Shown piece by piece: positions 1-64,000 of a DNA stretch of 64,000 nucleotides. Numbering within the stretch: the stretch's first letter is position 1; each line of letters starts with the position of its first letter. Below the pieces are notes generated by a model that saw only the letters and a list, made by a program, of their open reading frames with translations, was not told the DNA's origin and ran no database searches. Origin of the DNA: Cliona cf. orientalis (Eukaryota; Porifera; Demospongiae; Clionaida; Clionaidae); the NCBI GenBank assembly GCA_963930775.1, contig OZ005689.1, positions 15,624,923 to 15,688,922 on the forward strand. Direction: 5' to 3'. Position numbers and translations under genes: made by a program.

Positions 1-309
1 TCTAAGAGTATCCTTTCTAATTTACTCATATAACAGTAATTTCTATATTACACCTGAAATTAACCTATATACATATCCTAGACATGCATGAAATAACCAT
101 AGAGACATAAACGTAAAAAGATATTGAGTGTTTCAGAAGTGGTTGCAATTGGTATTCCATGCAAGTGATTCAGAAGTGGTAATTATTACCTAGAAATACT
201 GCAGGGCTTAATTTGTAGCTCTATAGCAATTGCACATCTCAAGAAATATTATGTTACAGAATCTGATACATAAACTGAGACAGAAAATACTTTGATGTAT
301 ATTATTATT

Positions 310-735
310 CAATGAAAAACTTGACCACATCCCCAGTAGCTGCATAGTTCTAATGGTGCATGTGGTAAAGGTCGTCAATACACACATCGATGCCGGGGCC
401 TCAATCGCAGAGATGGAGTCTAAGATCAACTTTCGACTTCGAATTTCGATGCTTCAATCAAAGGAGATGAACTCGACAGTACAGTATAGCTTCCGAACTT
501 CAGATCGGTCGTGGCATGACGCGTGCTGCTATAAATAGCGCAAGGCTAGCTTTATTTATCCACAGGATTACGTCAGCCAAGAGAACGCGTGAAGTTCGGC
601 CAGCATGCATTACTTGTCAGAGAAAGTAGCACTCAGCTTTTAATGTATTCGCTGGATATGTATGTAAGTTAATATATGAATCTGTGGGTTTTCAGGTCTC
701 AGAAGTGTTCTGTAAAGGCTCAGTCTGAATTTTAG
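310..735 (-). repeat. Composite-repeat segment, inverted copy of 51110-51565
   Basis: The reverse complement aligns at moderate identity with 51110-51565. Both copies share the stretch around CTACTTTCTCTGA, a TATA-like core in a GC-ATA-GC setting, 'GATTGAAGCATCGAAA', 'GACGACCTTTACCACATGCA' and a final 'GCAGCTACTGGGGA'. The last stretch also resembles the start of the LRR exon at about 53336, so this may be a scattered 5' fragment of an NLR-type gene family. That link is inference. No open frame of note is present. Confidence 0.6.
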
Positions 736-832
736 CGCTATGACGACATAGGTTACATCATAATTACAACATAATTACCTAATAACCGCAAAAAAATAAA
801 TTTATACTGGGGATGTAATGAAAAACTGCGAG

Positions 833-1586
833 ACTACGTCCAGAGTCCCTCACGAATACGCCGCCATAAATTCGAACTAGGACACATCGACAAACTGCGC
901 ATGCTCCGTATACGCGTATAATATTGGGGCGCGCGGCTTGAGCCGGTTGACCTTCACCTGCCATGTGCTCGACTAAATAGGGAAATCCCCCTACCCTGAA
1001 AGCGAGCTCGCTAGAGAAAGCGAACTGATCAGAGAAACGCCATAATGATATCGTCGCAGGGGCGTAGCCAGGAATTTAGGTAAGGGGGTGCTAGACTACG
1101 CGCGAAATTTAAGCCACGCCCACGTATTAACCGGTAAGGTCGAAGTTCAAATTGTCATAGAGAACGCACGTTGCTATCCGTAGCTATAGCAAGATTTTCG
1201 GCCAAATCTTGGAATAAGATAAGTGTCTAACTATCTTCTAAGCTATATTTTTGTAGTAGATGACTGTTTGGAGTAGCTAAGAGGGTGCTGGATGAGGCTG
1301 TTCTATCATTGTGTCTATGGACCATGTCAACTAGTCCAAGAGCAGAAGGGGGTGCTCGAGCCCCCTGAGCCCCTACCTGGCTCCGCCACTGCGTCGGATA
1401 GTCCACGATCTCTTCTAAGCTAGGTTCTAATTCTGGGTCCCAACAACCTTTCATGAGCGCTATTAAAACGTTTTGAAACAGTTTCACAGCAATTACATCA
1501 TAATTTCATCATAGGTTTCATCATTATTCATCATAATTACCTCATCGCGAGGCCGAATCGATTTGTTAATTGGGACTCTGGACGTA
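833..1586 (+). mobile_element. MITE family 'TACGTCCAGAGTCCC', copy A
   Basis: It starts with TACGTCCAGAGTCCC and ends with the inverse, GGGACTCTGGACGTA. TA at both outer edges suggests a TA target-site duplication (Tc1/mariner type; inference). The right part consists of short ATTACTCATC-like repeats. Copy A is split by another element at 1057-1391. Copies B (1602-2037) and C (50578-51005) belong to the same family. Confidence 0.7.
1057..1391 (+). mobile_element. Non-autonomous element, CAGGGGCGTAGCCAGG termini, 5-bp TSD
   Basis: The left end CAGGGGCGTAGCCAGG is the inverse of the right end CCTGGCTCCGCCACTG with few mismatches. The five bases CGTCG flank both sides (1052-1056 and 1392-1396). 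Sister copy B has uninterrupted sequence at the matching place, which supports an insertion of 335 bp. CAG...CTG ends recall hAT-type MITEs, but the TSD is 5 bp rather than 8. Confidence 0.8.
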
Positions 1587-1601
1587 ATGAACAACTTAGA
1601 G

Positions 1602-2037
1602 ACTACGTCCAGAGTCCCTCACGAATACGCCGCCATAAATTCGAACTAGGACACATCGACAAACTGCGCATGCTCCGTATGCGCGTACAATATTGGGGCG
1701 CGCGGCTTGAGCCGGTTGACCTTCACCTGCCGGCCATGTGTTCGACTGAATAGGGAAATCCCCCTGCCCTGAAAGCGAGCTCGCTAGAGAAAGCGAACTG
1801 AGAGAAACGCCATAAGGATATCATCGGATAGTCCGCGATCTCTTCTACGCTAGGTTCGAATTCTGGGTCCCAACAACCCTTCATGCGCGCTAAACATTTT
1901 GAAACAGTTTCACAGCAATTACATCATAAATTTCATCATTAATTTCGTCATCAGTTACTCATCAATTACTCATCATTACTCATCAATTACTCATCGCGCG
2001 GCCGAATTGTTTTTTGTGAATTGGGACTCTGGACGTA
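1602..2037 (+). mobile_element. MITE family 'TACGTCCAGAGTCCC', copy B
   Basis: This is a direct tandem neighbour of copy A with the same TACGTCCAGAGTCCC / GGGACTCTGGACGTA ends and the same interior. It lacks the internal insertion and so serves as an empty site for the element at 1057-1391. The A-B arrangement suggests insertion side by side or local duplication. Confidence 0.7.
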
Positions 2038-2702
2038 ATTATACCGTGGTGTTGCAAAAAAGGGGCGGGGGTGGTGCAAAGCGTGAATATTATAGTATGT
2101 GACATACCGGTTGTGGGCTAAGCACCTGATACTATATATAATAGTGTAAACCTATAATATGTAGACCAGTCTTACCATATACTTTACTAGCTTGTTATAC
2201 ATTGGAAATGCCCTATTTGCAATGTTCTCCGCTGCATGGGGTGTGTGGGGGGGGGGGGGGGGGGTGCTCTTTCAAATTAGTTTTTAAATTAGACCTTACA
2301 AGGAAATCAAGGCTAAACTGGAACAAGATTATAATTTATAGTGGGTCCTCTTTCACGAGACATGCATGGAACTTCCATATACTCATAATATTATATTTCA
2401 GAGTCATTGAGGGGAATAATTATATACCGCTATAGCAACCACTCAGATAAACTATTCACATGTAAATGATATTCCTTTGCACATAGACGTAGGAACTAGG
2501 GGGGCTGGGGAGCTATAGCCCCCCAATATTTCAAGAAGGGGGCTATAAAATTTTGCCTGAGTCTTATAATGGTTTTCCTAATGTGATTTTTTTATTTGCA
2601 TAATACTTTATGTAAACAACAGCATTTCAGTGGCAATAGGTTATACTTGGGGAGATTTCTCGATTTATGAAACATAGTGTGGTTTTTAAATTGCTTTTTC
2701 AC
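2038..2702. other. Intergenic, no gene seen
   Basis: AT-rich sequence with a long G run near 2238-2253 and a short GC-rich patch near 2490-2525 (GGGGGGCTGGGGAGC followed by its near inverse) that looks like the end of a degenerate miniature element. I see no convincing coding exon. Confidence 0.5.
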
Positions 2703-2968
2703 AAAATTTCATTTACACAACTCAAGAAATCTTCCCAAAGTGTACCCAAACCCATTGGCAAATAAGAAAATCAGATCAAGTTTTGAAAAGCTTGCAGGGA
2801 ATTTATGGTTATGGCAACCACACTGCTACTAAATTAGTTTTTATCTTTATACTTTTAACTGGCTGTGTGTTGGTTACTTTTATCTCAAAGGTACAGATAG
2901 CTATGTATACCTAACAAGAGTACATTTTGGGAAGATTTCTTGAGTACATGTATTGTAAATGAAATTTT
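2703..2968. repeat. Short inverted-repeat (foldback) element
   Basis: The left arm (2703-2744, containing ACTCAAGAAATCTTCCCAAA) is repeated in inverted form at 2931-2968 (containing GGGAAGATTTCTTGAGT), with both arms ending in AAAATTTCATTTAC or its inverse. The spacer is about 190 bp. It is probably a small foldback MITE; I see no clear TSD. Confidence 0.55.
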
Positions 2969-3039
2969 GGGGCTCACAGCATTTGTCCAAAGAAAAAATC
3001 TCAGGACTTGAGTAGGAATCAAGCCACATCTCCGATTCC

Positions 3040-3400
3040 CACTCAAGTCCTGAGATTATTTTCCTGAAAATATATCTTGGGACTTACATACAAGTGCTAC
3101 TATGTTAATGATCTTTGATGAGTTGGGCCCGATGGCTAGAGCATCTAGCCGAGTGCCAGAGGTGACAGCATCATCACCCAGGGGTGTTCCATAATAGAAG
3201 CATATTTTGATATAATGGGCACCAAGAACTAGCACTTGCATACCTTCCTTAGGACCACCTTGCTCCCAAAGGGCTTGATAGCTCAGTTGATAGAGCATCA
3301 TACTGGAGATATGAATCAGAACTCGAGGTTGTGGGTTCGATTCCAACTCAAGTTTTGAGATTTTTTTCCTTGGAAAAAGATCTTGGGACTTGCATACAAG
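3040..3400 (+). repeat. Composite tRNA-derived SINE
   Basis: The 3' half (from about 3269) folds as a tRNA: a seven-base acceptor stem, box A TAGCTCAGTTGATAGAGC, an anticodon-loop GGA (Ser-like), box B GGTTCGATTCC, then a tRNA-unrelated tail ending ACTTGCATACAAGTAC. A left half (about 3120-3200) with a degenerate GGCTAGAGCATCTAGCC core and CACCCAGGGGTGTT is preceded by another copy of the same tail. The same left-right order recurs in reverse at 42305-42640, so the family is a two-part SINE rather than a free tRNA gene. Confidence 0.65.
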
Positions 3401-3894
3401 TACTACTATTAATTATGATGTACACGACTGCATGATTAATGTTTGGCATTTATTACTTTAACCCAGACACTGATGGCCAGATACTTCATGCCTTGTGTTG
3501 ACCACATGTCACCTTTCACCCAGCCAGTGAGAGCTGCTAGCTAAATTAATGACGTTAGTCATATTCAAGCGCATGTGGATATGTACACAATGCTACCTCT
3601 TTGCCATTATGTCAAGGGGCATACACCTGTATGATCCCCGGCATGCAGCTGTCTTTGTAGCTACCATGCTTGGTAGGTGCTGACCTACCTAGGCTTTGCA
3701 TGTTTTGAAGAACAGCCCGGATAGGGATGACACCCAAGGTGAAGCCCCCCAAACAGGCAAAGCCCAAAGCGACTTAAAACCCAGTCACCCAAGGTAAGTT
3801 ATTAAAACAAAGCAATAAGGAAATCAGGTATTATAAGGAAATCAGGGATGACATAAGTGAGATGATTAAATACAAAGTAACTTAGCTCATATGA
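3401..3894. other. Intergenic, no gene seen
   Basis: No convincing exon. The part from about 3700 onward (with CCCAAGG motifs) may be the 3' non-coding end of the adjacent DIRS-like fossil. Confidence 0.4.
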
Positions 3895-5940
3895 AGTTCT
3901 GTCGATGCCAAGTTAGCAAGTGTGGCAGCTGCAACTTTGATTGTGTGTCTGTGCGAACGTGTGTATCGCCGATAGGCATCACTTCGCCATCTGCCAAGCA
4001 CCTTGATAACACTGGTAGAAATGCCAGTATGTGATGCAGATGTAGCGGCTCCTATACGAAACTATGTGTGTTGAAGTTCTTGGGATCATAACCAATTTGT
4101 CCGAGGGCATGGTGGAGATGTTTGAGGCAAGAGTTTCTTGTTAGCAGTAACCGGGTTTACCACTTGTGAACACGAAGAGTGGTGCTGCTTGCACAGTTTG
4201 TCCCTGTTCTGAATTTTACACATCGTATTCATGGCCATAATATATTGATCAGTCTTAGACCGACTAAGGTGGAAAATGTACTGATTCCTCGAAAAGTGAA
4301 TACTGCCATTGGTTGCATGTATGCATGGGTCAAACTCTCTTAGTGAAGGAACGGTAAATTCATTCACTCGTAATAGCCCAAACAATGTAAGGGTAAATGC
4401 AGCTGCCAGCATAATATTATGCCGATCTTTCCTTTGAAGTGACCGTGTATGCCGAATCTGGGAGAGTAACTTGGCTAGAATTTGTACTGTGATAGGCTCT
4501 CTCTTCCTTGTTGGTTGGAGTGAGTGGATACGCTTAGCTCCTTTCAGTACAGGTTTTAGTAGATAACTGTGACGGGTTGGATCCGAAAAGCCAGCTATTC
4601 TGTGCATCACTGTTACTGCTGACAAGTACACCCTTATTATGGACGGAGTTAGCTCTCGAGTCATAGCGACTGCAAAATATGCTACTGTTTCCTTCTGCTC
4701 TGGCAATGGGCAGGCATGATGCTGATCACAGAATTTCAGAAACTTTCGAATACCCGCTCCGTAGGTTTTTCTTGTAGATGTTGCCATTGAGAACTGAATG
4801 AGCTCCTTGAGGTGTGTCTTTAGAATGTTGTTAGTATTCCAGGGGTTGGAGTTGGATCTTTGCTGGCCTGCGGGGCAAGAGAGAAAAAATGTTGAAAATG
4901 TATTCTTGAAATAGCGTCCACTATACTATTTTTGATTCCTGGAATATGCCTGATGGTTATAGTGAAGTAATTGTGTGCAGCTATAAAGAATAACTTTCTC
5001 ACTAGTATCATGAGCCAAGGCTGCTTTGAGGACTTTCCCTGCCATGCTAGTGTAATGGATTGATTGTCGCAGTGAAAACAAATTCTTTTCTGACTCCAAA
5101 GGTGTCCCCAGGTCATGGCTGCAGCAATGATGGCGAAAAGTTCTTGCCATTGGATGGATATGGTTTCTGAGAGGCATTCACTGGCCAGGTGGGGTCTCCA
5201 CTTGTAAAGGAACCATGCTCCCTTGTAGTATGCTCCACAGCCGTGCTTTCCAGAGGCATCTGTATACAGGTCTAAATCATGGGCGTCCACATCTTCTGTG
5301 ATGAATTTTGCTGTACCATTCCAACCAGGAAGAAACTTCTGCCACCAAAATTTAATGATCTCCCGTCTTGCTTCCTTGTTCAGCCTGATCCGGTGGTGGA
5401 GCTTAGTGACCTTTGAACTGCATGAGAGCAATAAGGCGCCTTGTGAACAATCTACCTGCGGGAACTGCTCGCGCCGCAAATGCCAATTTCCCAATAAGTG
5501 AGAGCAGGTTGCGTTTTGTAGTCTTCTTGCATTCCTTCCATAGTTGCACCTTATCCATAGCTACAGGTACTCCCAGTCGCTGGCATACTCTCAGGAAGCA
5601 ATCCAGGTGTTCTTGGCAAAGGTGTGCACAAGGAGGTCCCGCGATGAAGTAATCATCAAGGTAGTGGATAAGCCACTGGATGGAGACCATAATTGTGTGC
5701 TAAAATCCATTGTAAAGCTTCAGCAAACTGATTAAAGAGAAATGGTGCTGATCGCAGCCCAAATGGGAGGCAGGTATCTATATAGAAGGCATTCCTCCAT
5801 GAAATGCCTAACAGATCCCAGTCGGTTGAGTGAACAGGTACGACTCGAAATGCTGATTTCAGGTCCACTTTAGCCATTAGTGCACCTTTGCCAAGTGCAG
5901 TGAGGATTTTCACGGCGTCATCAACCGAACTGTATTGAAG
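3895..5940 (-). mobile_element. DIRS-like tyrosine-recombinase retroelement, broken fossil
   Basis: Reading on the minus strand, the parts follow the order known for the DIRS/Ngaro group. First is a reverse-transcriptase region (about 5403-5940; DLKSAF, LPFGLRSAP and the YLDD active-site box). Next is an RNase H region (about 4820-5494; YTDASGKHGCGAY). Last is a tyrosine recombinase (about 3895-4787; LLRVNEF, and downstream LGRWRSDAYRRYTR with the likely catalytic tyrosine). No gag-like part or split terminal repeats were recognised. The element is broken: its 5' portion is missing and the coding remains lie in several pieces. It abuts the left end of the MULE-like element. Age appears moderate, since the motifs are still easily read. 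Family assignment rests on recombinase plus RT/RNase H order. Confidence 0.85.
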
Positions 5941-6281
5941 TGAGTAGCTAGCTATTGTTCTTTAGGAATGTGGTCATTTATACTTTGTCCAGTAGGGGCC
6001 GACAAATGCATGATCATTCGCTATCTGGACTAATCACACCATAGCTCGCGATTTGGTGGAGAAAAACTTCTTAAAATGGGAGTATGAACTACATGGACTG
6101 GACTGGAAACTGGAGTGGACTCTGGACTGGACTACTGGATTGGACTACTGGATTACTGGACTGGACTACTGGAGTGTGGTACTACAGTGCGCATGCGCGA
6201 GACGCTGGTCTCTCCTCGTGCTGTGACTGCTAACTGTGAAGAAGGCAGAAGGACTAAAGAGTATCCACAGCAATCGCCGTG

Positions 6282-9200
6282 ATGTTCACAGGAACACGAG
6301 ATGACCCGATTATATTAGAAGGAACGCCGCCATCCTCTTCTATATCTTGGATGATGGTGGAAAGCTCCCCTGTGAAAGTCCTCCCTGGAGAAGAATACAG
6401 GTGAGTATAGCTATAGTTATACTCTTCTCACGAAGATCATGCCCTAAATATAACAGTTGGAAGTGTGCGTTACGTAATCATTCTTTAACTAGGCAGGAGG
6501 TATACAATAGTACACAAGGCAAAAGTGAAAATAGTGACATAACTCATAACTCGTGCACGCTATAAGGCTAGCTATGGTTTTTTTTCTATGTACAGCAATT
6601 TTATTGAGAATCTCGTTAGTGATAGTGAGGATTCTGAAGATGAAGATGCAAATGGCCCAGGAAATTTTGAGTGAGTTGAGTGTGCATGCTCTGTTTTAAT
6701 TACTATTACAATGCCTTTCCTTTGTCCCCCCCCCCCAACACATGTATGCTATTAAATTTTAGGCACCTGCATCCTCACTTATTGACTATTTCATTGGCCA
6801 CATCCTTTAATTTAAGACAGGTTTGGGGGTGTGGTCTGACACAGCTTGCATGCTGGGATGTTGAATAGAATGCTCAAAGTTGTAAAATTGACTGAATTGT
6901 AGGTCAGCTAATGGCAGCGGAATAATACAATAATAAAAAAATAGCTGCCCACCTGCATGGGTTGATGATCCATTTGGGGATAGGAAAGAAGTATAAGTCA
7001 TGGCCTTATATACCGACTTCTTCGTATCTCATTTTTCATCCCTTTCCCCAGTGATAACGAACAAATGAACATGGAGAGTGATGTGGAGATGGAGAGTGCA
7101 GAACCTGAAATGTAAGTTTGCCGTCTATACAGTATTAGTTTTACAGTATGTGGTATAGAAAAGGGTAGTTTGACGAAAAATGCAATAGTAGTCCTTTCAA
7201 ATTACCACCATTCCAAGGTCTCGGAGTCCCAATCTGCCTACTTACCCAAGGGGAAGCCTGCATATTGTCAGAGGCTTGGATAAGGCTTGTGCGGGAATGC
7301 CAAGGATTTCTGATTAATTTTGACAATTTTGTGTCATAGAGTCCAGTTGCTATCCTCGGACCTTCTGATAAATATGGGCAATGTAGTATACTAGGTAATT
7401 TTACTAATGTGTGTATGATGCACACACAGCTGCTTAGTCATGCACATGTAGGTCAATGGGTAGCCAACCCTAAGCCAGCCTCCTATCCATAATTGACACA
7501 GTGACAGCTGCTACAGTAAATCCTAAGGTAGTAAACAGGATGCTAGTCAGACATTAGCATGATGAATGGAAGGTGAATTGCCTGTTTGTACAAATAATCT
7601 TGAATCTAAGCATATTACAACACGATAGCTATAAATATGACAGATTGTGGGAAGAGTATTGCTAATTTCACAAGTATGCACTGTACTTCCTCATAGCTGC
7701 ATGTACCTCTGGAGTATCCCACAAGAATAATATTATGCTTATGACTCATTGATATACTATATCTCTTAAATAAATATTTCAGTGAAATTTACACATCTTT
7801 AAAGCCTTAAAAGAATTCTATGATGTATCAGTTTTGATAGTGGGGTAACAGACACTGACACAAAAATTACTACCGTAAATCTTGCACCTGCGCTGAGGAT
7901 TTACTAGTTTTAGCAAGTGTCTATTGCTGTCTATGTTCACAAAACGTCTCCTTTAGTATTAATTTTATCATGCTTTGTATTGTGTGCAGAAATTCATTTG
8001 GAGTGCCAATTTTCGAGAGACCACCACCGAAGTACAGTGCCTATGGCATAATGAAACTATTGCTTGATCCCAATATCGACAAATCAAGGATAGCTTTAAA
8101 TCGGCCAGTGGGTACGACCCATAATGCTACCTTTGTGGTGGATTTATCAAAGCTTGATCATCCCGATGACGTAAAAAAAGGATAATTTCGGGAAATGGGA
8201 GCACAGTGGTTCACATCCAGAGGTCTTCAGGTGTGTTTTTGGTGAGCAGGACTCCGTGACTGTGGAAAAATGCGCTCCAGGTGCCAGTGGAAGTAATGTG
8301 TACTACCTACGACGAATAAGGAGTTATTGCCCCACAAATCATGAAGACAGGCGTTTGATGGCTTTCATACATGGTCAGTATATGTTTATATTCATGCATG
8401 CATGCACATGAATGGACACTAAAACAACCCTTCATTGTTGTGGAGGATTCACATTTGATATTTTGTAAGGTGAATTATAGGCAAGAAAAATGCACACAAC
8501 TCAGTTTAGTACCAAACAGGGCTCTCAGCTCAAATGTGCCGATTTATATACATACCTGTCCCACCATAATTATTGTATAATCTGGCACAAGACTGGTCAA
8601 TTCTCCCTAACTTTTGTTGGCAACTTTTAACCAGTTACTCCCATATCCACCCCACCTCCCCAATTTCTATTAGACACAGCTAGCATGCCAACTATTTGTG
8701 TCATATATTATGCCTGTCATTGTTTTGCATGTCAAACAACCAGAAAAGTGTGCACCCACATATTATGTAGCATTTATTGGTTGGTAATGGTCATCATGCA
8801 GAAATGTCATGATCCTGTAGTTAAGTACTCACCCCAGTTTTTCCATGCAGGAGGGGGGGGGGGGGGGCATAATCGCGGGATTCTATGTGACACCTTTAGA
8901 CTATTTCATCATAACAGACAGCAGCCTATACCCTTGTATTACTATTGATTCTCTTGACTACAGATGCATCCAATAAACCCCACCACTTATGCCTTGTTGC
9001 CTACTATGTACCTGATGGATTCAAACCTCAGCCATCTGCTCATGGAAACAGTAAGACTGAAAAGCCATTTTATCCCACACTTCCGAGCACAATGGCTAAA
9101 ATTGAGGAGGAGTTGAAATGTGCCGGTGATAAGCAAAGTATCTGCTGAGGTAGGGGGTGTGGTTGGAGCTACGGATGCATGTATCTTACCACGAAATGAA

Positions 9201-9330
9201 CAGCAGGTGATGAAAGCGAAGTCAAGGAGTAAAATTGCAGCTGTTCCAACTTGCTCACCCAAGGATGACTTTGCAGTTGTAATGCATTATGCATTTCTGG
9301 AGGACAGCGATAACCAGTTCATTCGAGATA
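6282..9330 (+). pseudogene. MULE-like transposase, N-terminal exons
   Basis: Exons read as 6282-6400 (starting MFTGTRDDPIILEG), 6596-6670 (acidic SDSEDSEDED), 7052-7111, 7990-8373 and 8964-9330, all with GT-AG borders and matching phases. Exon 4 (GVPIFERPPPKYSAYG, later WEHSG) has one extra A in a run near 8173-8179 that shifts the frame. Exon 5 shifts again near 9135 before AEVGGVVGATDACILPRNE and ends at FIRD, where the pogo element landed. The order of motifs matches a recurrent MULE-type protein known from cnidarians, molluscs and sponges (family recognised from memory). With at least two frameshifts plus two large insertions this copy is dead. Confidence 0.75.
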
Positions 9331-9629
9331 GCGTAAACATTCGATTATCGGCCGATACCTATTATCGGCTGGAAACGTACCAAATATCGGCAGATGAATT
9401 TACGGAGGCTTACGGAATTTTACGGAAGTAATCCGGAATTCGAGCGCGCGTGCATCAGGTTCTCTGGGTGGCTGTCGACTTTCTTCATTGTCTCTAGCTC
9501 TCTTGGTAAGTTTTACATTGCACAATCATATTAGAAATTTATGATATTCGCGCATCGCTTCTAGTCAGTGATATGATCTCAGTATCCATATTCTCTTGAT
9601 TTTGTAGCCTCCGAAACCCTCACGATTCA

Positions 9630-11446
9630 ATGATGCCGAACAAAAAGAAGAAAGGATTCAGGCGCTCACCGCTCGCTCCAGTTGGCTCTAAATCTATACG
9701 CAAGCCCAACTGACCACAACGTAGAATGCAGTGGACAGCCGAACAGATGGATGCTGCTCTGTACAGCGCCACGCACGATCTCTTATCTGGAAACAAAGCA
9801 GCCGACTTACATGGAGTACCTCGATCGACACTAAAGGATCGTCTCAGTGGACGTGTCAAACATGGCACAAAACCAGGCCCTAAGCCATACTTGTCAGCCG
9901 AAGAAGAAGCTGAGTTAACGAGCCATCTACTATATACAGGCAGCCGATCTTGGATTTGGCAAGACTAGGCGCGACGTCAAGTGCATTGTAGAAACCTATG
10001 CTCGACAGAAGAACACACTGAAAGGCGCTGCTATTAGTGATGGATGGTGGAATAAGTATCTAAAGAGAAATCCTGAGATCAGTTTACGATGTGGCGACTC
10101 GACAGCAGGAGTAAGAATGGATGACATCAATGCCGATAACATGAAGGCTTATTTTGACCTGTTGCGCCAGATTTATGATGAGCATGGATTCGAAAGCCAT
10201 CCCGAGTGTATATACAACATGGATGAGACAGGTGTACCATTAGAACCCCGTCCTCCTAAGGTTGTTGCTAGGAAAGGGCAGAAGAAGATCAGATATCGCA
10301 CTTCTGGGCAAAAAACACAAATCACTGTTCTTGGATGTGCAAATGCAGCAGGGCAAACACTGCCACCATTTATTATCTTTGCTGCGAAGCAATTAAATCC
10401 ACTATGGACGAGGAATGAAGTTCCTGGTACCCGATATGGGGTTAGCGACAAAGGCTGGGTGGATCAAGAGCTTTTTCACATCTGGTTAAAGGAGCACTTC
10501 TTGACAAATGCTGTTGCTCAGCGACCACTTCTCCTTTTGCTTGATGGGCACAGTTCTCACTTTGAACCCCAGAGCATTCAGTTTGCAAAGGATAATGAGA
10601 TCGATATCTTTTGTCTCCCACCCCACACGACACACGAGTGTCAACCCCTCGATGTTGGGCTCTTTGGTCCACTAAAACGACACTGGCAGCAAGCATGTCA
10701 CTCATTCTATCAAAAGAACACCACCCAAGTCATATCGAAGTACAACTTCTGTCAAGTGTTCAAAGATGCCTGGCTTAATGCTGTCGTACCGGCTAATGTT
10801 TGTGCAGGATTCAAAAAGGCTGGTGTCTACCCATTCAACCCAAAAGCAGTGCCGGTATGCCATGAACAGTCGAAGGACCATGACAAGGATGCCCACAATG
10901 GTCATGGTAAGTTACGTTCACATGCATTCAGATCCAGGGATTGTTACAGAGGCATAGTAATCATTTGTGTTTTGAAAACAACCCCAGAGATCATATTGAA
11001 GGAGGTTGGTCACTGCGGATTCTAATTAGAGTGCATTTGACTTAGACGGCAATATACACCCATGCAACCCACTGAGTCAGCAGAAATAGTATGGTGCGTG
11101 ATAATTAAATGCATATTCTGTGAAAATCGTGACCAACCTCCTAGTGTTAACCCGTAAGGGATTGATGTAAACTTTTTTCACAGGGGGTATAAATTCAAAT
11201 ATTGGTATACCTCCTCTCTCATACTACAATATACAGGTGGTGACCAGGATGATAGAGATGATGGTGATAAATCTGATGGTGGTGATGGTGGAGAGGAGGC
11301 CCTCCATAGTCAAGGTCTGGGCACAGAAGGTGATGACAGTGTTCCAGATAATACAGATCTTGGCGAGCAACCTGTTGGTGATGGCAGTCCTCCAGATAGT
11401 GCAGGTCTTGGTAAGTACCCACATGTACATGCCAGTTACACACACA

Positions 11447-11525
<79 letters not shown>

Positions 11526-12626
11526 TCACCAACTCTCTTTTCATGCTCCACTTGTATGTACATGTACATGTATTTTGTTAGTGCATATTTTACATATTAT
11601 TAACATGTACATACATGTCCTTCTGCTATGTTACACATGTACCATCACACATGTTAAAAAAACAAGCAGGAGGAAATCAGGGTGAAGGGTCACCAAATGC
11701 GTGTGAAACTGCCGATGGCAGTGGAATCGAAAACATTTCGACCTTCTCCATTGAAGAAGAACTTTGTTATGCAACAAGGTTCGAAGAAGGCTTCAACATT
11801 CCAGATCCAAAGTAGGAAGCATGGCTTAGACTCAATCACCCCAATGTGGATAGCAGCAATCCTAGTGTATCAATTCCTCAAACCACCCCAACCAACTCAT
11901 CTGCTTCATTCTCATCCTCCTCATCCTCACAACCCATGCCCTCAACTTCACAAGCACCAACCAAACCAACTGTGCCACACAAACCACCATCAGCCACTGC
12001 AAGTAGATCAGATCAAGTATCCAAGAACAAACGTTCACCTCTCTCTGACCTGCTGAATCTACCTGCTCAGCCCAATGTGAAAGCAAAGACAGTAAAGACA
12101 GGAAAGGCACGTGTTTTGACGAGCAGTGAATGTCTTCGTATACTGTTAGAGAAAGAGGAGGAAAAGAAAAAAAGTAGCACAAGAGAAGGAAAGGCGTAAG
12201 CAAGAGAGAGAATTAAAAAAGAAGCAAAAGGAGGAAGAACAGAAACGTAAGGCTGAAGAAAAGGTACGTAAGGCAGCTGAGCGAGAGGCGGCAAAAGCTT
12301 TGAAGGAGGCAGCAAAAGCTGATAGGGAAGCTGCTAAACTGGCAGAGAGAGAGAAGAAGGAACTGCAAAAGTCACAAAAAAATGGACAGAAGAGACAAGC
12401 ATGCCCAGTGGCAACTACAACACGTCCTAAACGAAACAAACTTAAAGAGAATATTGATGTGTCTATCAATGCTGACCTTTGTTGCGTCTGTTTCGGGTCA
12501 TACCAGGAGGACGTGGGCACTGGTAGAGAATGGCTACAGTGCAGTTGCAGTCGATGGATTCACGAAGATTGTGTGGACGATGAGGATGTGGAAGAAGACA
12601 GTGGAAGGCTGTGTCCCCTGTGTTAG
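9630..12626 (+). pseudogene. pogo-family transposase with C-terminal PHD-like finger
   Basis: Exons are about 9630-10916, 11237-11410 and 11670-12626. A Psq/CENP-B-type helix-turn-helix (GVPRSTLKDRLSGRVKHG) is followed by a DDE_1 core with the triad in NMDETG, LLLDGHSSH and QPLDVGLFGPLK. After it come an acidic linker, a Ser/Pro stretch, a KE-rich coiled coil (about 12140-12400) and a Cys/His finger (CCVCFGSYQ...WLQCSC..WIHEDC...LCPLC) of PHD type. In-frame stops (about 9711 and 11813) and frameshifts (about 9930 and 12170) show it is inactive. Function when intact: cut-and-paste transposition into TA. Confidence 0.85.
11449..11520. repeat. CT microsatellite
   Basis: An uninterrupted CT dinucleotide run of about 70 bp lies in the second intron of the pogo transposase gene. 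It creates long spurious open frames on both strands (poly-Ser/Leu and poly-Arg/Glu). Confidence 0.95.
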
Positions 12627-13261
12627 AATACAATCACAATCATTGCATACATCTATTGCATATTAATGTTATTATTGCTATACAAAAATTGTTGCATAAG
12701 AAATCAATTTTTTCAACTGGTAAAGGGTAGTCAATACCGCCTGAGTTCATGGTGTGCTTTAAAAAGTATAGTTTTGAATAGGTAAAGAGCGCTGGTACGA
12801 AGTTTGCTTCATGGCCGATAATAGTGTATTGGAAGTTGCATTGGATGCCGATAATAACGTCTGGCGGACGATAATCGATACCGCCGATTGGTCACTGGTG
12901 CTCCTCGCTTGCGAAAAAAATCACTGTAGTCTTTGTGTTGGTCTATAGGCATCTGGAGCTCGATGAAACAAACACCTGGAAGTTGGAACCATCCTCTAGA
13001 AGCGTTTTAAGGTACCATTTAATTGCGTGGGCGTGAGCGTCAGGATTGGCTAATTCAATTAGCGAATCGTGAAGGGGCGTGGCCGAAGAGGCCATACGAG
13101 TGCTTTTGGTCGCAGGTGGGCGTGTCCAGAATCGGCCAGGGATGATTATGCGCGTGTAATTAGCGACCGGAAATGGCCCCTGAAGAAAACACCGGTAATT
13201 GCCCACATCAAAGCAAGATCAAAGCATTCTTTCTTAACTATTAACCGCAACGACAAAATTA

Positions 13262-14544
13262 CACACTAAGTAGAAAAAAAAAAAAGATTTTAATTATTGG
13301 GACTCTGGGGAGCGGTTGGGACCGTAAGTTTTATATGGGCACGCAGAATGGCTCAAATTACGAACTTTGATTGAGAGACTTTTTTGATTCACACCCTAGA
13401 ATTAAAGTTATGGCTCTTTGAAGTTTGTATAGGAAGCCATTCACTTGCAATGTTTGCCAAAAAAATTTTACGGGCACGCGAAAAAAATTTTACGGCGCGC
13501 GGCGTACGTTGACGACCCTTTACCGAAGATTGTGCATATTGCTGTTTGGGTGCCTGCTTGCATTGCTCTACTACGCATCCAGCTCGACTGTGTGGCCGTG
13601 GTGCTTTTCGGACCATTTTTTTCAGCCACAACAGTAACTCTCCCGTTTTTGCTGAGAGGTAGGTGGGGTAATACAGCTATAGTTTTAATTTAGCTATGTA
13701 TGTGTGGATGTGTGGGAAAGTACATCTAGTTGAGAAACATAACTAAAATTGTTTTGTGCTTTTCCCCTAGCCTTGTGTGTGTGCTGTGGTGATCTTGAGT
13801 ACTAGTACGAAGTGCTTGAACGTGTTGCAGGGGCCACAGGTACTGAACCTCTTCCCCTAGCCTTGTGTGTGTGCTGTGGTGATCTTGAGTACTAGTAGGA
13901 AGTAACGTATTGCAGTGGCCACTGGTACTGAACCTCAACACTGATCATATACTCTGAGTTTCTAGGCTCTATTAGGAGTATAGACGGCCTTGTTTCCGAT
14001 TGTATGGGCATCCAGCTCAACTATGTGGTGGTTTCTGGACAATATTTTTACAGTAATACTCGGGATGACTATAATGATTATACTGTAGTGTGTGAATATT
14101 ATATACATGCATGTTTCTGATTATGTGGCACTTTTATCTGCTGAGTGTGCATGGTAGCTCCTTCGATGATTTCCAACAAGCTCTATCTGCGCCGCAGGCG
14201 CAGTTAGAGCGGGTGGAAATCATCTAAGGTACTTGGTATTGTTACTATGGTATACCAATGCTAAATCGTACAGCCACTGTACACTGATTAAATTATTGTG
14301 GGCTAGGGTAGCTGTTTTGAACATGACTTGACTATGGATGCTCTACTGAAGAATAGTTTTAGTGACATTAGATGTTGTTACCATAGTAATATACACCAAA
14401 TGTACATAAAGTATTGCAGTGTATGTATCTACATGGTAAACGATCAATATAAAATAAGCCTAAGTGCGTATTAATTTGTGCGAACCTATACAATGCAGGT
14501 ACGTAGACTTATGTGCCGCAGTTTTTTTTTTTCTGCTTAGTGTG
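13262..14544. mobile_element. Insertion with CACACTAAGTAG inverted ends
   Basis: CACACTAAGTAG followed by an A run (13262) is mirrored by a T run followed by CTGCTTAGTGTG (14533-14544). The segment is missing from the sister TTAA element at 54473-55487, where only a poly-A tract occurs at this point. It includes an 85-bp tandem duplication (13763-13935) and a second GCTGAGTGTGCATGGTAGCT near 14138. No coding capacity recognised. Confidence 0.6.
13763..13935. repeat. Tandem duplication, two units of about 85 bp
   Basis: Two direct copies begin CTTCCCCTAGCCTTGTGTGT and CTTTTCCCCTAGCCTTGTG and continue through CTGTGGTGATCTTGAGTACT to TACTGAACCTC with a few differences. Confidence 0.85.
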
Positions 14545-15652
14545 CACGGTAGCTTGAAAAAAAAAAAAACTTGAAAAAAAAAAAAAGCTTAATTAGGCCT
14601 AATTAAGCATGTGGGCGTGTTCCTGGCACTGTGTGGAGTGTGTGCATGTGCGTTAATGCAGGTTTTATTGCTTCCGATTGGGCGTGGCTTCACGGGCCAG
14701 TGTTTGGATATCGGCGCCTAAGACTTGACCTCGGCGATAGGTGGGCGTGTCCCGGATGCGGTGGTGACCTCTGAACCCCGCCCACACAGGAAATGAGGTG
14801 AGCTCTTGTGTGGGCGGTGTGGCAGAACGGCCTCTAAGTGTTTGTGTGTGTTTTGGCCTTGAGGAAGCTGTGGGTTTTAATTGGGATTGATTGTGGGCTT
14901 CCGGTGGACATCCGGTGGCCAGTCGGCACTTCATTGAAAATGGTGGTCCTTGAGGCACAGGGTGGTGATGTTTTGGGCGTGGCCTGGCCCCTCCCTTCCG
15001 GCTCGGCTTCCGGTCCATGGAGGATATTAAATGAACACTTCCGGCTCTAGCAGCCACACCCCTGAGACCTGTGCAATTAAAAGGGCGTGGTTACACAACA
15101 TGCACCTCACTAATGACTTTGATGTGGTTTAGGTGTCATATCCCCCACCTCACGCCCACGCAATTAAATGGTACCTTAAACGTGAGTTGTACGTTGTAGG
15201 GCAAACTCGGGCCGATAATCGAGCGCTTATACGCTATAAGGACACTGCGGGAACCAGCTATTGTGGTGTCATAGCTATCATATTAAAATTTTGATAGCCT
15301 AGTAAATTTTGCAGTGTAGCTATTTATTCATAGCTAGCAGGGTTTCATCCAGTGGGGGGATCGAAGCTTCCCCCTCCCCCCCCCCCCCCAAAAGGAAGAG
15401 AGAAAGAAGAAAAAAGGGAAGGGATAGAGAGAGAGAAAGAGAGAGATGTAACTAGTGGGGGACGGGAGCGTGTTTTTTTTTTTGCACTGCGGTGCAAGTG
15501 ATCAGTATTAAATATTAATTTATTATTTAAGAGCGCTAGGTGAAATCATGTAATACCTCAGTGACATCCAAAAACATATCTTAAACGAGCATGTGTTGAA
15601 TAAATATTCCGTACGTACGCGTTACTTTCGCGAATCGCGATCAATGAGGGCG

Positions 15653-15662
15653 GAGTATAAAA
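15653..15662 (+). promoter_or_regulatory. TATA box of the P2X7-C-like gene
   Basis: GAGTATAAAAGGGG stands about 80 bp upstream of the ATG at 15741. It is followed by GTGGTCAGGCC, which recurs in inverted orientation at the other end of the transposon. Confidence 0.65.
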
Positions 15663-15740
15663 GGGGGGTGGTCAGGCCGGAAGTTCTTGACCATGCGCAT
15701 AAATATGGCGGATGAATTTCAAATTCAAAACTAGTCCAGA

Positions 15741-16659
15741 ATGCCCGCGATTCTCTGTCTTTCGAGGCTACACAACACGCAAGCGCAACAGGATCGGACA
15801 CGCTCTGTTAGCTTAGACACGTGTTTACTCCAGCCACATGCACACAAACCAGAAGTCCTTCAACCGTCCTGTCACGCTGCCGCTAGTATGGCCTCATCAG
15901 CTGACAAGAGAGTGATTACAGTAAGATATTCATAGCAGTACTATCATATAACCAAGAACAATAATATAAACATAACACAAAACTACTAAAACTAGGTGAA
16001 AGTAGAATATACACACACTCCTCCTCAAGTTTTTGTATCGCGTGTGAACCGTATGGTCCATGAAAGCCAGCTGCCTGCTTTGACGGTTCAACTGAGATGG
16101 GTACGTCTCGAGGAGGATGAGCCACCATCCACTGACAATGAGACCCAGCAGCAGGGTAGCACAGGTAGCTACATGTACAAACTCAGTAAAAATATACTCA
16201 AATATATGACACTTTAGGTGTTACCTTTCCGAGTCACCCCGAAGGCTATCGGCAGTCAAGCAGTTGTCCGATTCTTCGTGGCAGGAATAATTGCCCCAAC
16301 TGTTTGTGTTCCCCTTGCGTCATTGCGTTGCCCCCTGACTTCCTGCGCGGCGCCTGCGGTCCCCATCCGGCGAATGATGAGAAGCGGTACAGATTGTACA
16401 AAGCGTTTTGGAAGTTGCTCAACACTCTCGGCGTCTTCCAGGATGAGGAGTACCTCCTGAGAAAGGAGCGGAGAACTCTAAGGGCAGACAAGAGGGAAAT
16501 AATTCCGAAATGTGTCATTACAGTAAGCAAGGATTGCACTGTATCAAATAGGTAATATAATGTTTCTGTCTATAGGAAATCAGAAGAAGATATCCTAGCC
16601 ATGATGGCGAATATAAAGATTATATGTCTACTTTCGAAGCTGAAAGTGCACTTGATTAA
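15741..16659 (+). CDS. Transposon accessory protein with P2X7-C-terminal-like Cys domain
   Basis: Four exons (15741-15920, 15996-16164, 16218-16522, 16576-16659) join in one open frame from MPAILCLSRLHN to a stop at 16657-16659, about 245 codons. The third and fourth exons hold a Cys-rich module: CPNCLCSPCV, then GACGPHP, a basic-aromatic helix (YRLYKAFWKLLNTLG), IPKCVITEIRRRYP and a YKDYM ending. This spacing resembles the cytosolic 'ballast' domain of P2X7 receptors, which also occurs in stand-alone invertebrate proteins and beside transposases of this type (recalled, not searched). All Cys/His positions look preserved and I see no break, so the gene may be intact. Role unknown; Zn-dependent DNA or protein binding is a guess. 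Confidence 0.75.
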
Positions 16660-16689
16660 ATTTAAGCAAGAGATATAATTATGGTAGTC

Positions 16690-16860
16690 ACCGGGGAAAC
16701 TGCTGGGGGAGACACACAATAAGAATATCATAACACTGTAATGGGGGGGACACACAATACGAATATCATAGCACGGGGGGGGGGGGGGGGGGGGCAAAAT
16801 ACGAATATCATAATAATATAGCACAGGGGGGCGGGGAATACGAATATCATAGCACTATCC
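16690..16860. repeat. Degenerate tandem repeats with G runs
   Basis: Three to four copies of a unit containing ATACGAATATCATAGCAC separated by G runs (up to about 18 G near 16777-16794). They lie between the two convergent transposon genes and may act as a shared 3' spacer. No coding sense. Confidence 0.75.
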
Positions 16861-17050
16861 TGTGTGGATGAGATCAGCAATACTGTCCTGTGGGCAAGGA
16901 GGTCGGTATGGACTCGGTGAGAAAGTGAGGTCAGTGCACATACATATTACATAAACCTAAACAGCAACAAAAGTATATGCAAGTGGAGCCAGTAACACCA
17001 TATCAGTCAGTGACATAATATTATACATACATGTAGTCTTGTGAAATTGC

Positions 17051-19552
17051 TTAGTCGTCATCCGATTCTGCCTCGGATAAAAGTGTGCCATCGTCAACTT
17101 CTCCATCTAGGTCACCAGTCTCCTCATCTTCAATCTCTCTAAAGATAAAAAACAATTTTCACATAATATATAAAGTATAGGATGATGTACGATACATACC
17201 TGATGTCGGGTTTGTTGTCATCAACATATGCTGTCCACACAAGCTCAACAAACTTGAACGTCTTCTCCACTAGGACCTTCATAGGTGTACGCCTGTCTGG
17301 TCGTCGAAGGTCTTTCACCTTGTGTACACTGGTATGAGTGCGATTCACATTCTCATTCTGCATAATTTACAACGATATAGATATAAAGATACAAACAGCA
17401 TAAATCATGCATCTGACCCAGTCCATCACTGCGAGGTTCATTCTCATATTGAACACCCTGGTGGAAAAGTGAATCCGCTTCGGTAAGTATGTGAGCAGCT
17501 GGTGGTTGAAACTCTCCACCCAGTAAGTGTCGCGACACTGTATACATGTAATATAAGCTAAATATTGCAAGAGGACTGACTGTGAAAACCATACATACCC
17601 GACAGAAGTCATCGGCATAGCGGTACACGTAGGTGTCCTTCAAACCTTTGAGCAGTGCCTGACATGCTTGAGGGTTAGTGAGCTCCAGCCTACTGGGAAT
17701 GTATCCAGGATCATGACATGACGAACTTGGATGGCAGTCAGAGTGGATTCCCTGTAAGTAAATATATATACGTGAACAGCTTCCATATTGTATGACGTAG
17801 GACGAACGACTGCTAATACCATATAATGGTTGGGTATGTTGAGAATGAGCTTGCGGAGAGCATCTGAACATCCACCACAGTTTTTCATGGCCCAGTAGAG
17901 ATGAATTTTAATACTTCTTCCTGAAAAAGTACACTACATTATCCACATAACTACACAGTACATACAAGTGGCATACGTTTATCCGTAAGCTCAGTAAACC
18001 ATGTCACATCACGATCTCTTACTCTGCCCTTGGTGATTTTGGCGAGCTCCTTGGCAACATTCTTGGTTCCTACACACAATGGTGTAGTCGCATCAATTCA
18101 AATATAAAGTATACCATCCATTTCGTACCATGCCATGTGTCAAAGGAGTTGAGGAGCTTGAGATCTTGCTTCACATAGCGTCCAACAGCAAGCTGCATAT
18201 CATGTGCAATCTCAACGATTTTCAAACCTGGATGGACATACACAAATTTTATACACATACACACAACACATTATAGTATACATCACATTGTATATAACCT
18301 ACCTCGAGCAATGACTTGGGGCACAACTACCTTAGTGCATTCAAGTTCACGAGTTTGGGCCACATGATGTTCACTTCGCGAAATGGTAGAAATGCCAACA
18401 ATCTTCATGGTACTGTATGTACATAGGGTACAATAGAAACAATTAGTATTGTCAATGAAAAGCATTGTCACCTTCCAGAAAGGCAAGGCACAGTGGTGTG
18501 GTAGGCATTAGCAGTTGAGTCATGTCTGGCGTCAGTGATGACCCACTGTGAACATAGAACATCACTCATTTGTATACATGTACATGTACGTTTATACAAA
18601 CCTCTCCCTTTGTTACATAGTCTGGGAGGGTCTCCACCTCTTCCACTGCTTTCTTCATGAATTGCTCGGCCAAACGATCCACTATGCCAATGTACCCACG
18701 GCGATTGTATACTGAAATGTTATTGAATTCTTGAAATAAACCAGTGTATATGCATGACAATTACCTTGTCTGATGTAGCCATGTCCAACACTGCCCATGC
18801 CTGAAAACTTGGAAAAGTTGATGTACTGAGTAGGCAACACACCAGCGCAAGTGAAACCATGAACCAACCTACAACAACACAAACGGTAATATAACCACTC
18901 TACTCGACACTAAAATTTACTTCTGATTAGCTAAGTAGAGCCCACTGAGTACTCTTGAACTTGACCATGTCCTCCTTTGCCGATGGCAACGGCGGCAAGA
19001 GAACAGCACACGCAACACATGACCTTTCTATGGGACAAGAAGATCATGACAAACAGCTTGCTATACTTGACGCTACAATATTGTAACCTGTTTGATAGAC
19101 TCCACAGCCCATGGCTTTATTGTCAGCCCACAGGGACATGGGGAGCAGAGTCCTTCAACCAGGTCAGAAAAACAGCACTCTTCGGTCACAAACAATGCTT
19201 GGTCTTCCTGGTGCTCATCACTTACATACACTCCTATGTGATGCATACACACTTGAACATAGCTATCATATATAGTCTGCACATACTCAGCCTTACCACT
19301 GTTTCGTAGAAAGCTCCTTGTTTCCACGCGCTCATTACCCGGGGAATTGTCCTGTGGTCTCGCATTCCGTTCTACCGCATCCAACAAGGCGCATAACACA
19401 CCGTGATTGTCTAGAGTGGGGGCTCCTACGGGTTGTAGGAGCTTGCAAACGGCCTCAAATCGACGCTCAAAGGCTTCCTTCTCCCGGTAAGTCGAGAAAG
19501 TCGCTTGTAGAGTGAAGCGATGACGCTTTCGGGAGGAATTAGAACTCGACAT
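17051..19552 (-). CDS. D-D(2)H-E transposase, multi-exon
   Basis: The start is MSSSNSSRKRHRF (ATG at 19550-19552). Short exons with GT-AG introns run down to a stop at 17051-17053. Landmarks in order: SPCPCGL Cys cluster; YLANQK / PTQYINFSKFSGMG; WVITDARHDSTANAYH (first Asp); IVGISTISRSEHHV; IAHDMQLAVGRYV (second Asp); NSFDTWHGTKNVAKEL (the D(2)H motif); HLYWAMKNCGG; DTYWVESFNH (Glu); acidic C-end EDEETGDLDGEVDDG. These are the landmarks of a DDE/D superfamily transposase with a D(2)H signature. It may be intact; not every splice site was fixed. Its TATA box lies in the right TIR. Confidence 0.75.
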
Positions 19553-19754
19553 AATATCACAGATCAGCTTCGAAACAAATAATATGCGAACACGTGCAAA
19601 AAGTTCTATTTGGAGCGCTCTTGCTTTTATTCGCGTTTTTGACAGTTGTTAGTGTGTGTCTATGGGTGTAAAAGTGCGAGAACGGTCACTTGGCAGAAGG
19701 CAGCCATTTTGTAAGTTCAAAATTTTAGCGAATGACATTTTTGGCCTGACCACG

Positions 19755-19766
19755 CCCCTTTTATAC
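19755..19766 (-). promoter_or_regulatory. TATA box of the transposase gene
   Basis: On the minus strand GCCGTATAAAAGGGGCG stands about 205 bp before the transposase ATG. It mirrors the TATA box at 15653-15662 together with the adjoining GTGGTCAGGCC, so both promoters belong to the inverted repeats. Confidence 0.65.
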
Positions 19767-20138
19767 GGCGCATGCTCGTTTAATGGTTAATGGGGAAGGA
19801 GGGGGGGACACAATGCGTGAAACTGCCACGCCCACTTCTCTCCCCAAATTTTATTCTGGATGAAATCCTGGCTAGGTGCTGTTTGATAGGTCTTGAAAAT
19901 TCAAGAGATCATTGACCTTTGCACATCGAACTTAAAAAATTTCCAGGGAGGGATGCTCAGGGGCTCAGGCTTTAGAGGCAAAGGCCAATGGCAACTTATT
20001 TAGGGGAGTCTGCAGGGATGCGAACAAAATACCAATTATCTGGGGGAGTCATTTCCTCCTGGAGGGAGTCATTTCATCCTTAGGTTAGAATGACTGGGGA
20101 GTCACTCTAGCCTGGGAGTCATTCTAGCCTGTGACAGT

Positions 20139-22233
20139 GGTATGCTACGATTGTCAGCTAGATGATTTGATTTTGTACCTATAATGAGGAATTTGGTATA
20201 TTGACCATTGATCCCACGTTTTCACTTGGTGATTTTGATGTCACAGTCATTACCTACCGGCACTTGCTACTGCACTCAAAACGAACTGGCAAACCTCCAG
20301 TATTTGTAGGCCGACCGGTTCTCATTGATTATCGCAAAACCTTTGCTACTTACCTCCACTTTTTGACGACGATCATCAGTTTACGTCGAGAGCTAGCCAA
20401 TATACAATGTTTTGGCACTGATGGAGAGATTGCGTTAATTGATGCTTGCAAACAAGCTTTTACACTAGGCGTAAGCTTGATATGTTCCATCCACGTACGA
20501 CGAAACATCAGTGCAAAGATGCATGAACTGAGGATAAGTGAAGGTACAAAGAAGATGATTTTGGATGATCATATCTTTGGGCATTCTGTGGGATCTCATC
20601 ATACAGAGTGTCTTGTTGATGCTGTCAATGAAAGCATGTTCAACAGTCTTTTCGAGGTGATGTCAAGTAAATGGAATATGCTGGACTTATCTGAAGAAGG
20701 TCCTATGCATACCTTCACACGCTGGTTCAAGCGTTACAAATGTGCTACAATAGTAAATAGGTTATTGCGGCCTGTTCGAGAGCAAGCAGGGCTAGGGTGC
20801 CCCCCAGAACTCTTCACTACCAATGCCAGCGAAAGTGTTAATGCACTATTGAAAAACAAAGTTGATTATAAGCATAATGAACTTCCTGATTTTTTGAAAA
20901 AGCTCAAGGAAGTCATCGATGAGCAAGATGAGGAAGTATCAAGGGCTGTAATTGGAAAAGGCAAATATGAGATTCAGCCTGGATTCAAGCAATTAGAAAA
21001 AAGTGAAGCAGAGTGGTTTTCAATGCGGGAAGAGGCCAGGAAGCAACACCTTCGTAAAGTAGCACTGACTCAAGTATGGGATATAAACATGGATGAAATT
21101 GAAGCATTAGCTAGCCAACAAGAGCCAGCAATATCAGCTCCTGCAGGGTCCCAGTCAAGTGTCAACAACTGCTGGAAAAGGTGCTTGTCGCCGATTATTT
21201 GACTGTGACAGTAAATCTGAGCTCTCAATCAGAGTTGACTCGTTTGCTGATCTTGTGACTCTCCCACGCTCTGTTCTAGATGGAATTTGGGAGAAAGCAT
21301 TTGAATTAGCCACAGATCCCAATGCCATAGCATCTGCACCAGGTTATGACAAAGGTCATGCAGTGAAAAGCTCCTCCAGCAAGCGACCACACCTTGTAAT
21401 GTCAAAAATAAAGGGCAGTATATTGCTGTGACAGTGATTGTGGAAACTACAAATCTCTTAGTATTTGCTCTCATAGTGTTGCAGCTGCCGAGATTGACGG
21501 CGAGCTGAAAGCATTTATTGACTGGTTTGTGAAGGCCAAAAAGCGTCCAAATATAACAAATTTAGTGTTGACTGGGATGCCGAGTTGAAGAGGACGTAAG
21601 GGTGGGGCTCCACCAAGAAAGAAGAAGAAATCTGTAACAGCAATATCCCGAACTCCAGCCTCCTCACTTTAATTTGACCAGCACGAGCACGAGTATCATT
21701 GCCAGTTCTAGCACCACTGCCAGTACTGTTGCCATTGCTTTCCCTTGTACAACTACTAACACCAGTATTAGTAATACTGGGATGGCTGCCTCTGTATGCG
21801 TAGGAGCATCCTCTTCTGAATCATCTTCAATGACTGTAGGTGTTCCACAACAAGATTGTATTCCCACATATCCACCCCCGCTTGTGCATTATTCTCCATC
21901 CTCCACTGAGTCGGACAGTCTTTTTGAATTGTGCTTTGTGACAGGAAACATAAAAGTGTGTCGAGGATGCCGACAGAGATATGAAAACCCCCTAACTCCA
22001 CCGATGGATCTATGCATCCGACACAAGGAGTGGCAGGAGTTTGTACCCACAGGAAGTGCATCCACGCAAGTGAGATTTGGAAACATTAATTTTACTACCA
22101 TGTCAATATTCCATGCATTCTTACAAGGTGTCCATACTTCACTCCTGATATGCTAGTAATTCCTCCTGGTATTGCAATGCAATTGCTCCCTACTCACACA
22201 GAACTTATTACACAACGCATGCATCGCTACTAA
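20139..22233 (+). pseudogene. MULE-like transposase, catalytic and C-terminal part
   Basis: This continues the gene begun at 6282 after the nested insertions. Motifs: DDLI then (shifted) YNEEFGILTIDPTF with the first Asp, CFGTDGE with the second Asp, CSIHVRRN (the C(2)H motif typical of MULE transposases) and TNASESVNALLK with the likely Glu. Downstream frames are broken near 21200, 21430 and 21590. The C-terminal Zn-binding stretch (VCRGCRQRYE...MDLCIRHKEW) and the final PYFTPDMLVIPPG to MHRY-stop (22231-22233) are still recognisable, with a further shift near 22130. Inactive. Confidence 0.8.
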
Positions 22234-25200
22234 CTGAAGTGGCTCCAGAACTCACTTGGATTTTTTAATATTTTCTTGTCACTCAGTATGAGATTATATT
22301 ATTTGTATGCTCACTGACATACTGGATTTCCTTTCTTCACTGACATTTACTGCTCTTCTAGTAATTCTCTGATCATGATGTCCTAATTTTGTTACTAATA
22401 ATAATTTTAGTTCATTTCTGCTTGTTTCTATACTCTGAGACATTACTGGATTTATTCTTATGCAAGTTAAGCAAGAACCTGTATAATCACATCCCTAGTA
22501 GCCTCATTGTATATGGTAAAGGGTCACTATGCATGTATGTATCATAATATGTAAGTAGCATATACCTAGGGTTTGTACGTTATTGAGCATGCGCTCGATC
22601 TTGGTGACACCGACATCCGCACATGATTAGAATAATATAAGATAATTAAGCATCCGCACTGGCAACCTTTGGCTTCCGATTTAATAATAGTAATATAATT
22701 ATATATACGTTCCGAAGCCCCTCCCAACGAGGGAAGAACGAGTTGAGGCTCTTAGCTCCGACCTCGATCTGGCTATGTATTATATTAAACATACTAAGTC
22801 ACCCTTCTACTTGCATTGGACGTGCAAAGCTATGGCTACAGTCCAGTAGTCCACTCCAGAGTCCAGTGGTCCAATTCCAGTCCACTAAGTTCAGCCAGCT
22901 TCAGGCCGACTCGGCGAGACTCATAACGTGGGGCGTGGCTTCATTCGCAGGTCAAATCTAGACGCTAGTTACCTGAGCTGTCTCGAGAACCCCATTGATG
23001 CACGTTCAATGGTGTGTGATGCAAAAGAAGACGTCCTAGCTAGCTATCAAAAGACCGCCTGGGATTTGCACTTATAGGAGTATTCAAGTTTGAACTCACG
23101 GTGTGTTGGGGTAGCTATCATAGCTGCCTGACTCAAAGGCTAAGATCACACAAACATGCTGAATCAGTGGTGTATACTTGCTTCCCTATAATAATTTTGT
23201 ATTTACTGCTGGAGCACGGTTGGATATAACTAGCTATATAGAAAAAAATTTTGAAGCACCTAGTTCATTGCATTAAATTTTTAATATTAAACAATGAATA
23301 GGCAAACCGGTCGCCATGGTATATGTATAGTCTCATGCCCAGCCTCTGTCCCCACGAGATTAGTCAGCTAGGTCACCGGGCATCGATGAAAATTAATAAC
23401 TACCAGGCCCTGAGGTCACTAAAAAAAGAACAGTAACAAGTATAAAAAAACAATATATATATACATCCCTACGCTTGCTTTTCTCATACATATCTGATTC
23501 AGCATAAAATTTAAAAGTGTCACTATAGTTTGATATTGATCCCTGGGTGTACAGGATTGATTTTCCATTCCTGCATGCATGTGCCCCATATACTGATAAT
23601 ATTATGTGTGTGCATGGCTACTCAAAAAGCAAGCGTAGGGATGTATAGTGGATGTGGTGTACGTTATCCCTACGAATCTGTATTTTTTGGCACTGCCATC
23701 CCTACTTCATCCTTCATTTTTATTCAATTGTTTTTTATACTTTATAGTCTATATATTATAAGCCCTTGCTGGTAGACGATTCATTCCAAATAATGTACAG
23801 GGAGTGACCTATAGTTAGTTCCTTGGATTGTATGTTTACAAAAACATGGAACATTCTATAATTTCAGAGTAATTCAGAAGAAATGTAACCATAGCAGCCA
23901 CTCATGCAGCTGGGAGTGGGCCAAAAATTAGTTCTTTGAAAAATAATATGATATCAGTTGTAAAACATGGAAGGATAATTATAGTAATTTAAGAATGATT
24001 TAAGGAAATTGATTTCTCAAGAAATGTACAACTACTGTACTCAGATAAGAGTACATTCCTTTGAAATTACAAATATTACAGTGCACACTGATAATATCTA
24101 TTACTGCTATATCCTTTTTTCATACCAGCCTCATAATAATTATAATTATACCATCATGCAGAGGAGAGCCAAGGTAATCAAAACAATGGATAAAGAGCTG
24201 AATGGATGTGTGGGGGATGTTTGAGTCTACCAATTAACATTGATTCAGAAATATTACAACTCATCATGGTTGGAGATCTATCTTCTCAAAACAATTGACT
24301 GCATATATGGCTGCAATGTGATATAATATTGTGGTTGAAACTTGATTGCATAACCTCAATCACAAAGGTTTTGCACCGATTAATGGACACATTGTGGAGT
24401 TTGATCACATCACTCAATTGCTTATCATAGGCAACTGCATGGCATTGCATTGTACAACCTTGCTGATCTGTGCAAATCTGTTTAGGTATATCAATTCCAA
24501 GAACCTAGGCCCAATTAGTTGATACTAGCTGGAATTAATGCTGAAATGCAATAGTGCAAATCTGTGGGCATAGCAATTCTAGGAAACATTTCTAATACCA
24601 TAAGGATTAATTTAATTAGGCAAATTATATCTAGCTATAACATACCAGGACATCATATAATATATCTAGCTAATTATTGGTTACAGATGAGTTGTTATTC
24701 TACATAATTAATTTTATTTCATTCTACAGTAGCCATAATTAATATTATTATAGTATAATAATTTTGTTTGCTACAGTTTTCTACTTACTGTGTGCATGTG
24801 CAAGGGGTAAAGCGACTTAGTTTTGTCCGTTTGTACATGTCTCTTGTCTGTCCGCATAAAAGTTGCCAGATCTATAGATTCAGGCCAGGTGAATTGGTAC
24901 CCCTCTCTCGGGCTTGGCTGAAATGAGGCCATATAGCTAGGCTTTATACAATGTCATGTAGGCTCGCAGGCCAGGAAAGGGGCTGGCCCGTGAGACTATC
25001 TATAGCCTAGCCCAGCTACTCCAGGCTCATCATGCTATATAATAATATTATGTATTATAATCTTCAAATGATGCATAATTTAAATACTTCAAGAACTTAG
25101 CCTGAGGAGTAGCCAGGCTGCAAGCATGTTTTATTCAAGGTGACAGGTAAATAAATTATTGGTAATAGTGATCACTTCCAATAATAATATTATGGTAGCG

Positions 25201-25399
25201 CTACAGGAGACAGAAAGGCCTTGAATCATATAAACTGTTAAGGATCTGCCTTAGTGGTGTGCCCAGGAGGGAGCCAGGACAGCCCACAGCCCCCCCCCCC
25301 CCCACCAATATTCCTGATCATTACTATCTTTATGGTCTTCTGTGATACTTACAGCTTACAAAGCATTAATTTTAATTTCATTCCATTTAAACCAAACCA
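22234..25399. other. Gene-poor stretch with repeat remnants
   Basis: No gene recognised. A miniature element related to 32339-32594 lies at about 23430-23725: CATCCCTACGCTTGCTTTTC is mirrored by AAGCAAGCGTAGGGATG, and the outer GCCATCCCTACTTCATCC is shared with the 32.3-kb copy. Around 23860-23980 and 24020-24160 are degenerate relatives of the foldback element that follows. A C run is present near 25290-25303. Confidence 0.5.
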
Positions 25400-27043
25400 C
25401 ATTTTCTGAAAATAGATTAAAATTTTAATAAACTTGTACCGGTACACCAAATAATATTATATGAAATCATAAACACTGCAGTACTTAGGTAGCTATACTT
25501 ACTATCAAGCAGCTATATATAGCCCATCTAGTGTATAGCTATACAGTTTCAATTGTATTCACGTCATTAATTATCTGTGTTGAGCAAACATACTAAATAG
25601 CTTCCTACCTGCATGATGGAATATATAATAATAGGCCAGCATAAAAAATAACTGTATACATAATAATTATTCGAGGATATTTATATCAATTCAAAACAGT
25701 TACTATATACTCTTGAAATTACAGTGCATGTTCCCAAGAAACTAATAGTATAGATCACTCGCTGCACATTACTTGGAATGAATCATCTACTAAATTAGAT
25801 TGTAGTGAAAATTGTACAACTATAATTCTATCCTAAATTCTACAACTAAATTAGATAATTAGTATAATTAATCACATGCTTACGAGTACAATTAGAGCAG
25901 TAATCAGTACTCTTACTTGTACGAGTATACGGCCTGTAATAGCACGAGTAATGTGCAGGGAGTGATCTATTGATTAATAAGCTAATGTAGTTGTAGAATT
26001 AAATTTTAGTGTAGAATTATAGTTAGAATTTTCACTACATTGTAATTAATTTTAGTGGGTGATTCATTCCAAGTAATGTGCAGGGAGTGATCTATTGATT
26101 AAGAAGCTAATTAATTTAATTGTAGAATTTAGTATAGAATTATTATTGTAGAATTTTCACTACAGTCTAATTAATTTTAGTGGATGATTCATTCCAAGAA
26201 ATGTGCAGGGAGTGATCTATATACTATTAGTTTCTTGGGAACATGCACTACAATTTCAAGAATAGTTTAGAATTGCTTTCTCAACAAATGTATAACCATA
26301 ATAGCAACCACATGCACAGACGACTCCTAGGTGCAGTCGTAATTCTAATCCTTTGCAGCTGCTGAGGCCTCTTGCTCGTACCAATGCTTATTTGAATTCC
26401 TTCTTCCCTCACACCATAGCAATGTGGAATATGCTGGACCATTCCACAACTGCATCTATTTCTTTTATGCATCATATTCGTAATTAGTTATATTCACTGT
26501 TATACTCACTTTTATCATTTTTAGAGTACATGTGCACACTTGCATTAGTTTTCGAACTATTGTGCATCCATTGCTTCTCAGCATAAAGTCATAGTATAAG
26601 CAAAAAAAAGATGCAATTCAAGTGCACAATTCTTTGCATTAAATACACATTAGCTACTTTATACAGTGCATAATATCCTCGATAATTATTATGTATACAG
26701 TTATTCTTTTTATGTTAGCCTATTATTATAATATATATGCCATCATGCAGCTGAGATATAGGAAGTGGCCCTAGAGTTGTTTCTTTGAAATACATGATAT
26801 ATTGCTCATAAATGATAGAAGGATACTGTACTTCAGTTTGAATCTGTCAGCTTTAGCTATTTAGTATATTATATGTTTGCTCAACACAGATAATTAATGA
26901 CGTGAATATGAACTGTAGCTACACTATAGATGGGCTATAATAGCCACTTGATAGTAAGTAGCTACCTAAGTATATATACTGCAGTGTTTATGATTTCATA
27001 CATTTGGTGCACAAGTTTAATCTCAGATGATTTTCAGAAAATG
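25400..27043. mobile_element. 1.64-kb foldback (long inverted-repeat) element
   Basis: The left end CATTTTCTGAAAAT is mirrored at the right end by ATTTTCAGAAAATG. Imperfect inverted homology runs about 300-400 bp inward on each side (for example TATCTGTGTTGAGCAAACAT against ATGTTTGCTCAACACAGATA, and GTATACATAATAATTAT against ATAATTATTATGTATAC). The centre holds direct and inverted copies of GATTCATTCCAAGTAATGTG (about 25770, 26060, 26180). An LTR-less LINE fragment is embedded at 26330-26480. No transposase seen. Confidence 0.7.
26325..26482 (+). pseudogene. LINE reverse-transcriptase C-terminal fragment
   Basis: The plus strand reads LLRPLARTNAY followed by LNSFFPHTIAMWNMLD. This matches the pattern R-x-N-x-Y-x-x-S-F-F-P-R-T-I-x-x-W-N found at the 3' end of many non-LTR retrotransposon ORF2 proteins (Jockey/CR1/I-like; recalled). 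Only about 50 codons remain and the proline after W-N is missing, so it is a truncated fossil inside the foldback element. Confidence 0.55.
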
Positions 27044-27672
27044 TATATAGTAATACCCAAGATATTTATTCATTAAATTTAACTAAAGGGATTGCCCGCT
27101 TTCTCTTTGTGGCAGCTAGGAGTATATAGTAAGCACACTATATACTGGTTAATATATTATAAGTGGGCACATCATCTAGTATTCTCGAGAGAAGAGAGGA
27201 GACGTGTGTATTCTACTCCAAAGCTATAGCTAAATTAATATTCCTATAGAAAGGAGGACTGGGAATACCTGTGGAGTGCTCATATTGCATGCTAAGTAAG
27301 TCACCATAGCCATAGTACATAGATTTACATGTTAAAACAGGTAGTCATAACTAGATTAGTTAAACTCTCTGTATAAGCATATACTAGAGTGGTATATGCA
27401 GCATGGAAATATTGCTAATATGTATTCATTTCCGTTACTATTACTGTCCATTGCTTTATAATGAGACTAGCTCCTGCATACTATCATATAGTAAATGGAG
27501 GTGCTGCCACTGTTACTGCATGAAAATGAATAAAGGTATCATTGTAGCTATTAGCAAATGATTATGCAATAACTCAGCACATAGCACGCCAAAAGCACCT
27601 GTTGGATCATTTGGCTGTTGGCATGCAGGAAGTGTACACTTACCCCACCCTACTTCAATAGCCCTACATGAA
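27044..27672. other. Upstream intergenic region of the dermatopontin gene
   Basis: AT-rich, no coding exon recognised. It holds the presumed upstream regulatory region of the gene that starts near 27705. Confidence 0.4.
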
Positions 27673-27680
27673 TATAAAAA
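27673..27680 (+). promoter_or_regulatory. TATA box of the hexa-dermatopontin gene
   Basis: GAATATAAAAAGGGATC lies about 30 bp upstream of a TCAGATTCAGTTGTCA stretch suited to a transcription start near 27703-27710. A non-coding first exon can then be read to the donor at 27803. Confidence 0.65.
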
Positions 27681-27704
27681 GGGATCTTTCAGCTCAGATT
27701 CAGT

Positions 27705-30700
27705 TGTCAGCCAGCGTTCTTCTAGACAAGAACTGCTAGGACAATCAGCCTCTTCAAATCAAACTGACAAAAACTTTGACCTGGATTTTTTCTTCAAGCT
27801 ATGTACGTACAATACTGGTACTGCTATAATCATATCTAATACTAATTACATGTTTATTACAGGGAAATGGCTAGATGTTTGGAATTGCTGCTACTTCTGT
27901 GTTTCTCATTCACTCATGCTGCTCCTGATCTAGTATTTGATGATTCAGAGGATGGTGACCAACAAGGAATGCCTCAGTTTGCATCTCAATTGGCTCTAGC
28001 TCTCTCCTCAGACTCCTGGGAAGATGATCTTAAATCCGAAGAGGATCTAGCTTTTGAAGAGGATGAAGAAATTGATGAAGGGATGGACGATGAGAATATG
28101 CAGGTTACATCGGAGTCAAATGAAGAATTCATCAATTTGAAGGCATTAATCGCAGAAATTAAATACCTCAATGAATTAGACAAGCCTGTGAAAAAAGATT
28201 GCAATAGAGGAGAGGGAATTTACAAAATCCAGAGTGAATTTTATGGAGGCTACAATGACAGACGCTGGAACTTTGAATGCAGAAAGGTCGTCCAAAACAA
28301 TGCCCAATTAGTTACATGCACTCAGATAAAATCATACGAGAATGATTTCAATGGAACAATTGTGTTCTCATGCGGTGAAAACCAATACATTGCGGGAGTT
28401 GAAAGTTATCATGACAACAGCAAAGGAGATCGTAGGTGGAAGTTTACTTGCTGCTCTGCTTGGAATTACAAGACTAGCGACTGCCAACTCTCTGAAAATG
28501 CTAATAGGCTTGGCCAAATGATGGATTTTCAAGCTGGAGATGATGAAATCATAGCAGGTGTAGACAGTCCAACATATAGCACTAAGTTGAGGTAGCTATA
28601 ATCATTATGAACTTAACTTTAGTAATCACTGTATATTCCTTATCAAAATTAACAGGGACAGGATATGGAAATACAAGGTTTGCAAGTACAAGCCTGTGAT
28701 TCAGAAGAAAGATTGCAATAAAGGAGAGGGAATTTACAAAATCCAGAGTGAATTTCGTGGAGGCTACAATGACAGACGCTGGAACTTTGAATGCAGAAAG
28801 GTCGTCCAAAACAATGCCCAATTAGTTACATGCACTCAGATAAAATCATACGAGAATGATTTCAATGGAACAATTGTGTTCTCATGCGGTGAAAACCAAT
28901 ACATTGCGGGAGTTGAGAGTTATCATGACAACAGCAAAGGAGATCGTAGGTGGAAGTTTACTTGCTGCTCTGCTTGGAATTACAAGACTAGCGACTGCCA
29001 ACTCTCTGAAAATGCTAATAGGCTTGGCCAAATGATGGATTTTCAAGCTGGAGATGATGAAATCATAGCAGGTGTAGACAGTCCAACATATAGCACTAAG
29101 TTGAGGTAGCTATAATCATTATGAACTTAACTTTAGTAATCACTGTTACAGTATATTCCTTATCAAAATTAACAGGGACAGGATATGGAAATACAAGGTT
29201 TGCAAGTACAAGCCTGTGATTCAGAAGAAAGATTGCAATAAAGGAGAGGGAATTTATAAAATCCAGAGTGAATTTCGTGGAGGCTACAATGACAGACGCT
29301 GGAACTTTGAATGCAGAAAGGTCGTCCAAAACAATGCCCAATTAGTTACATGCACTCAGATAAAATCATACGAGTCTCAGAATGATTTCAATGGACCAAT
29401 TGTGTTCTCATGCGGTGAAAACCAATACATTGCGGGAGTTGAGAGTTATCATGACAACAGCAAAGGAGATCGTAGGTGGAAGTTTACTTGCTGCTCTGCT
29501 TGGAATTACAAGACTAGCGACTGCCAACTCTCTGAAAATGCTAATAGGCTTGGCAAAATGATGGATTTTCAAGCTGGAGATGATGAAATCATAGCAGGTG
29601 TAGACAGTCCAACATATAGCGCTAAGTTGAGGTAGCTATAATCATTATGAGCTTAATTTTAGTAATCACTGTATATTCCTTATCAAAATTAACAGGGACA
29701 GGATATGGAAATACAAGGTTTGCAAGTACAAGCCTGTGATTCAGAAGAAAGATTGCAATAAAGGAGAGGGAATTTACAAAATCCAGAGTGAATTTCGTGG
29801 AGGCTACAATGACAGACGCTGGAACTTTGAATGCAGAAAGGTTGTCCAAAATAATGCCCAAGTTACATGCACTCAGATAAAATCATACGAGAATGATTTC
29901 AATGGAACAATTGTGTTCTCATGCGGTGAAAACCAATACATTGCGGGAGTTGAAAGTTATCATGACAACAGCAAAGGAGATCGTAGGTGGAAGTTTACTT
30001 GCTGCTCTGCTTGGAATTACAAGACTAGCGACTGCCAACTCTCTGAAAATGCTAATAGGCTTGGCCAAATGATGGATTTTCAAGCTGGAGATGATGAAAT
30101 CATAGCAGGTGTAGACAGTCCAACATATAGCACTAAGTTGAGGTAGCTATAATCATTATGAACTTAACTTTAGTAATCACTGTATATTCCTTATCAAAAT
30201 TAACAGGGACAGGATATGGAAATACAAGGTTTGCAAGTACAAGCCTGTGATTCAGAAGAAAGATTGCAATAAAGGAGAGGGAATTTATAAAATCCAGAGT
30301 GAATTTCGTGGAGGCTACAATGACAGACGCTGGAACTTTGAATGCAGAAAGGTCGTCCAAAACAATGCCCAATTAGTTACATGCACTCAGATAAAATCAT
30401 ACGAGTCTCAGAATGATTTCAATGGAACAATTGTGTTCTCATGCGGTGAAAACCAATACATTGCGGGAGTTGAGAGTTATCATGACAACAGCAAAGGAGA
30501 TCGTAGGTGGAAGTTTACTTGCTGCTCTGCTTGGAATTACAAGACTAGCGACTGCCAACTCTCTGAAAATGCTAATAGGCTTGGCCAAATGATGGATTTT
30601 CAAGCTGGAGATGATGAAATCATAGCAGGTGTAGACAGTCCAACATATAGCACTAAGTTGAGGTAGCCATAATCATTATGAACTTAACTTTAGTAATCAC

Positions 30701-31928
30701 TGTTACAGTATATTCCTTATCAAAATTAACAGGGACAGGATATGGAAATACAAGGTTTGCAAGTACAAGCCTGTGATTCAGAAGAAAGATTGCAATAAAG
30801 GAGAGGGAATTTACAAAATCCAGAGTGAATTTCGTGGAGGCTACAATGACAGACGCTGGAACTTTGAATGCAGAAAGGTTGTCCAAAATAATGCCCAAGT
30901 TACATGCACTCAGATAAAATCATATGAGAATGATTTCAATGGACCAATTGAGTTCTCATGTGATGAAAACCAATACATTGCGGGAGTTGAGAGTTATCAT
31001 GACAACAGCAAAGGAGATCGTAGGTGGAAGTTTACTTGCTGCTCTGCTTTGAATTACAAGACTAGCGACTGTCAACTCTCTGAAAATGCTAATAGGCTTG
31101 GCCAAGTGATGGATTTTCAAGCTGGAGATGATGAAATCATAACAGGCGTAGACAGTCCAACATATAGCACTAAGTTGAGGTAGCTATAATCATTAATTAA
31201 TTATGAGTTTAATTTTAGTAATCACTGTATATTCCTTATCAAAATTAACAGGGACAGGATATGGAAATACAAGGTTTGCAAGTACACTGTCAAGTCTGCA
31301 CCAATTCAATTTGCTCCTCCACTTGGGCTTGATGATATATGTGAGTTTGTACACAATAGCTATGTACCCATGTTTTCAAACACATGGCAACGCTTAATAT
31401 GGTACAATACTCGTGCATATTATTTTGTCAAAGAAATGTTATAAGCTAATTTATCACCCTCTTACAGACATCAGGACTTTCACTCTGTCACTGAGTAAAA
31501 GTAGAAATTTGCAACTCAAAACCCAGGATGGTGTGACTGCTATCATACCTTTAAAGAGTGGATGGTCCTCCCTCACATCGAAAAACAATATTCTAGCCTA
31601 TCGTCCAAGATATTCTGATGTCCACAGAAGTGGTGTTGCAGGAATATTTGTTAACATTGAGAAAGTATTCCCATGCATTGCGGGTACTAACTATGTTCCA
31701 ATTTGCAGCATATTTACGAGTGAAGAAGATGGATTTAGGAAGGGAAAGCAATACATTGAGCTTGGTGACCTGGGCAACGCTGTTCGAGTGTTTGGTAAAA
31801 ACATCGCAACATACGGATTAGCTATTAGAGGCTGCCCTAGACTATACGGAGCTTGGGGATGTTTTCCACGTTATGTCACCAGTACAGTTGTATGTTTACT
31901 ACCTCGATCATCCTGCCAAACCGAGTAA
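27705..31928 (+). CDS. Secreted protein with six dermatopontin modules and a novel C-terminal domain
   Basis: Exons: about 27705-27802 (non-coding), 27863-28591 (ATG 27867), 28656-29105, 29176-29631, 29696-30142, 30207-30662, 30733-31179, 31252-31340 and 31468-31928. All introns are GT-AG. The coding total is 3531 nt, exactly 1177 codons with the stop, which strongly supports the model. Order: signal peptide (MARCLELLLLLCFSFTHA), an acidic stretch (about residues 24-86, SEEDLAFEEDEEIDEG), six dermatopontin domains each with three D-R-x-W motifs (DRRWNFEC, DRRWKFTCC, DRIWKYKVC), then a roughly 150-residue Cys-bearing domain (FTSEEDGF, ELGDLGN, YGLAIRGCP). Dermatopontins bind matrix components, and sponges carry many. 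The C-terminal domain is shared with 40239-41113 and 46054-46925 and is not one I can name. Modules end within exons, so each intron lies near the end of a module. Confidence 0.92.
28196..31251 (+). repeat. Tandem array of about 520-bp exon-plus-intron units
   Basis: Six dermatopontin units and their 64-71-bp introns repeat almost without change. Variants: ESQNDFNG (two extra codons) in units ending at 29631 and 30662, loss of the Leu codon in NAQVTC in units ending at 30142 and 31179, and an extra GTTACA in introns 29106-29175 and 30663-30732. The alternation points to duplication of multi-unit blocks followed by little divergence. Confidence 0.9.
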
Positions 31929-32338
31929 TATACCCTCATACAGTGATCAATTATGAATCATCAAACTTAATAATTTAGAGACTCAAGTAGTGTTTGAGCA
32001 TGCAGATAGCTATAATATTATAGGATTTAACTTTAGGTGCACAAAGTAGCTACAGGTGCACATTATAAACTGTTGAAATTTTATTAGAAACAATAGTCTA
32101 GGATTGAGTAAAATAATATGATTATGCTGCATTCAGTACCAGTTATTTTGTAGTTTTGTACTGAACTTGATTATTTTTTTATTGCGTGACAAAATTTTGC
32201 AGTTTTCTACACACGCATGGGCATATTATATGCAGTAAAGCCAATAAATTACTAAATTTTTATAATACATGGTATCATTATAATTGAATAAACTTGAAGG
32301 ATGAAGTAGGGATGGCAGGATCAAAAAGTATACACAAA
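31929..32338. other. 3' flank of the dermatopontin gene
   Basis: No gene. AATAAA-like signals occur near 32244 (CCAATAAATTAC) and 32286 (TTGAATAAACTTG) and could serve as poly(A) signals. Confidence 0.4.
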
Positions 32339-32594
32339 CAAGATTTGTAAGGGATAATCGCATCTACTATACATCCCTACGCTTAATTATTGCTTTTCTT
32401 TATTATTATGTACCTATTAATGTCAACATACTTGTCGAGTGAAGTATATATGTGGAAGACATTCAGGTTATTCCTAGTTGTCACGATGGTGGGATGGTCA
32501 GTTGATTCAATCACATGCATTATTACTGGTTATTTTTGCATCCCTCAACTTGAAATAGATGTATAGTAGATGCGATTATCCCTTACAAATCTTG
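32339..32594. mobile_element. 256-bp MITE with perfect 36-bp TIRs
   Basis: The first 36 bases (CAAGATTTGTAAGGGATAAT ... ACATC region to ATACAT) recur exactly inverted at 32559-32594. A diverged relative is at about 23430-23725. Flanking GGATGAAGTAGGGATGGCAG (about 32300) is also shared with that relative, so the full family unit probably starts further out. Perfect TIRs suggest recent activity. Confidence 0.8.
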
Positions 32595-33090
32595 GAGTGG
32601 ATTTATATACTCAAACTAAGATGAGCGATTAAGGCAGTCTTGAGCTAGCTCTGATAATGAAAAAGAAGGAAAGAAAGAAAGAAGAAAGAAGGTCATGTAG
32701 AAATTAGTGTAAAAAGAGCATAAGACCCTAGAGTTACTCATGGGAAGATTTTAAACCATCACAGCCTGGAGTTACTCATGGGAGGATTTTAAACCAGCAC
32801 AACCTTGAGTTACTCTAGGGAGTGTTTTAAACCATGGATGTTTATCTAAAATCCTCAGGTTTAAAAATAATTATCATTACTTATATAAGGGAGGATTTTA
32901 CACCACTTCAAAATTGTAGGGTCTCATTCGTGCAATTTTCTACCCCATAGTATAACATATTTCATATATATATGGCACGATTTTAAACCACTTGCAGCAA
33001 CCCAACATGATCTGGTTTAACAGCTCTCATGAGGGATCAAGTAAGTTGGCAGTCACAGTAGCAGACCGTTTGACTGTGTACTGTGACAAT
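32595..33090. repeat. GAAA-type microsatellite and GGATTTTAAACCA minisatellite
   Basis: A purine-rich GAAAGAAAGAAAGAAG run (about 32660-32690) is followed by three or four copies of a roughly 55-bp unit with GAGTTACTCATGGGA and GATTTTAAACCA (32735-32835) and further degenerate copies to about 32985. No gene seen. Confidence 0.7.
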
Positions 33091-33395
33091 AGTTAGGCTG
33101 TGGGCATATGCCCATAGCCCACCTAGGGGGGTCTGGGGGCATGCTTCCCGGAAAATTTTGGAAATTTTAACACTCTGAGAGCGTTTCTGATGCATTCTGG
33201 CAGCAGTTTTTGGACTGATTTAGTAGCTATTTCTATTCGAGCTCTCTTTTGCAAACACCCAGAACTTTTTTGCTGTAATTTTATAGTATGTGCATGTGAT
33301 AAAATGGTGGGGCTCAGCCCCCCTTGTTTCCAAAGTGGGGGGGGGTGAAGCTCCCCCTGCCCCCCCCCCTATTTCTCCGCCCCTGCTAACTTTAT
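33091..33395. mobile_element. Probable MITE, GC-rich ends
   Basis: The segment begins TTAGGCTGTGGGC and ends CTCCGCCCCTGCTAAC, giving a weak inverted match, with G/C runs inside (GGGGCTCAGCCCC). It sits just before the first readable helicase exon and may account for the loss of the helicase N-terminus. Borders uncertain. Confidence 0.4.
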
Positions 33396-33411
33396 ACTAT
33401 ATTATGTAGGT

Positions 33412-34528
33412 CAATAATCTATCTGCTAGAGGATTGGCTACAGCTTACGTAAATGCAGATTCTAGTAACAAGAGTATGCAGGATGGAGTTATCAAGGGAG
33501 AGTATCAACTAGTTTACATAAGTCCTGAATTGCTCATGGTGAACCTTAAATGGAGAGAAATGCTGAGATCAACAATTTACCAGACTAAACTTAAAGCTTT
33601 CATTGTCGATGAAGCACACTGTGTTACTAAGTGGTAAGTAAATGATCTGTACTATAACTTAGAACAATTTTATTCCCATGATCTGTTGCAGGGGTGAATA
33701 CTTTCGGCAAGAATTTTCCAATCTTGGACAAGTTCGTAGTCTTATCCCCTCAACAGTTAACATAATGGCACTCAGAGCTACGGCCACAAAAACGACAAGG
33801 AACAAAATTATTGCCATTCTTGGTATGTTATCGCCAAAGGTTGTTTCTGTGTCTCCAGAAAAATCAAACATAACTTATTGGGTGCGTCAGAAGAGTTGTG
33901 TTGAAGAGGTATTCACTCCCATAGCCGACAAACTCAAGCACAAACGAGCAAATATGCCAAGAGTGATCATATTCTGTAAGAGGTGTGAAGAATGTGCTAT
34001 GCTTTATCAGTTCTTTCTGCCTAACTTAGAAGAAGAGTTTACAGAGCCTGTTGGAGCACCCAATCTCTCTCGATTCAGGCTTGTAGACATGTATATGAGT
34101 GCTACTGATGAGAGTGTAAAACGCACTATTGTGGAGTCCTTTTGTAAGGTGGACTGTCCCTTACGAGTCATTATATGTACAATCGCATTTGGGATGGGGA
34201 TAGACTGCCCTGATATGAGGCAGGTGGTCCACTGGCATGGGGGGTCTCCGACAACATTGAAATGTATATGCAGGAGAGTGGACGGGGTGGGCGTGACGGA
34301 ATGTCAGCATGTGCTCTTCTATACTACAAAAAGTCAGATTTGGATTCACGAAGGACAACACAGGCTATGATTGACTACTGTAAGAACACAAGTGTATGTA
34401 GAAGATCACTATTGTTGAAGCACTTCGATTTCAATGCGCATTCAGCTCATGGTTGTTCGTGTTGTGACGTATGTTCTAACTATCCTAGCTGTAGTGACTG
34501 TTCGTGTAATTCTTTCCCCTTGCTGTAG
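33412..34528 (+). pseudogene. RecQ-like superfamily 2 helicase, truncated
   Basis: Two main exons (about 33412-33632 and 33691-34528). Helicase motifs: VYISPE (Ib/Ic region), IVDEAHCVTKWG (motif II, DEAH), LRATAT (III), VIIFCKRCE (IV), IICTIAFGMGIDCPDMR (V), ESGRGGRDG (VI), then a Cys-rich CSCCDVCSNY end. Walker A (motif I) and everything before it are missing. A frameshift from a small insertion near 34237 separates motif V from motif VI. Such RecQ-like proteins are frequent in sponge and cnidarian mobile DNA (recalled). It lies tail to tail with the DUF6589 gene, 118 bp away. Confidence 0.8.
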
Positions 34529-35783
34529 TATTGTAAATATCCTTCACTGCAAAACAAAAATATTACATAAAAATGTTGAATGAAAGCATGACATTAATCA
34601 TTGTAATGAAAAAATAATAGGCATTGAATTAATATTCATACAAGGGTTATTTGTTAAAGTTAGTGGCAAGATGTAGTTTCTTAAAGTTATCTGTCATCCA
34701 GGTGTTAAATTTTGTTTTGTTGATAGATCGGAACACATTTGAACGTAATGATTTAAAAGAGTGGTGCTTTCTGTTCGGGATACAGTCAAATACCTTGCTT
34801 TTGAGTAATTCTTCAATTACCATCTTCAAATCACCTGAGTCAGATCTTCTGGTATGTTCACCTGAAAGGTAGGTGACCCCAGTGACCTTATCAAAATTGC
34901 TCAATGTATTCGAAATGACGCCCACCACCTTTCCAATTCTGACAATAGCACCAGGAGTTTTGTTGGCGCCAAGATGGGCTACTGCATCCTTACAAACTCT
35001 GTTTAAATGTTCCATATGGAGGTCACCAGACACATTTCTACCACAAGAGCCATGTGTATTCACAAAGCGACTCCATATCAATTGCTCGGCATATCGAGGT
35101 GGCAGTAAGTAATAGTAGTGACATAGCAAGTTAAATGATTCCAATGCATAATTTGTATGACCTGTTGCTCGAAAAAAAAAGAAACATAAATTTCCAACAC
35201 CGAAGATCCCTCTCTCCAGCACCTAACCTGATCAAATCCTTAAACTCCAACAGGAACAAGCCCATCGTAAGAACTTCTTTACCATACTCGTGTATATGAT
35301 CCATCGATTGTGAGCGTTTCTTTGTTTCTACTGGGAAGCTCAAATCCACAAACGACGATAATATTTTTTTTACTGCTGCTTTCAAGATCATTGCTGGGTT
35401 GTCTGTGTCAGATGGGAGCAACATTTCATCTGGTTTATCATCAATTTTGCTCATTCCGAATATTTTCATAGCAGCAACTATAATGTGTGCTGTTGTTACC
35501 AGTTCAAACAAATCCTCACAGGAATTCATATCGTTTTTGGGGTCGCAAACAACATTCCTTCGTATAATTCGGTTGATCAGATTTCGAAGTTGATAGAGAG
35601 TACCTCCTTGACTTGAGCTAGTCTTGTACAGCCTGGTCCATACAACCTTGTTTGTAAAACAGATAATACAAAACATTAATTACTGATACTAGTAAATGAA
35701 ATTCTTATAATGATGTAGCACATACATACTATTATAGGATTGAATGACATCATTGTAAACATTAGCTACACATAATATTATTA

Positions 35784-36093
35784 CATAGGCGGCGGAAGGA
35801 AGTTCTATTTGGGGGGGCAGATAACCATTCATTGCGCGCAAAGCGCGCGCGAAAATTTTGGACCACGCCCACTTAATTGAAGTTTAAAGGTCACTCGTGG
35901 ATTGTGATGGTGCTATTACTGTCTAGAAGAAAGAAACGATGGAAAATTGGCACAATGATCGACTTTTGAGGCTATTCTAGGCAGCTTTCATGAAAAGAGA
36001 TAAGTCTGGCTGATTTGTGACCTCATTAGGCCCTGGATTTTGGGGGGGGGGGGGGCAACTGCCCCCCCTGCCCCCCCGGTTCCGCCGCCTATG
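35784..36093. mobile_element. MITE with CATAGGCGGCGGAA ends
   Basis: CATAGGCGGCGGAA at the left is mirrored by TTCCGCCGCCTATG at the right, 310 bp in all, with a long G run and its C counterpart next to the right end. It lies in an intron (or split exon) of the DUF6589 gene. Confidence 0.85.
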
Positions 36094-38716
36094 TATTATT
36101 TTGCCTACCTTCAAATAGCACATCTTCGTATGCCAGTCTTCCACTACTGGAATGAACCCACCAAGACAACTGCGACCATTTTCTGAGTTGTTTCGAACAC
36201 TTTGAGCACCACGGATCCTGGCCACTGTTAGTTGATCACCACCCAGGAGAATGTGATGAAAATGATCAACTTGAACTGAAACGTGTTCAATACCAGTAAC
36301 TTCATCCCCATGAGGTACGTCAAATTCTTGAGTTGTCCGTTTTGTGGGTACATACTTATGTATGGAATCGAGGATTTCCACCATCTCATTTATAACTGTT
36401 TCATTCTTGAGAATAACACCCAATGGAATCTACATAATATTTATAATAAAATTATAATTATCTAGCATCGGTGATAATAGATAAAACTCACCACATTTGA
36501 CTTTTTGGACATCTCCTTTGAATACTTGTGTTGGATAACCTTTGGAACAACTGGAGCATACTTAGAGAAGTGCGGTAAATGTTCCACTAGTATTTTCGAT
36601 ATTAAATAACAAAGTTGTCGGTAATTGCTTCGTAATCTTCTGCTAGGGGCAAAAATTTGCTAAAATCAATCTCATCTGGGTCAATAATTCTACTTTCGTT
36701 GGACAAATGGCTGAGATCTACTCGATCTTGAACTGCATACATATTGAAGTAATGCAAAGATTGGCTTTGATGGTCTACCCTCATGTCCCTAGGCTTTATT
36801 GTTTTATCTATGTTATCACCAATCAGTTTGTAACATAGATATGGCTTACATATGGTGTTATGCTCTGGGGATAGGCTAACACCTTCACACGTGGGACAAA
36901 GTTGATCGGTGGAGAAGCTCATTTGGTCTTGTGAGTGGCCAAGTGCTTCGTCATGTGATATCATGCTTATCTCTTGGGAAGATCTCTCCTCTTGCAATGT
37001 GTGTCCTCTTTCTGGGGTCGAGCTCCTTATGATATCACAAGCTTCCATTTGCTCGTGTGCACTGCTCTTGGCATGCAGGAGATGATGTACTATAATTACT
37101 CAGAAAGGAAATGTCTGGGGCAGTGGGACTGAAAGGGATGATAGGACTGGGAGGAAGAGGATCATCACTAATAATTGTACTGCAATCACTGAATGGGATT
37201 GATTCTCGTATGGTGACTGGCTGATCATCTTGATCATCGAACACATGGTTAAATATTTCATCAAAACTCTCTGAGTCAGAAAATTGAAGGGAAAGGTCGT
37301 TTTCAATCATCAAAGATGACTTTGTTGCGGCAGTAATTCCCTGTATGCATAATTATTATCGTTAATTTGATTAATACAGAGAGAGGGCACTACATGGATT
37401 TCCTCTTTGACCGGAATCTCTCCTCCCCATAAACGAAAATTGCCAAGTAGCTATACGTACTATTAACGTAGTGTCCTGGGCAAGCACCATTAATGTACTG
37501 TATGCATTTCAATGTATACAAATGTATCCCGTGGGGTAGGCGCCCATTTCGAGTTATGTTTAACCATGTACCCATGGGGGATGCTAAGGTATTAAGTTTA
37601 TTGTAGAACGATAAATAATGCAATACGTATTAATTTTGTCTATATGTGGTCTCAGAAGCCATCATTACCTGAGATGTGGACACAAATGGTAGTAGATTGT
37701 CCCTCCATTCTAATACTTGTTCATCATGCTTTAGTCCTAGTTGGTCAATTGCACGCAGCGTACCAGAGTTTGAAAGGCAAATCCCATTTTTTGCAACCTG
37801 GCAAATAGCTACACATAAGAATTATAGCATATGCATAAATTACACACACCTAATGATACACACTGCATGTGTCAGTGACTACTGTGGGTAGGAGGGAGGG
37901 ACCTACAGTAGAGTGCTAAGTAAACAGCAACCTTACACATGTGTACACTGCAATACAGTCACACATGCACACACTCAAACATACATCAAAGTACAATAAT
38001 ATTACTATAACTATGCACATGTAGACTACTGTACTGACATATACATGACTATACTTTTATAGTACAATATTATAATTATGGCTATAATATAATTCTGCAT
38101 GCACCTCATCAGATACTAATAAAAAGCTGTTTTATAAGCTATTATCCGCATTACCCAAACCAATAATTTGTGGATAGATGTAATGGATTATGTATGCATG
38201 CACCATCGAACATGCAGACAATGTCATACCTGTTTGCTAGAATGTCCAGCATAAAGTATAGCTGATATAATATGCTGGATTAAACAGGCAGATGGGCGGC
38301 AAGCTTTTGCCAATATAGATGCACAAATTCCAATGACTACTTGGTCATCAAGATTGGAATGTGCAGAAATGCTCGATTTGAGAACAGAATGAAGAATTGG
38401 AGCTTTACATTGGATGACAGCATCAAGTGCGTTCCATGTGAAGTTGCATAATTTATCCTTCCCTTTATCCAACAAAAAGGAATCGGAGCATAACTGCTTC
38501 ATTTCATCTTTTACATATTTCTTTAAACCAGAAATTATGAAGCGGCGGACTGTCTCGTTACTCAATGCATGCTTAGCAAATGACTGATGAGATCTCCTTC
38601 CGAGTGTCTTACCCATAGCTTGTCTGGATGGTGTTAATAAGTATGACCTCTGATGAGAAGGATTATTGACAGTAACCTATTAATTAAATTAGAATGGTGG
38701 AAATGCATGCATATTA

Positions 38717-39231
38717 ACAGACTGTCCAACCTACTCAGCATGACTAAGTGGGACATTTTTTAATTTAATTACCGGTGTGCGCAATAACTAATTTACAAGT
38801 GTATTACAGTGTCGTAATCACAAGCATGAATCATGATAATGATGTATTGATGTTTGCCTCACTGATTTCAATACATTTGTGCTGCCCATGCCCAAGAGTA
38901 ACTACATAATATGATCATCTATCAGTGCCGCTATGTGTACAGTATTTTTAGCTACTGATCATGAATCCTGACCACGTAGATAAAAAACTGAAAATTTGGG
39001 GATTTAGTACATACATCACATATTATGGAGCTCTGTAAAATTTAATAGCATGCAAAATGCTAAAAAATGGAAATGTTTATATTAAATGACAGGAGAACAG
39101 CACTATGGTAAGTTGTTTCACAGACTAAATGTGGGACAAATGGTGTCCCAAGTAAGGGTAGTGTGGGACGTGGGACAATTTGTCCGAAAGAGGGACTGTC
39201 CCACTCAAAGTGGGACGGTTGGACAGTCTGT
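38717..39231. mobile_element. MITE with ACAGACTGTCCAAC ends, 4-bp TSD
   Basis: ACAGACTGTCCAAC and GTTGGACAGTCTGT bound 515 bp; ATTA flanks both sides (38713-38716, 39232-39235). Interior GTGGGAC repeats resemble those of the element at 49965-50515. It lies in the first intron of the DUF6589 gene. Confidence 0.8.
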
Positions 39232-39793
39232 ATTAACAATAATGATATTGCTACTATATCAACGAGCATTTACCATTACAGCTCCTTCACTCGTCTCTAC
39301 CCGTGATTTCTTCCTCCGTGGAATTGCTTCTCCACTTGAAGGCCTCTTTGTTGCTCTACTTACTTCACCAACGTGATTGGCACAAACGAATTGTAGTTTG
39401 CCTTTGAGTAGTTCTTCCACATTTGCTAGTTCGCTTTTGAGACGTCCATATCTCTCAGCCAATCGAAAACATTTCGTACAGAGGTACCCAGATCCAAAGT
39501 GCGCTGTAGCCTCAGGAAAATCGATAGACCTTGAGATAGAAAGAAGAGTATTTCTTGAGTCTGCTCCTAAGGTGCGGCGAGAGCTACTGACGGAGACCCC
39601 ATCACCGCAGGCTTTACAGCGCTCCATATCACACGTTGGCTTAGTACTTCTCTTCACTAGGTTCCAGTACAGCTGCAGCGCGCAAGATTGAGACGCTACT
39701 AGTTGGGCGGGACGATTTTCGCGGAGGTCGTCCTGCCCAACTAGTACGCGGCCGGGCGATTTGCGCACCGCGCCCGCGCAGATTATTCTCTAC

Positions 39794-39825
39794 GTCACGT
39801 CACGTCACGTTCTGAACGTGACGTT
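39794..39825. promoter_or_regulatory. Cluster of TGACGT/ACGTCA sites
   Basis: ACGTCACGTCACGTCACGTT followed by CTGAACGTGACGTTTCG gives four to five CRE-like cores in 40 bp, about 170 bp upstream of the DUF6589 start on the minus strand. It could be a promoter or a transposase-binding array of the element's end. Confidence 0.45.
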
Positions 39826-39867
39826 TCGAATGTTATGCAATCGTGGATCCAAACGGGTATAGGCAGT

Positions 39868-39938
39868 GGGCCAGACCCTCCTCCCCCCGCGTGTTTATCC
39901 TGAAAGAACTAAACGCTGCGGAGTGTGAGGGTCTGGCT
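39868..39938. repeat. Short hairpin GCCAGACCCTC/GAGGGTCTGGC
   Basis: GGCCAGACCCTC is mirrored by GAGGGTCTGGCTT 45 bp later. It sits exactly between the helicase/DUF6589 element and the start of the segmental duplication, so it may mark an element end. Confidence 0.5.
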
Positions 39939-40238
39939 TGCGAGACTAGTCAGAAATGAGCAAATACCTTGACCCAGAGTAGCTATATACTAGATATATA
40001 TAGAATCATTGATAATTTTTCAGTTTTATCACAATGTCTATCATCATGCATTCAAATTAGGAAACTGCACAATGCAAGCTTACACAATCATGTAGCTAGT
40101 TGTATTGCAACCATGTATATACTCTAATCAACCTATGTATTGATCAAGTTTGACTTAAAGTTAGCATCTAGCTAGACTCATTCTAAATTAACAGTAGTAT
40201 ACATGCATAATATAACATTCAATGTTAGTTTTCTTTCA

Positions 40239-41113
40239 TCAGGGGCATATCGATCGTGGAAGCATGCACATGATTTCATTTTGGTAATACTCCGGCAAGC
40301 ATTCTGGAGTGAGTGTTGGACAGCCAGAAATTGCCAACCCATACAGAATTACTTCTGAACCAAAAACTTCTTTAAGTTCACCATTTCCAGCATCTCCTAG
40401 TTCAATAATTGCCTTTCCACCATTAAATCCATCTTCTTCGCTTGTAAACAACTTGCATGATGGTCCCCTTAAAGTTGAATCATCATGCAGTTTAGCCATG
40501 CATGGAAAGATTCCTTCAACATTGACGAATATTCCAGCAAGGCCACTTTTGTGGCGATCAGCAAATTTTGGGTAATAGGCAAGCAAATTGTCACTTGATA
40601 TGGCACTTTTTGCTGGGTCTTGGATGGATATTTCAGAGGTTGAGTTGGTTGAGAATAGGCGCAGACGTCGTTTGGTTATCATGTGCAGTCTAAGACTAGC
40701 AATGTCTGCAAGGCAAACAGTATACTATCATTATTGCCCTTCATTAAAGACCATGCATGTACACTATAACAGAGGTATTCCTACCATTGCATGCTGTTTA
40801 AAGCAAAATGTGGGAGAAACCCCCGAAAACATGATTGGGACCATTAATGCACATAATATTATTATACATGCATTCTATACATGCACTACTAAAAGGTGAA
40901 AGTTGCAGCTGAATTATAACAGTACAACAGAGAGCATGCAGGCCGCTGCCTAGAGTATCTATAAGTCTCAGAGTAAGAACCCTAATATTATTATTATACT
41001 GGGATCATGATTTCCTTACATGGCTCTATCATCTGTGCGTCAGATGGAGCAAAAGGCACAGAGAGTACCATAGCCATCAATACCATCATTGTTATCTTTA
41101 CAATTGTCTGCAT
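40239..41113 (-). CDS. Small secreted protein with the dermatopontin-gene C-terminal domain, copy 1
   Basis: Two exons on the minus strand, 41020-41113 and 40239-40705 (94 + 467 nt = 187 codons with stop), joined in phase 1 by a 314-bp intron. Exon 1 is a signal peptide (MQTIVKITMMVLMAMVLSVP). Exon 2 is one domain: NLLAYYPKFADRHKSGLAGI, VFVNVEGIFPC-type core, CKLFTSEEDGFNGGK, IELGDAGN, LYGLAISGCP, CLPEYY, MCMLPRSICP. The last exon of the dermatopontin gene (31468-31928) aligns throughout and enters in the same phase after a Tyr codon, so they share an ancestor. The conserved Cys suggest disulfides. Function unknown; an extracellular ligand or matrix role is inference. Confidence 0.85.
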
Positions 41114-41225
41114 TTCGAAGGACGATATACGAATCAAAAGAGTTGAAGAATCCTTGTTTCTCTTCACTTAATCTTTTAGTTGCTTGAGTCAACTGATATA
41201 GTAGAGTGCCAGCTAAATTTATTAC

Positions 41226-41236
41226 TTTTATATACC
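41226..41236 (-). promoter_or_regulatory. TATA box of secreted-protein copy 1
   Basis: On the minus strand GGGTATATAAAAGTAAT stands about 115 bp before the ATG. The matching site of copy 2 (about 47043-47052) reads ATGGTATAAAAGTAAT. Confidence 0.55.
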
Positions 41237-42304
41237 CTTTGGTGTTGGTACGTGATCATCACTGCGGGATCAAGCACTCAACACGTAGCTACCAGCAAAT
41301 CTATCAAAGATGGACTTCTATGGCATCTTGTACAAATGGAACCCAAAATATGGAATTCCAATTTCCATTAAACAGTCAAGAGGAACGCAAGTCGCTACCA
41401 CTGAGATAATTGTTCTGTTCCGGCAAGATGAAGTAGCTCTTGCTACCAATATTATAACTATGGAAGGTTGAGGCCATATTCACGGTAGTCCAGGCAGCTG
41501 TTACAAAAATCTTACAATCAAGAGGAACAAAAATCACGTTCACTGAGCACTTATTCACTTCCATGAAAGGAAGGGATCATGAACTATAATTAGCAAGCCA
41601 AATTAAAATTAATGACACCTTGCCAAACACACTTTTACAGCCACAAATTGAAGGAACCAAAGCTACTACCACTTGCATGCATGAACACTGTCAATTACAG
41701 AAGAGGAATATACAAAATTGTCACCAACATTGAGTCAGACTACCACATAGTATTACATAATATTACTATTCTAATTTGTATACCGATATCTCTATAGGTA
41801 TACCATGTATATGTACTGACGTTCACTATAGTCATTTCTATCATTATTATTTATTATGCATAATAAAATATAATATTATAATTTAGTCTTATGACATTGT
41901 AGTGATGGCTATGGCATTATTTTATACATGCAGGGCTCAGGACATTGGTCAACTCCATCTTGTAGCTATACATGTTTGGTGATACAATGAATAGAGAGAG
42001 TGTATTGGACATCAGAGAGAGCACTAGCTATAGTGTAGCTATACAACATAATATTTTATTATATACAATGCATGTACTGTTCACTGGCAGTATAGTGCAT
42101 GCACTCGCTAATCAGAATGTGTTTACTGTCATGTTATCATCATGATGGTGGATTATGAGGATGCTTGAAAGTGGGGATATAATATAGTTATTCCATCATT
42201 CAGGAAGAACAGAGTAGCTATAAGTGATCTCATCTGGTAGGACACCATATGCATGATTCTATATATATGTGACCCACTGCATTGCAGTGAAGATGTAAAT
42301 GCTC

Positions 42305-42640
42305 ATTAACTGTTACAGTAGCTAGCACTTGTATGCAAGTCCTAAGATTTTTTTCAGGGTCTCAGGACTTGAGTGGGGATCGAACCCACACATTCACATC
42401 TCCGGTGTGATGCTCTACCAATTGAGCTACCAAGCCCTTGGAAGCAAGTTGGTGGGGAGAAAGGGTATAATATTATAAATGCTAGTCACGTAGTGCGCAT
42501 TTTCTTACATAAACGTCACTTATACAACACCCCTGGGTGACAATGCTGCCACCTATGGCATTCGGCTACACGCTGTAGCCATCAAGCCTGACTCATCAAA
42601 AGGATTATTAACTGTAGCACTTGTATACAAGTCCTGAGAT
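42305..42640 (-). repeat. Composite tRNA-derived SINE, reverse orientation
   Basis: On the minus strand the 3' half reads GGGCTTGGTAGCTCAATTGG then TAGAGCA, anticodon-loop GGA, GGGTTCGATCCCCACTCAAG, then the tail ending GACTTGCATACAAGTGCTA. The acceptor and T stems pair fully. The left half (42530-42600) holds CACCCAGGGGTGTTGT and a GGCTACAGCGTGTAGCC stem and is preceded by a second tail at 42605-42640. Organisation matches 3040-3400. Confidence 0.7.
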
Positions 42641-44102
42641 TTTTTTTTTTCACGGCACCATCATGCAGGAAGGACAAAGTAGCTATAAGTGATCTCATCT
42701 GACGGAGCTGAAATCTGCAGCCATGGAACCAAAATAAGACGGCTATAGCTACTGGCTATTACAACAGATTATTGAACGTATCAGTTCATATCTCCTAGTA
42801 GTCTAGATCTAGTACAGGGAGAGTGCTTTTGTCACCGGAACCTCCAGTAGCTATGATAGTGTACAATTAAGCAGCATTTCCACTAATTTTCTGAAGTTCG
42901 CAAAAATGTAGCCATGCACACAAAGTATTTCTATAGATTGCGCAATGTGCGCGCGGAGTACATGTATGTGCTCTACAGAGCTCTAGTTACGATAATTGAA
43001 GCCCTTATTAACCCTCGCCGCAAAGCGTAGGCGGAGAGTTACTGCAATTGTTTGTCCGTCCGTCCATCCATCCATCCATCCGTTTGTCTGTCCGTCTGTT
43101 TGTCCATCCGTCCGTATGGTACAAGAATCGTCTGAGAGAAAGTACGCATCAGGATTACCAGGCATCAAGGAAGAGTGGTTAAGTCCTGCCCAGTGGTAGT
43201 AGTGTGCAGCTGTGGTTGCCATTCTGTGCCTTGCTGGTCAGTTGTCAATGCAGTGACAGTGTAAACAGGCAGTGGCTCTCAAGTGCATAATTCAGTTTAA
43301 GTACTCACAGAGACTTTCAATTAATATAGTGACATAGGCAGGTGCCTTCCCCCTATACGCCTATAGCTATCATGCACTGACTCTGAAGAAAACTGGAGTA
43401 CCTCAGGTGCAGGGTATGTATATGGTAGTATGTATCTAGTTTAATACTCCTGATATTGAGCAGGCATACATACTGAGATATGAGATCTAGCTACATGACA
43501 TTGTGCATGAGTCATGCATGCGTATAGTGGTGAGGATTGTGCACTCCTGTGCATTCATTTGAAATAGCATAAATAGCACTGCTCACTGGTTTGGAAGTTG
43601 AAGTCTATACCTTCATTTAGTTAGTACTACCACTGAGCTACATTTTGAGACTCAAGAACAGCTTCTTGGATGAACAGAAAAGTTTGTAGAGGTAGAGTAT
43701 AAAGTTGACACAGATTTGGTATGCACGTGTGGTTTACGCATATCATTATCTCCTTGACGTACTGTATAGCTACATCATGCAATTCCTGATGGTCCTACCC
43801 ATTTGCTTTGGGGGCTTGGGATTGCTGATCCATCAAAACACACAACATCACAGCGTATTTCGTGCAAAAACATCACGGTTCCACTTGTTGAATTGAACTG
43901 ATTGTTAATCAGAACGAGTTTAATTACGTAGTTTGATAATTGCGTCCTAGTCAATGCGTGCCAAATTGCGAATCCCGATGGACGACCCCGTACTGTACTG
44001 TAGTGTAGTATACCAGCACGTTTATTTTTGCGAATTGCGAAACGTAGAAAAACTCGCAATTCGCAATTAATAGATACTCGCTATTAAAACCCGACCTACG
44101 GT
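42641..44102. other. Intergenic with simple repeat
   Basis: No gene. CCGTCCATCCATCCATCC-type tetranucleotide repeats lie at 43050-43110. From about 43900 TIR-like words built on GCGAATTGCG occur in both directions, probably a degenerate miniature element. Confidence 0.45.
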
Positions 44103-44342
44103 ATGCTCCAGGCATGTCCAGGCACAAGGTTAGCACAGACTAGGGCCAAGAACAGAACTCACACTTTCCATCGACAACAGCAAGCGAGAGCAGCTGCTGA
44201 AGCAAAAGTAAGACTTCCAAGCCACCTCCAAAGAGCTGTGGATGTATCTTCCGAAAAAGGAGCCTCAAGTTGGCTCTCTGTTCTGCCTATTGCAGAGCAA
44301 GGCTTTGCCCTAGCTACAAAAGGGAGCTCTGATCTCGTGTGA
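44103..44342 (+). pseudogene. Retroelement-associated ORF fragment, fossil
   Basis: The stretch SSEKGASSWLSVLPIAEQGF resembles a module recurrent in invertebrate retroelement-type proteins (ASSWL...P...HGF...KGAFRDAL pattern, recalled). Only a short piece remains, so the element is broken and its family cannot be fixed. Confidence 0.4.
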
Positions 44343-45777
44343 AGTTGATTTTGTGAGAATTGAGAATTGATTTCGTGGCGGGGGTTGATCTCATGTGAAT
44401 TGATCTTGTGGGAGCACCCCCACTGCAGACTGCTTCTACATGCTGTGGGTGACACCTCCCTCCCCCCCCCCCCCCACCCAAATCCTAGTAGCCTATAAGC
44501 TATTGGCTATAATTGAGCAGCTGGAGGGTTCTGCACTCCAGTGCTTTAATTGAGACATTGTGCTTGGCCTACAATGTCATGATACTAAGTTACTAGTAAT
44601 CATTCCAAACATTATTACTAATTTAGTATAAGCATGATGAGATAAACAAGTTCAATCCTGCACAAGTACTGGATGGTCCAGCCTGGCTGCTGAGGTTGTT
44701 TGTCACCAATTCAATATTAGTGTGTCCAAAGAATTTCGAAAAGTTCAGAAAACTGGTACAAAGATGCTACCGTAACAGGCATAAAGAGCAACCTTAGAGC
44801 AGCCGAACAATATGTATAATATTGCTGGGGATTTACTCCGTTTTCTACAACCTTTTAATGTTACTCACTAGCTACTGTCTCTCATTTTGCTCCTTGCACA
44901 GTAATACAGACATGGCAACGTACAAACTATGGGCCACCAAGGGTCCCCAGATATCTATAATATCTCAGCCCTGGTTAGAAGTTTAACCACGAAACAAATT
45001 GCACCAGATAGCTCACAGAATGAACTATCAATTGATCCCTTAACCAAGTAATTAAAATTGGTTGCACAGAAGCACCGCTAGCTTCATATTTGTTTGTATT
45101 AAGTTTATATGGAGAAGTGGATTGGATGGGTATATGCCATATTATTGCCTTGCAATGGTTTTATTTACGAATACTGTTAGATAGCACTTGCAAATAGCTC
45201 AAACATTCATGATAGTGGGACTTCAATACTGCTTTAGGTTACTGCTGAACTTGGGGCCTCTGTATATCAACTCTCTTTAGAGCCCAGCAGAGTGCGTTTC
45301 TTTCCACAATACCAACCTATAACTATTTCTAGATTCACTAAATCTGAATGAAATTACCTAAAAAGTATAATAATCCACAAAAAGTAGGCCATCAATGACT
45401 TACAATGATGCATATTATTGAAATTAGCACTAGAAAAAACCACAGTAAGGACCACTAAAAGTTTTGGAGGTAATATATATAGATACTCACAAACCTAGCA
45501 TAAGGCAGAAACTGCAGAAATAAGTGCCAGAAAAATCATGTATATTGATGTTTCTTACTATCAAATCCAGAAAGTACAGCAAAAGAACTGCTGATTGACG
45601 TGCAAAGCATGGAAAACGGTCGAGAATTGGCTTGTGGGTGTGAAAATTTGTAATGTCACTTTATGGTGCGCGTTTAGATAGAGTAGCTATAATGCCAAGC
45701 AACACATTTTTGCGGGTTATAATTATCCTTTGGATAATATATTATGTACAATATTATAATTATAATCCTAGTCAGAA
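44343..45777. other. Intergenic, no gene seen
   Basis: AT-rich apart from a C run at about 44461-44475. No exon or clear mobile element was recognised. Confidence 0.4.
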
Positions 45778-46053
45778 ATGAGCAAACATCTTGACCCAGT
45801 ACTAGATATATAATTATAATAGCATCATTGATAATTTTTCAGTTTCATCACAATGTCTATCATTATGCATTCAAATTAGGAAAATGCACAATGCAAGCTT
45901 ATACAATAATGTAGATGTATTACAACCATGTATATACTATAATCAACCTATGTATTGATCAAGTTTGACTTAAAGTTAGCATCTAGCTAGACTCATTCCA
46001 AATTAACAGTATAATTATACATGTATATAACATTCAATGTTAGTTTTCTTTCA

Positions 46054-46925
46054 TCAGGGGCATATTGATCGTGGAAGCATGCACATGATTTCATTTTGGT
46101 AATACTCCGGCAAACATTCTGGAGTGAGTGTTGGACAGCCAGAAATTGCCAACCCATAGAGCATTACTTTTGAACCAAAAACTTTTTTAAGTTCAAGATT
46201 TCCAACATCTCCTAGTTCAATAATTGCCTTTCCACCATTAAATCCATCTTCTTCGCTTGTAAATAACTTGCATGGTGGTCCCCTTAAACTTGTTTCTTCA
46301 CGCAGTTTAGCCATGCATGGAAAGATTCCTTCAACATTGACGAATATTCCAGCAAGATCACTGTTGTGGCGATCAGCAAATTTTGGGTAATAAGCAAGCA
46401 AATTGTCACTTGATATGGCACTTTCTGCTGGGTCTTGGATGGATATTTCAGAGGTTGAGTTGGCTGAGAATAGGCGCAGACGTCGTTTGGTTATCATGTG
46501 CAGTCTAAGACTAGCAATGTCTGCAAGGCAAACAGTATACTATCATTATTGCGCTTCATTACAGACCATGTACACTAACAGAGGTATTCCTAAAATTGCA
46601 AGCTGTTTATAGCAAAATGTGGGAGAAATCCCCGAAAACATGACTGGGACCATTGGCACATTAGCTAATATTATTAATACATGCATTCTATGCATGCACT
46701 ACTAAAATTAAAGTGAAAGTTACAGCTAAATTACAATACTACAACAGAGAGCATGCAGGCCACTGCTAGAGTATCTATAAGTCTCAGAGTAAGAACCTAA
46801 TATTATTATTATACTATGATCATGATTTCCTTACATGGGTCTATCGTCTGTGCGTCAGATGGAGCAAAAGGTACCGAGAGTACCGTGGCCATCAATACTA
46901 TCGTTATCTTTACAGTTGTCTGCAT
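46054..46925 (-). CDS. Small secreted protein with the dermatopontin-gene C-terminal domain, copy 2
   Basis: Exons 46835-46925 and 46054-46520 (91 + 467 nt = 186 codons with stop). The signal peptide starts MQTTVKITIVLMATVLSVP; the mature domain matches copy 1 with all Cys kept. About 17 residues differ in the 147-residue C-terminal part. They cluster in the loop after GIFPCMAKL (REETS here, HDDST in copy 1) and around the LELKKVFGSK segment. The open frame and splice sites are intact, so both copies look functional. Confidence 0.85.
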
Positions 46926-47594
46926 TTCGAAGGACGATATACGAATCAAAAGAGTTGAAGAATCCTTGTTTCTCTTCACTTAATCTTTTAGTTGCTTGAT
47001 CATGAGTCAACTGTTATAGTAGAGTGCCTACTAAATTGATTACTTTTATACCATTTGGTGTTGGCACACGATCATCACTGCGGGATCAAGCACTCAACAT
47101 CTACCAGTAAATCTATCAAAGATGGACTTCTATGGCATCTTGTACAAATGGAAGCCAAAATATGGAATTCCAATTCCCATTAAACAGTCAAGAGGAACAC
47201 AAGTCACTACCACTGAGTAATATTGTTCTGTTCCGGCAAGATGAAGTAGCTCTTGCTACCAATATTATAACTATGGAAGGTTGAGGCCATATTCACGGTA
47301 GCCCAGGCAGCTATTACAAAAATCTTACAATCAAGAGGAACAAAAATCACATTCACTGAGCACTTACTCACTTCCATGAAAGGAAGGGATCATGAACTAT
47401 AATATAGCAAGCCAAATTAAAATTAATGACACCTTGCCAAACACACTTTTACAGCCACAAGGAACCAAAGCTACTACCACTGCATGCAAGAACACTGTCA
47501 ATTACAGAAGAGGAATGCAAAATTGTCACCAACATTGAGTCAGACTACCACATAATATTACTATTCTATACAGATATCTCTAGGTATATATATA

Positions 47595-48182
47595 CCGTAT
47601 AGCCGGAAATTTTCGCCTGGAGAAAATTTTCGCCTTTTTCGCCCAGGCGCGTCGTGGGCGAAAATTTTTTCGGCGAATTATTTTACCCAGTGAAAATTTT
47701 GTCACACTGAAATTTTTTACACGTGGCTGCTAAGCAGTACTAGTAGTGCCTTATGATCATCAATCAGCTGTTTTACCTGGTATTCAAAACCTCTTGAGAC
47801 TTCTTTCTCGATCTGCAGCCTAGCTTGATGTCGCTACTGTCGTATTTCCACAGTACACCTCGGGTTTGTCCGATCCTGCGGGACCCCTATCGTCGAAGCT
47901 ATAGCCTTCCGCCATCGCAGAGGCCAACACTGCTGTGAACGGTGTGTAGCAAGCTAAGACCAAGGAAACAAAGAAGCGAGAGATCGATCGTGCCGAGGAT
48001 CGTACGCACTGTACGCGATATTCGGGCCCATGCGTGGCGTGTTTATTCGAGAGCTCCACCCACTACTTCCTGGTGAGCAACCCGCGCTGTGGGCGAAATT
48101 AAATTCGGCGAAATTTTTGTGCCAATACAAAGTATGAGCATTGAGCGAAATTTTTATCCAGCGAAAATTTTGTGCTATACGG
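47595..48182. mobile_element. MITE with CCGTATAGC ends, TA TSD
   Basis: CCGTATAGCCGGAAATTTTC at the left and the inverse AAAATTTTGTGCTATACGG at the right, bordered by TA in a TATATATA setting. Interior repeats of GCGAAAATTTT/AAATTTTCGC. The matching place in duplication copy 1 (about 41800) has no insertion. Confidence 0.85.
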
Positions 48183-48218
48183 TATATATATACCATGTAC
48201 ATGTACTGACATTCACTA

Positions 48219-48884
48219 CTCAGTGCACTTAAGGACTGTCTGGAATTGAAGAAGCTACAATTTTCAGTCACATTCAAGGACTCTTTTTAAGCACCTAGTA
48301 AAAGTATCAGAGACTGATCAGGGTACCATATGAAAGATCAATCCAAGTACTTTCCGAATATTTAATTATTAACCGTAACCAATTAACTAATTAGGCGTGG
48401 CAGCGCCATTCAGCCACGCCCTCTAAAACGCTAAATCGAGCTATCCGGAATTTAAGCGGCCACTTCTACCCAACCTTAGCTACACAAACGGAGGCTTACT
48501 ATGATGATCTAACATATCATCGGACGGATTGTCGAAAAATCCCTCTGCTACGATTTTAGTCGCAAAAAACTACATTTTGGGGGGGTCCACGGCACGATGT
48601 TTCGCATGTAGCTCCGAACTGAAAGCAGTCATCGACAATCCGTCCGATAGATCGTCAACATTGATCGTAAGCTTTGGTTCTCGATCGTTAGTACTGCGAA
48701 AACATGAGCTCTACAATTCCGGACGGCATTTGCTCGATGAAGTGAGCTGAAAACTGCAGCTATGCGGCTTTTTGCCGTGGCTTGTTCAAGGCTGATATGA
48801 TAGTGACGTCACAATACAAGCCACTAATTGGCTCGCAGTCGGGCGCGCGCCAACGATAATCAGACATGCCTTAACTGCACTGAG
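48219..48884. mobile_element. MITE with CTCAGTGCASTTAAGG ends, TA TSD
   Basis: CTCAGTGCACTTAAGG and the inverse CCTTAACTGCACTGAG enclose 666 bp, with TA on both flanks (48217-48218, 48885-48886). An internal inverted pair ATCGGACGGATTGTCGA / TCGACAATCCGTCCGAT lies at about 48517 and 48632. The site is empty in duplication copy 1. Confidence 0.85.
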
Positions 48885-49374
48885 TATGTATAGCTAGTCA
48901 TTTTTACCATTATTATTTATCATAATATATTATATATATTATTATTATATATGACATTGTAGTGATGGCTACGGCATTATTAAATTTTATACATGCAGGG
49001 CTCAGGACATTGGTCAACTTCGATCATCTTGTAGCTACATGTTTGGTGATAGAATGAATAGCAAGAGTGTATTGGACATCAGAGAGAGCACTAGCTATAT
49101 AATATATTATTATAGTGTAGAATGCATGTACATGTATGTACTGTTCACTGGCAGTAGCTAGTGCACTTGCTAATCAGAATGTATTAGCTGTCATGTTATC
49201 ATCATGACGTTGGATTATGAGGATGCTTGAAGGTGCATGGGGATATATAGTTATCCCATCATTTAGAGTAGCTATAAGTGATCTCATCTGGTAGGACACC
49301 ATATGCATGATTTCTCTATGTGACCCACTGCCTTGCAGTACCAGAAGATATGTAAATGTTCATTAGCTGTAGCA

Positions 49375-49425
49375 CTTGTATGCAAGTCCCGAGATTTTTT
49401 TCCGCAGGGTCTCAGGACTTGAGTG
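49375..49425 (-). repeat. Truncated SINE tail
   Basis: GTAGCACTTGTATGCAAGTC followed by CCGAGATTTTTTT and GTCTCAGGACTTGAGTG is the tail and the last bases of the tRNA part of the SINE seen at 42305-42640. The tRNA body is missing. Confidence 0.7.
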
Positions 49426-49545
49426 CATGGGGTACACTCTTTCCTGCCAGTGTTATACTCGGGAAATTGGGGGTTAAAATATTATGGTCAGGGTACACAA
49501 AGTTCAATGCCCGCGTACTACTGGATTACTGGGAGGAAACTGTCA

Positions 49546-49617
49546 CAGGGTATAGCTAGTCTGGGTGCCAGCCCTTTCACAAGAGGGTGGAAGGGCTGGC
49601 ACCCAGACTATACCCTG
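49546..49617. repeat. Near-perfect short hairpin
   Basis: TAGTCTGGGTGCCAGCCCTT and its exact inverse AAGGGCTGGCACCCAGACTA (20-bp stem, 14-base loop). The stem extends outward as CAGGGTA/TACCCTG after a small bulge. Half a further copy (GCACCCAGACTAG) follows at 49620-49632. It could be a tiny foldback repeat or a structured RNA; nothing decides. Confidence 0.7.
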
Positions 49618-49964
49618 CTAGCACCCAGACTAGTATATAGGAGTACACTTACCTTTAGTAAGCATCTAGTGGCAACACCAGTAGCAGCAATGGATATCCT
49701 TAAGCTTGGCTCTCTTGGTAGGTGTATCCCTTGATTCGAGCTGCAGGAGGGCTGACGATGGGTAGCTATAAGCCCATAATATAAACTACTACATACCTCG
49801 ACAACTGCTCCATAGGTGATGCTGGCACCAAGAGCCTGATGCAAAGTATTAAATAGGAGTATAGACTCTCACAGCACAGTAAATACCCACCTTGATATGT
49901 GGCTATATATTATATAGAGAGAAATGAGATTCATGAAGAACTTGCCTCACACATAATTTATTAT
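49618..49964. other. Intergenic, no firm gene
   Basis: Two short minus-strand stretches (about 49793-49831 and 49668-49733) have plausible splice borders but no recognisable product and are not called. Confidence 0.3.
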
Positions 49965-50515
49965 CATAGGTGTCAACCTCATAATATGAGAAAGTGGGAC
50001 AGTTTGCTTAAAAAAGTGGGATTTTGTATTAAAAATAGAGACAACACCGTTAGAAGGTCCAGGATGATCAAAACTTAGTCCACAATCAGCCATCATTGCT
50101 GATAGGATAAGTGAGGTATCGGTGTGTGCATCAATTGATCAATACCTAGTTGATTTGAGGAGTTCGAGTTCGGAATTCTTACAGAGTTGATCCTATGAGT
50201 CAATGTCCTGATAGTTGACATCATGCAAAATTGCTCTTGTAAGAATTAGAATTGATCTCATGTGTACACAAACGTGATGTCACAGTTCTAAATGCTGCAC
50301 ACCTGGTAAGGATGGGCATGGCAAAGAGCACAGGTAAGTGGATATGCACAGTGTATTAAAACTTATCTACTGTACACAGTATATGGCATAGTAGAAAGCT
50401 TAAAACTTATCTACTGTACACAGTATATGGCATAGTAGAAAGCTTAAACAGTTAGCAGCTTTGTAAAGTCGGGACTAAAGGCTAACCGCCTAAATCGGGA
50501 CGGTTGACACCTATG
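49965..50515. mobile_element. MITE with CATAGGTGTCAACC ends
   Basis: CATAGGTGTCAACC and GGTTGACACCTATG are exact inverses bounding 551 bp. Interior words AAGTGGGACAG and AATCGGGACGG resemble those of 38717-39231. A 44-bp direct duplication (unit containing ACTTATCTACTGTACACAGT) lies at 50356-50445. Confidence 0.8.
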
Positions 50516-50577
50516 TAGCTATTATAGCTGAGGTATTGAACAGCACTAACATAGTGAGTATACAAATTGTGGCTAAT

Positions 50578-51005
50578 TACGTCCAGAGTCCCAATTACAA
50601 AAAAAAACAAATCGGCCGGGCCGATGAGGTAATTATGAGTAATGATGAGTAATTATGATTAATGATGAGGAAATCTGTTTCAAAATGTTTAGCGCGCATG
50701 AAAGCATAGATAGTTTAGATTATCTATGATGAAAGGTTGTTGGGACCCAGAATTCGAATCTAGCGTAGAAGAGATCATGGACTATCCGATGATATCCTTA
50801 TGGCGTCTCTCTCAGTTCGTTTTCTCTAGCGAGCTCGCTTTCAGGGCAGGGGGATTTCCCTATTCAGTCGAGCACACGGCAGGTGAAGGTCAACCGGCTC
50901 AAGCCGCGCGCCCCAATATTATACGCGCATACGGAGCATGCGCAGTTTGTCGATGTGTCCTAGTTCGAATTTATGGCGGCGTATTCGTGAGGGACTCTGG
51001 ACGTA
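50578..51005 (-). mobile_element. MITE family 'TACGTCCAGAGTCCC', copy C
   Basis: Same ends as copies A and B, in opposite orientation. The interior (GAAAGCGAGCTCGC, GGGCGCGCGGCTTGAGCC in reverse) is nearly identical to copy B. It is followed by the 51110-51565 segment, so the whole block mirrors 310-2037. Confidence 0.75.
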
Positions 51006-51109
51006 GTCTCCCCAGTAGCAATTTACTTTTTTGTGGTTATGAGGTAATTGTGGTGTAATCTATGATGAAATTATGATGAAATTATGATGCAACCTATGAG
51101 ATAATTATG

Positions 51110-51565
51110 AAAAAATCCAGGGCCTCGCTGGAGCCTTTGTGGGACTTGAAAGTCAGTAAATGTGTAGAGTATCTTACGCGTGTATCCAGCGAATAGATTA
51201 CAAGCTGAGCGCTACTTTCTCTGAGAAGCACTGTTGGTTGAACTTCACGTGTTTTCTTGGCTTACATAATGCCGTGGATATAGCCTTGTGCTATATATAG
51301 CACGCATCATTGTCACAAGGGGCTGGCCCGCGCGCGACTGCAGCAGCGCGATCAACCTGAAGTTCGGAAGGAATACTGTGCTGTCGAGTTCGTCTCTGTG
51401 ATTGAAGCATCGAAACTTGTCGCTATCAAGGTTGAGAGTTGATCTTAGACGCCATCTCCATGATTTCTGGGGCCAGCATCGATTGATGTGTACGCATTCT
51501 ATTGACGACCTTTTACCACATGCACCATTACACTGTGCAGCTACTGGGGAGACGGTCAAGTGTTC
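51110..51565 (+). repeat. Composite-repeat segment, inverted copy of 310-735
   Basis: Contains a palindromic TATA core (GTGCTATATATAGCAC, 51290-51305) and ends GCAGCTACTGGGGAGACGGT. See the entry at 310-735. No coding frame of note. Confidence 0.6.
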
Positions 51566-51996
51566 ATAGTCTAGTCTAAGTGCAAAGGTGATCTTCTCCC
51601 TCTATTCAACCACTGATCCCCCCCCCCCCCCCCTTGGAATTTCTAGCAGTATGTATTATACCTTGCAATTGAAATACAAAGTAGGCCTCCTCACTGTCAA
51701 TGTTTTCAAGCTCAATTGTAAGAGTCCTTGCGTATTTAATGCCAGCTAGTGCCTCCAAGTACTATATGGTATTTTTTTTACTGAATTCTAATCATAAAAA
51801 AATCAATAATACTGAAAACAGGGGGAATTCAGTACATACATCATACATGGAGCTCTTTGTAAAATACTGAAAATGTATGCAAAATACTGAAAAATGGGAA
51901 TATTTATACTGAAAGACAGGAGAGCAGCTTGAGGCACTAATAATGCACAATCTGAATTAGCAGTAGCACCATCTCCATTTATATATCAAGGGACTT
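51566..51996. other. Intergenic; possible single exon
   Basis: A C run at 51620-51634. On the minus strand 51662-51761 is open with AG and GT borders and reads YLEALAGIKYARTL then TIELENIDSEEAYFVFQL. It vaguely recalls the C-terminal helix of V-ATPase subunit D (RTL...ELDE..REEFYRL) and lies downstream of the subunit D exons, but similarity is too weak to call. Confidence 0.3.
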
Positions 51997-52148
51997 CAGT
52001 GTTCTCCCCAGCATACATAAGGCAAGTAGGGCATACAAGCCTCCAGTACTTGATATGGGAACTGGGAGACTAAAATGCTCTGATGTGGCCACAAGTTCCA
52101 GCCTAGCCAAACTGTGCCCTCCATCATGGCTTACCTAGAGAGAATACC
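51997..52148. mobile_element. Degenerate MITE, CAGTGTTCTCCCCAG family
   Basis: Starts CAGTGTTCTCCCCAGCATA and ends with a decayed inverse (CTAGAGAGAATAC). A better preserved member is at 58642-58807. Confidence 0.6.
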
Positions 52149-52360
52149 AAAGGTATTTGCTCTAGAGTTTTCTTGTATCCCTCCCATGTGAAACATTGTA
52201 CTAACGTGGATTTTCATTACCATGCACTTATCCCCACTGTAGCGGTCAATAATACTAAACTGCAACAATGCTAAATTTTGTACATCACACCGTTGTGCAT
52301 TTGCTCAGACGTTACAACAGTGAATGATGGGAACTTATATTGATGTCATAACCATAGTTC

Positions 52361-52493
52361 AAATCAATGGGGATAAATGGATCCTTTCAAAGCTATACAT
52401 GTAATCACTAGCTGCTCACTGTTCTGAAATCAATGGGGATAAATGGATCCTTTCAAAGCTATACACGTAATCTCTAGCTGCTCACTGTTCTGA
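52361..52493. repeat. Tandem duplication, 66-bp unit
   Basis: Two direct copies of a unit containing AAATCAATGGGGATAAATGG and CTAGCTGCTCACTGTTCTGA with two differences. Confidence 0.9.
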
Positions 52494-52673
52494 CTATACA
52501 ATGTCATGTACTTGCAAAATACCTCATAGGTATCACAACCTTTGACCTTCAAGATGCACTCACATTATTGAAAGGGAATGACCAATGAAAACCAAGTACA
52601 CTTGTTTGAAACATGAAAGTGCCGACAATAAAAATCTACTTGAGATGCCAATAATTTTTTAATAAGATTTTAC

Positions 52674-52899
52674 CTCAATGATTTTACTCAATATTTGTCT
52701 GAATCTCAGAGTTAGTGCATCAGCCTTTCTCTTCAGTAGACTACGACCTTTCTGAGCTCCCTTCAACCGTATTTTCATCTGGATCAAGGCCCTATACACG
52801 TTCACTTCGGTGAAATTTTAATACTGAAATAGCGATTATCTTCAGCCCTTACATTCGTGATGGAAATACTAAGTCTTGTAGACGATCCTTAGTCGACAT
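52674..52899 (-). CDS. ATP6V1D: V-type ATPase subunit D, first two exons only
   Basis: Minus strand: exon 1 52853-52899 (ATG 52897-52899) and exon 2 52674-52791, separated by a 61-bp GT-AG intron whose phase restores an ATG codon. The product starts MSTKDRLQDLVFPSR and continues MALIQMKIRLKGAQKG, LLKRKADALTLRFRQIL, SKIIE. This is the highly conserved N-terminus of subunit D (central rotor shaft of the V1 sector): human begins MSGKDRIEIFPSRMAQ and has LKGAQTGRNLLKKKSDALTLRFRQIL. The donor after SKIIE is good, but no following exon (METK/GEVMREAAFSLAEAKF) was found in the next kilobase. Either an intron longer than usual here or a truncated duplicate is possible. Confidence 0.8.
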
Positions 52900-53321
52900 T
52901 ATCTCAGCGCTCAGAGTACGGACCTTGGCGAGCTGATGGTATACCGGTATTTAGAGTATATTAACTCTTGGTATTATCATGTAACCCATATCCCCCAGAC
53001 TCCACCCCTTGGTCGTCGCTCGAGCGCCTGCATCCAGCCCCTCCCCCTACCTCAGCGTGAGCATGCAGCGCCACAGGAGCGTAACCTGATGAAGTTCGAG
53101 TGCATGCCACAAGATATTATCTATAGCAATAGACTGCTGTCCAGTGGTGGCATTATTGTGAGCAGCAGATCTAGATTCACAAAAATCCCTTTCATAGAAT
53201 TAGCATAAATTGCATAATGGACGTCATGTATGATGTACAGTTTCTATGTAAGGCCCCTCCAAATCAATTAGCAGTTTCCCATCCCCCCCTTAATTTCCGC
53301 CCGCATGCATTTTGTGATTAG
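52900..53321. other. Intergenic between V-ATPase D and the LRR exon
   Basis: Presumed upstream region of the subunit D exons. No further exon, TATA box or repeat was recognised. Confidence 0.35.
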
Positions 53322-54322
53322 GAGCACAATGCAAAAGTGACTGGGGAGATGGTCAAGGGTTCATTGGTAATCCAATTGCATGGCGACAAAGGACTGCAGA
53401 CTATATTTGATGCTCTCAAGCAAAACAAAACATTGAAAGTGCTCGATGTCTCTGACTGTGATATGCATATGACTGACACTGGAGTGGTTTCACTGGCTGA
53501 TGCACTCCATACTAACAGTACACTGGAGACATTGAACATCAGCAGCAATCATATTATTGGTGAAGAAGGTGTGGCTTCACTGGCTGATGCACTCCACACT
53601 ATTAAAATTAATAATACAATGGAGGAACTATTCATCGATGGCAATGATCCAAAAACTGAGAATGGACTGACACGAGGGGTCCGCAACGACCTAATTTTAT
53701 GTACGAGATTTCGAAATCACCTGATTTCAGGAATGGATTTCCAGATTTCTGGTATGACTTCCTATGTTTCCTGATTTCCAATTGATTTCTACATAATTTC
53801 TTTCTGATAGCTGATTTCTATTGTGATTTCTTGATTTCAAATTGATTTCTCTCTGATTTCATGCCGCTTCCTTCAGATTTCTGTTTGATTTCTACATTGT
53901 TCACTAGTAGTATCATGTAATAGTGATGATCATGTTTATCACCATAGCATTTTAAAATCATTACTACAAATACCTATACTATACAGCATTAAAAGTCAAT
54001 GCTATTTCGCAATTCAGCTAGAGCGAGAGCTCGAGCATGGCAGCATAGACCACACCCCTTAAAGTGAGGGGGAGTGGCAAAATCAATTAAAAGTGGGTGG
54101 ACCAAGGGGCGTGTCTACATTATACGTCGATTTCTGGCCGACTTCTAGTGATTTCTTGATTGATTTCATGTGATTTCTATTGATTTCTCTGTTGATTTCC
54201 AGTGATTTCACTTGATTTCTGGGGAAGGTGTACGAGATTTCTTTCGTTGCGGACCCCTTGGACTGACATCAACGTTAACATATTTAGTTGAAGCTGTTTC
54301 CATGATATGCACTCAGGGATGA
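53322..54322 (+). pseudogene. LRR (ribonuclease-inhibitor type) C-terminal exon, NLR-like, split by a MITE
   Basis: An exon entered after ATTAG at 53321 reads EHNAKVTGEMVKGSL, then LRR units KGLQTIFDALKQNKTLKVLD, VVSLADALHTNSTLETLNIS, GVASLADALHT and NNTMEELFIDGN. This is the 28-residue LRR_6/RI pattern of NLRC3-like proteins. The frame stops inside the MITE 53673-54258. After it the same frame resumes as STLTYLVEAVSMICTQG and ends with a stop at 54320-54322. No NACHT or other upstream domain was found here, so it is a terminal exon or a fragment. NLR genes are expanded in sponges as putative immune sensors (established). Confidence 0.7.
53673..54258. mobile_element. MITE of MULE type inside the LRR exon, 10-bp TSD
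   Basis: Inverted ends GAGGGGTCCGCAACGA and TCGTTGCGGACCCCTT enclose about 586 bp. TGGACTGACA is duplicated on both sides (53663-53672, 54259-54268). An 8-11-bp TSD is typical of MULEs. The interior is dominated by GATTTC repeats (GATTTCTATTGATTTC). Confidence 0.85.
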
Positions 54323-54472
54323 AGATATATACAGCTGTTCTCATAATATTATTATAATATTATCTCTTGGGAGTGGATAAATTTAAGTGAGGAAGACCAT
54401 CAATTGAAAGCAAGAAGGAGAAATGGACTGCCAGAATCTGATATATCATTAATTGTTACAATACCTTGTTAA

Positions 54473-55487
54473 GGTACCATTTAATTGCGTGGGCGTGAGC
54501 GTCAGGAATGGCTAATTCAATTAGCGAATCGTGAAGGGGCGTGGCCGAAGAGGCCATACGAGTGCTTTTGGTCGAAGGTGGGCGTGTCCAGAATCGGCCA
54601 GGGATGATTATGCGCGTGTAATTAGCGACCGGAAGTGGCCCCTGAAGAAAAGGCCGGTAATTGCCCACATCAAAGCAAGATCAAAGCATTCTTGCTTAAC
54701 TATTAACCGCAACGACAAAAAAAAAAAAAAAAAAAAAAAAAAAGCCTTATTAGGCCTAATTAAGCATGTGGGCGTGTTCCTGGCACTGTGTGGAGCGTGT
54801 GCGTGTGCGTTAATGCAGGTTTTATTGCTTCCGATTGGGCGTGGCTTCACGGGCCAGTGCTTGGATATCGGCGCCTGGGACTTGGCCTCGGCGATAGGTG
54901 GGCGTGTCCCGGAAGCGGTGGTGACCTTTGAACCCCGCGAGGAGGCTTTGGGGGCGTGGCAGGAGGTCAAAGGTGAGGCCATGTCAGTTAATGAGGCAAT
55001 GTACGCCGGTGCGATCGAGGGGCCTGTACGGCTGGACGGAAGCCGACGATGGTTTGAAGCGGATGTGGTTGCGATGACGTGTTGTTACTCCGCCCACACA
55101 GGAAATGAGGTGAGCTCTTGTGTGGGCGGTGTGGCAGAACGGCCTCCAAGTGTTTGTGTGTGTTTTGGCCTTGAGGAAGCTGTGTGTTTTAATTGGGATT
55201 GATTGTGGGCTTCCGGTGGACATCCGGTGGTTAGTAGGCACTTGATTGAGAATGGTGGTCCTTGGGGAACAGGGTGGGGCTGTTTTGGGCGTGGCCTGGC
55301 CCCTCCCTTCCGGCTCGGCTTCCGGTCCATGGAGGATATTAAATGAACACTTCCGGCTCTAGCAGCCACACCCCTGAGACCTGTGCAATTAAAAGGGCGT
55401 GGTTACACAACATGCACCTCACTAATGACTTTGATGTGGTTTAGGTGTCATATCCCCCACCTCACGCCCACGCAATTTAATGGTACC
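54473..55487 (+). mobile_element. TTAA-flanked DNA element, GGTACC termini, copy 2
   Basis: Same ends and interior as 13011-15175, flanked by TTAA (54469-54472 and 55488-55491). At 1015 bp it is the uninterrupted form, with a roughly 27-base A run where copy 1 has a 1.3-kb insertion. GC-rich inner part with repeated GGGCGTG words. The long open frame 54531-55202 crosses the A run and is not considered a gene. Confidence 0.85.
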
Positions 55488-55689
55488 TTAATAGCTAGCT
55501 GTTTCTCCAAACTATGCACACACGATGTTGCAAAGAGATGATTACAATCACCAAACTAAGCATTAGTAATGAAGTAGTGAGGAGCAGCTAATTATTATTA
55601 ACAAAAAAATTAATAGATCATTATTATGATATCAATAATTCAGTATAATAATATTATTATAGCAGAATACTATTACTGTGTAATAGAGC

Positions 55690-58600
55690 TTAGACCAGTG
55701 TCCCCTCTGGGGGGATTTTAAAGTCGTCCCATTCATCCAGAAAACTATCTTCAGGGGGCAAATATCTACCATCAGGAAAGTTATACTGGGGGGAGAGGGG
55801 GTATGGCTGAAAACTGGTAGGAGATGCTAGCTCCAGCTTAGGAGCCTGTTCCAATACGTTATCCGATGGCCTTAAACTAGCAGAGTGAGGAGCAACTGCA
55901 GTGTAAGCAGGAAGTGGGGATGAATTAGGAGGGGGAGGGGTGGAGTTTTGCATACGAGGTGAGTGCAAAGGTTCGGGTGAATTATTGCGATTGTTCCCCC
56001 TGGATCTAGCCGAGCGTGGAGTAACAGTTGCATAAGTAGGGAGCGGGGATGCTCCAGGAGGGGGTGGAGTAGAATTTTCAGCTTGAGTGTTATACCACTC
56101 CTCTGGTGAATCATTATCAATTTGAGGTTGGTCTAACGTGTCCACTGTTCTCCTTGATCGGATAGAAGGTGGAGTAACAGTTGCGTAAGGTGGGATTGTA
56201 GACGAACCAGGAAGGGGCGGAGTTGAACCTTGAGCCTGAGAAGTATGGAAAAGCTCCGGTGATTCGTTCTCAGTTCGAGGAGTTTGGTCAATTGTTCTCC
56301 TGGATCGGACTGAAGGCGGAGTGACGGTCGCGTATGGTGGGATAGGGGATGAATTAGAAGGGGGTGGAGTGAAGTTTCGGGGATGAGAGGTATGCACGAA
56401 ATCAGGTGACTCATTATGTGATCCAGGTTGTTCCGGTTTTTCTACAGCTCCCTTGGATCTAGCTGAGCGTGGAGTGACTGTTGCATAAGTAGGAAGCGGG
56501 GATGAATTCGGAGGTGTAGGACTAGCGTTTTGGACAGGAGAGGCGCCAGCGTGGAAGTTAGGTTCTGGTGAAATATTTGCAGCCTCAGCAAAATTAGCCG
56601 GTGATATTACTCGAGGGCGTTCAGTAACTTCATCGTACAAGCGATCAGGATGAATACCACCAAATGGACCTTGGTTTGCACCAATAAATTGTAGTGGAGA
56701 AAATCTACCGTCTACCTCTTCAATATCATTACCAACAGTAGATAGATCCCTTGTCTCAGAGAGTTCGATTAAATCACTATCATCTGCAACTTTGTTTGAA
56801 TCTATTGGTACTCCATTCTGAACAACATTGGAGACTTCTTGGTAAAGTGGAAGAGTAGCAGTGCCTGTAGTATCAGAAGCCACTGCCTGCACAGGGGTTA
56901 GCCTGACTTCCGAATCATGTTCATCATGACAATTTGCTTCCGTGAGCCCATTATCTTGATTATCTGTTTCATTGATTGGTGTTCTTCTCTCAGGAAGTTC
57001 TCCTACCTCTTGATAAATGGGGCCTGGAATTGGTGCACTATCAGTAGTTGAGTGAGCTGGTAGTGATGGAGAGGAATTGGTCACGAGTTCAACATGACTT
57101 GTGGGTGCAGTATTGGTATCCGGGAGCTCAACGACCTCTTGGTAGGTGGGGTCCACAATGGGCGAAGGAACAACTGTCGGCTCTAGAAGGTGTACTGGGG
57201 TTAACCCTTCAATCATGTGCTCGTTGCTCTGTTGTTCACAGACTTCGCCATAGTCGGGTGGAGGTCCAGAGTCTGGTGCATTATCATCATCCTGTATAAT
57301 TATTATAATAGATGTAATGGTGTACTATATTGGTAGGATCTGAGAAAAGGGGTAATTTCGCGCGCGGGCCGAATTTTCGTTTTAAATCGCGCATAACTTC
57401 AAGGCTGTAGTAGCTACAGTCTTCAAACCTGGTACAGTAATTCTCCAATCATTGCTCTACACTCGCTGAAAATTACGCGCCCCGCCCACTTCCGGTATGG
57501 GCGTGGCGATCGCGACTCGCACGCGGTCGAAAACGGCCGTTTTATGCCTCACTTTGGAGCTCCGCCATTTCAGGTAAGAACATAGCTAGGCTTTCTAACG
57601 TTGAATTCTGTAGTAGAAGGGCTGGGGTGCTTATAAACCAAGAATAAAGCCTATGGCTCTTGGTACCTTTGAGTGGTGGCAACTTGAAAAGTGTCAAAAT
57701 TTAGCGTTTTGCGCGAAATTACCCCTTTTCTCAGATCCTATCACATATACTAAGAAGTGTGGTCATAACGGGATCCGGTAAAGGTCGTCATATTCATTTG
57801 TATACATACATGAATCTGCTGATATGCTCTAAATTTTTGTTTACGGGCAAAATATGATATATTTCATCACCGTAGTGTCTCGAGAAACTTCCCATAGATG
57901 CTTAAAATCATTCGCAATTTCGGCCCACATGCTATTGCTGCTTATGAGAGCAGTTGATGCCCAAGGAAGTTCTCAATGTGTACCAGACCCTGTTGTCGGG
58001 CACGTGGTGGGGTCTGGGAACGAGATTAACAATATAAATACCACTTTATATCAACTTTAACCGTTGAAATGCAATGCAGGGGTGCTTACCCGGGAGTGAG
58101 TGCTTACCAGGGACACTATGATAATGGAAGCACTCTCTTGCCTGCTATGACACACAAACGCACAAAGGCAGAGTAGTTTCACTACCAGGCATGTGATTGA
58201 ATGAGAAACATTTTGTCAATACCCACTCCAAGCGAGGGACCGGTGTCATCATGTAAGATGAATACAAGCTGTACATGTTCACTTTAGACATAGCTCAATT
58301 GTGGCCCACATGGAAAATAAATCATGTATAGAAGCTGCTACATTGACGCCATGAAATATGCTGCGTGGGCACTTACATGTACATGTTAAATGAGCATCAA
58401 ATTCTATGTAAATCATAAATAATAGTAATTTACAAATGTACCTCATTTGTTGGTGAAATCACTCTAACACCAGTAACCCTTTCACTGTCCAATTCAGTAC
58501 TAACAAGAAGTTCACTTGATGTTTTATCATTCTCAGCACCATCTCCCAAGCTCCTGCGCTCTCTCTGTACACAATAAATACACCACTGTATATAAGTTTA

Positions 58601-61600
58601 CATGTATGCACCCAATATCATAAAGATGAAGGTACTAATTACAGTGTTCTCCCCAGGAAAATTTTAAGGCATGATAGTAGGGCGTAGCTTGGGTGGAGAC
58701 TGTGGCCACATCAAAGCTTATGGATTAGCACTATTCCCACATCAAAGGAATTCTGAACTGAAGGCATGTTGGGCCGACATGCCTTAGGTATGCTAGGGAG
58801 AACACTGAATTACCAGCAATGGCTCCTAATTACACTTATACTTAACATGAACTTTAACAGTGCAGTGGCTATAATATTATACATACCACCCAAATCACTG
58901 CCACATTCATTTCCAAATATGCTTTTGCTCATAAACTGAAACTTTTGTCATGTTTGATGACATAAAATGTTGTAGTAACGGCCCAACCCTTTACCAACGT
59001 AATAATAATAATATTATTATTATAGTGTAATTGTTGTTGACACCCAATCCTCTTCCCCTAATCTACGAGTGTAACACAAGTACACCAACAGTAACGCTCG
59101 TCATGATGCAATTCAATCACTCATTGTAGAACCCATTACAGGGTTCTGCCCAGGATGATCCAAATGGTGGTTTACCATAATAATTAATATAGCTGATGCA
59201 TTTTCAGTACTGTCATACACCCACATGTTTCATGTGGTCACAAACTCCACCCAAATCACGCCTACCCGCTAAGCCTTCAGTTCTCTATGGAGAACAGTCA
59301 GGCTTAGGCACTTTCCTACACCCACATTGAATGGTGGTACAAACTGCTGAATGGTGAATTGCTTCGGACTAGTGTGGGCAGAACCTACCAGCTAGTGTAT
59401 CAGTATAAATAAGGTGGGTACTATTGTAACTGAAAACACACTCTTATAAAGATATGATGTGAATGCATAATCAAAATTGTTATACATGTACATAGCTGTA
59501 CCTTTTTGCTCTTATCTACGACGGCGTACATTGGTGTGGAGTTCGAAGGGTATGGCGAAGGAGTAGAGTCTTCAAACGAGTTAGTTGAAACAACGGAAAA
59601 TCGACCAGATTTCCTCTTGTACTTTGGATAAACTCTACAGAATAGAGGGCATTGGAGCATTACCACACAAACATCAGTATGAATGTACACAACTGATCAA
59701 GTGCATAAATTAATACACAGAAGATAGTTTGGAGATCATTCATTTGTAAATGTTTCCTACCATGCACTGTAATGATTATCATGTGATTGAGGCTGTTGGT
59801 GGTTGGCTCAGCTATCTTAGAATCTACTTAGTACACAGAAAACGACTAAAGATAATAGATAACTGCATACAAAGGAAGTACATACACAGCAAGACGTAAA
59901 ATTAATGTATGTATGTATATGGATTGATTATGAAAAGACCCTTTTTCCCTTTTGAGAGGATGTGTACACATGTTTCTAAGGAGGAAGGGGACATAATATG
60001 ACATGCATGTACATACATAGCACTGGGCAGATTGCCTTGGCACAGAGTCTTATATGCAATTATCTCACTATAGCGCATGGTTGTGGTAATAGCAACATGT
60101 TTGTCATGATGTTCTAAATTAGTTGAGTATGTAGCAAACACTCACCTCTTAATGCATACGACACTAATGGCCAAAACAGTCACAGCAATAATCAGCAACA
60201 CCAAAATTGCAGCAATTCCTACTCCTATCACCCACCGTGGTTCACCTAGGTGTGCAACAAAAATTACACAGTCACAATTTTTTTCCTAACATGCGGATTA
60301 TCCCAAGAATCACCCCACTCTAGGGTCAGCTTCATGGCTGGAACTAGGAAAGGTACATTACCACCTGCCCTTTGCTGCATGAATTTTAAGTAGGTGTGCA
60401 GGGTTGCATACAGGACTTTTTTTTCTGGGGGGAGGGGGGGTCTCACGGATGACTTACTTTGTACATGTGTACCGGTATATGCGCCGCCACCATGCGTATA
60501 CTATAAATCATAGAATAATGCTGTGATAACAAACGATGTCCTCTTACTTGTGCATGTAATCATACTATTTGTGCTGTATACATAATATTATACTATATTA
60601 TTCTGGAATTCTGCGGGGCGGGAACCCAGTACGTCCCCCCCTCTGTATGCAACCCTAATGTGTCAGTTTTTATGTATGGTGTATGTGTGTGTGTGTGTGT
60701 GTGTGTGTTTTGGGGGGGGGGGGAGGGGGTGAGGGGCGATAAGAGTGTGCTCACTTAGCGTCCGATGTGTATCCAAAGGAGAGCATGATTCAGCAGTGTC
60801 CGTATCTGCAAGATCTAGTACTCCTGGAACTGGTAGGCTGCCTATCGATCCATCACTTTCAACATCCAAGGCATACGCCCGATAGTAGCAGTGGAGTGGG
60901 CTAGGTAGCTCATACTGGGTCACGGCCATCTGGCTGCTATTATTCTCTCTTGTACTGTTGAGGGTAGTGTTGTCGACCTCCCCAGAGGACAGCAGTACCA
61001 CCACGCAACCATCAGCATCAGAGCCAAGGATGAAATCACACTCCAATCGTACTTGGTTGCCGTCTCCAGTGGCAACAACTCTAGCAGCCTGAACATCACT
61101 AGTGTCTGTATAATTATTATTCACAAGTATGCATACAGTGATCATAAATGTTTCATGCTAAGAATGGTTATTATAGTTGGTAAAATTCCGCAATTACGAT
61201 GGTATAGTTTATCATGGCTGACAACCATCCCGAGAACCAACAATTGTGTGTCGAAATTTGATAGTTTGAGCTAACAAGGAAGATTGTTTAACAATGCTTG
61301 CATGTGTGTATCTGATTACGCTGTACATACACAATGTTACACAATGTCAAATGATTATACACATGACAATAATATCCCAAGTCCCCACACAATGAATACT
61401 GCTATTATTATGTACATGTATTGTGTCTAGACAGTCAAAACATCAGACTCTATTGAAATTACTTACTACACTGTACATGTATGTGTGTATCAGGGTTTGA
61501 AGAATATTAGCAGCCATGAAATATCACGTTTTGGGACAACAAAACAGTTACTGATGATAATCATTACTCAAGATCAGGTGTTGTAAGCACAACTAGCAGC

Positions 61601-64000
61601 CATGGAAGATCAGACAGCTAAAAGGTAGTGAAGTATATCATTTTAGCCATACCTCAATTAAGAAAAACATGGAGCATAGCGATATAATCATATTTATTTA
61701 AGTGGTGTGACGTAAGTTGATTCATTAATAGGTCACAATAATGTCATCTGGCTGATAAATGCATCTGAGGTGCCGTGCGGAATATGGCAACGATAGCAAA
61801 ACTAGTGCTTGGAATAGCTAGCGAGAAAGGATGATGATTGTTATACCATGCTGTACTAGTGAACACACAGTACATGTACAGCTGCAGCTATAGTCTTTGT
61901 ATATGCTACTATGAAACATTAGCTGCTCGCTCAAAAGCTGTACACCTGCTACACAGGGAGTGTGTGTGTACTCCCATGCAAGGAATACCGGACAATCATC
62001 ACTACATTCACATTCAAGAACAAGCGCTAGTCTCAATTACCTCCTCCAAGCATGTTACTAAAGCTTGCTACATGTATCAGCAGGAGCCTAGGATACTCAA
62101 GCTCCCAGAGTATAGGCTTTGTGACGCATTATAATTAGGTTGCAAGGGGACGAACACTGAGCAAGTGCCCCCAACATTATAATAATCCCAGGGTGCAAAA
62201 TCTTCCCCAAATACATGCTCATACATATAGATAAATGATAGCTATGTACTTGGAATTTGAACATTGCTAATAATGGACATGTGCTCAGTACATGACCTCA
62301 AACCTTAGCATATTCATTTGGTAGGGAGGTCTTTAGCCATATGTGTTCATGAATGATATTATTACACCATACAGCATTTAATTAGCACACAATTAGCATG
62401 AGAAATAGCATACATAATGACATTAAACAGCACAAATACACACCTAGCTAGGCTTAGGGAAATAACATAGAATTCAGTATACACACACTCACAGGATGAC
62501 CTTTTCCTTATTATTCTGCAGATTCCAAGTAGTGGCTGGATTATCAACCACTGCCATCTAGCTGCTTATGAAGCAAGCCAAACATCAGCCACAATAATAC
62601 TATCCATACCCTCCCACTGGAAAAAAAATCTTTGGCACATTAGCATAATAATTGGAAATTCCACTACATAATGTGTTAAAGGACAAGATACCTAACATGA
62701 CAGGAGGTTGTACACTCATCAGGCCAGGTGTTGATTAAGGGAAGTACAACATGTAAGGATTCCCAGTATACACAAAAACCACCACTGAATCAGATGTTAC
62801 ACAATGTACATGTATGTATGGTCTATAGATGGGGATTCACAAAGTGTAGAAAGGTCATCAAGTCCACAGTATGCTGGCTGATCATGTATGACCAATGCTA
62901 TAATATACCCTTCTCCCTACCTACCCTGTACCCTATTTAAATTGTCCTCTACAGGCTGTTAGCAATTGAACATATGTGTGTGCTGACATCTGCCTAATAA
63001 TGACAAAGTGACTTGCAGCCTTTGAATCAATTTGTTTCCCAACACCTAGCACACACAGCAAGGAGACCATGTGACTACAGAAGCCACACTATAAAGGGAG
63101 TTCCTTACACAAAGAGAACTGCTAACTCAGCTACAGTGGTTCTCAGCCATATAGGATATTAGTGTGTGCTGGGCAGAGGATACCACAATCAAACTTACAA
63201 ATTTCCTGACTGAGGTTGGTGGAAACAGTCCCCACTGAGTTTGTGGCAGAAAGCCTGAACACATAGATGGCATCATCTGATAGATTCTCAGCTATAATTG
63301 GATTCTCCATGGATGTAAATATCATTCCTGAGGTATCCTCCCCCATCCTCACTTCAGTGACCTCCAAGCTGTAGTTGGTCACTGGATAATCATCACAATA
63401 GCTGGCTGGCTGCATTAGGATAAATTAATAAGTTTAGACTGGATGTGCCATCTGTCCCACCACTGTGAACATGCTTACATTATCCCATAGTAAAGCATGT
63501 CTTAGGATGATTGATGAATAGGACACAGATAGTTCAAGTACACAACACTTAATTTTATGCATTTTGCCAGTCACGAGCACTAGACATGATTTATTGGGGT
63601 CATTCAAAACACATGGTGTGGGTGAGAGCTGAGACAAACGCTCAAATATTCAGCTTTCTAGAGAGTATACAATGCAAATGAGGAGTTTCAGAAGCATGCA
63701 GTTGATTCAAGCTATCATAATTAACTATTTCAGTCAAAGGGAGAAGCTTACATAACCATAGCAGTGTTTTTAACCCGACAATGATGAATAATAATATTAT
63801 GCTTCCTGTGAAACAGTACACTCCATGGGTAGGTTTATACAACTATGCCATTTCTTGTCCAGCATTGGTGTTGCTGTCATAACTAGTGCAAACATATATC
63901 TCATAGGGAAACACTGATGAGATACTGTAAAGGATTACCTGAAAATAAACAGTTAGAACTGCCTCTCCTGCTTGCTTCTCAATAGAAGAAGACTGTACAT
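55690..64000 (-). CDS. Type I receptor: FN3, second ectodomain, TM, long Tyr-motif tail (5' end outside window)
   Basis: Minus-strand exons: 63939-64000 (edge, SSIEKQAGEAVLTVYFQ), 63199-63409 (FN3: YPVTNYSLEVTEV, VFRLSATNSVG), 60755-61105 (ectodomain, ECDFILGSDADGCVVVLL), 60146-60245 (membrane span, WVIGVGIAAILVLLIIAVTV), 59502-59634 (basic KYKRKSGR, then PMYAVVDKSKK), 58442-58564 and 55690-57291 (533 codons). Phases agree at every border. The tail has DYGEV, three Y-Q-E-V sites, YDEV, and five roughly 60-residue repeats around PLPTYATVTPRSARS, each a Y-A-T-V or Y-T-A-V site in a Pro-rich setting. Such sites suit SH2/PTB docking after phosphorylation (inference). They are not canonical ITIMs because Pro, not Ile/Val/Leu/Ser, precedes at -2. 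No kinase or phosphatase domain is present. Ligand unknown. Confidence 0.82.
57336..57738. mobile_element. MITE with perfect 28-bp TIRs, TA TSD
   Basis: GGATCTGAGAAAAGGGGTAA plus TTTCGCGC is exactly inverted at the right end; TA flanks both sides (57334-57335, 57739-57740). It lies in the intron before the last receptor exon. 403 bp, GC-rich interior, Tc1/mariner type by TSD. Confidence 0.88.
58642..58807. mobile_element. 166-bp MITE, CAGTGTTCTCCCCAG ends, 5-bp TSD
   Basis: CAGTGTTCTCCCCAG and CTAGGGAGAACACTG are inverted; AATTA flanks both sides (58637-58641 and 58808-58812). It lies in a receptor intron. Related pieces are at 51997-52148 and probably 59139-59389 (CAGGGTTCTGCCCAGG ... GGGCAGAACCT). 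Confidence 0.8.
59139..59389. mobile_element. Diverged MITE, CAGGGTTCTGCCCAGG ends
   Basis: CAGGGTTCTGCCCAGG at the left is mirrored by TGTGGGCAGAACCT at the right, 251 bp. The interior word ACACCCACAT recurs inverted. Flanks are too diverged to read a TSD. Confidence 0.6.
60399..60657. mobile_element. MITE with CAGGGTTGCATACAG ends
   Basis: CAGGGTTGCATACAG is mirrored by CTGTATGCAACCCTA (last base changed). Flanks GTGTG and ATGTG differ at one base, consistent with a 5-bp TSD. Contains GGGGGGAGGGGGGG near the left end and CGTCCCCCCC near the right. Receptor intron. Confidence 0.75.
60676..60733. repeat. GT microsatellite followed by G run
   Basis: About twelve GT units followed by TTTTGGGGGGGGGG and GGGGGTGAGGGG, directly beside the 5' splice site of the receptor ectodomain exon. 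Confidence 0.9.
61106..63198. other. Long receptor intron, no further gene seen
   Basis: 2.1 kb between the two ectodomain exons, unusually long for this locus. No exon, TIR pair or other feature could be supported. Confidence 0.5.

What the first reader, a model, noticed from the sequence alone, without database searches (positions are those of the whole stretch)
27705..46925. A new extracellular domain shared by a hexa-dermatopontin protein and two small secreted proteins
The last exon of the dermatopontin gene and the second exons of the genes at 40239 and 46054 align along their whole length. All three keep FTSEEDGF, the I/IELGDxGN strand, YGLAIxGCP and xxCxLPRSxC, and share one intron phase with the same Tyr codon. 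I cannot match this domain to a named family. Its occurrence both fused to six matrix modules and as free secreted copies in a 20-kb cluster suggests a matrix-anchored form and soluble forms of one recognition domain, as might be used in sponge adhesion or self-recognition (inference).
Basis: partly seen in the sequence, partly recalled or inferred. Interest (0 to 1): 0.85.

Follow-up and report, generated by a model that had tools for sequence, protein, structure and literature searches.

The report
Unnamed sponge head domain, interchangeable stems
A sponge genome carries about sixty copies of an unnamed six-cysteine extracellular domain, attached by one conserved splice junction to secreted, membrane-anchored or dermatopontin matrix stems, which suggests a sponge family of multivalent binding proteins whose target is still unknown.

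Summary
The last exon of the six-module dermatopontin gene and the second exons of the two small secreted genes are full-length homologues (46-48% identity) sharing a phase-1 intron in one Tyr codon. The domain matches no Pfam, NCBIfam or PDB sequence at a meaningful score. Two confident AlphaFold models (pLDDT 87, 89) have no significant Foldseek match in the PDB.

It is not a three-gene curiosity: I merged the searches to 64 places in this genome, which has a silicatein gene, so a siliceous demosponge. The domain ends the protein in 48 of 48 testable copies. A phase-1 acceptor precedes it in 37 of 38. The N-terminal part varies by subfamily: signal peptide alone; signal peptide with a CxxCxC segment; long secreted helix-like stem; type II membrane anchor; dermatopontin (four genes). 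The CxxCxC stem is itself shuffled onto two other, unrelated-looking heads.

Best reading: a binding head whose valency and anchoring are set by interchangeable stems. The matrix-plus-soluble idea is supported; self-recognition is not (45 of 47 close paralogue pairs have dN/dS below 1; no polymorphism data). Ligand, expression and presence in other animals could not be tested.

The parts
27867..28591 (+). Dermatopontin-fusion gene exon 1: signal peptide, acidic region, first DERM module
28656..29105 (+). Exon 2: end of DERM module 1 and module 2
29176..29631 (+). Exon 3: DERM module 3
29696..30142 (+). Exon 4: DERM module 4
30207..30662 (+). Exon 5: DERM module 5
30733..31179 (+). Exon 6: DERM module 6
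31252..31340 (+). Exon 7: end of the last DERM module plus linker; ends with the first base (T) of the split Tyr codon, GTGAGT donor
   Evidence: same exon at L040 and L041
31468..31928 (+). Exon 8: the six-cysteine head domain, phase-1 acceptor, stop
   Evidence: fold model
41020..41113 (-). Free gene 1, exon 1: signal peptide, no Cys stem
40239..40705 (-). Free gene 1, exon 2: head domain and stop
46835..46925 (-). Free gene 2, exon 1: signal peptide, no Cys stem
46054..46520 (-). Free gene 2, exon 2: head domain and stop

Best explanation
The shared stretch is a compact disulfide-stabilised beta domain of about 150 residues with six near-invariant cysteines. It is the C-terminal head of a large demosponge family. 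A single phase-1 intron just before the head lets different N-terminal parts be joined to it: a signal peptide alone, a CxxCxC segment with a short helix-like stretch, a long secreted stem, a type II membrane anchor with stalk, or dermatopontin modules. Shown by sequence: the family, the six cysteines, the position at the end of the protein, the intron phase and the swapped stems. Inferred: the head binds a ligand (glycan, microbial or matrix surface); the Cys segment and helices multimerise it for avidity; the dermatopontin form is held in the mesohyl matrix, the type II form on the cell surface, and the bare forms, including the two free window genes, are small diffusible versions.
For: Family of 64 merged places. 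Six cysteines kept in 49 of 49 aligned rows at five positions and 48 of 49 at the sixth. A stop follows within 12 residues of the last Cys in 48 of 48 rows testable. Phase-1 acceptor in 37 of 38 tested. Stems: 21 of 71 hits of the CxxCxC stem query belong to a head copy and others were read by eye; bare signal peptide in 9 read copies; dermatopontin at 4 loci; type II anchor at L107 and L109, with phase-1 GTAAG donors; long secreted stem at L108 and L110. The CxxCxC stem also carries two other heads: 7 of 9 readable loci one, 2 of 9 another. Models with pLDDT 86.8 and 88.9, pTM 0.85 and 0.87. Mostly purifying selection: 45 of 47 pairs below 1.
Against: No ligand, expression or localisation data. 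Splice models are unconfirmed by transcripts. The helical-stem inference is weak: 4 of 16 stems exceed shuffled amphipathicity at p < 0.05. The window genes themselves lack the Cys/helix stem, so multivalency does not extend to the two free copies. One fetched head (L014) had no recognisable stem. dN/dS in the window's own clade is higher (0.60-1.33), which could mean relaxed constraint.
Confidence: 0.5

Rival explanations
1. The head is a structural matrix-assembly module, like the non-collagenous end domains of collagens: it makes head-to-head contacts that build mesohyl or skeletal fibres, and recognises nothing foreign.
For: Fusion to dermatopontin; the CxxCxC stem is shared with heads that I recall being annotated 'short-chain collagen C4-like'; passages of PMC7747718 and PMC7971027 describe dermatopontin as a matrix-assembly and adhesion protein.
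Against: Type II membrane-anchored versions and about 64 copies are more than a fibre needs; the head shows no profile similarity to the C4-like heads (hhalign probability 0.1%); no collagen repeat was noticed in the stems read.
Confidence: 0.25
2. The family is a set of secreted and membrane-tethered signalling ligands built like TNF or C1q/TNF-related proteins: type II anchor or secreted stem plus a multimerising head read by a receptor.
For: The type II anchor, stalk and C-terminal head at L107 and L109 have the TNF layout; secreted relatives exist.
Against: No TNF or C1q match in Pfam for 36 members at E <= 1, no Foldseek match to those folds in the listed hits; six conserved cysteines are not a TNF feature (recalled).
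Confidence: 0.13
3. The domain is part of sponge adhesion or self-recognition, a matrix-anchored form and soluble forms of one allorecognition domain.
For: Multi-copy, clustered, extracellular, partly fused to an adhesion-type matrix module; the window's clade has the highest dN/dS (0.60-1.33); Calx-beta genes lie 21 kb before the window start and about 5.5 kb after one C2 copy, seen post hoc.
Against: 45 of 47 pairs below dN/dS 1 and the two exceptions rest on few changes; the C2 Calx-beta gene reads as a membrane protein with a cytoplasmic tail, not a secreted aggregation factor; no polymorphism data.
Confidence: 0.07

Closest known systems
Dermatopontin (DERM, PF14704)
   Same: The N-terminal six modules of the 27867 gene are DERM; three other fusion genes carry one DERM match each.
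   Different: The C-terminal head and the two small genes are not DERM: no Pfam DERM hit in any of 36 heads at E <= 1.
Short-chain collagen C4-like proteins (name recalled; P18503 Ephydatia muelleri seen as an accession in a passage of PMC11906918)
   Same: Same type of secreted N-terminal stem, SCxxCNCxxNNVxxL, at other loci of this genome.
   Different: The C-terminal head is a different sequence family; profile comparison shows none of the similarity expected of homologues.
C1q/TNF, collectin and fibrinogen-like proteins (recalled)
   Same: Layout: N-terminal Cys, stalk or membrane anchor, then one C-terminal globular beta or mixed head used in multiple copies.
   Different: No sequence match in Pfam or PDB and no significant fold match.
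Sponge aggregation factors (Wreath, Calx-beta, VWD; recalled from Grice et al. 2017, not held)
   Same: Extracellular sponge gene family with clustered copies.
   Different: No Calx-beta or other Pfam domain in the heads; the Wreath sequence could not be obtained, so that comparison is open.

Membership tests
DERM (PF14704) | Score over Pfam cut-off for the six repeats of the 27867 gene | tested here: met
   751 bits against 28.3, six stretches
DERM (PF14704) | Head domain itself scores as DERM | tested here: not met
   no DERM hit in 36 heads at E <= 1
Known Pfam, NCBIfam or PDB family | Significant profile match of the head | tested here: not met
   Pfam best E 0.024, below cut-off; NCBIfam best 0.019 among 49; PDB profile search best E 1.6 with 36 rows and no hit up to E 10 with 49 rows
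Known fold in the PDB | Significant Foldseek match | tested here: inconclusive
C1q/TNF-like proteins | C1q or TNF head | tested here: not met
   no such Pfam hit in 36 heads
C1q/TNF-like proteins | Stem or anchor plus C-terminal head layout | tested here: met
   gene models
Sponge aggregation factor | Wreath domain | not testable with these tools
   paper and sequence not held
Sponge aggregation factor | Calx-beta or VWD domains in the same protein | tested here: not met
   window fusion protein shows only DERM as a family with stretches of its own; heads show none
Short-chain collagen C4-like | Homologous C-terminal head | tested here: not met
   hhalign probability 0.1%, E 0.52
Multivalent lectin-like binding protein | Ligand binding | not testable with these tools
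   needs protein

The most novel reading that the evidence does not exclude
A sponge-lineage recognition system built on a protein fold not represented in the PDB: a six-cysteine head in about sixty versions, deployed on matrix (dermatopontin), secreted Cys-linked, long secreted and type II membrane stems through one conserved splice junction, as a sponge counterpart of the C1q/TNF/lectin repertoires of other animals.
Probability: 0.3. Interest if true: 0.78.

Novelty: new variant of a known kind. Interest (0 to 1): 0.52.

Why it matters
A domain with dozens of copies, six near-invariant cysteines, no listed family and no significant PDB fold match, attached to five kinds of stem, is a concrete and testable candidate for such work. 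The conserved phase-1 junction and the stem that also carries other heads give a clean example of exon shuffling in an early animal lineage. If the head binds glycans or microbes, the swap of stems would show how one recognition unit is placed in matrix, on cells and in solution.

Tried and rejected
Pfam and PDB searches with three sequences and then with 36 and 49 sequences: only chance-level hits. Foldseek on two models against PDB and one against viral models: nothing significant (best E 0.20, 0.092 for the viral set). Viral and prokaryotic contig scans: 31 and 29 stretches matched a short pattern, no relative; these say nothing about other animals. Idea that the head is a degenerate copy of the C4-like heads: rejected by hhalign. 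Idea that the cluster belongs to an aggregation-factor locus: Calx-beta genes lie nearby at two places, but the one at C2 reads as a membrane protein, and the list was capped (150 of 973 candidates scored), so I make no statistical claim. Hydrophobic-moment test of stems: 4 of 16 significant, so 'coiled coil' is only an inference. Counts: one search gave 70 rows and one search gave 72; I merged them by hand to 64 places, joining split fragments and leaving out the weak partial rows at C2:8482732, C2:8541873, C2:8578391 and C9:8646873. Of 54 distinct frames read I dropped four short, broken or very divergent ones (L077, L087, L091, L092) and later L031 (in-frame stop). One search reported 23 head copies next to a stem hit; one search shows two of these borrow a neighbour's stem, so 21. 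Copies L015 and L023 appear frame-broken in the stem exon and L021 has lost the acceptor AG and one Cys, so some of the 64 are pseudogenes. Literature searches found no paper on this domain in the open-licence library; subscription papers were not covered.
Full report
What was checked. The dermatopontin gene runs 27867-31928 on the plus strand in eight exons and encodes 1176 residues with six DERM modules. The modules are near copies of each other (translations), so the hexamer looks like a recent tandem expansion; three other fusion genes in the genome have one DERM match each. The two small genes are on the minus strand, each with a signal-peptide exon and a domain exon separated by a 314-base intron. 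The three domain exons align along their whole length, 46-48% identical between fused and free forms and 91% between the free forms. The fused and free exons find each other in the whole genome at E around 1e-34.

What the genome adds. The window lies in a 217-Mb assembly. Searches with the fused and the free domain gave 70 and 72 rows, merged by hand to 64 places on many contigs, often in clusters (C2, C4, C9, C10, C3, C1). Of 49 distinct heads aligned, five of the six cysteines are kept in 49 of 49 and the sixth in 48 of 49; the exception, L021, also has a mutated splice acceptor and is probably decaying. A stop codon follows within 12 residues of the last Cys in 48 of 48 rows where the DNA reached that far. 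In 37 of 38 copies tested, AG sits two bases before the first full codon of the exon, so the intron is phase 1.

Stems. I read the upstream exon or had a stem hit for 41 of the 64 places, and 40 could be assigned; L014 could not. Twenty-three have a signal peptide followed by a CxxCxC-type segment and a helix-like stretch; 16 of these were read (L015 and L023 appear frame-broken there; L027 and L029 have divergent Cys spacing) and seven rest on the stem search alone. Nine have a signal peptide joined directly to the head: the two free window genes, L026, L032, L034, L035, L036, L062 and L067. Four are dermatopontin fusions: the window gene and L040, L041, L042; L041 and L042 lie on different contigs and are 99.0% identical over 3.4 kb. 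Two, L108 and L110, have a signal peptide and a long stem; the donor was found for L108, not by the script for L110. Two, L107 and L109, have a long hydrophilic N-terminus, a strongly hydrophobic segment (mean hydropathy 2.77 and 2.76 over 19 residues) and a stalk, that is a type II membrane layout, with in-phase GTAAG donors. In the family tree the window's fused and free heads fall with the signal-peptide-only heads in a 14-row clade (support 98/96), apart from the Cys-stem heads (midpoint root, for drawing only).

The stem is itself a shuffled module. A 34-residue stem query found 71 places, only 21 of which belong to a recognised head of this family. Of ten stretches fetched to see what follows elsewhere, nine were readable (L096 was too short): seven have a different Cys-rich head, GVTYTRWG...CPPYE...CVVCTK, that I recall being called short-chain collagen C4-like, and two have a third head. 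None of the four of these heads scanned matched a Pfam family above cut-off. Profile comparison finds no relation between the C4-like heads and the present one.

What the head is. No Pfam family scored above cut-off for any of 36 heads (best E 0.024), no NCBIfam model for 49 (best 0.019), and no PDB chain by sequence. AlphaFold gives a mainly beta model with mean pLDDT 86.8 for the dermatopontin exon and 88.9 for the L017 head. Foldseek finds no PDB match with E below 0.001; the best are 0.61 and 0.20 with TM-scores near 0.3; the viral library's best is 0.092. That fits a fold absent from the PDB but does not prove it, because Foldseek can miss small beta proteins, the slower aligner was unavailable and I could not inspect coordinates. 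No relatives were found in viral or prokaryotic contigs. Other animals could not be searched.

Selection. In 45 of 47 close paralogue pairs dN/dS is below 1. The window's free pair gives 0.78 from 6 synonymous and 16 non-synonymous changes; the dermatopontin heads give 0.68, 0.75 and 1.33; a second C4 subgroup gives 0.60-1.24. The other clusters give 0.06-0.69. The family is under constraint, and the window's clade evolves faster. These are counting estimates on few sites.

How it probably works. One binding head is placed in several settings by its stem: matrix through dermatopontin, cell surface through a type II anchor, Cys-linked or long-stemmed secreted forms, and small diffusible forms. 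The stems' Cys clusters suggest covalent oligomers; the coiled-coil idea is weaker, since 4 of 16 stems exceed shuffled amphipathicity at p < 0.05. Passages of papers describe dermatopontin as a matrix and adhesion protein found from sponges to humans (PMC7747718; PMC7971027; PMC5793068). The ligand is unknown. A purely structural role in matrix is the strongest rival, given the dermatopontin fusion and the stem shared with C4-like heads. A TNF-like ligand role is possible from the type II layout. The self-recognition idea has no direct support.

Novelty. The head is an unnamed domain family. Its way of being used, one head on many stems, is a known kind of design, so I call it a new variant of a known kind. 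Ten literature searches found no description in the open-licence library; that does not exclude a subscription paper or an automatic database name.

Noticed in passing
L093-L100 (C11 8.29 Mb, C11 8.30 Mb, C5 5.41 Mb, C4 4.14 and 4.17 Mb, C16 1.86 Mb, C18 3.31 Mb): The same SCxxCNCxxNN secreted stem precedes a different Cys-rich head (GVTYTRWG...CPPYE...CVVCTK), recalled as short-chain collagen C4-like, in 7 of 9 readable loci.
   Followed up: partly
L101, L102 (C9 8.57-8.59 Mb): A third head (…DNMWFPMP…HAIGY) with the same stem, close to head clusters on C9; no Pfam hit for the one scanned (L101).
   Followed up: partly
L041 (C1, 1.1 kb before the window start) and L042 (C3): Two single-module dermatopontin fusion genes on different contigs, 99.0% identical over 3.4 kb: a very recent duplication or an assembly effect.
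   Followed up: partly
C1:15601618-15603744 (about 21 kb before the window) and C2:8704314-8706070: Calx-beta genes next to head clusters; the C2 one reads as a membrane protein with a cytoplasmic tail.
   Followed up: partly
window 33663-34528 (+) and 34647-35679 (-): Helicase_C and RecQ zinc-binding frames beside DUF6589 frames, possibly a mobile element between the fused and the free genes.
   Followed up: partly
window 4086-5560 (-), 9919-11025 (+), 20171-21202 (+): Long frames that look like transposon proteins (recombinase/reverse-transcriptase-like, Pogo-like and MULE-like by eye).
   Followed up: no
L021 (C2:8479472): A head copy that has lost both the splice acceptor AG and one of the six cysteines: probably decaying.
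   Followed up: yes
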